Shown: piece after piece, positions 1 through 64,000 of the stretch
Position numbering within the stretch: the first letter of the stretch is position 1
How the letters are laid out: each line of letters starts with the position of its first letter
NCBI GenBank assembly: GCA_039720395.1
Contig: CM077831.1
Span: 18,530,982-18,594,981, forward strand
DNA: 64,000 nucleotides
From: Liquidambar formosana
Lineage: Eukaryota > Streptophyta > Magnoliopsida > Saxifragales > Altingiaceae
Direction of reading: 5' to 3'
Notes under the pieces: model-generated
The model's input: the letters and a program-made list of their open reading frames with translations, nothing else
What the model was told of the DNA's origin: nothing
Databases searched by the model: none
Translations under genes and position numbers: made by a program

Positions 1-1010
1 TTTTGACATCACTACTATTTATTTTTCATGATGTTATAATCGGAAGTAAACTGACTTAAACGTATTAATTGTGTATGTTTTAGGTGTTTGTTACGGGGAT
101 CAGAGCTTGACTTGTGTGGCACGCAGCTAACTGTATACAGTAAGTTTTGAATCATTTTACACTACATGTTTTATATTTCATTTTTGCCTTTATTGGAATA
201 TGTTATAGCTACCTAATGTGTAAAACGTATTGGTTTTGATATCCTTTTTTTTCCCCTTTATCTCACACTTACAACTTTTCTTATAATATTTTTTCCATTT
301 TGTTGACAGCGCTTTCTTTTTTGTGTAAACTATTTCAATTTTTATGTTCTTTATTGTCTCCGTACTTGTTTCTTAATATAAGATGAAATGACTGTGTTTG
401 GGTAGGTTTGAGTTTATGGATGCATCCATTGGCGTTCCATCTGAGATTAGATTAGTAAAGAATACTATTCTTGAGAAATTTGTATTCGTACATTGTGTAT
501 GCATATAGTGTTGGAAATCAATTTCTCTATATGTGTTATTGCTAGATCATTATATTTATAGTTACGTCTTTAGAAAATTAAAGCTTTTTTTTTTTTTTTT
601 TTTGCTATTGAATCTTTATGTTTTAATAAAATATTATAAAAATGGGAACGCATTTGATAGGTATTTTTCTTTATTGTAACCTTTTTAAATATTACTGCTC
701 TTCGTTTGTTAGTTGATGTTAATGACCAATCATAGAATAAAGCATATGTTATTTATATATTTATAGGTTTTATAACTTTCAAACCTTGTTATAATGTGTA
801 TTATAATCTAGTTTGTAAAACTTGGTAAGTATGTAGAAATTGAGTACTTAAAAAGTGTATACATACTCGATTGTTTATAAAATGGAAAATTTTTTAACTA
901 TCGCCCATATGATTAGCTATTGCAACTCATAACTTACATAATGCATGGCATTCCATTGATGTAATATAATCCTTCAGGTTTTGTTATATTCATCACATAA
1001 CGGGCCCAAC
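1..1010. other. upstream region of TNP2, no gene seen
   Basis: A/T-rich sequence with a poly-T run at about 585-604. No coding segment, subterminal repeat or tandem repeat was recognised. It probably holds the promoter and leader of the TNP2-like gene, but no TATA box can be singled out with confidence. Confidence 0.5.
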
Positions 1011-4000
1011 ATGGACAAGAGTTGGGTCAATGAGTCTAGGGTAACTTCTGTGTACAAAGTGGGTGTTGAACGTTTCCTTGATTTGGCATTTGAAAAAGCT
1101 GCTATGGATGACGTGATCCCATGTCCGTGTGCCAATTGTAGTAACATTTATTTGTATCCTAGAGAAATTGTCCGTGAACATTTGATATGCGTTGGGTTTG
1201 AAATGGATTACGCACGTGGTACTTGGTATTTACACGGAGAGCTCGGTGAAGAGATTGATTCGCGAATTAATATGTCAAGCGAAGACGAAGCTGATGAAGT
1301 AGATGACATGCATGGAATGATAGATGACGCCTTTGGAGTGGTCAATTCCAATACTGGGGAGCCAACTGATTCAATTAATGAACCTAATGCCGAGGCAGCT
1401 AAATTCTACAAGTTGGTGGAAGATGCTGATCGAGAACTATACCCGGGTTGCAAGAAATACAACAAAACTCTCTTTTATTGTTCGTTTATATCACTTAAAG
1501 TGCCTAAATGGATGGTCAGAAAAATCCTTCTCTATGTTGCTTTATTTATTGAAGGATGCACTTCCCGAAGGTGAAACTTTGCCTAAGTCATTCTATTATA
1601 CCAAGAAGATTATTTCAGATTTAGGGATTGGATATAATAAGATTGATGCGTGTCCTAATGACTGCATGCTGTACTGGAAAGGTGCTTCTAACCTATCTGA
1701 GTGTACGGTATGTCAAACTTCAAGGTGGCAACCGACAGCCGATGGTGAGCCGTCCCGATCAAAAAAAGTTAAGAAAGTACCTGCAAAAGTGTTAAGGCAC
1801 TTCCCCTTAAAGCCAAGGCTGCAACGACTTTTCATGTCATCTAAAACAGCTGGTTTAATGAGATGGCATGCAGAGGGTCGCACCAAAGATGGGGCATTAC
1901 GGCATCCTGCTGATTCAGCAGCATGGGCAACTTTGGATAATCGATTTCCTCAGTTCGCTGCTGACTCTCGTAATGTTAGGTTAGGGTTAGCAAGCGATGG
2001 TTTCAACCCTTTTGGCACACTGAGTATTTCCCATAGCACGTGGCCGGTTGTCTTGATGCCTTACAACTTGCCCCCATGGTTGTGCATGAAGCAACCTTAT
2101 TTCATGATGTCTTTACTTATTCCTGGACCTCGTGCTCCTGGGAATGACTTAGATGTGTATTTGCAACCCTTGATAGAAGAGTTAAAGGATTTATGGTCTG
2201 ATGGGTTAATCACATATGATGCTTCCACGAAGCAGAATTTTGTTATGCGCGCCGCAGTAATTTGGACGATTAGTGACTTCCCTACATATGCGAACCTTTC
2301 TGGGTGGAGCACTAAAGGCAAATATGCATGTCCTCATTGTAACCTAGACACTTGGAGTGAGTATTTGTATGAGAGCCATAAGTATTGTTATTTGGGCCTT
2401 CGCAGGTGGTTAGAGTTAAGTCATAGATTTCGACGGGATAAAGCATCTTTCGATGGGAAAACTGAAACGCGAGCTGCCCCATTGTCATTGTCCGGTACAG
2501 AATTATTTGAATAGTGTCGTGATATTGATGTCACATTTGGGAAGAAGCCTGAAGAAGAGACTAGGAGAAATCGTATTGTTAGAAAACATGATGGTACAAT
2601 AGTGCATGGATGGAAGAAGGAGAGTATATTCTTTACTTTGCCATATTGGGAGCACCTTTTGTTGCGCCATAACTTGGACGTAATGCATATTGAGAAGAAC
2701 GTATGTGAAAGTGTAGTTGGGACACTATTGCATATGCCAGGAAGCACAAAAGACTCAGTACAAGCTCGACATGACCTGAAACAATTTGGCATCCGACATG
2801 CACTCCAGGTAGACGAGGATGTAGCCAGTAAAATGCTGCCTCCCGCCTGTTACACTATGAGTCCCACTGAGAAAGACATATTTTGTAAAGTCTTGTCTAG
2901 GGTAAAAGTTCCTGATGGCTATGCAGCTAATATATCAAGGTGTGTTCGTCGTAAACAACGTCGAATATCTGGGTTGAAGAGTCACGACTTCCACATTATA
3001 ATGCAGCAATTATTGCCACTAGCTGTACGGAAGGTGTTGCCACATAATGTTAGTGCTGTCTTAATTGAGTTGAGCAGCTTCTTTAGGGAATTATGTTCTA
3101 AAGACAGCACGACAGATGCTTTTAGTCGACTACAATCCCGTATTGCCTTGACACTCTGCAACCTTGAACGTATATTTCCTCCAGCATTCTTTGACAGCAT
3201 GATACACCTACCTATTCATTTGGCAACTGAAGCGATGATAGCTGGACCTGTACATTATCGTTGGATGTACCCAGTGGAGAGGTGTGTGTTCGTCATTGGT
3301 AATTATGTTTATCCCGAAAATGTTATGTTAAACAATGGATATTATTTATGACGTTAACATTTCACATGTCACCATGCTCCATAGGTACTTGCATACCCTA
3401 AAATCTTATGTGCGTAATAAGAATCGACCTGAAGGCTCAATTGCAGAGGGTTACATTGCGGAAGAAAGCTTGACATTCTGTACTAGGTACCTTAATGAAG
3501 TGGAGACCAAGCTAACTCGTGTTCCTAGGAATGATGATGATGGAGGTTCTAGATCAAATCAAGGGTTGTCCATTTTCTCTGGGACAGGTCGTGCTTTGAA
3601 AAGCATAGAGTATAATCATGTTGGGCATTCTACATTAGCACAATTGCATTCATACGTGCTCTTTAATTGCCCAGAAGTGATCCCATTTGTCGAGTAAGAT
3701 ATATTTTCATCATAATAATCTATTCGATACCAATATATAAGATATATTGTCAATTTTATATAACACGGGCTGTGTTGGTCTGTAGGCGACACTTTGAAAT
3801 GTTGCGCAAGAACAACCCAAACATGCCCTTGCAAGATGTCAAACGAATGCACAAAGATCAATTCCCTGACTGGTTTGAATACATTGTAAGTGCAATATAT
3901 AATCTTTCGTTTGTCGACATTTTTTTGTTAATAGCTACCAATGAACCATCGAGATGATCTAACCCATTTCTATATTCATAGGTCGATAATGAACACCTGC

Positions 4001-4683
4001 ATGATGATGAAGTTGTTAGAACAGACTTGCAATGGCTTGCTAAGGGTCCAGACACTATACTTGGTAAATGTAATCGGTTTGTTATCAATGGGTATAGGTT
4101 TAGGACAAAAGATGTTGATGAGCGAAGTAAAACTCAAAATAGTGGAGTTGTAGTAACTGCAAGAACAACCAATGATGAGGATGTCACATACTATGGTAAG
4201 TTAATAGATATCATTGAGCTAAATTATTATGGGACGAGGAAGGTTGTACTCTTCCAGTGTGATTGGGTTCAAGATCGAGCTGTCAAGAAAGATCGGTATG
4301 GCTTCACTCTTGTGAATTTTAATCGCCGTTTAGTTACCGAGGAACCTTATGTCCTAGCGTCCCAAGTGTTGCAAGTCTTTTATGTGCCAGACCCAGTTGA
4401 AAAGGAATGGGATGTTGCTATTAAGATTCTACCCCGAGACTTGTTCAAAATGGTTGCTGAAGATGAGGAGACAGATGATGTTGACCCAAATGATGTTGAT
4501 CCAAATGATCTCGATCCAACATTGCCTATCGAAGCTGAAATTGATCCTCAAATTGGACCTACCATGGTAGACGTAGATATTAGGCCAAATGAAGTGAGGC
4601 CTAATGTGCCTGCAATACCCGTGGATGAATCTACAATAAACAACCAAGCTGGTGAAGATGAGGGCATCCTATATGATGGTTGA
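1011..4683 (+). pseudogene. TNP2-like CACTA transposase, interrupted
   Basis: Family: CACTA TNP2 transposase, which cuts the element ends in the nucleus. The start at 1011 gives MDKSWV, the usual opening of the Transpos_assoc domain, with its CPCANC cysteine motif around residues 37-42. The Transposase_21 (tnp2) core follows, including the PNDC and YACPHCN cysteine motifs, then DUF4218 (about 2950-3690) and DUF4216 (about 4030-4400), ending in an acidic tail. Splice sites that keep the reading frame can be read: introns 3282-3384, 3694-3785 and 3886-3981. Breaks: the frame changes near 1465-1475 between the acidic region and the core, and an in-frame TAG lies at 2512-2514, after which the same frame resumes. 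Domain order and total length are normal for the family, so this is a recently broken full-length copy rather than a fragment. The Transposase_24 gene follows on the same strand. Confidence 0.85.
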
Positions 4684-5083
4684 GTAAACGAATAAATATT
4701 TAATGGAAAAAGGGGCTTCTTTGGTGTTTTGTTTTGATGGAGTTTTAGTTACAAGTGTTGGTTCGATTTAAATCATGTAGCTGTTTTTGTTAATTGTTGT
4801 TTCAAGTGGTTGTGGCTTGGGCCTGAGGCTCATCTATTTTTGTAATTTGGGATGTACTTTTATCCTTAATACTTGGTTTTATTTCCATATTGTTTTTGGA
4901 GTGAATGAATCATAAAATGGTTGTATGATGCACAACTTACATGTTATTGTTTAGATGTATCCTGTGTTTAAATTAAATGTTGGTGAATTATGATAAATGT
5001 GTAGAAAAGCTATGAATATCAACTTAACTCATACATATATTTAACATATAACATCATGATGAAGCTTGCATATGCAGTTTGCC
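4684..5083. other. spacer between the two CACTA genes
   Basis: A/T-rich, non-coding. It would hold the TNP2 3' untranslated region and polyadenylation signals and the promoter of the next gene. No repeat structure was recognised. Confidence 0.5.
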
Positions 5084-5281
5084 ATGACACGTCGACCACT
5101 CAAGGCACGATCTCCTCATGTACCTTCTTCCAGCACTCATGACACGTCTCCTCCTTCGGCTACCCTTCAGGCACATCTTGAGGCACATCCGCAAGCAAAC
5201 ACACATGAACTACCTCCTCAACTAGCCACACACGAGGGACCTCCTCCTCAGCCAGGAGGGCATGCAGAAGCTTCCACTTCA

Positions 5282-7000
5282 GGTATAAATATTTCATAGA
5301 AGTAAACGAGTGCGATACAAAATGAGTGTCTATTGAATTCCTTTTTATTGTTATTATTCTTTTTATAAGAAACAAAATATTAATCAGAACACACAGGAAA
5401 GAAAAAATATATATTTGAAGGAAGAAATCTGCTCTAGAAGGAAAAATAAAAGACTCACAAAAACCTTTATTAGATTGTGCCTTACAATATAAAAATTACA
5501 TTCAATGTGGCTCCCAACTTCTGATTGGCCAAACTTGTGTCTGCCAGGCCAATTTAATTTTTATTTTCCTACTTTTTTGTTTATCATATAATTTATTTTA
5601 GTACCATCTTGGTTCTTCTAAGCGTAATACATGATGTCATTTGATTTTGATGGCACCTTCCATTTTTTCCATATGAAAAATTATTTGATCGAACGAGTGT
5701 AATTAGAAAGAATGTAAAGTGAAAAACTTATATATAAATTGGTAATAATTGTTGGTTGTGAATGAGGATTGAATCACAATTCGACGTGGGCCCCAACATC
5801 ATCTTGGCATCTACAACTCGACCCTGTAACACTTAATGGACTCACCTTGTCCATTTGTGAATAATTGCACGTTCATGCCATTTGTTAGAATATATATATA
5901 TATATTTTCCATATTTAGAAGTCCTTAATCTATTGTGGTTCTATACTTGCATATACTAATGCGCATTCTAAATGGCGTCAGATATTTAACAGAATGGAGT
6001 TGGAGAACAATTTCATTTGTATTTCATTTGTGCTTTGTGGTGGCTGTACATGTTCCTTGCTTTCATGAGACACATGCTATGTTTGTAAGGTGTATTCACT
6101 TGTTTCCTTGCTTGACATGTACTTCACTGAATTCATGTGATATATTTTCGGATGTCTTTTTTAGTGAGTCTAATTTTCCAACAAGTACAAGTAATCACTT
6201 GTTTCATTTGTTAATTAACCCTGCATACTCAAGACCACCAGTTCTTTCTTGCTAGGCTTTCTTACGTTTTTTTTTTTTTTTTAGGGGGGGGGGGGGAGGA
6301 AGGGGAGTTTATCATAAGGTAATGCATGATAGGGCATGGAAAATTATGATTAATGCCTTAATGGTGACAGGTTCGTCATTTTTTAGCAGACCTTTGTATG
6401 TTTACTACAGTTGTGAACTGATCTTGAGACATTGTTAGCATTGTTGGATTTTTTTAAAAAAAAATTTCATGTCTCCAAGTAGTGCTTGATCAAGCATGCA
6501 ATTTATAGTGATTCCAATAATAAAAAATTCCCAAATTATTTTAATAATATTTGATATCGCTGTACTGTATGTTGTGGTTGGACCAGGTCCATTGTGAGCA
6601 CATGAGTTTTGTGGTGGATTTGTACTGCTGTTTGCCATTTCCCAGATTTGGGCCAATGCATCTCATGAAAACAGCTGAATTCCTTTAGTGCTTGGCCCAT
6701 TTGGGCATTGAAATGGAAATTAAATGTTTAGAATTATTGTAAATTGTGATGTTCTTTTATTATATTCCCAACTCAACCCATCCATCCTTTGTGCCAACAC
6801 TTTTAAATTGGAGTTACATATTGGCTGTGTCCCAACCCAATTCCGCTTGTTCCTTTGTGTTCAATGTTGTCTGTGCAGGAAAAATGAAACAGTGGACTAG
6901 ATTTATTTTATATAAATATTCATTCTAACTGTGTTCTACCTATTTTCTCACTTTTTCATTGGTTAAATAGCTTACTGTTTTGTATGTTTGTTTATATTAG
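5282..7000. other. large intron of the Transposase_24 gene
   Basis: Flanked by a GTATAAAT donor and a TTATATTAG acceptor. It contains a T-run followed by a G-run (about 6267-6297), otherwise A/T-rich sequence without recognisable coding capacity. Open stretches inside it (for example 5935-6255) look like chance. Confidence 0.45.
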
Positions 7001-7893
7001 GTGTGCAAAATAAACGAGGTCCTTACCGGGGCATAAAATTGCAACGGAAAAAAGGGCGGGTGCAGATAAGGCTGAATTCTCTTAATCAGCCCATAGGTGA
7101 TGATGCGTCACTGTTGGCGAACCACATTGGAAGGTTGGCGCGAACGGGGACTATTGCACCAATTGATTACATTGACTGGAGGCATATACCAAAGAAAATT
7201 ACGGATCGGATGTTGGAGATAGTCTTGGTATGGAATGAGTAGTACATCCATTCCATGCTAAATTTAACAATTTAAGTTAATGTGGCTCTTACCATGCAGG
7301 AGAAGTTTGACATTCCCCCACGTGGACACAATTGGGTCATGTATAAATTTAATAAATCTTGGAAAGAGTGGAAGTGTGAATTGAAGTCCAAGTGGTACAC
7401 GGCTGAGCGCACAATAATTGAACAATATGCAAATCGTCCAGCCACTGGTATTGTTCCAATCCAATGGATAAAGCTTGTTGACCATTAGAGGTCAGAAAAG
7501 ACTGTGGTATGAAAAAAAGTAGCTTTGTACCATTTACATGTGTAACGCAAAATGTAATTGAACTTTCCTTACATATGTTGTTTTAATTATAGGACAAAAC
7601 TAAGAAGAATGTTAAAAATAGAGGCAAGCTCAAAATGCACCATACATCAGGGTCTCGCAGCTTTGCGTGTGCATTTGAGAAGCAGGTAATTATCACTACT
7701 TTGAGTTGTTACAAATACATGAGTTTCTAATTACACATAATTGAATACTTGTTTACTGGTTCATTCATAAATTCCATTGTGGTAGGCAGAAGAGCTTGGG
7801 CGAGAGCCTGATAGGATAGAATTCTTCATGCACACGCATACGCACCATACTCACGAGGATAAAGCTATGGATGAACCCGCCGTGGCAGCTGTT

Positions 7894-8976
7894 GTATGGT
7901 TACGCTATTTAGATATATATTTGTGCATGCATATATCTATACTACCTATATATATACTATATATAAAAATGTGAATGTTAGAAAAACTTTTCACTAACTA
8001 ATATAGCCTTACTTTAAATTATAATGATAATACTACCCTTTATGTCATGTCAGCCTTAAAACTTTGCCAATGTTTTTTCTCAATTTTTTCCACAAGATAA
8101 GGTATGGGCTATTATATTATGATGCTACTACAATACTACCAACTAGATATGCAACTAAAATCACCAATTATTTTTGTCTAATGGATAAGATTTGTTGGTG
8201 TTATTGAAGTCCCTTTGGTCTAGGGGATGAAGCCAATATCATTTTGGGGAGTGAGTCTTTCATACACAATCACGTTGTGTCATAAGTCAATGGAAACAAA
8301 GCAAAAAGGACATGGCTGACTTTTAGGCTTAATGGACTTTCATTTGGTGGTAAGTTGAAAGATTGTTAAGTGTGGGTTGATTGAAGCATGTGGACTTTTG
8401 TGTGGGTGGAACATGGAAGTATACATATATCACGTGGTCATCTAGATTATTTTATTCTAGATCCATGGGTTTTCATTTTTTTATTTGCTTCCAAAACAAA
8501 GATGGGTGAAAGAGGAAGGTCTTAGCCTCCAAGGTTTTTTTTTTTTTTGTAGAACTTGTGAAAAATAAAAGGTAACAAAGTAAGCGGAATTAACTAATGT
8601 AAACAAATCACTAATTTTACATGTTGGCTGAGAGATTAGTTGAGAAAAACTTGCCAATTTGCTTCCTCATTAATTATTTTCTTTGAATGCTATTACCCAG
8701 TTCTTTTAAATTGGTTTGATTTTGCTGGAAATTTGTTGAGTTGGGTTTTGGTTTGAATCCTAATAAGCACATTAGGTTATATTTAATTTTGTTCATATGA
8801 GAAATTAATTTTATGCAATTATATTTCATTTAAATTCTATACATCTTTCCTAGAGTTTTTTTGTTCAAGTTTTTTTGTTTTGTATTAGTTATTTTTGCTG
8901 TGAGTATTTTCAATTACTTTTGATTTGTTTGGTAGAGTTTCATAAGCAATTTGCTAAAAAGTATATGTGTTTGCAG
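7894..8976. other. last intron of the Transposase_24 gene
   Basis: Runs from a GTATGG donor to a TTTGCAG acceptor. A/T-rich with a short TA-rich patch near 7940-7965 and a T-run near 8536-8548. No coding or inserted element was recognised. Confidence 0.45.
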
Positions 8977-9426
8977 GCGCAAATGGATGAAATAATAGAA
9001 AAAATGCCAGAGGGTACACCGCCTGAGGTGGCACGAAAAGAAGCATATAGACAAGTAATAGCTAAAGAAGGCCATGGGCGTGTCAATGGGTATGGATTAG
9101 GGGTCAACAAATCTCGTCTGCAATCCAGCGAACAAACTCAGAGATTTGAGAGTATGATTAATGATGAGAGGACTCAACGAGAAGCCTGTCAGCAAGAGGT
9201 GCATGCATTAAAGGGAACTGTTTCACGAATGGAGCAGTCCATGGCTAACATGCAGCATTATATTGTGACCCTAGTGCAGCATATCGGGAATACCCCAGGG
9301 ATGTCAATGCCCCCTATCTTCTCAGATCTGTCAATGCCCACTTCTTTCACCAGCCCATCACAAGTCGATCCTGATGAGACACAGGCACCCGAGGAGACAC
9401 AATTGGGTGATGTGAATCTTGCATGA

Positions 9427-11538
9427 GGATATATGGTTGTTTTTTGGACATAGCAATCACTCTTTTGATTCTTTTTTTTTTGGACAAGCTCAGAAACATG
9501 TGGTGATGGATGCATAGCTATAGTTTTATTCCAGTTTGTGTAGTTAGCAGGCATCCTTTTTTTGGACCACTTGTGTTTTGTGTTGGACCATGTGTAGATG
9601 ACATTTTGGTAGTATATGTAGCTTGAAGATGGTAATAGATATAGATAAGGTACGCACATGTACTTATTTCCATTGGATGTCATTTGAAAATTGTAGGATT
9701 TTTCTTACATTTTTATCTTGTAATATAATCTCTAGTTGGCATTGTTCTTGTAGGTACATGGAATAGATTGAGAAGAATGTTTTTTGGAGTTTGCACAAGG
9801 TATGCATGACGAATTCTATAATTTAAAGTGAACATTTTGATAGTATATGTAACTTGAAGATTGTATTGAGTAGTATAGGTAGCTTGAAAATTTTGGCAGC
9901 ATATGTGGCTATAATACAGAATGTCAGTACATCTAACAGATCTGGTTATGAATCTCTTTTTAGAGTTTATAGAGAGACTGATGTAATTTAAGAAAAAATG
10001 CGCACTCTACGTAATAAGAAGTTGTTTATGAAAGTGATGCAAAACACTTTAATCCTTTCAATTTATGACAATTGGATAACTTTTTGGCTTTTGTAGGATC
10101 ATTACCATCTTGTCTGGATCCTAATATAATCCTCGAAGTTCTCAACTTTTTGCTCTCTTTTGAGGTACCTTCTTTTCTATCCATTGTTTAACTAAAGTCA
10201 AATTTTTGCACTTATACTTGATAAACCATAATTTCTTGAAGCTTGAAGATACGTAGTTAATTTCGTCGGTTACCTAGGTTCGAAGTGAAGATGTAATTTT
10301 TTGTATGTTCCAATAAATTTCAATGAGTTTTATTATGTTTTGAGGGGGTTTTGATGCTTTCCAATGAACTTCAATGCGAAATATGAAGTGTCAAAGTTAC
10401 ATTTAAGTTTGATTTCGAGCCCATAATACGTAGAAATAATTCTTCAATTTTGAATGTAAAAGTACATCTTAGATTGCCATTATCTACTCATGGAAGAAGA
10501 ACCTGTCACATAGTTCTGCCTGTTTTTATATCCATTTTATATACTACATTGATTAATGGCTTATTGCTATCATCTCTCGATCATGAGAATATATATAGAA
10601 AGTTCTTACAGAACATCTGTTTTGCTGATTATTTTGTCATTTGACATTGATGTATTGCCATCTCCTTGTTTATAGGCTGAAAGTTGTATCATATGCTATG
10701 TTTATTAGTATATTTTACTGGTTTACTTTTGTCAAAGTGCTTCTGAGTTCTCTCATAGAACTTCTATATGTACTCCTTTTAGATTTAGGTGTAGTTTTTC
10801 CTTTCAATCAGTTTATTCAAATATGGTCTTGAAAATCCCAATATATAAATTTATGGAAAGAAAGATTAGTACACAACTGCTACATTGCTAGCTGTAACCC
10901 TACCCCCCCCCCCCCCCCCCCAAAAAAAAGTATAAAAGGAAAAAGAAAGAAAGAAAGAAAGAAAAACTGCTATTGTTAGCATCTCAATGTAAGAGTGTAA
11001 GACTCACTTTTGAGTGCTCATCTCGCAAGTGGATTGAAGCCATTCATTAATTTTGGAGAGGCTAATTTTTTTGAGCACTTGCATGGTGGCTTAAAGAAGA
11101 TAATATTTAATTATTTTTGGGGATTTTGAGGCATCTCCCACTGGGCACCATTATGACTATGATTGTATGAGCTGGGTTATAGAGGTTTTACAAAATTCTG
11201 CCCCTTTCTCTACATCTAAATTAATACGTTTGAGGTTTGAGGTTTTTACATGGTTCTCTCTCTCTCTCTCTCTCCCCCTTAAAAAAAATAAGTCTATTGC
11301 GGATCATCAACCACTTTTATCTGGTTATTGCAAAGTAGGTATAGGGAACAATACCCAACTCTTTTTATCACTAATTTTGGTGCAGTGCATTGTCAGATGT
11401 TAGAAATGCATATGCTTTGTTGGTAACATACTTGTGGTGCTGTGCAAGACCAGTTAGTGATACATGTTCCTTATGTTTTAGTAAACATAATATGTTAGTG
11501 ATTATATGTGTGTGGTGTGTGCACACACACATACACAG
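9427..11538. other. CACTA interior without a recognised gene
   Basis: A/T-rich DNA after the second transposase gene. Visible simple sequence: a run of about 19 C at 10903-10921 followed by A-rich (GAAA)n to about 10965, and a (TC)n tract at about 11256-11274. Related short phrases around 'tagtatatgtagcttgaaga' recur near 9608, 9840 and 9870, suggesting a degenerate local duplication. No gene fragment was identified. Confidence 0.45.
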
Positions 11539-11673
11539 AATGAAGATAAGAGAGTTGTACAATGGAGAATTGGAGATAAGGAGCCAAAAGAAAAGGAAGA
11601 AATGCTACAAGATATGAACACATTACATAATTACAAAATGAAGTTGGATAGCTTGCATCCTCAATTGCTGAGG
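11539..11673 (+). pseudogene. candidate exon of unrecognised gene
   Basis: An open, charged segment follows an ACACAG acceptor-like site and reaches a possible GT donor at 11674. The translation (NEDKRVVQWRIGDKEPKEKE, then a Met/Leu-rich stretch ending near HPQLLR) looks like real protein rather than low-complexity noise. I do not recognise the family. It lies just before the UGT80 fragment on the same strand but does not match that family as I know it, so it may be another captured exon or chance. Confidence 0.25.
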
Positions 11674-11897
11674 GTTGGAAGACTCTTTTTTGATGCTTTC
11701 CATGTTATTCTAAGACATAGTAATTGAAATGATATATGAACCACTGTCCCGCTAGTATTTCATGTTGGAGCTTATGAGTGCATTTTTTAAACTTTCAATC
11801 TGTTCTCTTTTGACAAAGAATTGTATTGTAATCTTCCTTCTTTTTTTTTTGGTCCTGTATAGCATTTCAGAATTCTAACATGTGCTTTGGGTTACAG

Positions 11898-13612
11898 GAC
11901 ATGCACATGTTGCTGAAGCTATTGGTGTACCCCTTCACATATTCCTCACAATGCCTTGGATGTGAGTTTTCATTTAAATTTCGATTGCATATCAGTTTTA
12001 ATTCTGTTTCACTTACGTGAAAAATACAGTTCTACTGCTTTGAATTTTATCATTTAAAGTTTTTAACTTATCTTTTATGTTATTGATATTATAAAGATAC
12101 CTTTCTACCTTCTCTACAATAATGACACGATTTTTCATTCTTTAATTTTTTGTGTTAAGGTTTGGATGACATTTATACTAGGTTAACAAACGCTGAGCCT
12201 ACTGTTGCTTATTTGCATGAACTTTATGCTTGGTGTGGGACACATGCATAATATACATGGGATAACATATGTTGCATAGTTCATACACTGTTTTCAAGTA
12301 AAGTTGCCTTCTTTATTTCAAAGACAATGGCATGGGTGTGAGTTTAACTTACAACACAAGAAACGATAAGCAAAATGAAATGCAAAATGGGTGGCTTCCA
12401 AGAAATGCGCATACATGTCAATTTTTCAACATGTCAACATAAACAAATATAAAAAATATTAAAATAAAGATAGAGCCTGAGTGTCTTCGTTACATTGCTT
12501 GCGTTAGCATTGGTGAATATAAAGTGTTGTAACATAATTTGGACATTGAAGTGCCAACTTTGGCGAGTTCGAAAATTAGGGTATTGAGCAGGGTCTTATG
12601 ATTTGAAACAGAGGTTTTAAAATTGAATGAATGGGAAGTTTATATTAAAGTTAAAAGTAAGAAATTGAAGTTTTAAAATAGGTAGAGAATGATGGTGTTG
12701 AAATTTATTGTGGGGTTCAAAAAATACATTGATGCTTTTTTTTTTTTTTTTTTTTGGATAAGGTAAATATGTATTGTATTTGAAAAGGAAGGGGGGAATA
12801 CCCCTGTGCACTCGAGGTATTCAAAAGTGAAAAACAAGCCATCTACAAAAGTAACCAATCCAAAAAGTCAGGGAAAGAAACCCTATGAGCAAATCTATCC
12901 TGGTCTTTCCACTCAAAAAGCAACTCTACAATACTCTTAAGTCTATCAACTGTCCACTGACCCCCTCAAAAGTCTGCCTATTCCTTTCCTTCCAAATGGA
13001 CCAAAAAAGTGCATGGGAAACCATCTTTTGTGGTTGATTCAACATGGAATGACCGATTGACAGTTTATGCTTGATGCATGAGCATGCATTTAATCAAAGA
13101 GGCAATCTGGTTAGTGGTGTTTGAAACTGACATGTACTAAAAAAACTAAACAGAAAAAAGTGTATGTGTGAACTTAGAAGGCTTGTATGTTATTTAAAAA
13201 CTGGTTTATTTTGTGTACAACTTTATTTGAATAATGCCTTCTTACGTGGTGTGTTCTCAATAGGCAGGCCAACTTACGGATTTCCTCACCCATTGGGACA
13301 CGTACCTCAAACTACTGGTTATTGGGTATGCTGCTGTTTGGGTGCCAACTTTTTCTATGTTTACTTTTCTATTGAAAGAACTATTGCACAAATTTTACTA
13401 ACAAATCTCTTCCTTCTTTCCTTGTTGGATCCAGCTTTCATATATAGTTGTGGATTCACTGAGATGGTGGGGCGTCAGGGGATATATTAATGACTTCAGG
13501 AAAAGGAAGTTGAAGCTTCCTCCTATTGCATACTTAAGTACGTACCGTGGACCAATATCTCATCTGCCCACGGGCTATATGTGGAGTCCTCATCTTGTAC
13601 CAAAGCCGAATG
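11898..13612 (+). pseudogene. sterol 3-beta-glucosyltransferase (UGT80B-type) gene fragment
   Basis: Three consecutive exons of a UGT80 sterol glucosyltransferase, an enzyme that transfers glucose from UDP-glucose to membrane sterols. Exon 11898-11961 encodes the GHAHVAEAIGVPLH block ending MPW; exon 13268-13325 encodes PTYGFPHPLGHVPQ to GYW; exon 13435-13612 encodes the VVDSLRWWGVRGYINDFRKR block and the HLPTGYMWSPHLVPKP motif. All borders have AG/GT sites and the three exons join in one frame, with no stop. Wording matches the UGT80B1/TT15 branch better than UGT80A2. Upstream N-terminal exons and the downstream UDP-sugar binding (PSPG-like) region are missing, so no active enzyme can be made. 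It lies inside the CACTA element on the same strand as its genes, as expected for a captured fragment. The first intron contains a LINE tail (12738-13020). Confidence 0.8.
12738..13020 (-). mobile_element. 5'-truncated LINE 3' end with poly(A) tail
   Basis: On the minus strand this reads a degenerate L1 C-terminus (FWSIWKERNRQTFEG, typical of the end of plant LINE ORF2), then a 3' untranslated region ending in a run of A, seen as T at about 12738-12755. The phrase just before the tail resembles sequence at 30680-30745 in the other LINE. It sits in the large intron of the UGT80 fragment, in opposite orientation. A target duplication is not clear. Confidence 0.65.
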
Positions 13613-15628
13613 GTAAGGATGGTCTTGTTTATACAAGAGTGTAGATTATTCATGCTATAATATGGGGTTGATGTTTATCCATTTCACTTTTTACTTTCTT
13701 ATATGATCTTTGAACAGCCCTTTTGTCATTTCATTCCATTTTACTATAGTATATAATCATTAATCGTGTTTTTGGACATCATGCAAAGCTTTATGTTAAG
13801 TTAATCTTCTCATGTTTGGTCAATATTCTGAAGATTATCCAGTGGCAATATAAGAAAAGATAGAATAAAAAATGAATGTGTTCATGAAGTTAGAGGTAGC
13901 ACCAATTGTTTCAATATGGAAGAGTGATTTGATGCAAGCTAAAGGGGCTAAAAGGACAAGGAGAAGGCCAAAAGGGACAGGGGTCGAGGTGGAGAGAAAG
14001 ACCTGATTGTCAAACATTAATCAAGGATATGGCTCTAGATAGTTCTAAATGGTGAAGAAGGATTCATGTAGGGGGACTTTGTTGGGGGACTTTACATTGG
14101 GTTTGAGAGGAGAGAATTGGGGAGAAGAGAATGAGAAGATTCTCTCCCCTCTTCAACTGCTGCTCCATTCTAGTTAATACCTTCGAAAAATCTGTATGTG
14201 TTTGTGTGTGTGTGCAAAAAAAGCATCAGCAAACCTTATTGGCTTTAATTTTTTTTTTCCCCTTTTTTTTCCTTTTTCCCCAGCCAATGTCACATTTGGA
14301 TTAATTGTTTTTATATTTATTAATCTGGTGTTAATTTTGACTGCTTTTAATTTCCTCATTTTGGAGTCTCCTGTTCAAATTTTCACCTTTTTTTTTTTTG
14401 CATAGTTAAGCAGAAGAAACTTTCGAAAACTCTCTTCCTCTCCTCTTCTCTTCCTTTCCCCACACTACAATACTTTGTTCTCTCTCTCCCTCTTCTCCCT
14501 TTCTATATGCATTGCTACAGTTTTTTTTTTTTTTTTTTTGGGATTTGGGTTGTTTGTGAATTTAAGGAATGGCAATTGTTTTATTGGAACTTTTTTGATC
14601 ATTTTATTTTAATATACACAACAAGCACGCTACTTTTTCCTGAATGATAATAATAATAATTATTAATATGATGGTGATGGTGATGGTGATGATGATATGT
14701 TGGATGCAGATTCACATCCCCACTAATTTAAGCATTTTATTTTATTTTTTCTTTTCCCTTTATGTCACCATATTTGACACCTCATATCCATGTTAGACAC
14801 CAACATAAGTCTTAAGTGGCCATATTTTAGTATATCTTTTGTAATGCCTAGCAGCTAGAGTTTGTTGACTGAATACACAAGGTGATGCCTATGTTTCTAG
14901 GCTCCCTCACTCGTGTCTTAACCGTCGGCAATGGCATCTTCCCTGACTGCATTGATCTGTGAGTTTAAAACGATCAGCTGTGATGTATAATTTCTAGATT
15001 CACTGCTTTCGACCAAGTTATGACTTATAAAATATGATAAAACAAATAAAAGTTGTCATTAAATTATGGTATAGTACAAAGAACAAGAAAAAATGCCGAA
15101 TATGATGCAGTACTTTGTTCCTTCTGTAGGCCTACTTTTAGGATTAATGGATTGTAGTATGCAGTACATAATTGTTTTTTTTTTTTTGTTTTTTTGTTTT
15201 TGATCAGCATGCAGTACACAATTGTTAGCCTTTTAAATTTACTTGGTGGACTTGTATGAATGTGACATGAAAACATGCTTAGGTCTTGTACAAGAGTAGA
15301 GCTTTTACTAAATATGCATGAGAAAACCTCTTCCTTTTCAGGTGGCTAAGTAAACTTGTTTCATGCTGATTCTATCGAAGAGTACAGTTTATGTTGAGAT
15401 ACATTTGCAAGAACCGGATTAGTGCTTGACATGTTCGCATAAACTTATTACCCATCTAATATGGTCTGTTGAAGCATGTGTAGCACCAAATCTAATTTAA
15501 AACTTTGTTGCCCTAAATCTTGCATTAAACATTCAAAGTTTAATGTTGATGAAGATTGTAACTTCAATTAGAATAGTGAATTTATTTATTATTTTTTATA
15601 ATCTAAATTTAATTCTATTTGGCATTCT
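13613..15628. other. CACTA interior, no recognised gene
   Basis: Sequence after the last UGT80 exon. It contains pyrimidine-rich tracts (about 14245-14280 and 14425-14500), poly-T runs (14385-14399, 14520-14539, 15175-15187) and a GATGGT microsatellite near 14668-14696. The next UGT80 exon was not found, so the captured fragment ends here. Confidence 0.45.
14668..14696. repeat. (GATGGT)n/(GAT)n microsatellite
   Basis: Short tandem run of GATGGT passing into GAT units, preceded by an AAT-rich run (14645-14660). Simple sequence, no function inferred. Confidence 0.7.
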
Positions 15629-15840
15629 TATGCATTATTTGTTCTCTACCCCTTATTTTGATGAGAGTTTGATTGAGATAACTATTGAGTATAAACAATT
15701 CCATACAACTATGCGTAAACAATTCATTTCCTCCATTTACCACATGTTAACACCTCAATATTTATATGGAATTGTTTACTCAATAGTTATCTCAATCACA
15801 CTCTCATCAAAATAAGGGAGAGAGAACAAATAATGCATAG
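15629..15840. repeat. foldback (hairpin) MITE-like inverted repeat
   Basis: Left arm 15629-15703 and right arm 15767-15840 are near-perfect inverted copies of each other (about 74 bp each; a few substitutions and a 2-bp indel), separated by about 63 bp. The arms begin and end with TATGCATTATTTGTTCTCT and its complement. This is the structure of a foldback element or hairpin MITE. A clear target duplication was not found, so the superfamily is open. Confidence 0.75.
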
Positions 15841-16399
15841 GTAGTCTTTTTTGGACCCACACCATGACGTCAGCAACTCTTCATTTTTGTTTTTCTTCTC
15901 TTCTCTGTGCAGCTTCCCTCTCCCTCTTTCTTTATTTTTTTATTTTTTCTCTTCCCTCCCCCCCTACAACCTTCCCTCTCCCTCTTCATTTTCCATTTTC
16001 CTTATCCCTTCCTTCCTTATTTGTTTATTTTTTATTTCTTTTTCTTCCTTTCCCCCTACAGCATTCTCTCTCAGTCCTCTAATATATGTTTTAGAAAGGA
16101 TAATCTTGACTCGGGGTTGTTTAACAAACTTGAAAATCTGATCACCTAAGTTTAGCCACTTTTTATTTCATATTGATTGTAAAATTATAATCCTCTTTAA
16201 CTAAACTCAGAGAACAATAACATTTTGGTTCCTGCGCATCGCGCGGGTCCATTTTAGTTAATATGTCTTTCCCATGTGTTCTTTGTTTAATAATGTCTTT
16301 CGAAATATAAATTTGCGAACTCTGTGTGGTGTTTTTATCTGGAGTTGTAAATTAAGTAATGGTGGTTTATTTATTTATTATTTTTTTTCTTTTGAGCAG
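15841..16399. other. pyrimidine-rich interval before the CSN3 exon
   Basis: A T/C-rich tract (15880-16080) gives several overlapping open frames of low complexity that are not credible proteins. The stretch then runs to the polypyrimidine tract and CAG acceptor of the CSN3 exon at 16399. Confidence 0.45.
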
Positions 16400-16489
16400 G
16401 CGTACATTGAGTTGGCAAATAGTTATGGCACTGGAAAAATTTCAGAACTAGAGGCATGTGTCCTGGCAAACAGGGAGAGGTTTGAAATC
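16400..16489 (+). pseudogene. COP9 signalosome subunit 3 (CSN3) exon fragment
   Basis: After a TTTGAGCAG acceptor the exon reads AYIELANSYGTGKISELEAC and continues to NRERFE, matching a conserved stretch of plant CSN3, a subunit of the COP9 signalosome that removes NEDD8 from cullins. In the family the reading continues into a conserved SDNN block before the PCI domain; here the frame shifts at that point and stops at about 16490. No other CSN3 exon was recognised, so this is a single captured or decayed exon. Its second half starts a three-copy tandem duplication (16432-16886). Confidence 0.75.
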
Positions 16490-16886
16490 TGAATGTTGCA
16501 TTGAGCAAGATTGTTGATAACACAAATTTGGGCTTATTATTCATGTGACAACTTATCTTTTCTTTCTGGGAAAATTTCAGAACTACAGGCATGTGTCCTG
16601 GCAAACAGGGAGAGGTTTGAAATCTGAATGTTGCATTGAGCAAGATAAGTTAAAAAAAAGAAAGAGTCTGAATTGATAACACAAATTTGGGCTTATTATT
16701 CATGTGACAACTTATCTTTTCTTTCTGGGAAAATTTCAGAACTACAGGCATGTGTCCTGGCAAACAGGGAGAGGTTTGAAATCTGAATGTTGCATTGAGC
16801 AAGATAAGTTAAAAAAAAGAAAGAATCTGAATGTTGATAACACAAATTTGGGCTTATTATTCATGTGACAACTTATCTTTTCTTTC
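16432..16886 (+). repeat. tandem triplication of part of the CSN3 exon and its intron
   Basis: Three head-to-tail copies start at about 16432, 16569 and 16727, each holding the end of the CSN3 exon plus following intron-like sequence to CTTATCTTTTCTTTCT. Copies two and three contain an extra A-rich block of about 22 bp (AAGTTAAAAAAAAGAAAGA) after GAGCAAGAT that copy one lacks. Copies two and three also share CTACAGG where copy one has CTAGAGG. Confidence 0.85.
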
Positions 16887-16939
16887 TTTATAACTTTTTT
16901 ACATATGGTCTTATATCAAAAATTGTTTTGGCCTTTTAG

Positions 16940-16979
16940 AGATCAGCTGGAAGAATGGATTGAGTTTATTTTCCTTGAG
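16940..16979 (+). pseudogene. small candidate exon of unrecognised gene
   Basis: A 40-bp open segment with a good TTTTAG acceptor and GTATGC donor, reading DQLEEWIEFIFLE. It may be another captured exon, next to the CSN3 fragment. Too short to assign. Confidence 0.25.
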
Positions 16980-17326
16980 GTATGCAAAATCATTTAATAT
17001 TAATGTTGGAATTTTTGCCCAATACAAATTTTGAGGGCTTCATGAGTTGAAGAAATAAGAATACCTTGGTCCCACCATCACAGGGTGTAAACAAGCAAGA
17101 AGAATGCAGAGATTGAAAATACAAGGCATCATCATAAAAGAAGGCACGAGGATGAAACAGAACAGTTCAAAAAGAGCAGCCTTATTGAGCAATATGAGTG
17201 TCCTAATGGTTCCCAAAACCTCTGACTGTACTGACAGCAACTTGAATAGCAATTAGCCTTTTTCATTTAAAATTGTATACTACGAAGTATTCCTTACTAA
17301 ATCTAATAGACATATTTTATGTTACT

Positions 17327-17465
17327 TGTGATTGTGATTCTGTGTGGATTTTTATATTGCATTGTGTTGTTGGTCCCATATATGGCAAAATTTTATTGTG
17401 ATTGTGAGTTTGTGTGGATTTTTTATATAGCAATGTATTGTTGGTCCACCTATGTGGCAGAATGC
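17327..17465 (+). repeat. two direct copies of a ~70-bp unit
   Basis: Two adjacent copies (start 17327 and 17397) share TGTGATTGTGA, TGTGTGGATTTTT, TTGTTGGTCC and an ATGGCA phrase. The ATGGCAATnTTGAT phrase recurs to 17535. This is subterminal internal DNA of the CACTA element. Confidence 0.7.
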
Positions 17466-17587
17466 TCGTGTATGGCAATGTTGATACATTAAGGAAAAAG
17501 TATGGCAATATACATTGAGGAAAGTATGGCAATATTGATTCACTAAGGAGAATCAATATAAAAAAATTGTTTTAAAAAAATTGTTTC

Positions 17588-18045
17588 TAAGCCTTTGCCG
17601 ACGGTTTATAACCGTTGGCAAAACGTTTACCAAAACAACTTAGTTGTGCTCCAAAACCGTCTTTAATCGTTTGCCAACGGTGGTAATCCGTCGGGAATTG
17701 CCGACGGTTATAAACCGTCGGGAATTGCCGACGGTTTGGTAATGTCCATAAAATGTATACTCATTCCCGACGGTTTAAAACCGTCGGCAATTGCTTATGC
17801 ACATTGCCGACGGTTTTAAACATATGGGAATTCCTGACGGTTTGGTAATGTCCATAAAATGTATGCTCATTCCCGACGGTTTTAAACCGTCGGTAATTGC
17901 CGACGGGTTTCATAACCGTCTACAAAGGAATAGCCGACCGAGGTAAAGCCGACGGATTTTCGACGGTTTTAAAACCGTCGATATAACAATTGCCGACGGT
18001 TTTTTCTTCATTCCCGACGATTTAAAACCGTCGGTAAAAATCATT
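17588..18045 (+). repeat. CACTA subterminal repeat field (GCCGACGG motif)
   Basis: About twenty copies of GCCGACGG or its complement CCGTCGGC/CCGTCGGG, mostly arranged as inverted pairs across a TTTAAA or TTATAA centre. A segment with TTGGTAATGTCCATAAAATG followed by the motif occurs twice (about 17735 and 17840). Established for CACTA elements: such repeats near the ends bind the TNPA-type protein. The last inverted pair lies about 15 bp from the terminus. Confidence 0.9.
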
Positions 18046-18046
18046 T

Positions 18047-18058
18047 TTTTTGTAGTGA
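18047..18058 (+). repeat. CACTA right terminal sequence
   Basis: TTTTTTGTAGTG: read on the minus strand it is CACTACAAAAAA, the standard plant CACTA terminus. The three bases after it (ATC, 18059-18061) would be the right copy of the 3-bp target duplication; the left copy is outside the window. Confidence 0.85.
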
Positions 18059-19353
18059 TCTATTCACTCATCTATTTATAGAAGCTTGTTCTTGTTTATG
18101 TATGTCACAAATTGATTTTTTTTTTTTTCTTTTGGGTGAAAATAATGTCTTTGTATCAAATGAATAATGTCTAAGTATGGGCTCTGATTTTATTTTAATG
18201 GCATTGCAGATTCTTTTTTCCTTTTCTTTTTGTTCTAAACGAATAAATGATTTTTTCTTTGAGTGATAATGGCATGGGAATTGATTTATATGAGTATTGT
18301 TTATGTTATGAGATATTTGTATGTGCTGTCCTATATCTTATTTGGGAAAGTTCTAATCGTTTTACTGTTTTAGTAGGGGGTAAGAAGGTTTTAATATGTT
18401 GGGTATAAGGGTTTTCTGCGTTCATATGTTTTTGTTAAACTTGGATCTTGGCCTTTTTGTATAAAGAGATTTGGTGCTTTTAAGATGGTTTAATATTCAA
18501 AAAAAAATTTCTTGCTCATTATTTTGACCGTGTAGTTATCATGTATTAGTTGATCAACTATATGTAATTTCATTTTAAAATTTCAAACAATTTGTCTTGG
18601 ATGTTGCTTTTTATTTCTTTTACCCTTTATTTGGTTCATGGATTCTACAAAGGAAAAAAAAAAAGAAAGGGAAAAAAATGAGGAGGAAAGAAATGAAAGG
18701 AAAAGATAAAATCATGTCAAGCCAAAATTATTCTAACTCTTTTTCTTCTTCCAATTTTCCATTGCAACCAAATAAATAAAAGTACAATTCCTTATATATA
18801 TATCTATATATATATATATATATATCTATTTTCTTGATAAAATCCACGAACCAAATAAAGCCTTAGTGAACAATAATTCCTAATTGGATCATACTACTTT
18901 GTATTGGATGATACATAGTTTACCCAAATCAAACTACTTCGTACTCAAAGAATAGCATTTTTGAGTCTTTCCTAGTAATAAGTCGTATTCAAAATGCCTT
19001 AATTATTTAAATGCATCACTGTTATCATTAAATATATGCCTTCAGAGCCAAGGCACAATTAAAGGTGTGTGGTGCACCTTTGCACCTTTTTACTTTTAGT
19101 TGCATAAAGCATATGCTTCATGGCTGGAATTTTATTTTTGATCAATTGTGTCTTATTTTATTTAATACATTGTTAACAAATGTTTATTAATATTTTAATA
19201 GTGAACTAGTCTTCATTTGCACTATGTTGTTCGTGATTAAGTATTTTCATGCACAGTCTTCATATCAATCAAGCGAATGATGGAATATTGACAAATTTTA
19301 TTTGTTTAGTTATGCTAATATATTCTTTAAATGCAAGAAGTTTGATATTTTTG
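18059..19353. other. flank between CACTA and Copia elements, no gene seen
   Basis: A/T-rich DNA with a purine-rich tract (18650-18710) and a (TA)n microsatellite (about 18796-18826). No coding sequence recognised. Once the Copia insertion is removed it is contiguous with the kinase remnants at 28087-28520, so it may be intron or flank of that decayed gene. Confidence 0.5.
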
Positions 19354-19358
19354 GTAAT

Positions 19359-19843
19359 TGTTAATATTTGGGTTGGCTATGTGATCCATGCCCATGGTTT
19401 GCTGGTGGACCTTATGAGTGTTTCCTATTGAGTGGATTTCCTACTGTATGTGGAACTCTAGTCCTATTAGGTTTAGGACTTATAGGAAACTATTTAAGGT
19501 GTTTTTTTCTACAAATTAGGGTTGGCCTCTCTATGCACCCTCTATCATTTTGTACAGCCACTCTCCCCTCTCTCTCTCTAGTATTCTCTTTAAGGCATCA
19601 CCATAACCTTATGGATTTGGAAGCGTGGAACAAAAGGAGGACTCTAGTAGCGATCCCTACGCCTTGCACAGCGATGGTAAAGCATACACGAAGGCTTGGT
19701 TCGTGTTCACAGTATTCAGATGGCATTCGGTAACCAACGGGCTTGTAACGATAAGCGACGGTCCTTCTCGGGTCTCTTTTACAAGAGGTAACTCTTGAAC
19801 CCGTGATTTATTTGCTATGTACAATATGTATGGCATGTTTACA
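19359..19843 (+). repeat. Copia 5' LTR
   Basis: 485 bp, TG...CA ends. It matches the 3' LTR over its length, including the shared CCTCTCTATGCACCCTCTATC block (19524-19544 here). The two differ by scattered substitutions and small indels, for example a CCCATATGCGGGTGG segment found only in the 3' LTR. Confidence 0.92.
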
Positions 19844-19844
19844 T

Positions 19845-19855
19845 TGGTATCAGAG
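19845..19855 (+). other. primer binding site (initiator tRNA-Met type)
   Basis: TGGTATCAGAG one base after the 5' LTR, the standard start of the Copia minus-strand primer site. Confidence 0.9.
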
Positions 19856-20026
19856 ACATAGTCTTGTTGGTTCGCCTAATGGTTGCCATGGTTCTGTTCT
19901 CTCTCTAAAAATACCATTGATGGGTCTCTTAAAAACGAATTTTTTAAGTGGTTTTTAACCGAAATATTTTATGTGGTTCTGTTCTCCTATGTGTGAGGAA
20001 CATCTCCGTCAAGTTTCATGAGAAAC

Positions 20027-21295
20027 TGTTGTCCCAAGTATACAACCCTAAAAGGGGGTGAATAAGGTTTGTAGCCAAATTAAAACTAATTACAAACTTA
20101 AAATCATATTATTGTAAGTAAAAATAAATATAAGAACAAACAATAATAAAGAAATTATACACTACGTCCTCGCCTCAAGAGCTTGAGGATTCACCAATCC
20201 ACTATACCAATCTCCTTCAGGGGTGAAGATCAATCCTTTACAACACTAACTGTTCTTCACCAACACTTGTACAAGAGCACTCCTCAAATGCTTACAAATT
20301 GGGGTTTCTCTTAACCCTTTGATACAAGATGAATAGAGGTTGTTTTTGTGCTAATAAAGTTCTCTTAAAAGAGTAAATATACAGCAATTGATTGCACACT
20401 CAGCTATTGATTAAATCTCAATGAATACTCACAGTGAAATTAGGGCTTGTAATGAATGATCTTATTTATAGCTCAATGAATACTTATTAATGACTTTGAT
20501 GCTTATATATATAGCCCAAGAGGTTAATATGACCATTCTGAAGCAATAAATGCCAGGAAAGATAGTTTGGTAGGCATTTAATGCTTAAAAGACCATTTGA
20601 AAAACTAACTGTTATGTGTCATTTCCAAGAGATTCAGATGTCTGATCCTGTTTAAGACGTCTTATTCAGGCGTCTTAAAAAACCAGAGAGCAGTTTTAAC
20701 TAAGGATCTTATAGGTCACTGTTGACGAGGATTTCAAACGTCTTAAACCTCTTTAAGACGTTTTATTCAGGCGTCTTAAAAAACCAGAGAAGATGTAATA
20801 TAAGGTCTTTATATTTCAGACGTCTTAAGCCATTTTTTGACGTCTTAAACATGATTCAGACGTCTTAAACTCAACTAAGATGTCTTAAAGTTCTGCAGAA
20901 AAAATTTCTTTTAAGACCTTAAGACTTGATGCACAAGGGGTTAATTTAATGAGTCAAAAGACTTTAATCATGATCATTATAGTTCATTTTAAGAGTTAAC
21001 ATGATAATGTATGAACCTAAAGCCCTTAATTCACAAACGAGATTCAAATGGGATCAATCTTACATTGAATCTTATAATCTTCACATACATCTTCACTTGC
21101 TCTTCTTGTAGATTCTTTTTGATGTCCATACATGCTCTATGCATGTCCAAAGCTTTGATGAGTCAAGTGTTCCATGATAGCTCTATGGGATTAGATTCAC
21201 CTGTCTTAAGCTTGATTTAAACTTGTTAGAACTTAAGACTTTCTAATGTATTGTTATCATCAAAATAATGGGATTGAAACCTATATAGGCCAACA
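20027..21295 (-). mobile_element. solo LTR of another Copia-like family, nested
   Basis: 1269 bp beginning TGTTG and ending CAACA on the plus strand, flanked by GAAAC at 20022-20026 and 21296-21300. Read on the minus strand it starts TGTTGGCC, runs through TTTTGATGATAACAA (a start common to a large class of plant Copia LTRs), has a TATA tract near 20504-20513, and ends with a CACCCCCTTTTAGG phrase. No internal coding or second LTR, so it is a solo LTR. Repeated AAGACGTCTTAA motifs lie at 20650-20890, upstream of the TATA on the minus strand. Confidence 0.88.
20504..20513 (-). promoter_or_regulatory. TATA tract of the nested Copia-type solo LTR
   Basis: TATATATATA read on the minus strand, followed by AGCATC. 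It lies between the AAGACGTCTT cluster and the 3' end of the LTR, where the U3/R promoter is expected. Confidence 0.45.
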
Positions 21296-21300
21296 GAAAC

Positions 21301-23095
21301 GGATGTGTATTTTGAGAAAAAACACAAACCCTTGTTTTTAAAAATTGTGTTTTGTTCAAAACCTTGGGTTGATTTTTGAAGCACCTAGACCTGTTATTAA
21401 TTGATATAATTGGTATATTAGTAATGTACGTTGCGAGGGCTTTCTAACGACATATTATTTGCACCATTTGGATACCATATGTGAAAGATATGAGCTCTAG
21501 AGATTGGCCCCTTGAACATGCAAATTTGGTGCGAATTTGTCTTAAGGTAGAAGATGAAATGTAGAAAATTGCAATGCCTACTCTTGCCTATTGGAGAGTG
21601 CAAGAGAGTGTGGAGGCTGTAGTACTCCGATTTGCATGCCGTTTTTTCCTAAATTCATAAAATTTAATTTCTGATTTTTTGGTAATTTTTAGAATTTTTT
21701 ATTTTTACTAGAACATTTATTATAAAATTAAGTTGGAAAACATGTATAACAGGGACTCCATTTGCGCACGTGGTGTGCGTGCATGGGTGTTTGGTGGCTT
21801 AGAAAATTCGTGAATTATTTTTGGGGCTTGTTTGTGACCCTAGCTTACTGCACCTCCCATACCAACCCCTAGATTTTTTGTTTACCAAATTTTTGTGTGT
21901 TTTTCCCTACCGAAAAATAAAATAAAATTAGTTTATGTAAAATAAAATTTTCTAGAGGTTGTGTTAGTTTTGTTTGACCATATGGGAGTGGGTATGTGTC
22001 ATTGAGAGAGTTACGCAATATGGATTTATTGTGCATCACCTAATTACATGTGATAATCAACTAATTAATTTGTGTAATTAATTATTTTATTGTGTTGTGC
22101 AACTTGGTTGTCGCCAATATTTTACCCGCCTGACGAGACTTATTGGCACGCTCCCGTTGGGATTAAGTGTGGTTTAACCATCCATTTAAAGGACCTTTTT
22201 GCTTGTTTTATGTTAGCATATTAGTTCTAGGATTAAATGGATGGATTTTTTGGTAAATTTGGAAAGAACTTGTGTTTGATGTATAAGATTATTCTGTGAG
22301 GCATAATGTGTGGCGCAACATCCCCATTTGTTTATTCATTGCAGTAGATCCATTGTAGTAAGTTTTATTGGAAATGTAATGTATTATTTCATGTACAATT
22401 TTGAGAAGCCATGTAAAGGGATGTGTTTTGCGACGTGTATTATGTATGTGGAATTTTCTTAGCATAGGTTCTAAAATTTACCAATCTAGTTCCATGTGGG
22501 GCCTTGTATGCTTATTTTTATGGAGCAATTTATTATATTATTTTGTCAATATTAATATTGTAGATGTTATTAGTTGAGATTTTATACCTCCTAATATGTA
22601 TATTTGTTTAAAAAATAATTGAGAATTATACTCCTAACCTACACTATCGGGAGATGATTATGAGCAATAACAACACTTTTTGATCTTGGTGTGTAGGAAG
22701 GGATAATACTTTTCATTTGGGTTTTCTGAACGAATAGAAAGATGTGAAAATAATAATGTCAACCCTGCACAATATGAATGAAATGACGACTAGCGTACAT
22801 ATGGCTTATAAAATCAATACCTTTTAAATGAGCTAATGCTCCTGGATATTTTGATCAATTTTGTGATCTGACTTGTGGATGGGTATACGACCCTATATTG
22901 CGTTGACTTTGTGAGTTTGAGGCCTACCATTCTTGGTTCAAGATAGATCGTAGCGTGCGCTTTACTATGCTAAGCAACATGCTTATTGATCTTATTGGGG
23001 AATGTGTATTGCCCCACACACGTTTTATTATGTTAAGTAGCGTTCTTGTTAATCTAATAGGAGAGTATGTACCCTGTTACTAAGGATAGAAGGGT
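21301..23095. other. Copia leader and degenerate gag region
   Basis: Between the nested solo LTR and the zinc knuckle. It should hold the untranslated leader and gag. Stops are dense in all frames and no gag motif can be read before 23096. Confidence 0.5.
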
Positions 23096-26000
23096 TACCT
23101 GAAATAATATGCTATAACTGTGAAAGGTTGAAACACTTTGCTCGAGAATGCACTGATCCAAAGCAGGTATCTTTTTCACCAAACTCTCTCTACATTTGTG
23201 CATGTGGTCATAATTTAGTTGCCCATTCTATCCTTATGTGGATTGAGGTTCAGGTACAGCTAAATATGTGTCTTGAGATGGAGTAAGGCTAGTAAATTAT
23301 CGCCATTTTGAGTTAGCGCACATAGAGTGTATGGGTAATAGCACTAATGTAGAAGTTTTTGAAGTCAGCTTGTCTTAACTTCAATTGCACATAGGGCGCA
23401 TCTTATTTCTACACAATTAGTTTTATGTGCTTGATAATCAATATATCTACTAACGGTTTAAGCATTCTTAGATTTTGGATATTCTTTTGTTTTATAAGTA
23501 GATGGTTGGATATCTTGTGATGGTATTGTTTATTTTTTGGACATGTTTCACTTTAGAGTTTAATAATATGATTTTTTTTCCTTTATCTTATATTGCTATT
23601 GTCAATAAGAATATTGGTTTTTTTTGGCAAGCTAGACATGGACATAAAAGGATAACCCGATTAGTTCAAGAAGGCCTTTTAGGGCCCAATTGCTAAGGTT
23701 GACCTACCTGTGATTGTGTCTTGTTTAGTTAGTACAGCATGTAGGAAACCTTTTAGTAAGGCCATTTGAGCTACTTAACCACTAGAGTTAGTCTACTTTA
23801 ACATTTGCGACCCTAAGTATGTTAAGGCATTTTTGGCGCTTCTGACTTCCTTACTTTAATCTAGAACTACGCGTGATATGGTTGTGTCCATCTAATCGCT
23901 CACCGCTATGAAGTTTTGGATTCTTTCAAATGCTTTGTAGTAGAGGTTGAGAATTAGAGAGATAGAAGTTTAAGAGCTCTTAGGACTAATCAAGGACGTG
24001 AGTACTTATTTGATTAGTTCAAGGAACTTTGTGAGGAAAGATGATACGCAGACAACTCTCTATTTCTGGCACTCCGCAACATGATGGTGTAGCGGAAAGT
24101 AATTATAGGACTTTTCTAGTTATGGCTAGACTGATAATGGCATAAGTTAACCTCTTAGTATCCTTTTGGGGATACTTTTTTTGACTGCTGCCTACATCCT
24201 TATTACAGTGCCTTCTTAGTCAATTAGTTTTTTCAACCTTTTATAAGAGGTGGCATGCGAAAGCTTGATTTTTAGGGCATTTGCGCCCTTTGGGGGTCAG
24301 AAGGATTGTTTGCATCGCTCTCCATAAGTGTGAAGAGTTTAACCCTAGAGCTATAAAAACATTTTTATAAAATATTTTGAAAGCCCAAATTGTTATTTGA
24401 TATATGATGAACATCTCGATGGAGGAATGACCAAATAGAGTCACATAATGTTGAATTCATTAGAGAATGATTTCCCTAGCATAGGTGGCACTAGATAAAA
24501 TCTTTACCTCTATGTGTTAGAGGAATGTGAAGACGTCTTACCATCTTCGAGCGAGGTGGGAGATTATTTCCTCATCTTGTAGTCGCTGAAGATAGTGGGA
24601 GTGGTCTTCAACCTAGTGGGAGTGTCTCGTAGGGTGTTTTGCACAAAAGTGTCTTACAAGACCATTAAAATTTTTAAGTGCATAGGGGCAAATGTGGAAA
24701 CTTTCCCCATCATCATTTTGAGATTGAAGGGGATACCTTCTTATGTGCTTCTAGAGAAGATGATGAGCTGGCTTTCTATGAAGAAGCACTTTCTTCTCAT
24801 GTTAAAGATGAGTGGATGATTGCTATGTAGGGTGAATTGACCTTGATAGATGAGAACAGGGTTTAGGAGTTAGTTGATCTTCTACAATAGTAGATAATTC
24901 AGTTAACAAGTATAAAGCACGCCTTGTAGCGAAAAATTAATACCTAATGTGTGGGTATAGACTTTTTAGAGGCATTCTCCCAAGTGGTGATGTTTGCCTC
25001 TATTCACCTAATCCTAATTGTTGTCACATTATTAGATTTGGAATTTTCTAGATAGATGTTAAGATGACATTTCTCAATGGAGAACTAGACGTTTAAATCT
25101 TTATGAATCAACTAGTGGTTTTTGATTTATATTGATCAATTGGTGACTTTTTTTTTTAGGTCAAGGGATAAGAGCGCAAAGTGTTCTTGCTCACTATTCC
25201 GTCTACAACCTTAAACAATCATCTAGGCAATGCCATTTGAGGTTTCACGATTCCATTACCACTGTGGGTTTTGTGATGATTAAATACATTGTATGTATCT
25301 TGAGTGGTCCAAGGGAAATATCCTTATTTTTTTTGTATATTGCTGACATCCTTTTAGCTAGAAATGATATAGAGACTATTGTCGCCACTAAAAAGTGGTT
25401 GTCCTCTATTTTGAGATGAAGGACATAGGCAAAACAAATTGTGTGCTCAAAGTTAAGATTATTAGAGATTTTTCTAAAAAGCTTCTCAGTTTGTCTTTAG
25501 AGACTTACATTAGGAAGATTCTTAAACATTTTTGCATGTATAACTCTAAACTCATTGACACTTTAATAGTAAAAGGTTGCACCTTAACCCTAGACTAGTT
25601 TCCTAAAATTGATAGGGAAAAGAATTACATGTCCACAATGAAATATGTAGCTATAATAGGAAGTTTGTAGTACGTGATGCTGTGTATGCGTCCAAACATG
25701 GATGTATTTGGTATTATTAGTCATCATCAGAGTTTTCTTGAACCCGTTTTTTGGATAGCAGCAATTAAGTTTCTTTGATACCAATGTGAGATCACTGACA
25801 TTGTCCTATGTCATCATAGTGGAGACTTAGGAATGAGAGGTTTCAGCAATGGAGATTAGGCTATTTATTGATATGTGCATGAGTCCACATTAGGTTACGT
25901 GTTTATCCTTGGAGGTGAAGGTGCTTCTTTTTGTGGTAAGAAGCAGACTCGCATTACCTTGTCCCTAGTGGAATTGGAGAATATAACTTGCTCAATGGTT

Positions 26001-26296
26001 GTTCAGGATATTGTTTGGTTAAGGTGATCTTTGCAATGTCTAGGTTTTACAGTTGATGAGGAGCTTATAATTTTGATTGTGTATTAATCCTAGAGTATGC
26101 AAAAGATCCCTAGTATTACGGTAGAACCAAACATAGAAATATTTGATTGTACTTTGTTTGAGATATGGTTGCGCAAAGGGAATTAGTTTTGAGGCATGTC
26201 TCCACTAGCAACGTGGTGGCTTATCCAATGATTAAGCCAATTGCCAGACATGTTTTTCCTTCTCATGTGAGGAGAATGGGATATTATAGGATTTGA
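23096..26296 (+). pseudogene. Copia gag-pol remnant
   Basis: Readable pieces in normal Copia order: a CCHC zinc knuckle (CYNCERLKHFAREC, 23110-23151); integrase core end SGTPQHDGVAES (about 24063-24100); the pol linker with FYEEALSSHVKDEW (about 24773-24815); reverse transcriptase KYKARLVAKN (about 24910) through LILIVVTLLDLEF (about 25015-25050); the catalytic segment is YIADILLARND instead of the usual YVDD form (about 25340); and RNase H with STLGYVF (about 25890) and the SNVVAYPMIKPIARH end (about 26205-26250). Many stops and frame changes, no function possible. Confidence 0.85.
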
Positions 26297-27367
26297 TATG
26301 CTCAAACATTTAATTTGTGATTGACATTATTATTTGGGATTGATATTCATTCCTTTTGTGTTTTATGGGATGTTGATATCATTGTTGTATACATCTTTGT
26401 GATATGTCACTGGGCTTGAATCGACTCACTCACACGGGTGATTCACCTTGGCACTGAGTTAGCGAGCAAGATGAGGCATTTTTATCTTTGGCGCCTAGAT
26501 GGCAAACAAGATATATAGTTGTTATATTATATATTGCATTAGATTGAGCTAAGATGAGATCTCTATTAGATCGAACATAGAACTATTTTTTCCACAACTC
26601 TATGTAGCATGTTTATAACCAAATATGAGATTTCAAGCAGGCGCTAAGAAAGCGAGTGGGCTGGAAAACTCAGGTCAAGTGCTTTAGTAGCGACTAGACT
26701 AAGATTCGTATGGTGTTCTTTTGATTTATCTTCTAGTGACATGCTCATCTTATGAGTTAACACCATAGCATACATTTTATACTATATATACTCTATATCG
26801 ACCGATAGTAGGAGTGATGAAAGGATCCTTGCTTCATTACTATGTGAGCCACATGGATCACTTTGATTCGTCTTTGTGCCCTTTTTGACCTGAGACTATG
26901 TCATAAAGAGAATACTTGATGACGCTACTTCAGTGTGTTTCCTAAAGGCTAGGAAACAATTCTGTTTTATGGGGGCATGTCTAGGAAAGCGGTTGAGTTG
27001 AATTGGATTGGCAGGAGGGCTTAGGGAAGACGATTTAATATTACACCATACTTTGTGACTCATTAATTGGCCAGCGTCTATATCATATTTGTGAAGATAT
27101 GGGACATGAGTACATTGCATATATGTGGGATGCAGCACTACTTCTATATTTATGAGGGATTAAAGAGTGCTTGATCTGGTGTTTTATGGATTGTCTGGGG
27201 CATATACGAGATGCCTTCGAGTGATGTGTTTTTGTTAGTGTAGTGATAACTTAACATTTTCGCTCCTATATTCATACGTTCTTCTTGTGAGGTCGCACGC
27301 TACATTTCCTATATAAGGAGATGAGTATTGGGAGATTGAAAGAGATTTTGGAGTTAACTCACCCTAT
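26297..27367. other. Copia 3' region between RNase H and polypurine tract
   Basis: About 1.1 kb with no recognised coding sequence. Contains TGAGACTATGTC-type leader-like DNA and a TATA-rich patch near 26780-26795. Nothing else is supported. Confidence 0.45.
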
Positions 27368-27383
27368 GTGGGCGAGTGGGAGA
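27368..27383 (+). other. Copia polypurine tract
   Basis: GTGGGCGAGTGGGAGA immediately before the 3' LTR start TGTTAATATT, the expected plus-strand primer. Confidence 0.8.
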
Positions 27384-27878
27384 TGTTAATATTCAGGTCG
27401 GGTATGTGACCCATGCCCGTGGTCCGCCCATATGCGGGTGGTGGATCTTATAAGTGTCTCCTATTGAGTAGGTTTCCTATTGTGTGTGGAACCTTATTCC
27501 TATTAGGTTTAGGACTTATAGGAAACTATTTAAGGTGGCTTTCTCTACAGATTAGGGTTGGCCTCTCTATGCACCCTCTATCATTCTATACAGCCACTCT
27601 CCCCTCTGTCTTTCTAGTATTTTCTCTAAGGCATCACCATGACCTTATGGATTTGGAAGTGTGGAACAAAGGGAGGACTCTAGTAGTGATCCCTATGCCT
27701 TACACAGCGATGGTAGCGTACATGAAAGCTTGGTTCGTGTTCAAAACATTCAGATGGCGTATGGTAACTCGCGGGCTCGTAACGACAAGCGACAGTCTTT
27801 CTCGGGTCTCTTTCACAAGAAGTAACTCTTAGACCCAGAGATTTATTTACTATGTGCAATATGTATAGCGTGTTTACA
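27384..27878 (+). repeat. Copia 3' LTR
   Basis: 495 bp matching the LTR at 19359-19843, ending GTTTACA followed by the GTAAT target duplication. Confidence 0.92.
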
Positions 27879-28086
27879 GTAATATATATGCTTTTTATTT
27901 TATTTTTGTTTTTATAAAATATTTCAGTGAATGTCGTTGTAGAAATAGCTTTATGAAGAAAGAAAAATAAATTATAATTGGATTTTGATGATTTTCATTA
28001 TACTATATATATGTATGTATATGCTTGCTAAGTAGCCCACGGTGTGATTTTACCTGATATGTTTATTGAATAAATTTTCTGGTGTA

Positions 28087-28520
28087 GATTTGTGAAAGCC
28101 TATTTTATTGACACTAGACGACTTTAAAACATTCCCTGACAATTTCGATGAAAGAAACTTGCTTGGAAAAACTCAATAGATTCCGCCACGAGATGTGACA
28201 ATAAAGATTTGGGATATGGAAGTTTTTTTTTTTGGCCCAACTCTGCGGATGATTATTGTTTAGTGAAAGTATGTTGTTGACTTGGCTGCTTTCTTTTATT
28301 TGGAGCTTTTCTTTTCATTTTTTCCCTTTTTAGGGGCTTTAACTAGTTAATTATGTGATTTGAGATTTAGGAAGAAGTGACATTTCTAACAGAGCCAAGT
28401 GTAAATAATCATCCGAACTTGGTAAAATTGATTGGCTATTGTCATGAAGAGGAATTGATGGCTGTTGTTTATGACATCAATCCACTCGATACGGTGTATA
28501 ATCTAACAACTAAAGGTACC
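28087..28520 (+). pseudogene. receptor-like protein kinase exon remnants
   Basis: Two degenerate exons of a plant receptor-like cytoplasmic or RLK kinase domain. At about 28117-28230 the frame reads DNFDERNLLGK, the usual start of the glycine loop, then a stop, then IKIWDMEV around the invariant-lysine strand. A second exon (about 28373-28515) reads EVTFLTEP, then HPNLVKLIGYC and VVYDINPLDT, the alphaC to hinge region, followed by a donor-like GTACC. The catalytic HRD/DFG part is not seen. A further open piece at 28863-28978 could be C-terminal but is not assignable. The Copia element lies just upstream of these pieces. Confidence 0.7.
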
Positions 28521-29225
28521 TTTGTATGTTTTACATTCCAATTTTATTGGGAAAAAATATCCTCCTTTGAAATAGTTGACAATAATCGTATAAGAGTTTA
28601 AATGTCATGAAATGAGATTAATTTGGAGGAACGTTGTGGAAATGGTCAAATTTGTGACTAATTTTGTAAAGTTAGCTTCAAATTATGAGAGGTAGGAAGT
28701 AATCTCTCTTGGCCATTAAATAATCGATTGTCTTCGACATTCTCTAATGTAGGTTTATATTATATTATTTTGTGATTGCATTTAGTTTATGGCTGTACAC
28801 AAACCTTTAATGTAGGTTTATAATATATTATTATAATGTAGATTGATATTATATTTGTTATCTAGAGGCTACATTCTTTGTGAATTGGGGCATGAGGATG
28901 GATGTCATGGTTTCAAGCTTCCAAATTACCTTGATAAAGCATATTTGCCTCTTCCTAAGAAGATGAATGATAAAGATTGAAGACTTGATAACTAACAATT
29001 CTTGGTTTATATATTGTTCCTATTCTTATAGACGCTAGCTCTCTGAGTTTGGTGTCATGAAGGGCTCCTCTCTTCTACTCGTCCTATTAGCCTTCCTCAT
29101 TTCATGATTTTCTTCTTGTTCTTCTTCTCTTCTATAGTAATTTCTTATTTCTGGTTTGTGTCTTTCTATCTTTAATCTGGTGCTGGACTTATAACAATGG
29201 CCAAGAGAATAGGAGATTCCTGTGA
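28521..29225. other. no clear feature; possible kinase tail and LINE start
   Basis: A/T-rich. A short duplicated phrase AATGTAGGTTTATA appears at about 28746 and 28809. A 116-bp open stretch at 28863-28978 (CELGHEDGCHGFKLPNYLDK) ends in a stop and is unassigned. The 5' end of the LINE lies somewhere around 28990-29225. Confidence 0.4.
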
Positions 29226-29408
29226 GTGGACCATAAGTCTTTTGACTTCAAATTAGTGGGTTTTTGCTTACTTTCTGAGGATCTCAGAAAATGGGAGGGG
29301 TTGGAGAGTTTTGATTTTGTTGGATTGGGAAGGTGCTGTCTAGGTTCAGAGAAAACTGTTGAGGTGTGTTCCTGGAAAGGTGAGGGCGGTTGGATTAAAA
29401 GATTATAG

Positions 29409-30511
29409 GCAATAAGAATACTATGCTCCTAGAGCTCTTTCATAACAGAAGCGGGAGATTCGTGCAGTTAACAGAAATGAAAAGCGATGGAAAAGAAAGA
29501 TTCGTAGTCATTCCGGAGGGTATGAAGGTAATAGCTGGAAGGGTTTTGTTAAGATTTTGAACAGTTTAGGTTTGATGGCACAACTTCAGATCAGGGTCAC
29601 TCATGTTTATTCAATCTTCACAGCCTTAAATGGTGTTAGATCACGATAAGCTGGGTGGTAGTATGTCTAAGCCTCAAAATAATGCGTTACAAGGGTTGAA
29701 TAGGGATGTTTTGCAATTAATAGGGGATTGGAAGAAGGCATTTGAATGCGAGAAAGTAAAGATGACTAATAAATTGGCTGATATTCAAATGGAATTGTGT
29801 GATTTGTTGGAGTGCAATATCTTCTTGATGCCGTTTCAAGATTAAGAGGGCTGTGTTCTTCTGTCAACTTTGAGAAGGCAAATTATTTTCTTGTGATGTC
29901 CTTAAAAAGCATATTACTGTTTTCTTGAAAAATTGGAATCCAAATTTTAATTCCATTCGTGGTGCTTGTTTTGTATCTTAATCTGATTGGGTTTCTATTG
30001 AGGGACTCCCTTCTCATCTTTGAAGGAAGGTGTTTTCCAAGATTGGTGATAATTTTGGAGGAATATTAGCTATTGACAATATAACTTGAAGTTAAAAAAT
30101 TTGTTTCAGGCCAGGATTAGAGTTAGAAGTCTAATTAGTGGTTTTAATCCAAGTTTTTTGAACGTCATTGTGCGTGATAGAAAATTTTTGATCCATGTAA
30201 GTTCCATTCTGGTTGCTATGGTGCCTCAAAGGACAGTTCATAATTTCTGTAGGAAGGGGTTTTAGAGATTGTTTAGGCAGCCTCCCAATGCTAGTAGTGG
30301 CAGGGGTTCAAGGTGGAGGGCCAAGGGTGGTGGTAATATAGACATTGGGTACAACCTGCTAGAGGTTGAAGATGTAAATGACTCAGATCATACATGTGGC
30401 AATCAGCTAACCATAAAGAATATTGAAAAGAGTTCTATTCTGGGTGAGAATACTGATATGGGTTTTAGGACCCACAAATCATTTAAGTTGGATTTATTAG
30501 GGAATGTATAA
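29409..30511 (+). pseudogene. LINE ORF1 remnant (DUF4283-like)
   Basis: Open pieces with the order expected of plant L1 ORF1: SGRFVQLTEMKSDGK and VVIPEGMKVIAG (about 29445-29540), a spacer segment ending in DWKKAFECEKVKM, a degenerate DUF4283 region with EGLPSHL-like and RIRVRSLISGFNPSFLNVIV wording (about 30000-30180), RDRKFLIHVSS, then a basic Gly/Arg segment SSGRGSRWRAKGGG (30293-30334). Several stops and frame changes. The family binds LINE RNA; this copy cannot be translated whole. Confidence 0.6.
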
Positions 30512-30833
30512 GGTCAGGAAACCCAAAAGCCTGCGGAGGCAGCTGCTGTGGGAAATGTTCCAGATGTTCTTAATGGGTTTGGTAAAACAGATTCTTGGTT
30601 TGTAAATAATTTGGAGGTGATTTGTTAGAAAATGGGCCTATTGGGGGTGTGTTCTGGCTCAATTCCTATCTTATAAGTAATTATTTTGATAAAGTAAATA
30701 TATATTAAAAATAGAAAAGGCTTAGTCCAAGTACATGAGACATACGAACAGTTTTGGGAACTTTAGAATTTGACTAAAAATGCTCAGGGCAAGGCTGAAG
30801 AGAGTCTAGGTAGGCCTAATAACTACTAGTTCT

Positions 30834-33010
30834 ATGGAGGATAAACGTAGCATTAAAATAGAAATTGATGCGCTCCATAGACGGGAGGAGATTATGTGGA
30901 GACAACGGTCGTGGGTTTCTTGGTTGAAAGATGGGGATAAAAATACTAAGTTTTTCCATACTAAAGCCTCCCAAAGGAGAAACAAGAATATTATCAAGGG
31001 CTTGCTTGATGATGAGGGAAGATGGGAGGTTGAGGATGATAAACTGGATCAAATTATTGTTTGTTATTTTAAAAATATTTTTGAGACCTCTAACCTGTGT
31101 AATCCTAAGAGCTCTCTTGAGGCGGTGCATCATTGTGTCTCGGAGGAGATAAATATGCGGCTGTTACATAAATTTGATGCGGATGAGGTACAAATTGCCC
31201 TTTTTAAAATGTTTCCTACCAAAGCTCCAGGACATGACAGCATGCCAGTGTTGTTCTATAAAAAATATTGGCATATCATTGGGCCTAATGTGGTTAAAGT
31301 TTCTTTGGATTTTTTGAATCATGCAATTATCCCTGAGTGTTTTAATCACACCACTATAGTCCTTATTCCCAAGGTTAGTAAACCAGAACGGATCTCTCAA
31401 TTTGGACTAATAAGCCTTTGCAATGTCATCTATAAAATTATGTCAAAGGTGTTGGCTAATCGGCTAAAAAATATCCTTCCATCTATTATATCCCCCTGTC
31501 AAAGTGCTTTTGTCCTAGGAAGGCTCATTACTGATAACATTCTGGTAGCCTTTGAATTAATGCATTACATAAAAAATAAGAGAAGTGGGAAGGAAGGGGT
31601 TTTTGTGCTTAAATTGGATATGAGTAAGGCTTATGATAGGGTGGAATGGGGGTTCTTAGAAAAAATTATGGAGAAATTGGGGTTTCACAATCAATGGATC
31701 TCCCTTATTATGCAATGGGTCAAGTCTGTATCATATTCCATAGCTTTTAAAGGCAGAATATCGGGACAGTTCTCTCCTAGTCGTGGATTAAGACAAAGTG
31801 ATCCCCTTTCACCTTATCTTTTTCTTATGGTAACAGAGGGTTTTTCAGCTCTTATTCGAAAAGCAGAGCAAGAGGGCCGACTCCATGGTGCCACAATCTG
31901 TAGAGATTGTCTGACGATTTCGCATCTATTCTTTGTCAATGACAGTTTGCTGTTTGAGAGGGCCACTGCTGAGGAAGGAGAGGTCTTGATGGAGGTGATT
32001 AAATACTATGGAGAAATCTTAGGTCAGCAGATTAATATTGATAAATCTTCTTTGTTTTTTAGTCGTAATACACCGAATGTAGTTCAAGAAAGGATAAGGA
32101 CTACCATGGGGGTTGTGTCAGGGGATCGCTATGAGAAGTATTTGGGAATGCTAGGCCTTAGTAGGAAGGTCGAAACGAGAAATTTTTCAGTACATTAAGG
32201 ATAGGATTCGAAAGAGGATACAAGGATGGAAGGAGAAAATGCTTTCAAAAGAAGGAAGATAGGTTCTCATTAAAGTTGTTGCACAATCCATACCCACTTT
32301 CATTATGGGTTGTTTCAAATTGCCTATTTCCTTGTGTGCAGAAATTAATGGCTTAATTGGCAAGTTCTGGTGGGGACAACAAGGGGAAGAGCACCGGATT
32401 CATTGAGTGAGATGGGGAAAATTATGTCATGCAAAGAATGAGGGGGGGGGGGGGAGGGATGGAATTCATGGATTTGGTAGCTTTCAATAAAGCTCTGTTA
32501 GCTAAGCAAGGCTGGCGTATGTTGACAAATCCAGAGAGTTCGGTGGCTTGAATTTTTCGAGCAAGGTACTACCCTTCATTGACTTTCCTTGAGGCACGAT
32601 TGGGGTATAATCTGAGTTATGTTTGGTGAAGTATTTAGATGGCGAGGTCAATTGTTGACAGAGGAACTCGTTAGAGGATTGGGGACGAGAAATCCGTTCG
32701 AATATAGGGAGATAAATGGCTCTATACACCACCTTCTTTCCAAATAACCTCTTCACAGGATGATTGGAATAGTGATACTTGGTAAGCCAATCTGATTTCA
32801 ACACTCTTCTTACTGCATGAAGCTGAGTCTATTTGTAGGATTCCTTTGAGTGTTAGGATGCCTCCAGATCGGTGGATATGGGGTTATCATCCAAAAGGTA
32901 TGTTTACGATCAAGAGCGCGTACTACATAGCACAGAACATGTTACAAGAACTAGCCAGTCCTATTGGCCATGTGGGGACAGCTCTATGGAAAAAGATTTG
33001 GCAGTTGGAT
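30834..33010 (+). pseudogene. LINE ORF2 reverse transcriptase and C-terminal region, broken
   Basis: A 454-codon open stretch (30834-32198) covers the non-LTR reverse transcriptase: WLKDGDKNTKFFH at the start, KAPGHD in the fingers, LIPKVSKPERI, SAFVLGRLITDN, the first catalytic Asp in KLDMSKAYDRVEW, and QSDPLSPYLF. The second catalytic motif, normally FADD, reads FVND at about 31931-31942, so one of the metal-binding aspartates is Asn and the enzyme would be dead. After 32165 the frame shifts and continues through QYIKDRIRKRIQGW, the zf-RVT-like region and FWWGQQGEEHRIH, with several stops and a G-run near 32443-32454, ending at WKKIWQLDV (about 33010). Confidence 0.88.
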
Positions 33011-33589
33011 GTAAGAAATTGAGCGCATCGTAGCAGACATGCTCACGTCTAGGTTAATTCGTCCAAGCAACAGTCCTTATTCTTCACCGGTGATCTTAGT
33101 GAAAAAGCAAGACGGATCATGGGGGATGTGTATAGGTTATTGGTCCGTCAATAAAATTACGGTCAAGGACAACTTCCCAATTCCGGTGATAGATGAGCTA
33201 CTAGATGAGTTGAATGGTGCAAAATTTTTCTCTAAGCTGGATTTGCACTCTAGGTACCACCAAATTAGAGTGCTTGCTACGGATGTTCATAAGACGGCTT
33301 TCCGAACACATCACGGGTATTATGAATAATTAGTGATGCCATTCGGCCTCACGAACACACCATCCACCTTTCAAGCCCTAATCTTACTCGTATGTCAGAG
33401 AAAAATTCTTTTAATTGGACTCTAATAGCTGAGGTGGCATTTCAAAAATTGAAAGAAGCAATGACAAAAGCACCTGTTTTAGCCCTTCCTGACTTTGAAA
33501 AAAAAATTATTGTGGAATGTGATGCATCAGGCTCTGGTGTGGGGGCTGTTTTAATGCAAGAACGACCCATTGCTTTTTACAATCATGTG
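33011..33589 (+). pseudogene. gypsy reverse transcriptase and RNase H, part A
   Basis: Reads [20 protein letters not shown] at the start of the reverse transcriptase, then [49 protein letters not shown] (first catalytic Asp) and, after a stop at about 33328, [17 protein letters not shown]. The frame then jumps near 33380 straight to [18 protein letters not shown] at the RNase H linker, so the YxDD palm motif and thumb are deleted. RNase H begins with [16 protein letters not shown] and is interrupted at 33590 by the inserted LTR. Confidence 0.85.
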
Positions 33590-36500
33590 TGTTACACCCC
33601 ATTTTTGCACCACCTCACTAGGGCTCATCATTTCATGCATATTTTTGTTTTGTTTTTGAGTCTAGTCACTTGCATTAGTTTTCTAGAGTCACAAGGACAA
33701 TGGATATGAATTTTGGTTCAAATTGGAGTTGATCTTGAGGGATAATAAGAGCTTTTGTGACTTGAGGGGCATAATCGTCTTTTAAGTCCCAAACTTTTCA
33801 TTTGACCTTGGAATGATCTCCAAATTGTCAATTGGAGTTCATATGGATGCATATGAGGTATTTCTAGGTTCAATTTGGTAAGTCAATGGCTCGGGATTAA
33901 AATGGCTCGATGTAGTTCAAGTTGGTTAATTGACCCTTCCTTGGGTTAGTTCTAATTGACTCACAATTACCAACCAAATCTTTTCAAATTGACTTTCATT
34001 AGTCATCATTTTACCCTCAAAAGTGTTTCATGAAGTTCAATTTTGATATGGAAAGTGTTTGGTTTGACCCTATGTGCATGCCTATGCTTAGCAAAGGTAG
34101 AGAATAGTGGTTAACCGCCTCGTTCAAACCTAACCATGCTCCCATGGTTAGTGGTTTTCAGCCTAAAATGTTCAAAAACATATTCCTTATCGAAACACGG
34201 TCGTTTTGGCTTTTGTTTCTGTAGACACCCCATTTTGTACCGGTTGTCATCTTAAGTCCCGTAGCCCTGATGATGAGTTTAGTGTGGTTATTTACGGATT
34301 ATCCTTGAAGAATTAGTGCGAATCACAGCATGAGATTTTTGGTTAAAATGAAAAGAAAATTATTTTATTAAATTAGCCATTTTTATCATGACACTAACAC
34401 GTGTACGTATGTGATGAGTGTGTGTACGCACATACGATACATGTGCATGCGTGTTAGCGGTCAGTCTCCCAATTTTTATAAAAGACAATTTCCTTTTCCT
34501 ATTCAGATTAGAAGTCTTTTATCATTATAAAATACCTTTTGATTATTCTCCAAAAAAACCTAGTCCAGGAAGGAAAGGGAAACTCCAGATTTCAGCTATA
34601 AATACTCTCTTAATGTCTTTAAACAAGGGAGAGGAGAAGAGGGTTTGGAGGGAGTGAAATTCGTCATAATTCAGCAGCAGATTTTCTGAAAACCAGCAGT
34701 CGTATTTTAATCATAACTTTTTCATCCGAAGTCAGAAGTTGATGAAATTGGTCTTGTTAGAAAGATAATTCAATTCTCTACAACTTTGTATTTCACAAGC
34801 TTTGTCCAAATCCAATGTTTTCATACCCAAAAACGCGATTGAAGTTGCTGCTGCTGCAAAGTGACGAAAATCACTTTTCTTTTCTCTTGTTCTCTTTTTG
34901 TTTTCTATTTCTTTTCAAAGTTGAGTGAGTTTTGATCTCTTTGCTGTGATACCACTTTGACAAAGAGGAGGATTCGTGTTGGTTTGATTCACTCTAAAGA
35001 CCTGAGGAGCCACGAACAATTACAAACACAAGGGGAGCCACTTTATGCATTAATACTTGAGTGTTTGAGAGAGAATAAGAGAAAGAGACTTGAAGGAGAG
35101 CTGGAGTTCTTGCTGTAGCCTTGGAGAACATTGATTCAAGTCATCCATAAGAGCAAGAGGGAATTCATACAGCAGCAAGGAAGGCCCTTCCTAAGGTATT
35201 CTCCTTCTCTATTCAAGCTTAAACTAGGTTTTCATATAGGATAAGCCTATTGCATGTTAAAGGTGACTTTTTTATCATGTATTAACACTCTAGCTAGTTA
35301 ATATACATGGAATATCTATTGTTTATCTACTGTTTAGCATGCTTTAGGGCTGTCCTTTATGTTTCAATGCATAGTTATGATTCTTGTGCTCCTGTTTGTC
35401 CTTGTGCTAGGATTAGTGTCATTGCATGTTAGAGTTAGGATTTTCATCATGTTATATTGCTTTAGTTAGTTAATATGCATGATATAATTTCTGTTTAGTT
35501 TGGTTTTAGCATGATTAAAGTATGTCTTGTGAGTTTTTAAGCATATTTGTGAGTTTAGGGTTTTAGAGTCATTGTTTTGTGTTTGTTTTCATATAGCATG
35601 ATAAAGTAGACTTTTTTATTTGGTTTTTCTTCGTGTTTGCTGTATATGTCTTGCATATAGAGTAAACATGATAGTTTTGCATGCATATTAGTATGTTCTA
35701 GGGTTTTTATGCATGATATGGTTCTAGGAATATGTTAGGACTTATTATTGTTCGCTGTTTTTGCTGTTAGCATGCTTAGTGGATGATTTTAGGCCATGAT
35801 ACTATTCTGTCCAGATTTGCATGTTTGTGTTTTTGCATGGTTTTGAGCACTTGTAAGGGTGCAAATAGGTGTGGTATTTGTCCCATGGCAAATAGGGCTG
35901 CTTATGTCTGAAATGGCTAAATGCTTGGAGCTAATTGCGCTCAGGTAAGTGGGTGTGAAGGTGCCCCAATTCACCTTTCTTCTTAACTCATTCTCTTCTC
36001 CCTATCTAGGGTTAATTTTTAATACAAGTCTATGGTTTAATCAAAGGTTTCCTTCATAAATAAAATTCTGGTTTTTATTAAAGTTTCCATTTTGTGGATT
36101 TCTTTCCTAAAATCAAACTTTCTATCATATTCAACTCTTTTGATTCAAATAAGGAAACCTAGGGTTTTTACCATAGGTTTATATTAGGACTTAACCCTAG
36201 TTCTAATCGAACTACGTGGACTTTGATCCATGTATTTCGTTGCATGGTATGTAGGCGCTCTTCGTGAGGCTCAAGTCCGTTCTAGGATCCAAGCATCCTA
36301 GGTTTCTTTTTGTTTCTGTTTCTTTTTTCTTTATTTTCTGTTTTATGTGCTTATTATGCATGGATGGATGAATGAAATATATGATATGCATGCAATTCTT
36401 GTGATGATATACTTGCTGATTTTTGTATGGAAAGACTTTAATTTAGCCCAAATGAACTGAGAGACCGAAAGGGTGACATGGGTGCCTATAGGCTTTGCCT

Positions 36501-36733
36501 AGAACCTTCCCATGTCATAACTTAGCCTCCGAATCCCCGATTTCTTTGGTTTTCAAAAGATTGGTTTTTGCCTTTCCTTTTTTATGGAGTCATTCAAATT
36601 GTTTTCCTAAAACAAACTATTTTTAGGGTTTTCCTTGTTTCCTTTAAAAAATAAGGTGGCGACTCCTTTCCTTTTTCTTTTTCAAACCCACTTTCTTTTC
36701 AATCCCTCGTGGGCCCAATTTCTGGGGTTCACA
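33590..36733 (+). mobile_element. 3.14-kb solo LTR (Tat-like), mosaic copy
   Basis: Begins TGTTACACCCCATTTTTGC and ends GGGGTTCACA, flanked by ATGTG at 33585-33589 and 36734-36738, and interrupting an RNase H reading frame that resumes exactly after it. No coding region. The first ~630 bp and last ~1.5 kb match the reverse-complement copy at 50730-53876; the middle (34222 to about 35190) does not, and begins TGTAGACACCCCATTTTG, the start sequence of the Tat LTR at 46715. Near the right end it carries GGTGGCGACTCC, a phrase seen near the 3' ends of Tat LTRs. TATA box at 34597-34604. Confidence 0.88.
34597..34604 (+). promoter_or_regulatory. TATA box of the mosaic solo LTR
   Basis: TATAAATA about 1.0 kb into the LTR. 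Upstream, 34397-34452 holds dyads such as TGTGTACGCACA. Confidence 0.5.
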
Positions 36734-36738
36734 ATGTG

Positions 36739-37481
36739 TTGCAAGGAAATCACTTGCTACTTTCTACGTATGAGAAGGAGATTCTGGCCCTGGTATCAGC
36801 AGTGCAAAAATGGCGTCCATATTTGTTGGGCGTCAATTTATTGTTAGAACGGATCAGAGGAGTCTTAAATATTTGTGGTCCCAAAGAATCACAACCACTG
36901 CTCAACAGAGGTGGTTATATAAGCTTATGGGATTTGAATTTGTGATAGAGTACAAGAAGCGCAAAGAGAAAATTGTAGCTGATGCATTGTCAAGAAAAAA
37001 AGAAGGAGAGTTAGGTGCAATTTCTCATCCTATTCCTAATTGGATTGAGACAGTGAAAGAAGAAAACAATACCAATCCAAAGTTAAAAGGGTTGGCCCAG
37101 CTTGTTGAAAAGGGAGAGGTTGTAGGTCCTTGGAGGTATCATGTTGGAATACTTTTCTACAAGGAAAGAACATATCTGGCAAACGATTCTCCTTTGATTA
37201 ATGAAATTGTTGGTCAATTCCACAATAGTTCACATAAAGGCTATTGTAAAACTCTTCACCGAATTCGGTCAAATTTCTATTGGTGAGGTATGCGGCTACA
37301 CTTCAAGAGTTTTATCAAGAATTGTGATACATTTCAGCGTTACAAGGCTGAAAATATAGCCCAAGCTGGTCTGCTGTAACCATTGCCAATTCCTTAATAG
37401 GCATGGGAAGATATATCAAAGGATTTTATAGATAGATTGCCCTTGTCAAAAGGAAATTCCACTATGTATACAACCAAATTT
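36739..37481 (+). pseudogene. gypsy RNase H and integrase N-terminus, part B
   Basis: Continues RNase H directly after the insertion: GNHLLLSTYEKEILALVSAV, FIVRTDQRSLKYL and the end motif EKIVADALSRK. Integrase zinc finger follows with HNSSHKGYCKTLHRI and, after a stop at about 37285, NCDTFQRYKAEN (the second cysteine is lacking), then AWEDISKDFIDRLPLSKGNS, the first Asp region of the integrase core. The rest of integrase is missing beyond 37481. Confidence 0.85.
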
Positions 37482-37649
37482 TCCCGGGTCGCCTTCGGAT
37501 AAAATCCATCAACCCATCAACAGTACAATTAGGTCGAACACACTCCGTACCTAACTTTGTTCGCCTTTTCTTACCTACTAAAGCAAGGCCTCTCCCCAAT
37601 TCGACTTCCAACTTCCAAAGCCCAAGCACCAGGAATGGGCACGATGCCC
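37482..37649. other. junction DNA before the satellite
   Basis: Unique-looking C-rich sequence starting TTTTCCCGGGTCGCC between the broken integrase and the first satellite unit. No gene. Confidence 0.4.
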
Positions 37650-40600
37650 GAAAACCTTAAATCGAACCCCTAACACAGCACTAAGTGGTTCAATTTCCAA
37701 CAATCTTTGATCCAATGGTCAATTCAACCGTAAGATCTTCAATTCAATACCCCTAGAGCATTCTAGGATCACTTAATTGGGATCAAGGGGCACGAACCCT
37801 CCGATCCCCAATTTACCCTAAAATCAGCACTAGGTGGTTCGATCTCCAAAAATCCTTGATCCGATGGTCAATTTAACCGTCGTATCTTCAATTCAATATC
37901 CCTAGAGCGCTCTAGGACCATTTGATTGGGAATCAGAGAGCACGAGCCCTCCGACCCCCAATTTACCCTAAATTGAACCCTTAACACAGCACTAGGTTGT
38001 TAGATTCCCAACAATCTTTGATCCGATGGTCAATTCAACCGTAGGATCTTCAATTCAATATCCCTAGAGTGGTCTAGGACCATTTAATTTCGAATCAGAT
38101 GGCATAAACCCTCCGATCCCCAAATTGCCCAAAATCGAACCCCTTATACAGCACTAGGCGGTTCGATTCCCAACAATCCTTGATCCGAAGGTCAATTCAA
38201 CTGGCGGATTTTTAATTCAATATCCCTCGAGCGGTCTAGGACCATTTCATTGGGAATCAGAGGGCATAAACCCTCCGATCCCCAAATTGCCCCAAATCGA
38301 ACCCCTAACACAACACCAGGTGGTTCGATTCCCATCAATCCTTGATCCATTGGCCAATTCCACCATCGAATCTTCAATTCAACATTGCTAGAGCGGTTTA
38401 GGACCATTTGATTGGGAATCAGAGGGCACAAACCCTCCGATCCCCAATTTACCCTAAATCGAACCCTTAACACAGCACTAGGTGGTTCTATTCCCAACAA
38501 TCCATGATCCGATGGTCAATTCAATCGTCTGATCTTCAATTCAAAATCCTTAGAGTGGTCTAGGACCATTTGATTCGGAATCAGAAGGCACAAACCCTCT
38601 GATCCCAAAATTGCCCCAAATCGAACCCCTAACACGGCACTAGGTGGTTCGACTCCCCTCAGTCCGTGATCCGATGACCAATTCCACCGTCGGATCTTCA
38701 ATTCAATATTCCTAGAGTGGTCTAGGAGCATTTAATTGGGAATCAGAGGGTACAAACCCTCCGATCCCCAATTGCCCTGGATCGAACCCCTAACACAGCA
38801 CTAGGTAGTTCAACTCCCAACAATCCTTGATCCGATGGTCAATTCAACCGTCAGATCTTCAATTTAATATCCCTAGAGCGATCTGGTACCATTTGATTGG
38901 GAATCAGAGGGGACAAACCCTCCGATCCCTAAATTGCCCCAAATCGAACCCCTAACACAACACTAAGTGGTTCGATTCCCATCAATTCATGATCCGATGG
39001 CTAATTCCACCGTCGGATCTTCAATTCAATATCCCTAGAGCGGTTTAGGACCATTTGATTGGGAATCATAGGGCACAAACCTTTCGATCCCTAATTTACC
39101 CTAAATCAAACCCCAAAAACAGCACTAAGTGGTTCGTTTCCAAACAATCTTTGATCTGATGGTCAATTCAATCGTACGATCTTCAATTCAATATCCTTAG
39201 AGCGGTCTAGGACCATTTAATTGGGAATCAGAGGGCACAAACCCTTCGATCCCCTAATTCCCCAAAATCGAACCCCTAACACAGCATTAGGCGGTTCAAT
39301 TCCCAACAATCCTTGATCCGATGGTCAATTCAACTGTAGGATCTTCAAGTCAATATCCCTAGAGCGGTTTAGGACCATTTGATTGGGAATCAAAGGGCAC
39401 AAACCCTCTGATCCCCAAATGGCCCCAAATTGAACCCCTAACACAACACTAGGTGGTTCGATTCCCATCAATCCGGGATCCAATAGCCAATTCCACCGTT
39501 GGATCTTCAATTCAATATTCGTAAAGCGGTCTAGGACCATTTGATTGGGAATCAGAGTGCACAATCCCTCCGATCCCCAATTTACCCCAAATCGAACGCC
39601 TAATACAGCACTAGGCGATTCGATTCCCAACAATCCTTGATCCGATGGTCAATTCAACTGGTGGATGTTCAATTCAATATCCCTAGAGTAGTCTGGGACC
39701 ATTTAATTGGGAATCAGAGGGCACAAACCCTCCGATCCCTAAATTGCTCAAAATCAAACCCCTAACACAGAACTAGGTAGTTCGATTTCCAACAACCCTT
39801 GATCCGATGGTCAATTCAACTGTCGGATCTTCAATTCAATATCCCACACATGCAGTACCTATGCGTGACAATACCCGACAAATCAACCCATCTAAATACA
39901 AATTATGCATTAAAGGTGAGATTATCCTAATTAAACGATGCGGGCATTACAATTTAATTGGGAATCAGAGGGCACAAACCCTCCGATCCCCAAATTGCCC
40001 GAAATCGAACTCCTAATACAGCACTAGGTGGTTCGTTTACCGAAAATCTTTGATCCGATGGTCAATTCAGCCGTAAGATCTTCTATTCAATATCCCTAGA
40101 GCGGTCTAGGATAATTTAATTGGGAATAAGAGGGCACAAACCCTCCAATCCCCAAATTGCCCCAAATCGAACCCCTAACACAGCACTAGGAGGTTCGATT
40201 TGTTGGGAATCGAACAAGAGGGAAAAATAGAAGTGCGGAATATAAAAATTTTTCCTACGATTCCCAATCCCATGAATCTAACTATGCATAACACAAAATC
40301 AAACCTTAACTACAAAGAGGGTTAGAACACTTACAGAATTTTTGTCTTCTCCTTTTTGCTCCAAGCTTTGATTCCGGACAGCGGTGAATGAGCAGCCCAA
40401 GTGTGCTGCCTCCAACGGTATCCACACCTAGCTAGAGCTTCAAGTCCTTTCTTTCTTCTTCCTTGTTGTTGCTAGAGGTGGAGAAGAGAGAGAGAGAGAA
40501 GAGAGCCTCCAAGGGGCTGGACGGCTAGGGTTTATTGTGCAAGCCTCTTATGCCATGTCACACATAAGTGTGACTTATATAGGAAGCCCACTAAAGGGGG

Positions 40601-42560
40601 CTGGCCATGGGGAAGAAACCCTAATAGGGTTATGTGTAATTACTCTTAATTGCACATTAACCCCTATTATTTGTATCAAATACAAATAGGCCCATAAAGA
40701 ACTATTCTTTATTCACTAAAACCTTTTCTCTCATAGACTTTAAAGCCCTTCTTGCATGATCAGTGTGTGACCCATTGGGTTCACATCATTAAGTAGTAGG
40801 AATAGCACAAGGTGTGCACAATGGAACTCTTTCCATTTAGGGTCTAATTGGAACTCCTTCCAATTCCCTAATTGATTATAACTCACTTATATCAATTAGG
40901 GCTTCTACTAACCATGAGTAACACCTAGCATATGGCTCATGGTGTGGTCCTTAATGAGGTGAATAGTCATTTACAAAGAACCCTTCTGTTATAGTTTATA
41001 GGTTACAATTGCATCCTTCCTTCAACACAATGTCTCCAATTGAACTAATAGGACATGGAAGTCTGTCAAGTCCCTAGTTCAATTACTTTATACTCATTCA
41101 TAGATATCAACTCATTGATGAACTCATGAAACTCTTTTCATATTCATCCTACCATGGCCATGGATTTAATGAGTTATATTATGAATGCTATATGAGACAT
41201 TCTCTCTCTTTTTCCTGAGAGTGATGGATCCCTTGTTGATCACTCACATGCCTTCATACACATAGCAGTAGGGCCAATGAACACCTTTGCAAACCCCTGA
41301 ATAGGATTTGCACTTAGTGTTATCAAACTTCTAAAGCTATATGCATAAGACAACTATGGTGTCTCAGGTCTAAGGATTACTTGTACCACTATAACAATGA
41401 GAAACTGATTGACAGGCAGGATAAAACTCCATTCAGTTTATCTCATATCTTTGGTCACATTCAGTGTACCTATTCTCGTAATAGGCACCCACTTGTTGGT
41501 TGTAGTGTCTCTACACAAATAGCTTGAGACTAGCTATCCTCCTATAGAGTCAACCTAACAAGTGCTAGTCCTATGGTTCATTATTGTCCATCATAGTGAA
41601 CCTTCAACTAGGAATGCTTTAGGAGTTTAGTACAGAGATATATCTAGTGTCTCAAAATTACAACTCTTTGTAATTCCATATTCTCAACTCTAACTCCATG
41701 GACATATTATGTAAATATAAATGATGCATATAAACATAATAGAATAAGCCCTTTTATTAAATCAATAATAAATGTGACATACATAAATGAAATCAAATGA
41801 TTGTTCCTAATCCCTAAACAATCATCTCCATGATTGGCTCTAGGGCATAATCCTAACACGATTCCCAACAATCCTTGATCCAATGGTCAATTCAACCATC
41901 AGATTTTCAATTCAAAATCCCTAGAGCGGTCTAGGACCATTTGATTGGGAATCAGAGGGCACAAACCCTCCGATCCCAAAATTGCCCCAAATCGAACCCC
42001 TAACACAACACTAGGTGGTTCGATACCCATCAATCCGTAATCCAATGGCCAATTCCACCCTCGGATCTTTAATTCGATATCCCTAGAGCAGTCTAGGACC
42101 ATTTGATTGGGAATCAGAAGGCACAAACCCTTCGATCCCCAAATTGCCCCAAATCGAACCCCTAACACAACACTAGCGGTCTAGGACCATTTATTTGGGA
42201 ATAAGAGGGCACAAACCCTCCGATCCCCAAATCGCCCCAAATCGAACCCCTAACATAGCACTAGGCAGTTCGATTCCCAACAATCCTTGATCCGATGGTC
42301 AATTCAACCGTCGGATCTTCAATTCAATACCCCTAGAGCATCTAGGACCATTTGATTAAGAATTAGAGGGCACAAACCTTCCAATCCCCAATTTACCCTA
42401 AATCGAACCCCTAACACAACACTAGGTGGTTAGATTCCCAACAATCCTTGATCTGATGGTCAATTCAACCATCGGATCTTCAATTCAATATCCCTAGAGC
42501 GATCTAGGACCATTTGATTGGGAATCAGAGGGAACAAACCCTTCGATTTCAATTTACCCC
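37650..42560. repeat. tandem satellite array, period about 162 bp
   Basis: Roughly twenty degenerate units of about 160-164 bp, counted from recurring GGGAATCAGAGGGCA phrases (for example 38252, 38414, 38738, 38899). Each unit has the blocks CCTCCGATCCCCAA, CGAACCCCTAACACAGCACT, AGGTGGTTCGATTCCCAACA, GATCCGATGGTCAATTCAAC, CGTCGGATCTTCAATTCAAT and AGCGGTCTAGGACCATTTGA. The phrases GATCCGATGG and CCGTCGGATC form an inverted repeat in most units. A foreign segment of ~107 bp interrupts it at 39845-39951 and a solo LTR at 40201-41858. Long open frames on the minus strand here are by-products of the repeat. Confidence 0.92.
40201..41858 (-). mobile_element. 1.66-kb solo LTR (Copia-like) inside the satellite
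   Basis: Begins TGTTGGGAATCG and ends CCTAACA on the plus strand, flanked by CGATT at 40196-40200 and 41859-41863. Read on the minus strand it starts TGTTAGGATTATGCCCTAGA, typical of a common plant Copia LTR class. It contains (GA)n at 40485-40500 and no coding capacity or second LTR, so a solo LTR is the best reading. Confidence 0.85.
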
Positions 42561-43314
42561 AAATCGAACCTATGATGCAACTTTAGGTGGTTCAATTCCA
42601 CAACCATTTCTCATCCAATTGTCAAACCGACCATTGGATCTTCAATTCAACCCTTCAAGATCAATACAAGATCATTGGATCGAAGATTAGGCCTCATTCG
42701 GCTTATGATCAATAAAACCCTAATTGCAAAGCGCTACAAGCATCATATTCGCATCCGGGCCATTCAATCCCACCCTAAAGGGTGCACACTCCACTTTTTG
42801 GTCCCAAACCAAGTTTAGGGACCCAAAGGTTCAATCCCCATTCAAGATCAACGGTCAGAATCCATCCGATCGTCGATCAAACACGATTGGGCGATCGTAC
42901 TGCCCTATAGTAGGGCGGACCACCACCCTAGGCCCACTTCAGCGGCCCCACATCTTCTAGAAGTGCACGCTGCCCAAGAAACACAAGTTCCCATGTGTGC
43001 TGATGAGAAATCATCACAAATGTGGGGTAAGTGTGCCCACGCTAGCTAAACCAACATGGGAAAATCTTGCTTTCGGCTCTACAGCATCCTTCAGCCCCCT
43101 GCAACCGAAATCCAACTGCCTGGATGGGACATGAGCCCACACTGGCCTGGCCAGTGTGGGTAAGGCTGTTTGCCATTTTGTCACTTTTGGACCATCTTGT
43201 CCTCATCAAATGAGGTAATTCCTTCACCAAACAAAGCCTAAATGCCCTCCATGTCCCATGTGACCATAATACCCTCCCAAATAACCGTTTTACCCATAAA
43301 AGTCCATGTTTTCC

Positions 43315-43323
43315 TATAAATAG
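43315..43323 (+). promoter_or_regulatory. TATA box of the LTR-like region
   Basis: TATAAATAG in the context TTTTCCTATAAATAGCCCAC, followed by a C/A-rich leader. A strong plant TATA match; the transcript would be that of a retroelement, not of a recognised gene. Confidence 0.5.
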
Positions 43324-44391
43324 CCCACATTTTTATTCATTAAGGAAATCCCTAACCCATTCCATCTCCTACACACAAACACACACCTTAGGTCCCTCAC
43401 ATCTATCATCTATCTACATATATACAATCTCCCCAATCTCACTTAGCATCAATCCATTCCACCTCAATCCAATTCAATTCCATCCACCACAAAAAGCCTA
43501 CCACACATCCTCTCACAAACCCTCTCCCACAAATTTAGGGGCTGTTCTTGAAGGGAAACCCAAGGGTTGAACCACCCAAATTGCATTGGGATAGCATAGG
43601 GAAGCACAAGGTTTTGTTGCTGTTTTACTACAAAAGGACTGTCAATTTCAAGTCTGCTGATTGACAACTTTACATCTGTTGACTGGTAACTTCACTGTTA
43701 CCAAGCCTTTCCTCTCTAATTCACTCCACCACCCTCCAAACACACTTGGAGCCTTCAAGAGAGCATCTAAAAAGGAGATTTTCCAGCCTAGGAAAGGAGC
43801 ACTCAAGTCTAACTTGGTCAAAGCTAAGGTGAAATCACCTACACTAGGTGAGCTTCCCTTTCAAAATTCATTCCTAAGTTTTCTTAATTTCCCAAGCTCA
43901 TTATTCATTGCAGCCTCAATATGTGATTATCACCCTTCTTGTCTTTGCCCGAGTACGTACATAGGCCTCCTAACATGTGTCGTAAAGGGATCAAAGTCCT
44001 GTATAGTGGGTTAAAGGCAAGGAGACCCTAAACCACCCTGTGCATGCAAACCATTCTAATAGGTTGCTAGCACCCACTTTTCATTTTCTTTTATTGCATG
44101 TGAGCTTGTATTTGTGATGTGTGAAATAAAAATTTAAGCATATCAAAAGGTTGAGATGATGTTTAAACAAAATCAAATTTGGCAAGGTTAGGTTCATGCA
44201 TGCATGCATATTGTTTATACTAACCTTTTCTTGTTTCCTTGTTGGTAATCATAATCAACTTGAACATAAAATAATCCCCTTTGCTACGGAGCTCATCGGA
44301 CTTAATGGAACATCCCCATGCTTGGATAAATGGACAAATACAAGAACTTAGACAAATTCATTCAAAATTATTGTTCTCATTTTTCATTTTC

Positions 44392-44607
44392 TTTATTTAG
44401 AGGCTATGGCTTTTCGCTACCCTCCGGGTTGTGGTCGTTGCGACTCTTTGCTCCATTGCTTGTACATTTTTAGCTTTTATTTATCGCTTTATTTACTGCT
44501 TTATTTAGAGGCTATGGCTTTTCGCTACCCTCTGGGTTGTGGTCTTTGCGACTCTTTGCCCCAATGCTTGAGCACTTTTTCTTTTTGTGGTCACTTGACC
44601 CTTTTAC
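44392..44607 (+). repeat. 108-bp tandem duplication
   Basis: Two copies start at 44392 and 44500 with TTTATTTAGAGGCTATGGCT, followed by TTCGCTACCCTC, GGGTTGTGGTC and GCGACTCTTTGC. The second copy diverges towards its end. Confidence 0.8.
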
Positions 44608-45768
44608 TTTTGTACATATACTTGTGCTTTTCAAAACAATAAACATCGCATTCATGAATTCCAAACCTTGCTAAGGTTGATTATGTTTACATATCTTTTG
44701 ACATTTTGATATGTTTACCTTGAAATTTCACGCTATGTTGATATCTTAATTCTATTCCCATGCGAATAAAATTCAACTAAAGCCTCGAGGTAAACTATCA
44801 TGCTATGGATAAAAGTTTACAGCATCAAATGCTTAAAAACTCATCCATAGCATAATCGCTTATCACCATCAAATGAATTTAATCAATTGACCCGCTAAAT
44901 CCTAATAAATCACCTTACCCCGAATCCAGGAACTCCTACGTGTCCCTATGTCACATAGTAAAATCTCAATCCTTAGGAGATTTAATTGATTACATTTTTA
45001 TTCAATTAATTCAAGTGCGCACCAAGATTGGATTTGAATTCCTCCTAATCATCTTTATGCTTCAAAAGCTCAAAGTACTTTTTCAAAAGTCTTTTAGAAT
45101 TGAAGGTGATTCTTTACATCTCAAATCCCCGCTGAAAGGTTAAGTTTTCAAGGAAGGTTTTATTCATACCTGCGTGGATCTTTCTCCCATAAATCATTTT
45201 TGACAACATTACCATCTTTATCAAATAAAGATTTTGATTCGAAAAGAGTTTCTTGTCACCAAACGAATCGTTAACGCGTGCATCATTTCTAATTGACGAG
45301 TTCATTCCAAAAATGACTCGGATAATTCTTTTCATTAAAAAGGCACGTGTTCTCTGTGGGCGCACCGACCTTTCACCACCGCCACACGCTCGCGCGTTCC
45401 TAGCTCACCTGTATTTACCTGCTTTTCTGCTTTCTGATGGTGCTAATCCATTTAAGATTAGCATGCAAATGAGAGTCGCCACCTGGAAAGGTCCAGGACC
45501 AATTTTGTTGACCAGAGATGGGTTCGGAGCTAGGGTACATGTTGGGAAGGTGTTAGGCACCCAATAATGCTTGGTAATAAACCGGCCCTCATTTTTGTAT
45601 TCATTGACCATATTTAATATTTTAATAAAATCCGAATCACCTGTTAATCATACAACAAATAAATGGCACACACGAATGATAGATTAATAGCATAGGATAA
45701 ATAAAAGAAGCATAAACATTTAATAACAAAATATCGAAAACTTAATAAAACAAAAAAAAAAAACTGTC

Positions 45769-45863
45769 GCGAGTACTCGCAGTCTTACCATGCGTATACG
45801 CGGTATTACCATGCGTACGCATAATAAAAATATGCATACGCGTGATATTTCGCGAGTACTCGC
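45769..45863. repeat. palindrome cluster 1 (LTR, downstream of TATA)
   Basis: Contains the perfect 12-bp palindrome GCGAGTACTCGC twice (45769-45780 and 45852-45863), and between them ATGCGTATACGC, ATGCGTACGCAT and ATGCATACGCG. All share a GCG...CGC frame around a short palindromic centre. Confidence 0.85.
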
Positions 45864-46294
45864 GGTTTCACTAAATCATCTTCTTCGTGGATTTGGACTT
45901 TCTGGAGAACATTATTGGCCAAAGATGGACACTGTACACAATAAATCAACTTCTAAACATCCTACATAATTCTACAAATAAATATACACTACGTACCTCT
46001 TAGAAGTAAAGCAAGTTGAAATTAAATCCTTCCCTCAGGTCCACCGTCAACCCGACAGCGTCTCCTCTGTTGTGCAAAACAAGCTTTTCCCAGTCTCACC
46101 GTTCTAACTTCTCTGTTATATTTTCTTCTCTTTTTTCTTAGTTTATTTCTCTCACCCTTTCCATATTTCTCTCACTCTCAGAATAACTTACAGTTACTCA
46201 GAATTTCACCTCTCACTTATTTCCCCGTCTGACCATCTACCCTCTCCCCTCTATCTGTCCTCTTGACCGTCCCCTGAGCTCCTAGGGGCTCTTT

Positions 46295-46303
46295 CTATTT
46301 ATA
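46295..46303 (-). promoter_or_regulatory. TATA box of the Tat 3' LTR
   Basis: TATAAATAG on the minus strand, about 410 bp from the LTR start and about 175 bp downstream of palindrome cluster 2. Confidence 0.55.
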
Positions 46304-46476
46304 GGAAAAAATCCCCAAGTAAGGTCGTCATGCATGACCTCAAATCCCATCTCTTTTTATCTCCACGCCCCTTCCGTTCAGTGATCGGGCCAATTTTAGT
46401 ATAAATAATTCCCTCGACAATGCTTTCGGTCAAAGTAGGAGGCAAGCCATCATTCAAATGAAGAAAATGGGATCTC

Positions 46477-46568
46477 ACGCGTACGCATAATTATTTTATG
46501 GTACGCATGATTTTTCACGCATACGCATGATCTCACCATGCATACGCATATTATAATATGCGTACGCA
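46477..46568. repeat. palindrome cluster 2 (LTR U3)
   Basis: Five to six copies of ACGCGTACGCAT / ATGCATACGCAT / ATATGCGTACGCA spaced by 10-20 bp of A/T-rich DNA, about 150-240 bp inside the LTR start and upstream of its TATA box. Confidence 0.85.
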
Positions 46569-46715
46569 CCACATTCCTCAGCTGTCTAATTTAATAATTT
46601 AAACCCCTATTTGCTTGCTTTGCACGCAGAAAGAGACCCGAGTCGACAGCAAACATTATGGACCTAATCATCAGGAAATCATCATCAAATATAGGGACAA
46701 AATGGGGTGTCTACA

Positions 46716-46730
46716 GTTGCCCCTCTTTCG
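46716..46730 (-). other. Tat polypurine tract
   Basis: On the minus strand CGAAAGAGGGGCAAC directly precedes the LTR start TGTAGACACC, the usual Tat arrangement. Upstream on that strand (46800-47040) a phrase with GCTGCCTACGTACTC and GAGATCAGACC occurs twice, also typical of this leader. Confidence 0.7.
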
Positions 46731-47333
46731 AATTCTCGCCACTTCGTGGGGAGGATTCGAAAGAAAATCTATAGACGAACATTTTGTCCACATGCAAATC
46801 ACATGCACTCATGCAATGTGTCGGGTCGCACTGGACACATCCAGCTGCCTACGTACTCAGTAGAGATCAGACCTTTACGTAGTTCGAAATGATCAAATTG
46901 GGATTCCCGCAGCAAATTCCCAAAATGTAATAAATATCTCATCCTCATGTATGCAATCAAGCAATGCATTGGGTCGTGCCAGATGCATCTAGCTGCCTAC
47001 GTACTCCGCAGAGATCAGACCCTCGCATAGTTCGTGTAATTAAAATCAAATCAATTCTAAGGAAGATCTCTGCAACAAATTCTAAAACATACTAGAACCC
47101 CACAACAATTCTAGTTATAAATATTCCATTAAGGTTTGACTGGTCTCGCAGCATCCTAGTGAACCAATTATAAGCCTGCCTAATCAAGGCAAAGTGAGAC
47201 TCCTGTAGCAAGTCTCAAGCATCATTGTCGAAACTCCGCAGCATTTCTTACCAAAAATCAGGGTCGGGCCCACTCAAGGCAAATCAAGTTTTTTGCAGAC
47301 AAACTCGAGTCAAAATTTTCAATTTCAATCAAA

Positions 47334-47499
47334 ACATGCGTACGCATATTCTCAATATGCGTACGCACAATATACCACGCGTACGCATGTTATGGGGAAT
47401 CAGCATCCCAAAAGTCGCGCTCTTTTTCAAGTTTCAAAACTACCATGCGTACGCATTTTTAAAATATGCGTACACTTGAAATCACCATACGTACGCATG
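47334..47499. repeat. palindrome cluster 3 (3' leader)
   Basis: ATGCGTACGCAT-type palindromes at about 47336, 47356 and 47378, then again at about 47453, 47467 and 47487. They come in groups of three with spacings near 20 bp. The last one has ACGTACGCATG. Confidence 0.85.
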
Positions 47500-47542
47500 G
47501 TCTTAATCTCCTCAGCACTCGCACGTCCTCCGAGGCAGTACT

Positions 47543-47549
47543 TATAAAG
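47543..47549 (+). promoter_or_regulatory. TATA box of the antisense PMD gene
   Basis: TATAAAG in GTACTTATAAAGGGTTTG, about 120 bp before the ATG at 47668 and followed by a pyrimidine-rich leader. It points right, opposite to the retrotransposon, so this gene seems to have its own promoter. Confidence 0.5.
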
Positions 47550-47667
47550 GGTTTGAAACCCTTTTCTCCTTCTCATTTTTTCCAGCCGTCTTTTCACATT
47601 CTCATTCTTTACAAACTCCTTCTTCTTCTGTGACTCTATTTCTTCTTTCATTCACTTTGTTCTTTTC

Positions 47668-50223
47668 ATGGCTCCCAAGAGACAACGACAGCATGGGTCT
47701 TTTCATTCTTAAGGGGACGATTCCATCAACAAAAGGTGGCTGCCTACCATCCATCCTGACGAGGTCATCATCCCTACCTTCCGTTCGGCGGAGCACTTGT
47801 CCCAGCGTTGTCGGGTGGGCGAGGTACGCTCTCTTGTACCTGTTTTCTTTCATAGAACTCATATCAATATATAGATCTGAAATAATGCATGAGATATCTG
47901 TGGAAATTGAATTGGAAGCATCACCAAAACGATTCTTTTATCCTCTAATCTGTAAATGATCTTTAAAAATCAAATCTTTAATTGTTTTGTTGTGCAAAAT
48001 CATCTGTATATTCACCCTATTCAAAATTGAGCATATGGTTTGACGAAACCAAGAGAATAATGTTTGCCCTTATCTGATATTTGTACGTAAGAAGAGAAAA
48101 AGGACTTATTTTTTAACCCATGGCTGACTCTTATAGCATAAAAATCAAACCTTTTATTTACAAACGTGGTAGAAGCGATCTGCACCTAACCACAAGTACG
48201 CACGGTCCCATGGAGCGTAGGCATAAATTATTATGCGTACGCGTGATATTACTGTCCGTACAAGTAGATGCTTCAAGCGTACGCATATTAAATTACGCGT
48301 ACGCATGACCCGCGTGGTGCCAGCCTATTCTCTTATTTTTCATCTTTTTTGAAGCATTATCTCCTATTGCTATTACATACCTGTATTGTCTCTTACCTGT
48401 TTGGCTCCTGCCAGGCGCATCGTGATCTCACTACTCGGGGGAATGCCTCTACTGCCTGGGCTTGGTGGAAGCGTTTGACTGATAACACCAAGGGGTATGT
48501 CATTCAAGCCGGTTTCGGTTCCGTTGTGGATCTCTTGACGTACGATGGGAGCAAGTCCCTCTGTTATTGCATTGGCGAGCGGTGGTGGGATTCTACCCAT
48601 ACCATGCATATCGCTGGTAAGGAGTTGACCATCACTCCTTATGACATCTTCAGATTGACTGGGTTGAGAGTGGTGGGCCCTCCTATCCCATCCTCGTATC
48701 CTTCCGGGGAGGAGGTCGCGCAGTTTCACCTTCGGGTGATAGGGACGAGCTTTACGTCGGGCCATTGTCATTACACCGACGTGGCAGAGGCCTTTTAGTA
48801 TAGACCTCAGGGAACTACTTGGGAGCAACAGATTATGGCGAGGAGTTTTATCCTGTATTTGATTGGTGCTTTTCTTTTCCCAAATTCTACTCAATCTATG
48901 ACCACAGTCTGGCTAGTAGCTTTGGAGGATTTGGGGATTTGCAGTCAGTTTGCTTGGGGTCAGGCTGTCTTGTCCTATCTATATACCTCCATGGATTCCT
49001 TGAGCAGGGACCAGGTTTCCTCCATCACAGGCTGTTAGCGATTATAGGCGATAAATACTTTTTCCATTGCTTTGTTTGTCACTTGCTTGAATATTGTATT
49101 CTGATGCTCGTCAATATTTTTAATACAGCTTTGGGCCCATCGTTATATCAACTTCACTAGGGATGATGGTCGTCTCATATCGGGGTATGACCGGATACGC
49201 GAATTCTTAGACACTACGCCCTTGAACAAGGTATAATCCTTTAAAATTCTCTAACCAAATACCTTGATTTCCTTGCAATTTTTTGACTTTTCCTCTTACA
49301 GATTTGACCTCGCCCATAGACTGGTGTCCCCTTCACTGGCGACCAGGGTATGCATGATGCAGCATTGAGGGCTTCACTAACCTGCTCTATACTCGATTCT
49401 CCTATTTCCCGAGCCATTTACTTGCCAGAGAGAGTCATGTGGCAGCTCTCCGATGAGGTCCTTGCATGGTAGCAGGTGCCTACGCTTCCTCCCTCCTTCA
49501 TGATCTATCCATACAATATCAGTGATGAGGACTTGGACGTCTGGCAGGCAGGTATACCTTGTGATGCTCGTCTCCTTCCCGAGGAAGATTACGCCACGTT
49601 TGCGGCTGAATTTCTCATGCCCCGACTCCTCGGGCCCCAGGTATATATTTCTTTACATTTCATTGCCTCAAATCACTGTACAACTTGGACTCTTACTGAT
49701 CGTATTTCCCTTTAAGCTGTTCCTCCTGCTGACGAGGGTGAGGATGAAAGGATTAATCCAGTGTTGCCTGGCTGGCATGTGACCGAATGGTCGCCCGCTG
49801 GATATTTTATTGAGAATGAGATCCCACGCCGGGACAACGTCCTGGGCTATCCGATGGCTCCTGGTACTCGCAAAGTGAGTACCTATTCTCTTCTTTTTTC
49901 TTTTTTTTGTTTCCTGCATCATGAACTTATTTGCAAAATATGCGCATATGCATGCATGACTATTCGTATTTCCCCCATTGCAGCTCAACATGACTGAGTC
50001 TGTAGACATGATCCAGCTAGTGGGAAGCCTGAAGGCCATGGTTATTGATTATTCTCTGAGATTGCACGGAGGTCCAATGGCACCTGGTGGCCCACCTGGA
50101 GGCCCACCTGGAGGTAGTAATGATGAGGCTTCGAGCGCTCAGCAGGGTGGGAGCTCATCTCATGCCCCTAGTGTTAGGAGCAGGAGCACTCGAGGACGGG
50201 GACGCCGTGGAGGGCCCTTTTAG
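47668..50223 (+). pseudogene. plant mobile domain (PMD)-like antisense gene, interrupted
   Basis: Start MAPKRQRQ at 47668. Exons read from GT/AG sites: 47668-47823, 48415 to about 49040, 49129-49230, 49302-49640, 49717-49874 and 49984-50223. Exon 2 has the PMD signature: AGFGSVVDLLTYDG, ERWWDSTHTMHI, GKELTITPYDIFRLTGL. The end is Gly/Pro- and Arg-rich (GRGRRGGPF). PMD (PF10536) is shared by plant MAIN/MAIL proteins and by genes carried in retroelements and transposons; its role in elements is not settled. Breaks: TAA at 47710-47712, TAG at 48796-48798, further stops around 49037 and 49305. It lies antisense to the surrounding Tat element with its own TATA box; palindrome cluster 4 is in the first intron and cluster 5 just downstream. 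Confidence 0.8.
48231..48307. repeat. palindrome cluster 4 (intron of PMD gene)
   Basis: ATGCGTACGCGT at about 48233, AAGCGTACGCAT at about 48276 and ACGCGTACGCAT at about 48296, within the first intron of the antisense gene. A weaker CAAGTACGCACGG copy lies at 48193. Confidence 0.8.
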
Positions 50224-50530
50224 CTTAACTTTCTTAAAATACTTATTTGGGGTGTAACTTAAACAATTTCTTTTCTTTTGTTTATTTCTGATCCTACACA
50301 TTTGGTCTGCACATAGTGCCCATACTTTCTATCCATATGACTAATATTCCTGCCTTTTGTCTACATCTTTCGGTGATGGCATCTTTCTTTTGTCTTTCTT
50401 TTTATTTTATTTATTGTACCCGCATCATTAAACGAGAAATAAGCCCAACAAAGTTTATCAAACAAATGGTAATGAGTGGATTGAGGATCAAACATATCAC
50501 AAAGCTTGAAAAAACAGATTTGGTATCACG

Positions 50531-50645
50531 GTGCGTACGCATAATCAAACTATGCGTACGCATGAAATTGGGTGCATACGCATGAAAAAGGGTGCGTACG
50601 CATATTACAGATATGCGTACGCATGAAAAACCATGCGTACGCATG
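50531..50645. repeat. palindrome cluster 5 (downstream of PMD gene)
   Basis: Six units in 115 bp: GTGCGTACGCAT, ATGCGTACGCAT, GTGCATACGCAT, GTGCGTACGCAT, ATGCGTACGCAT and ATGCGTACGCAT, spaced 10-12 bp apart. The densest and most perfect of the five clusters. It lies about 85 bp before the GGCAC target site of the solo LTR. Confidence 0.88.
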
Positions 50646-50729
50646 AGGGAATGCCAACCACATTTTTAGTGCTTTGACCAACACTGTCCACCTTTTCATC
50701 ATTAAAATGACTTTTAGTGCATGGGGCAC

Positions 50730-53700
50730 TGTGAACCCTAAAAAAGTGGCCCACAAGGATTTAAAAGTCGCCAGTTTGTGAACCCAGGAAAGCGGGCCCA
50801 CGAATGGGTTTGAAAAAGGAAAAGGGAGTCGCCACCTTATTTTTTAAAGGAAACAAGGAAAACCCTAAAAAACAGTTTTGTTTTAGGAAAACAAAAGATT
50901 GACTCCATGTTTAAAAATGGTAAGGCAAAAGATCTTTTGGAAACCAGAGAAATCGGGGATTCGGAGGCTGAGTTACGATATGGGAAGGTTTTAGGCAAAG
51001 CCTATAGGCACCCATATCGCCCTAAACGGTCTCTTAATTTAATTGGGCTAAATCAAAGTCTTAATCACACAAAAATCAACAATTATCATCACAAGACAGC
51101 ATGCATATCATTCATTCATTCATCCATATAATCAAGTAAATCAAAGAAAAACATAAAAAAGAAAGAAGGGAGAGAAAGCCTAGGATACTTAGTATCCTAG
51201 GGCGGACTTGAACCTCACGAAGAGCGCCTACGTACCATGTATGGAAATACATGGATCAAAGTCCACGTAGTTCGAAAGGGAATAGGGTTATAACCTAATA
51301 GAGGCCTATGGTAAACCCTAAGTTTCCTTTCAAGTAAAACATGGTAAGTTTCCAAAAAATAAATGATTCTTCAAAAGATCTTTAGTAAATACGGAATTTG
51401 ATAAAAATGGAAACTTTGATTTAAAAGGTATTTTTATGAAAGGATACTATAGGAATTACCATATTCCCCTATTAGGAAATAACCCTAGGAGGGAGAAAGG
51501 GAAAGTTTCAAGAAAAGGAAAGAAGGGTGAATTGGGGCACCCTCATACCCTACTTACCTTTAAGCAAAAGCAACCTGTCAAAATAACCGCGCTATTGCAT
51601 AGGGTAATTATCTTATTTGCAAGATTTCATCTTGCAATAGCCAAAATAACCACCCCACATTGGTGGGGTAGTTGCACCTGTTGTACCTGTCAAAGCACCT
51701 GCAATTTGCATGCAAAATACACCAAAAATACCAACCAACCAAGCTAGGTTCCAATCAAGCAATTATCATGCTTAAACATAAGCTAACACATGCTCAAAAC
51801 ATCATATTAAGGACAAATAACAGATATGGACAGAATTGAAATAGAGTTTAAAATCAACCACAAGTCATGCGAACAACATGAATCATAAGCTAACTAAAAC
51901 CCTAATTCAGTCCTATATGCAATGACATGCAAATAACCCTAAAAATCAACCATATGAATGCTCCAAATATCATATTTAAGGCAATAAACAAATCTGGACA
52001 GAATAGAAACAAGGTCTATATTCATTCACTAAATATGCAAACAACATAAGCAGTGAATAATTACAAACCCTAGTTTAATCCTAGAACCATGACATGCATA
52101 AAAACCCTAAAATCCACTACATGAATGCTAAAAATACCATAGTTATCTAATATGCAATCCACATATAGCAACTATGAAGAAAAAACAGAGAAAATCCCTA
52201 AGCTATCATGCTATATGCAACTAAACCAACACAAAGATGATAAAAACCCTAGAATCACACTAGTGCATACAATCCCATGAAATAACCCTAAATCATGCAA
52301 AACCAAATATGAACAGCATTCTAACCATGCATATTAATCAATAGAATGATCCACACATGATAAAGACATAGACTTTCACATGAAATAAAGCTATTCTAAG
52401 CATAAACTCAATTTCAGCACTAAGGAAACCCTAGAATTGTAACTATGCATGAGATCACATTAAACAGCCCTCTAGCATGTAAAAATGACCATGAACAAGA
52501 TTATAATCATGCATATTAACTCACAAAAGCATCAACACATGATAAAAACATAAGCTTGAATATGAAATAATGCTATCCTATGCAGAAAACCCTAATTTGA
52601 ATGAAAGAGAGAAAGGGGGAGAGGTATACCTATGGTGGCTGCTGTAGAAAGTCCTCCTCCTCTTATGCACTGCTGGGAATTCCTTCCTTTAAGCCTTCAA
52701 GCCCAACTCCAGCCCTCCTTCAAGCTTTCTCTCTCACTCTCTCACTCAAAGTTTAGGTTAAACTACCCTAAGGATGACTGCCATAGCCTCCAATGTGCCT
52801 CCCACTTTAGAAATTGCCTCCCACTTCAGAAATTGCCTCTAGGTGGCCCCTAATGCTGAAGTATAAAGGGGTATTTATAAGGATTAAGTGGAATCAATCA
52901 ATGGTTGGGATTAAAACCCTAAATATTAATCCAAGGGTCCTTAGAGACTTCCTTGGTGCTCAAGTAGGTCAAATAGGGCTGAAAATAAGATGGAATGGCG
53001 GCTGGAAGCAAAAAATCCGTCAAAAATAGGAAGGAATCCCGCTTCAGCATGATTTTAGGAAGGTAGCTCGGCTGACCACCCAGGGCTAGGCGGCTAACCA
53101 CCTGGCCTTGGGCGGCTGACCACCTGGGCTGGGCAGTTAGCCGCCAAGCCCCAGGTGGTCACCCGAGCGCGCCATCAGCAATTGCCTTATTTGAGCCCTT
53201 TCAGCTTCCAAATGTGTTTCGGGGGTCAAATAGAGTCTGATTTTGACGAAACGAAAGCCAAAACGACCGTGCTTCGATGAGGAATGTAATTTAATACATT
53301 TTAGGGCAAAAATCCCTAGCCATGGCTGCATGGTTGGGTTTCACAAAGGCGGCTAACCACTATGCACCACCGTTGCTAAGCTTAGGTATGCACACAGGGT
53401 CGCACCGAATGCTTTCCAATTCAAAATTCAACCTTCCAAAACATCTTTAGGAATGAAATTAAGACTAATTAAAGTCAAATGAGTGGGAATGGAGTGAAAA
53501 TCATGAGCCGATTTGAGCCAACCCGAAGTGGGTCTCTTAACCAAATTGAACCTTATTGAGCCATTTTAATCCCGAACCATTGATTCATCAAATTGAACCC
53601 ATAAATACCTCAAATGCATCCTCATGAACTCTAATTGACAATTTGGAGATCATTTCAAGGTTAAATGAAAATTTTGTAACCTAAAAGACGATTATGCCCC

Positions 53701-53876
53701 TCAAGTCACAAAAGCTCTTATTATCCCTCAAGATCAACTCCAAATTGAACCAAAATTCATATCTAATGTCTTTGTGATTCTAGAAAACTAATGCAAGTAA
53801 CTAGACTCGAAAACAAAACAAAAAAATGCATGGAATGACAAACCCTAGTAAGGTGGTGCAAAAATGGGGTGTGACA
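50730..53876 (-). mobile_element. 3.15-kb solo LTR (same family as 33590-36733)
   Basis: On the plus strand begins TGTGAACCC and ends GGGGTGTGACA, flanked by GGCAC at 50725-50729 and 53877-53881, a perfect 5-bp target duplication. Its minus strand matches the ends of the solo LTR at 33590-36733, but its middle has a different U3 with a tandem GGCGGCTGACCACCTGGGC-type repeat (53065-53160) and a TATA box at 52872-52879. A short duplication of the terminal TGTGAACCC phrase occurs at 50730 and 50776. No coding region. Confidence 0.88.
52872..52879 (-). promoter_or_regulatory. TATA box of the second 3.15-kb solo LTR
   Basis: TATAAATA on the minus strand in CCTTATAAATACCCC, about 1.0 kb into the LTR, as in the sister copy. 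Confidence 0.5.
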
Positions 53877-53916
53877 GGCACCTCCCTATTTCAGCCAGCA
53901 ACGTTGTTCTTCCTTC

Positions 53917-53925
53917 TATAAATAG
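53917..53925 (+). promoter_or_regulatory. TATA box of the antisense DUF7745 gene
   Basis: TATAAATAG in CTTCTATAAATAGGTAATC, 49 bp before the ATG at 53966. A strong plant TATA match, antisense to the retrotransposon. Confidence 0.55.
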
Positions 53926-53965
53926 GTAATCCCTCCTATTTACTCTCCCAACCTTTTAGGATATC

Positions 53966-55009
53966 ATGGCAAGCCCTTTCTCTCTCCTGAATATCAAAAG
54001 GTGGCTTCTGTCTGTCAACCGCCAAACAGTCCAACTATTTGAGTCAACTCATCTTTCTTCTTTAATCCACTACTGCTAAGCAAAGATCAATAAAGATTTC
54101 TTCTCAACGGTTATAAAATATTGGGACCCTCTTCGTCATGTGTTCCGTTTTAACAACATAGAGATTTGCCCCACCATAGAAGAATTTAGTGCAATTCTCA
54201 ATTACCCCGTTTCCCATGATCCTTTGTTTCCTTCTCAAGCTATCCTTCTTTCTTCTGACCTTGCCTTGGCTCTAAACATTTCTGTAGAGTAGGCCAGATC
54301 ATGGTGCATCGATTCCACCATAAATCTTGAACCTCTTGTGCAACGTTTTTCTACGGTTCTTCCTTTACTAAACAATTATGCGTTCAAGGCTCTTTGTCTA
54401 TGTTTATTAGCGGGGTATCTTCTCATCAGTGACCTCTACTCAGTCGATTTGGCTCTCCTTCATGTGGTTCAACACATTTCTTCCCATAATCCGTGCATGA
54501 TAATTCTTGCAGAAACCCTCAATGGCCTTGATGATGCAGTACAAATAGAGACTTCCTTACTACATGGCAGCCCTCTTCTATTACAGGTAATCCATCACTC
54601 TTTTATTATTAGTCTATCCAATCAACACTTTTTTACCTTTCCCATCCATCAGATATGGCTATATGAACGTCTCCAATTGGTTGAAGCGCCAACAATATAT
54701 CCTTATCGACCAGAACATTATTGCTATTGCAAGCTGGCTAAACCCTTTCCCAATTATGAGAAACTGCAAGAATTCTTGGGCTCTTTGTCTTGTCACCACA
54801 TCCTTTGGCACTGCCCATGGTGGCACATCGATCAAATGACCACCGAGTTGGTATTCCCTGGGAGTGTAATGTTGGTTGGTCTGCACGATATCTCATACTA
54901 TCCTGCGTCTCGTATTGCACGCCAATTCGGGAAGAATCAATATGCTCTTATCAAAGATCATGCTGGATACACCTGCCCTATCTTCGCCCGAGCCATTAAA
55001 CGAGTTTAA
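53966..55009 (+). pseudogene. DUF7745-like antisense gene, interrupted
   Basis: Start MASPFSLLNIKRWLLSV at 53966. The frame carries the features I associate with plant DUF7745 proteins: TIEEFSAILNYPV, then ALCLCLLAGYLLISD, ILAETLNGLDDAV, GSPLLLQ before an intron (54587-54652), IWLYERLQLVEAP, then a WHCPWW block and PASRIARQFGKNQ. In-frame stops lie at 54077 (TAA) and 54290 (TAG); the intron is 66 bp and read-through would stay open. After the stop at 55007 another frame continues with YYDWLARDLENTKKVEPKSP to 55194, suggesting a late frameshift. No catalytic function is known for the family. It lies between integrase and the 3' part of the Tat element, antisense, with its own TATA box. Confidence 0.7.
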
Positions 55010-55194
55010 TCATTATGGAAAAATAGGTCACGGATGGAAACCTTCGGGCCCCGACATTAGTAAGTCCACCATCATCTTATTATGACTGGCTGGCTAGAGA
55101 TTTAGAAAATACCAAGAAAGTGGAACCAAAATCTCCCCATAAGAGGAAAGAATCAACTGGAGAAGAAGGGCCTTCAAAGAGGATAAGAAAGTGA

Positions 55195-55541
55195 AAATGA
55201 AACGTATGTCGATACCTCTTTCTTCAGATTTTACTGTACATTTCGTCATTTCCTTCTTACATTTTTAATTTAAATAAAAAGGATCAAGATGTACTAGTTA
55301 TCCATTCTCAAGAATTCGCTTTTTAATTGACCCATGTATTTAACAAGAATCTTGATAATTACGAATTGGTTTCACCATTGTCTCCATAGATTATAACATC
55401 TCATTTTTCTTCCATAATATGGACTGCACCCATTCAGGGCTACCTACGTATTCCCTTTAAACTTTGTGATGATTTACTTCTTTTTTTTTTTTTTCTTCTT
55501 TTTCCTGGGAAATCAGGTCCTTGTAGTTCATATGCTTCTTT
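55195..55541. other. convergent 3' region between DUF7745 gene and pol
   Basis: T-rich DNA where the plus-strand antisense gene and the minus-strand pol end towards each other. It contains a phrase CTACCTACGTATTCC near 55441, a form also found in the Tat 3' leader, and a T-run near 55481-55494. No gene. Confidence 0.5.
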
Positions 55542-58500
55542 TCATACATAGTATTTCCGTAATCGATCCATGTTGACCGGTTGCATGAGTTCGTTACCAT
55601 CTCCATCAATCAGCTTAACTGCCCCTCTTATCATGATTGTCTTTACAATGTACAGACCCATCCAACTGGGCTTGAATTTGCCCCTTGGATCAAATATTTG
55701 CGCTTGCATTTGTTTAAGCGCCAAATCTCCTTCTTTCAGTCCTCTGGGACTCACCTTTTTATTGAAAGCTCTAGCGATTCTCTTCTGATAACCTTGTACA
55801 TGATACAAAGCCTGCAACCTCTTCTCGTCAATCAATGCTAATTGCTCATATCTGCTCCTCATCCATTCTGTTTCTGGCATCTGATTCTCGACCATGACCC
55901 TTAATGAACCAACCTCCATTTCTACTGGTAGTATAGCTTCCATCCCGTATACCAAAGAGTATGGTGTTGCACCAGTTGATGTTCTTACAGACGTACGATA
56001 TCCCCAGAGTGCAAATGGTAGTTTCTCCGCCCAGTCTTTGTACGTGACTGCGCTTTTCTCCAAGATGGACTTAATGTTTTTGTTGGCAGCTTCTACAGCT
56101 CCATTCGTCTGAGGCCTATACGAGGAAGACTTGTGATGTTTTATCTGATACTCTTCAAGTAGCATTTTGACCTCATTTTGGAAATGTAACCCATTATCTG
56201 TGATTACTTCATGCGGTACTCCATATCGACATATAATGTTTTGTTCAATGAACCGAGCTGTATGTGACGACTTCAGCTCCGTATAAGCAGCTGCTTCTAC
56301 CCATTTGGTGAAATAGTCAATGGCAACCAGAATATACTTGTGCCTACCCATAGCCTTGGGTTTAATTTCTCCAATTATGTCGATGCCCCAGGTGGAGAAT
56401 GCCCAAGGTGAGGTCATTTGATGCAATTCCACTGGTGGCATGTAATTCAAGTTAGCATACACCTGGCATTGATGACACTTCTTTACGTACTCCGCGCAGT
56501 CTCCTATCATGGTCGTCCAGAAATATCCCATTCTGACTATCTTCTTGGCTAACATCTTACCACTCATGTGAGGCCCACAGACACCTTCATGCACCTCTCC
56601 CATGAGAACCCGGGCCTTTTCTTCATCCACACATAGTAAATGAATCCCATCGTACGATCTTTTATACAAATCTCCTCCACATAAGATGTACTATGCGGCC
56701 AGTAGGCGTAATGCCTTTCGATCCTTCCTGTCAGCACTTTCTGGATATTCCCCTTTCTCAACCACATTCTTGATATCGTAATACCAAGGTCTTCTATCAT
56801 TAGGTTCTGCATCTATTATCATCACAGCCGCTTCATATGCAGGTCAAGACTTCTGGTGTATGCTTAATGGCTTTATTGGGGCTCCTTCCGGCACATTAAT
56901 CATGGATGCTAGAGTTGCTAGAGCATCAGCAAACTGATTGTGTGACCTAGGGAGTGGAATATAAGTAACTCTGTCAAATTTCTGAGTTAATTTCTCCAAA
57001 TACCCCTGGTATGGTTTGAGATGTTCTTCTCTGGTCTTCCAGATTTTTTGAACTTGGGATATTACCAAGGCAGAATCACCATATACCTCCACTTCTTGTA
57101 CCCCTAAAATCAATAGAGCTTCCATTCCAACAATACATGCTTCATATTCTGCTGTGTTATTCGAATTCTCAAAATTTAACTTTACGGACATTGGGATGTG
57201 TGAACCATCTGGAGCAATTAATAATACCCCAATTCCATCCCCGTATTGGTTCGAGGCTCTGTCAAAGTACATCTTCCACATTTTTCCTTCTTCAATCGTC
57301 AAAACATCTTCATCTGGGAAATCGTCATTGAGATTTTGCCCTGTGACTGGATGTTCCGCACAATGTTCTGCTATTACTCGTCCTTTTATGCTCTTTCGAG
57401 TGACATATTTCAATTCATATCCTGCCAAGATTATCACCCATCTTGACATTCTGCCATTTAGCACAGCCTTCTCAAATAAGTATTTTAGTGGATCCATTCG
57501 AGCTACCACCTAAACTTCATAATTCAGCAGAATGAGTCTCAACTTCTTTGCAGCCCATACAAGAGCGAAACATGATTTCTCAATTGGAGAGTAGCGTGTC
57601 TCATAACCATGCAACTTCTTACTGAGGTAGTATATAGCATATTCACCTCTTTGCCCATCATCCTGAGCTAACATACATCCCAATGCTTCTTTGAACACTG
57701 ACAAATAAAGCAATAAGGGTCTCCCCAACCTAGGAGGCTGCAGAATCGGTGGCGTCAAAAGATACTCCCTCACTGCATCGAAAGCTCACTGGCATTAATC
57801 ATTCCACTCTTTGCTTTCTCCCTTCTTTAGCAACTTAAAGATTGGTTCACAAGTGGTGGTCATCTTGGCTATGAAACGACTGATATACTGCAATCTCCCC
57901 AAGAATCCTCTAACTTCTTTCTCAGTTTTCGAAGGTGCCATTTCAAGAATAGCTTTGATTTTTGTTGGATCTACTTCAATACCCCTGTTACTCACCACGT
58001 AACCCAGTAATTTTCCAGTTGTTACCCCAAAAGTACACTTCTGCGGGTTCAGCCTCAATTTATATTTCCTGATCCTATCAAAGAATTTCTTCAGATTGAA
58101 CCAATGTTCTTCTCTAGTTTCTGATTTCACGATCATATCGTCAACATACACTTCCACCTCTTTATGCATCATGTCATGTAAAAAGGCTGTAGCCATCCTC
58201 TGGTAAGTTGCTCCTGCATTCTTTAAACCAAAAGGCATGACTGTGTAACCATAAATTCCCCATTTTGTCACAAAAGTTGTCTTACTTATATCTTCTAGAG
58301 CCATCTTCATCTGATTGTAGCCTGAGAACCCATCCATAAATGACATCATTGCACTTCCAGCTGTATTATCCACCAGGACATCAATGTGAGGTAACGGGAA
58401 ATCATCTTTTGGGCACGCCTTGTTGAGGTCTCTGTAATCTATGCACATTCGTATCTTTCCATCCTTTTTTAGAAATGGTACAATGTTGGCTACCCAGTCA

Positions 58501-58907
58501 ATTCGCGTCATTGTCTGAATGAACCCCACTTTAAGGAGCTTAGTGACTTCATCCTTAATCTTTATCATCAGTTCAGACTTCATGCGACGAAACTTCTGCT
58601 TTACTGGCTTAGCGTCTTCTTTTATAGGTATGTGATGCTGTGCTATCTCAGGGTCAATGCCAGACATGTCTTGATAAGACCAAGCGAACACATCATTATA
58701 TTCATGCAACAAGGCTATCAACTCACCCCGCTCTTCTTCAGATAAAGTGGAACCAATTCGTATTTCTTTATGATTCTCATTAATACCTAAGTCTATTAAA
58801 ATAGTTTCTTCTTGAATAGGTATTACTTTCCTTTCTTGATCTTTTTTAATTAATTCTTCAATGTAATCAATATCCTGTGATAATGCAGTTTCATCATAAA
58901 AAGACAC
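55542..58907 (-). pseudogene. Tat pol: reverse transcriptase, RNase H, second RNase H, integrase
   Basis: One frame from 58907 to 55542. Reverse transcriptase has RMCIDYRDLNKACPKDDFPL, SFMDGFSGYNQM (first Asp) and VYVDDMIVKS (catalytic YVDD, about 58135-58160). A worn first RNase H follows (57773-57510), then an archaeal-type RNase H (57320-56900) with FDRAS, TAEYEA, GDSALV and FADALA, the four acidic positions intact; a second RNase H is a mark of the Tat branch. Integrase (56650-55700) keeps its His/Cys finger (HMSG to KCHQCQ) and the D, D and E motifs WGIDIIG, ITDNG and GAVEAANK. In-frame stops at 57795, 57786, 57510, 56844 and about 56690 prevent full translation. Order and length are otherwise normal. 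Confidence 0.92.
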
Positions 58908-61648
58908 ATCGAAATACGCAGAATTAAAGATGTTATTTTCGACAAAGGGGTGGTCACATTTTCGGGTTTGAGCTTATTCTCAATTATAATGCCAGTTACA
59001 ACTTCAATCCCTTTTTTCCATTCCCATGCACTGGTACTCCCATCAGCAGAAGTGATCAGATTGGCGGAGTTGTTAGCAGCATCTTCATCAGTCAAGGCAT
59101 TAATCCCCTCAGTCTGCTTGGGTTTCAGTAGTACTTGCATCATTTCCCTTTCCAGAAGATCGTTCCAGTCTTCAATCTTTGGCTCCTTCTTCGCATCAAT
59201 CATCTTTTCTTTCTCGATCTTCAGTACTGCATTGAAGAAGATTTCCAATCCTGGCACCATTTTTCCAGTTACACGATCAAACCAAGGTTCTGGGAATCCA
59301 CAGTAAGGAAAGTTATCTCCTTCTTTCACAAAGTTCCCATTGAGTGTGCCCTTGTTGACTGGTAAGCTGTTATTTTCATCATTGTATCCCACACCAAGAC
59401 GATTATTCTGTGGTTTGAAATTAGGGAACTCAGCCACTCCTTGATTATATTTTCCTAGACCCATCCCAGGCATGAAGTTCATCTTCCTCATGAAGTGAGC
59501 AGCAATATGACCAATACCTTCCCCAAAATCAGGCGAAATCATTTCTATCCCATACGGTCCTTCTTTTTTAATAACCTGGATAATCTCAAATCCCTTCCAA
59601 GCCACTTCAACAGCTTCTCTTTTTACTTCATAGACCGGAGCAGTGATTTCACCATCCCCGTGTATTATCAGAATTCTTTCTTTCCAAGGGAGCTTAATCT
59701 TCTGATGAATGATAGAGGGTACTACCCCTAGTGGGTGTAACCATGTTCTTCCCAACAGGAGGTTGAAATTAGTATCAATGTCCATCACGCAGAACTCTAC
59801 TTCTGACTCTACCGGTCCCACAATACATGCAGCTTTAAAGGTCCCAAGAATCTTGCGGCATCCATTGTCATAAGCTCGTACAGTCAAGGCAGATGGCGTA
59901 AGTTGCTCTTCAGTGAGTCCTAACTTGGAGGCAGTGCGCATCGGGCACACATTTAAGGCAGACCCGTTGTCTACTAGGACCACCAGTATTTTCTTACCTT
60001 TACATTCCACAGTAATGTATAAAGGCTTGGCATGTGCTACTCCTTCAGCTGGCAAATCTTCTGTTGAGAATGTTAGCACGGCCTCACCCTCTGGGTTTGT
60101 ACCCATCAGTGCTACCACTTGTTCTAATGAGATTTCCATTGGTACTTCTTTTCTGGCAAGGGCTTCTAGAACAGCTTGCCGATGCTTTTTGGATGCAACC
60201 AAGAGTCCCCATATAGAGATATTTGCCTGAGTTTTCTTTAATTGTTTTAGCACACGATCCTCGTCATCTTCTTCATCTGCCTTCTTATTGTTTCTTTCCA
60301 GCTCAGTTTCTTTTCCTGGATGATCTCCTTCTAGGTAAGATGGCTTGAAATGCCTCCCAAATCGAGTTAAATGTAGAATTCTGTCCGCATCATCCATCGA
60401 ATCCCAGAAACTCCCTTTTTTGATGTTGACTTCGCCGCAGTCCTTCCAAGCATCAACATCCAATACCATTACTTCCCTTATAAGATTGGAGTGATCTCGT
60501 ATCTCAGTGCCTTGTTCTATAAGCCCAACATTCCTCTGATATTCTGGCAAAGGGTTCTGATGGATGTTTGGTTCTGCTCCTTCTCCTGGCTTGGGAATCT
60601 TCTTATTATCAATCAGGTCCTGGATCTCGTGCCTCAGCCTGGCACAATTATTAGTCTTATGCCCTGCCATTTGATGAAAATGACAAAATTCATTCAAATT
60701 ATATCGTGGTGGGAGAAGATTAGGCAGAGGATGCGGTGCTAAGGTTTGCAGATGCCCCCTTCTCATCAAATTGGCGAAAGCTTTAGACAAAGACATTCCC
60801 AGATCATCAAATTCTCTTCTAGCCCCTTGATTCAGAGCAACTACTGTATTTGAGTTTGGAGGCGGATTGGTAACCCTATTCCCTCCTTGACTGTTAGAAT
60901 TTCCTCCAGACCCGTAAGTTTTCTTTATCGCCTTCCCTTCATATCTATCCACTTGACCACTGTTTATGGCTTGTTCAATACGGGTACCACAATCATACAA
61001 CTGCTCAAAATTCATAACAGGAGATGCTAACAAACGGTTGAAATACACAGGCTGTAAATTTTTTATGATCAAATTGACTTGATCTCTTTCTGTGGGCCTA
61101 TTCACCATCTTGATTGCCTTTTTTCTCCACCTGATTAAGAAATCAGGAAATGTCTCCCCAGACTTTTGTATTGTCATCTCAAGATCCCGCAAGGTTGTAT
61201 CTAACATGGTATTGTAATTATACTGGTCTTTGAAAAGCTTCACTAACGTTTCCCAAGACGAAATCTGTGCATCATCCAGACCATAGTACCATTTAGAAGC
61301 TTCTCCAACAAGTGATAATGGAAAGGCAGCTACCGCCTGGGCTTCGTTCATCCCTTTCATTCGTACAATACTCATATATTGGCGAATGTGCTGCTTAGGA
61401 TCTCCACTCCCATCAAACTTTTCCGTGTCAACAATTTTGAACTTGGATGGTAAATTTGCTAAAGGATCAGAGGACGACCCTCCAACAAACATGAAATCAT
61501 CCATGCCTTGAGACTTTCGCATTGCTGCATACATCTTTTCCACCTTCTCTTTCATCTCCTCTTGTCCTGCCGTATACTTTTCCCATTTCTCCCATTCTTT
61601 TTTCTTCTTTAGATAATCAGCATAATCATCTTCCTCCCAAGGATTTTT
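58850..61648 (-). CDS. Tat gag and aspartic protease polyprotein (open, 5' part lost)
   Basis: Open from 61648 to 58850 (first ATG at 61555, 901 codons from there); the frame upstream meets a TAG at 61649-61651, before the charged DDYADYLKKKKEWEKWEK stretch, so the true start was probably further up. Capsid region: FKIVDTEKFDGSGDPKQHI, then EASKWYYGL and the FPDFLIRWRKKA block. Zinc-finger-like FCHFHQMAGHKTNNC near residue 287. Protease with LVDNGSALNVCP near residue 525 and LLGRTWLHPLGVV near residue 600. A G-patch-like stretch (MNFMPGMGLGKYNQG) near residue 690. It overlaps the start of pol (58907) by 58 bp in another frame; the sequence continues in the pol frame as NNIFNSAYFDVSFYDE, so a frame change is needed to make pol. 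Confidence 0.88.
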   Translation of the reverse strand, partial: KNPWEEDDYADYLKKKKEWEKWEKYTAGQEEMKEKVEKMYAAMRKSQGMDDFMFVGGSSSDPLANLPSKFKIVDTEKFDGSGDPKQHIRQYMSIVRMKGMNEAQAVAAFPLSLVGEASKWYYGLDDAQISSWETLVKLFKDQYNYNTMLDTTLRDLEMTIQKSGETFPDFLIRWRKKAIKMVNRPTERDQVNLIIKNLQPVYFNRLLASPVMNFEQLYDCGTRIEQAINSGQVDRYEGKAIKKTYGSGGNSNSQGGNRVTNPPPNSNTVVALNQGARREFDDLGMSLSKAFANLMRRGHLQTLAPHPLPNLLPPRYNLNEFCHFHQMAGHKTNNCARLRHEIQDLIDNKKIPKPGEGAEPNIHQNPLPEYQRNVGLIEQGTEIRDHSNLIREVMVLDVDAWKDCGEVNIKKGSFWDSMDDADRILHLTRFGRHFKPSYLEGDHPGKETELERNNKKADEEDDEDRVLKQLKKTQANISIWGLLVASKKHRQAVLEALARKEVPMEISLEQVVALMGTNPEGEAVLTFSTEDLPAEGVAHAKPLYITVECKGKKILVVLVDNGSALNVCPMRTASKLGLTEEQLTPSALTVRAYDNGCRKILGTFKAACIVGPVESEVEFCVMDIDTNFNLLLGRTWLHPLGVVPSIIHQKIKLPWKERILIIHGDGEITAPVYEVKREAVEVAWKGFEIIQVIKKEGPYGIEMISPDFGEGIGHIAAHFMRKMNFMPGMGLGKYNQGVAEFPNFKPQNNRLGVGYNDENNSLPVNKGTLNGNFVKEGDNFPYCGFPEPWFDRVTGKMVPGLEIFFNAVLKIEKEKMIDAKKEPKIEDWNDLLEREMMQVLLKPKQTEGINALTDEDAANNSANLITSADGSTSAWEWKKGIEVVTGIIIENKLKPENVTTPLSKITSLILRISMCLFMMKLHYHRILITLKN

Positions 61649-62047
61649 CTAAACTCTGTCCAAATTAAGTTCATTTGAAGCCTATTTGGAAATTGAATGA
61701 CTCCTAGTGATTTGTGAGACTAAAGATTGAGGATAAGGGGGTTTGGTTACGAGTGGAGAAGGTGTCAGGAACTCCACATCGCCCGTTGAAATCTAACGGT
61801 TCCCAATTTTAACAATGTTTCTGTTTAAATCCCCATTTGATATTATTGACTTTCTATGTGAACAATTTGACATAAAATACCTTCTTTGAAGGATGGTGAA
61901 TCTGACCTTTGAAAAAGAGATCCCTAAAGGCATTGAACAAGGTTTTGAAAATATGGGTGTTTGAAGATATGCCTTAAGGTTTTTGTAAATGAGAACCTTT
62001 TGAAAAGACCACAAATTCGCCTTCCTTCTCATGGATATCTTAGGTCA
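61649..62047 (-). other. 5' leader or LTR remnant of the Tat element
   Basis: On the minus strand it has CCTGACACCTTCTCCACTCG and TAACCAAACCCCC, the layout seen near the ends of Tat LTRs (compare CCTAACACCTTCCCAACATG near 45550 on that strand), but similarity to the 3' LTR at 45355-46715 is weak. No primer site is evident. Cut at 62048 by the next LTR. Confidence 0.45.
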
Positions 62048-62572
62048 TGTAACACCCGTAATTTCTAAATATGGTATTAAGGGTTTAATCTATGGTTAAC
62101 ATAGTTAATCTCATGATTTGTTGGAAGACCTCATGTGTGGGTAATGCATGTGTATGATATTATGATGTTGGATGTGTTTTTATGCTTGTTTTTATGCATC
62201 GAGTATTTTAAGTGTGCGTTCAGCCTTATTTGCAACTTAAGGATTTAAGTTGTTGAAATTTGGCTAAGTGTTGGGGAAAAGTGAATTTTCGTAAAACTTC
62301 GTTTTTAAAGATAATTTTTGGCAGTAATGGAAGTTTATAATATTATAAGACTTTGGTGATTTTATGGGATTTTATTAGCATGTTTGGATTAGGTTCTTCA
62401 CATGTTTGTTTTAGAAAAATTTGTCGGGAGACGGATTTTGTACTAAAACTTGAAAATAAGATTTTGACATATTGGGAATTTGATTTTTCTGATATTTTAT
62501 TTGGATTCAAATGGGGGGATTACTTAAGTGTTTTGAATGAAAATAAGGCTGTGGAGTGTATTCTGTCTGTTT

Positions 62573-62714
62573 GAGTCGACTGAAGTGTGACGATTGAATT
62601 ACACAGAAGCTGAGGAGTTGCAATTCTAGGATTTTCAATCGATTGAATCCTCAATTCAATCGACTGAATCCTCGATTCAGTCGATTGAATTGCCAAATGA
62701 GTCGACTGAATTGG
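62573..62714. repeat. dyad cluster (TCGATTGAA/TTCAGTCGA) in LTR U3
   Basis: Copies of AGTCGACTGAA, TTCAATCGATTGAA, TTCAATCGACTGAA, TTCAGTCGATTGAA and AGTCGACTGAA within 142 bp, several being near-perfect palindromes separated by TCCTC. Confidence 0.8.
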
Positions 62715-62761
62715 TTTGAAGGCTTATTTTTGTTGAAATGATGCATATGCCCCTTTGAGGT

Positions 62762-62768
62762 TATAAAA
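62762..62768 (+). promoter_or_regulatory. TATA box of the right-hand LTR
   Basis: TATAAAA in GAGGTTATAAAACCCTTC, about 50 bp after the dyad cluster. Confidence 0.55.
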
Positions 62769-64000
62769 CCCTTCAACCCCAACTTGTAACCCTCATTTTC
62801 TGCATTTTTAGAGTGAGAGAAGGGAGAGAAGGGAGAGTGAGCTTGGGAGAGCTCTTGGGTGTTCAGATGAGAGAGAAAGAGTTTCTTTCTCTACTTTTGT
62901 TTGGATTTCATACATAGGGGCTTGGATTTCAACATTTTTAATTTGGATTCACTCATGGTTTACCTCAATTTCAGATTTGAGAGGGAATTTCTCATATATA
63001 ATGCTAGGGTTTGCATTTCTTTTGGGTTTTAGTCATTATATCCTTATATCTTGTGTTTATTCATGCAATTTGTAAGATTTGGTTGCATCTTAGAGTTGAC
63101 CAAGTCATTTGAGAGCTAGGGCTTGGATTGGGAGCTTGCATGTGCATCCTAGGCTTGGATCTGCACACCCATAACATCAAGATTTCATTTTTCTACACGT
63201 TTCATGGAGGTAGGTGCAATTTACATAGGTTTAAATTATGGACATGATAATATGGAATATATTATCATAGTATTGTCATTCTTGGAATTTAGAATATGTG
63301 TGTAGAAGATTTATGGAATAAATCTTAAAATGGAATTTTGGGTAATTGATAACATAAATTGGAAATTATATTTATTAATGAGCTTGGTTTATTTTATGCA
63401 TCCTATGAAATATAAATGTATGGATTATATGGTTAACTTCCATGTTTAATTGATGTTTTTGATTATGATTTTAAGGCTATAATCATAATAGGAATTTATG
63501 TTGTTTATCATAATTTTGGTATAATTATGTGGTTGTTCGATTATGAGTTATATAGTACATTTTGGAAATGATTTAGTCAAAATCAATTTTATGGTTAATT
63601 GCGCTGCATGTTCGGTATAATCATAAATCAAATGGATTTAATGAATACTAGGTAAAAAGTATTGCATAAAAAGGGTCATTGGAATTGGACTACTAGCGGT
63701 CAAGGGACATAGCAGTGTTTTCCTTTCCTCTGGTCCTGGGTTGCTTACGGTCCCAAACAGGGATGACAGCTGTGCTCCCGAATTTGGGTACTTTCCGGTT
63801 CCAGGTAGGAACCCTTGTGTTCCCGAAGAAGAGGTTACTTTCCATCTTTGCGAGGTTGCGAAGGTGCAGTGTTGTCTTCTTGGAGGTTGGGTTTAAATCC
63901 TCCATTTTTGCACGAAGACTCCTGCGGGAGTAGTCGATAATTGATGGAATTAATGTAAATTGGACATGAGTCACATGTATTGGGTATTATGCATTATTTA

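Follow-up and report, generated by a model that had tools for sequence, protein, structure and literature searches.

Why should a plant LTR retrotransposon carry the same short palindrome in five separate clusters, and what would such clusters be read by? The question arises in the window, a stretch of 64,000 nucleotides of the Liquidambar formosana genome, where the clusters run through the LTR of one element and the antisense genes beside it.

The element and its genes

On the minus strand the domain order is gag, reverse transcriptase (RT), an RNase H frame (RVT_3) and integrase; aRH and RH are not told apart by the frames. An extra ORF for a plant mobile domain (PMD) protein, a mark of Tat/Ogre elements, stands beside pol, here in reverse orientation. 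Judged by the domain order and this extra ORF rather than by an RT tree, the element is probably a Tat/Ogre-type Ty3 retrotransposon. Its parts, and one insertion, are these:

45357..46715, minus strand: 3' LTR of the element, with a clear start (TGTAGACACCCC) at 46715, the other end being guessed by eye
46298..46305, minus strand: TATA-like box of the LTR promoter, the word being located in the sequence
46716-46735, read on the minus strand: polypurine tract, preceding the 3' LTR
47669..50224, plus strand: antisense PMD gene (PF10536), exons with introns between, limits set by eye
50730..53876, minus strand: solo LTR of another family, placed from the sequence, inserted between array E and the DUF7745 gene with a 5-bp target duplication, GGCAC
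53917..55197, plus strand: second antisense gene (DUF7745, PF24924), TATA at 53917, ATG at about 53967, end approximate; degraded in the window copy
55545..61648, minus strand: gag-pol, with integrase at 55545-56690, RNase H at 56847-57509, reverse transcriptase at 57798-58973 and gag at 58853-61648

The PMD exon frame at 48292-48795 has an E-value of 9.2e-08 and 32.1 bits, below the 34.9-bit Pfam cut-off, this being a degraded copy; protein P0001, annotated PF10536, is 90% identical over 55% of the frame. Both antisense genes of the window copy contain stop codons. Elsewhere in the genome, the first exon of the DUF7745 gene is open in all six sequences extracted from the eight copies with array E beside that gene, and its dN/dS is 0.36-0.54 in 8/8 between-subfamily comparisons. 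In another copy the DUF7745 gene gives a sub-threshold PMD match.

Five phased arrays

The first-pass annotation had claimed about 25 palindromes in five clusters. All five clusters are where it had put them, and we count 28 unit centres, several degenerate units having been placed by register:

45769..45863: array A, 5 units, steps 22, 20, 21, 20; an LTR array, roughly 435-530 bp downstream of the TATA
46477..46569: array B, 5 units, steps 20, 20, 21, 20; an LTR array, roughly 170-265 bp upstream of the TATA, the element being on the minus strand
47336..47498: array C, 6 units, steps 21, 20, (68), 21, 21; it stops roughly 45 bp short of the PMD TATA-like box (TATAAAG at 47543)
48192..48306: array D, 6 units, steps 21, 20, 21, 21, 20; within intron 1 of the antisense PMD gene
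50531..50644: array E, 6 units, steps 21, 20, 20, 21, 20; at the promoter of the DUF7745 gene

Exact GCGTACGC occurs 15 times in 45769-50645 and not once in the other 59,123 bases of the window, and 300 dinucleotide shuffles of the interval give a mean of 0.007 (maximum 1). Similarly, 12-mers with at most two mismatches to ATGCGTACGCAT number 21, against 0.11 in the shuffles (maximum 2); elsewhere in the window there are 2. The pattern GCG-N0-6-CGC, for which an excess over shuffled sequence had been anticipated, is also above chance, with 19 occurrences against 2.6 (maximum 9), while the remainder of the window has 7.

The strongest feature of the arrays is their step of 20-21 bp, or two helical turns. 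Of the 23 neighbouring pairs, 22 have their centres 20 or 21 bp apart or, in a single case, 22 bp, with gaps of 8-10 bp between units, and the sole exception is the 68-bp gap inside array C. The clustering had been recognized before, but the units were given as 10-20 bp apart and the two-turn step was missed. Nor are the spacers of the window copy fully unrelated, as had been stated: their mean identity is 0.38/0.36, against 0.31 for shuffled letters, and they show a weak register of three units (61 bp; 0.52 in phase vs 0.37 out), which 0 of 300 shuffles reached. A phase-free test of spacer register within clusters was not significant (p = 0.12). TRF reports a 61-bp period in array E.

The settings of the clusters also needed revision. 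Array D is in the intron, as described; the supposed leader cluster, C, is at the PMD promoter, and the cluster thought merely to follow that gene, E, is at the promoter of the second antisense gene. With the solo LTR disregarded, E is about 120 bp from the DUF7745 TATA, and in copy L036 it ends at 5401 with the TATA at 5524. In eight other copies E is directly before this TATA and adjoins the gene, the solo LTR being absent from the equivalent place. A GTAC core, which SBP/SPL proteins bind often as CGTAC according to the first-pass annotation, is found in most units. Array A, however, has GCGAGTACTCGC at both ends, with GCGTACGC types in between, an arrangement aligned across 31 LTR copies, and these two GCGAGTACTCGC units contain GTAC without CGTAC.

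An Rfam scan of 33000-64000 at gathering scores gave no match, and viral contigs scanned by pattern and by PMD exon yielded none. A search of the 40 fetched pieces for chains of other palindrome words found none convincing, with a filter that left out GTAC units and missed the family-3 arrays of L044.

Conservation among copies

The genome holds 687 LTR candidates, and 40 LTR places were scored. As expected of other copies of the family, arrays A and B are present in 40/40 LTR loci fetched, the window's own included. Among 431 near-exact neighbour pairs (at most 110 bp apart, 40 loci), which come from related copies and are not independent, 361 have a step of 20 or 21 bp, and there are 118 distinct spacers.

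With base context allowed for, the palindromes are conserved above other non-coding sites and the spacers slightly below them, in keeping with the earlier expectation that it is the palindrome that is kept. The context-adjusted value for palindromes is +0.055 in C-E (9 copies; a level attained by 0/2000 random layouts) and, for A-B, +0.062 (31/40 LTRs, p 0.0025), and that for spacers is -0.026 and -0.014, respectively; PMD exons reach +0.043. Gene conversion among units could also keep the palindromes alike, a possibility that counts against reading them as operators.

Divergent relatives and other PMD-bearing families

A nested, very divergent relative (family 2) keeps TGCGTACGCA with 19-21 bp steps at four equivalent places. 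Its spacers show no likeness to those of family 1 above chance (0.277, null 0.286), and the middle of its LTR is alike at chance level or nearly so (score 189 vs 168 +/- 13). The spacers within this relative are weakly alike (0.315 vs 0.273 +/- 0.008). In this relative, PMD exon 1 resembles that of family 3 (25/48) more than that of a family-1 copy (18/45), yet TGCGTACGCA is retained, so the palindrome is no simple reflection of how PMD has diverged.

Family 3, whose PMD is 46-47% identical, has a different palindrome, TGCACGTACGTGCA, at 21-bp steps in the PMD promoter and intron, and an LTR assigned to it by position has TGCACGTACGTGCA at two places. This LTR is 15 kb from a family-3 PMD, and from their position the two presumably belong to one element. 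The paired family-3 pattern has 724 forward matches in the genome and 0 for the reversed pattern; among about 100 matches listed, all on C1, all but one are at the 21-bp step, with 17-23 allowed. The promoter of L050 contains only one family-3 unit. In the single copy L051 (PMD 63% identical), the LTR carries TGCGTACGCA, and the PMD intron carries TGCATGTGCA/TGCGTGTGCA at 21-bp steps; thus, a single palindrome does not occupy every position in all elements. CGTACG is common to the main palindromes of the PMD-bearing families studied, TGCGTACGCA and TGCACGTACGTGCA included.

What reads the arrays?

We propose, at a probability of about 0.47, that the arrays are operators for a dimeric protein that would co-regulate the promoters of the element, the factor being somewhat likelier to be encoded by the element (PMD or DUF7745) than by the host. 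That the arrays serve a dimeric DNA-binding protein had been suggested in the first-pass annotation, and the dyads, their conservation, the two-turn spacing, the divergent relative and the family-3 equivalent all speak for it, strongly though indirectly. The protein would bind each dyad, with CGTACG as the core, extended to TGCGTACGCA in the window's family. Since the centres are two turns apart, neighbouring dimers would lie on one face of the helix, and cooperative binding would be possible. The arrays stand at all three promoters recognized in the part of the element within the window: that of the LTR (B, with A downstream), that of the PMD gene (C, with D in the intron) and that of the DUF7745 gene (E). 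With arrays at all three, the element resembles a small regulon whose sense and antisense transcription would be set together by one factor. If encoded by the element, the factor may be a family-specific activator or anti-silencer, as VANC is for VANDAL transposons. No DNA-binding domain was demonstrable in PMD or DUF7745, and an AlphaFold model of a DUF7745/PMD protein (alignment of 14) had a pLDDT of 48.5, too low to be used.

A possible alternative, to which we give appreciable though lesser credence, is that a host transcription factor binds here, whether of the SBP/SPL type or some other dimeric protein, and that the element recruited it to drive the LTR and the antisense genes in certain tissues or stresses. 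SBP/SPL proteins prefer a GTAC core, which is present in most units; the CGTACG core is common to TGCGTACGCA and TGCACGTACGTGCA and has persisted in very divergent families of a single host. One host factor could account for that sharing, which counts against an element-encoded binder. In the Sirevirus account, as excerpted here, stress-factor sites were the main PLACE matches of the palindromes (PMC2829016). Against an SPL protein, the conserved dyad of 10-14 bp is longer than the SBP core, and the preferred SPL site, CGTAC, is not in every unit, being absent from the two conserved GCGAGTACTCGC units of array A. At equivalent positions the arms of family 1 are unlike those of family 3, which also counts against a host factor. 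The palindromes would instead act as RNA if units paired into hairpins in the genomic transcript, feeding or distracting small-RNA pathways or serving in packaging, and LTR palindromes of maize Sireviruses reportedly have hairpin and siRNA roles. Any unit here can pair with any other, and from their position all five arrays should be in the genomic RNA. We nevertheless think this unlikely: hairpins would not call for a constant spacing of two DNA turns, the arrays precede three TATA boxes, and 136 of 213 minority alleles in the LTR palindromes are CG-site changes, either C-to-T or G-to-A.

Those same alleles, mostly CG to TG/CA as in methylated DNA, together with the two CG sites in each main unit, would suit CG-dense islands recognized by their methylation state, whether through a methyl-CG reader or through a demethylase, and not by their sequence; Sirevirus motifs are reported to border CpG islands. 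Such a reading is the least credible of those weighed here, because palindrome positions outside CG are conserved too (in LTRs, AT 0.943 vs 0.903 and GC 0.958 vs 0.829). Scarcely more credible is a neutral minisatellite, with a period of about 20.5 bp and a higher-order unit of 61 bp, that spread to several sites in the element and can be seen because the copies are young, although the TRF period in E, the weak three-unit register and the likeness of the family-2 spacers all lean that way. As a full account, a neutral tandem repeat is largely refuted, chiefly because, once base context is allowed for, the palindromes are conserved above both spacers and background, by their persistence in a divergent relative whose spacers are unlike those of family 1 and by the case of family 3, where a different palindrome has equal spacing and positions. 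Tandem duplication may still have built the arrays.

Comparison with known systems

Operator arrays of the kind proposed have several partial parallels. CACTA subterminal repeats are bound by TNPA-type proteins and are needed for excision. The analogy with them, drawn in the first-pass annotation, extends to arrays of short motifs for an element protein, but CACTA repeats are subterminal and the present arrays are at retrotransposon promoters and in an intron, not at element termini; Sirevirus and VANC are the more apt comparisons. Sirevirus palindromes, in the excerpts used of Bousios et al. (2010, PMC2829016), form family-specific clusters in plant LTR retrotransposons, upstream of the TATA in the LTR and upstream of ENV, and are absent from the classic Ty1/copia elements compared; arrays B, C and E likewise lie upstream of the LTR TATA and of extra-gene TATAs. 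However, Sireviruses are Ty1/copia elements with a sense ENV and, in all but Tnd-1, a CGG-CCG core, whereas the window has a Ty3, probably Tat/Ogre-type, element with Ty3-type order, a CGTACG core, two antisense genes and an intron array. The 20-21 bp steps are not reported in that account, so far as excerpted.

The VANC system, as described in parts of Hosaka et al. (2017, PMC5735166), comprises a dense, family-specific short motif in non-coding sequence, introns included, of the element whose own gene supplies the binder, with tandem growth and a motif that differs by family. Here, too, a motif array occupies the non-coding regions and differs between families, L051 being a mixed case. VANDALs are DNA transposons with the motif in one orientation (YAGTATTAY), and binding and methylation loss were demonstrated there (PMC5735166), while the window arrays are known from sequence. 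Judged by their matches, which are to PMD and DUF7745, the antisense genes do not encode a VANC homologue.

According to Neumann et al. (2019, PMC6317226), 57% of Ogre elements have a PMD extra ORF beside gag-pol, and Retand elements have antisense genes between pol and the 3' LTR, with regulatory roles proposed (PMC11963269). The excerpts used of these two accounts do not report palindromic arrays common to LTR and antisense promoters. Some palindrome word occurs literally in 210 papers, and the 20 of them listed look unrelated, judging by title. The PMD proteins MAIN/MAIL1, according to the parts consulted of PMC7156037 and PMC9899485, are needed for expression of genes with a promoter motif, DOWN, and whether their complex meets chromatin is stated there as unknown. 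DOWN (CATGCAGTTT in MORC1) is unrelated in sequence to the window palindromes.

It is tempting, though doubtful, to extend the operator proposal to Ogre/Tat elements at large: their PMD (or DUF7745) proteins may be sequence-specific dimeric regulators with their own two-turn-phased operators, operators and proteins drifting together into private families as a retrotransposon counterpart of VANC.

Implications

The PMD extra genes are present in over half of Ogre elements (PMC6317226), and no function is assigned to them in the accounts consulted. A phased, family-specific operator at the LTR and antisense promoters offers a direct test, namely, whether the element protein binds its own palindrome. 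If so, plant LTR retrotransposons would encode trans-regulators of themselves, in the manner of some retroviruses and of VANDAL transposons, and a function would be in hand for the long-unexplained antisense PMD genes. That would also suggest how the domesticated MAIN/MAIL1 proteins acquired their control over promoters, and the PMD silencing factors of plants would have an ancestral activity to test.

Palindrome arrays of the Tat element

The five palindrome arrays A to E of the Tat element form a real, conserved and phased system that looks like a set of operators. The element families present mark the window as plant DNA. The host of the arrays appears to be a Tat/Ogre-type Ty3 retrotransposon (window position C12:18530982-18594981, genome size 718 Mb), of which no 5′ LTR was seen within the window. 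It is laid out as follows.

61648 to 55545, minus: gag, RT, RNase H and integrase frames
TATA at 53917, plus (antisense): DUF7745 gene, past the solo LTR, between pol and the 3′ LTR
50730-53876: solo LTR of a different family, target duplication GGCAC, separating the PMD and DUF7745 genes
47669-50224, plus (antisense): PMD (plant mobile domain) gene, between pol and the 3′ LTR
start 46715, minus: 3′ LTR, with the polypurine tract beside it
Array B: 170-265 bp upstream of the LTR TATA
Array C: end some 45 bp upstream of the PMD TATA
Array E: end some 120 bp upstream of the DUF7745 TATA (in copy L036, E ends at 5401 and the TATA is at 5524)
Arrays A and D: both downstream of promoters; D within the first intron of the PMD gene

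Copies of the palindrome GCGTACGC number 15 in 45769-50645 and 0 in the remaining 59,123 bases of the window, against a mean of 0.007 in 300 shuffles, which confirms the observation of the first-pass annotation. The 28 unit centres, some of them degenerate units placed by register, give 23 neighbouring steps, of which 22 measure 20-22 bp and one 68 bp, and at short range exact cores alone again lie 20-21 bp, or roughly multiples thereof, apart. Since the fitted period of the exact cores is 21.1 for family 1 (that of the window element) but 9.85 for both families pooled, our claim is limited to the step and does not extend to an exact helical repeat. Over 40 LTR loci, including the window's own copy and a nested relative in L028, near-exact neighbours up to 110 bp apart stand at 20 or 21 bp in 361 of 431 cases. 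The spacers comprise 118 distinct sequences, and among the remaining steps are 17 (11), 31 (10), 41-42 (14) and 69-70 bp (16).

Array E had been described as a cluster just after the PMD gene. The position holds, yet it is the next gene's promoter array, because in eight other copies (L011, L015, L027, L035, L036, L038, L042 and L043) E and the DUF7745 gene have no solo LTR between them.

The PMD match in the window's degraded copy scores 32.1 bits, below the Pfam cut-off of 34.9, but PF10536 is annotated on a protein whose identity to the window's PMD frame is 90% across 55% of that frame. DUF7745 was assigned on another copy with an open exon 1 (E 7.4e-12), an exon open in 6/6 copies extracted, among eight that have it. 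For this exon, two subfamilies compared with each other give dN/dS values of 0.36-0.54 (eight comparisons), and the seven comparisons inside subfamilies, where few changes exist, give 0.2-2.2.

Other repeats of the window

An element CTGCCTACGTACT..GATCAGACC..CGTAGTTCG is repeated at 46803-46886 and 46951-47034, and two solo LTRs hold a similar stretch (I3 arms 36167-36288 and 51194-51315). Together they may represent a hairpin that these elements conserve; Rfam gave no match for the repeat. The solo LTR parting E from the DUF7745 gene carries three copies of a 22-bp repeat, CGGCTGACCACCTGGGCTGGG, at 53069-53134.

A second, unrelated palindrome array, of TTCAATCGATTGAA types, occupies 62570-62710, with units in exact 21-bp steps (62640.5, 62661.5, 62682.5 and 62703.5). 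A TATA-like box follows it at a distance of about 50 bp, in another LTR whose start seems to lie near 62048. The Sirevirus Tnd-1 has the same core, CAATCGATTG, in its motif ACAATCGATTGT. A AAGACGTCTT palindrome array lies at 20650-20890, with part of its units at exact 20-bp steps. Two GTAC palindromes about 21 bp apart (34399-34431) stand shortly before a TATA-like box within a solo LTR that spans about 33589-36735 and has, by eye, the target duplication ATGTG. A tandem array of a 162-bp unit fills 37816-42706, with about 12.5 copies to 39845 and more beyond. The stretches 960-4680 and 17671-17909 hold CACTA-type transposase domains (Transposase_21, DUF4218, DUF4216) and, apart from these, a cluster of inverted CCGACGGTTT/AAACCGTCGG repeats.

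Conservation within family 1

The clusters recur in other copies: near-exact units are present at both A and B in 40/40 LTR loci fetched, the window's included, from 687 candidate places in the genome. For alignment of A and B, 31 of the 40 LTRs were used, nine with expanded or interrupted arrays being left out (L019, L025, L026, L028, L030, L031, L045, L046 and L047); C to E were aligned in nine copies. Once sites are split into the classes CG, other GC and AT, pairwise identity of the palindromes exceeds the non-coding background by 0.062 in A-B (p 0.0025) and 0.055 in C-E (0/2000), while PMD exons exceed it by 0.043 and the spacers fall under it (-0.014 and -0.026, respectively). Among minority alleles of the LTR palindromes, 136/213 are C-to-T or G-to-A at CG sites, which is the mark of methylated decay.

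Divergent relatives and a changed palindrome

L028 holds a second Tat element nested in PMD intron 1 (family 2), whose LTR middle is barely above chance in likeness to family 1 (score 189 vs 168 +/- 13 shuffled). TGCGTACGCA arrays flank this LTR middle on both sides and stand again before its PMD gene and in the first intron, with 20 short steps of 19-21 bp. Its spacers are no more like those of family 1 than chance (0.277 vs 0.286). Common descent of the spacers fails to account for the match between the two families, which constraint on word and spacing can explain. Among themselves, the spacers are weakly alike (0.315 vs 0.273 +/- 0.008), as if the arrays grew partly by duplication, as in family 1. 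In the same element, a tandem repeat GAGTAATCCCTGACGAGGGCATGGGCCTTGACGAAGGTCCG lies between the PPT and the PMD promoter (L028:4870-5320, query orientation); a different one lies upstream of the PMD promoter in family 3 (L049, L050).

TGCGTACGCA-type units are also found in L051 (PMD 63% identical) and, decayed, in L052 (51%). L051 is mixed, with TGCGTACGCA units in the LTR and TGCATGTGCA/TGCGTGTGCA units in 21-bp steps in the PMD intron (L051:2020-2071); it shows an exception to the rule of one palindrome at all positions, and may represent a palindrome switch that is still incomplete.

Family 3, a large one whose PMD identity is about 44-48% (150 PMD matches scored of 3183 candidates), has the palindrome TGCACGTACGTGCA. 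In L049 and L053, a TGCACGTACGTGCA triplet in 21-bp steps precedes the TATA, where two of its three units have decayed, and a triplet recurs in intron 1. L050 has a single unit ahead of the TATA and multiple units in intron 1; words within two mismatches of TGCGTACGCA number 0, 2 and 1 in L049, L050 and L053. The L044 LTR has two TGCACGTACGTGCA arrays, at 5284/5305/5326 before the TATA at 5472 and at 6051/6072/6093 after it. Downstream of it, at 15 kb, there is a family-3 PMD oriented as expected (C2:659406), and the promoter and intron of this PMD (L053) have arrays. The LTR/PMD pairing is seen again on C1, where arrays at 2338861 and 2338882 stand beside a PMD match at 2339187, with further TGCACGTACGTGCA arrays at 2334168, 2341517, 2342200, 2352206 and 2353000. 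Genome-wide, a pattern of two spaced TGCACGTACGTGCA copies matched 724 times forward and 731 times in reverse, most places being counted on both strands, and the reversed pattern gave no match. Among the matches listed (about 100 places, all on C1), the step is 21 bp in all but one, 17-23 being allowed.

Putative readers of the palindromes

Within each of families 1, 2 and 3 the positions share one palindrome, and that of family 3 is a different one, as a trans-acting reader would predict. Since CGTACG is common to both palindromes, this reader may be a host factor of SPL type; however, the longer dyads, the A units without CGTAC and the family-specific arms favour a putative dedicated reader. 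The antisense genes of the element would be the nearest candidates for such a dedicated reader, given the arrays in their own promoters. In the nested relative, PMD exon 1 is nearer to family 3, at 25/48, than to the family-1 copy L036, at 18/45, yet the palindrome is that of family 1, which argues against simple tracking of palindrome by protein. It may be that TGCGTACGCA is ancestral and family 3 the changed one.

Relation to known systems

Sirevirus repeated motifs are palindromes that stand upstream of the TATA within the LTR and also ahead of the ENV gene (PMC2829016); the arrays here look like a variant of this kind, and the Sirevirus motifs are their nearest anatomical precedent. The nearest functional precedent is the VANC motifs (PMC5735166). 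In titles and abstract openings of the papers listed by our searches, we found no report of such arrays in Ogre/Tat elements, the subscription literature being mostly outside this scope. In earlier work, 57% of Ogre elements are given as having PMD (PMC6317226), the Retand antisense genes are proposed regulators (PMC11963269), and the PMD proteins MAIN and MAIL1 are described as supporting genes that carry a promoter motif (PMC7156037, PMC9899485). The array system offers a testable proposal for the antisense PMD genes.
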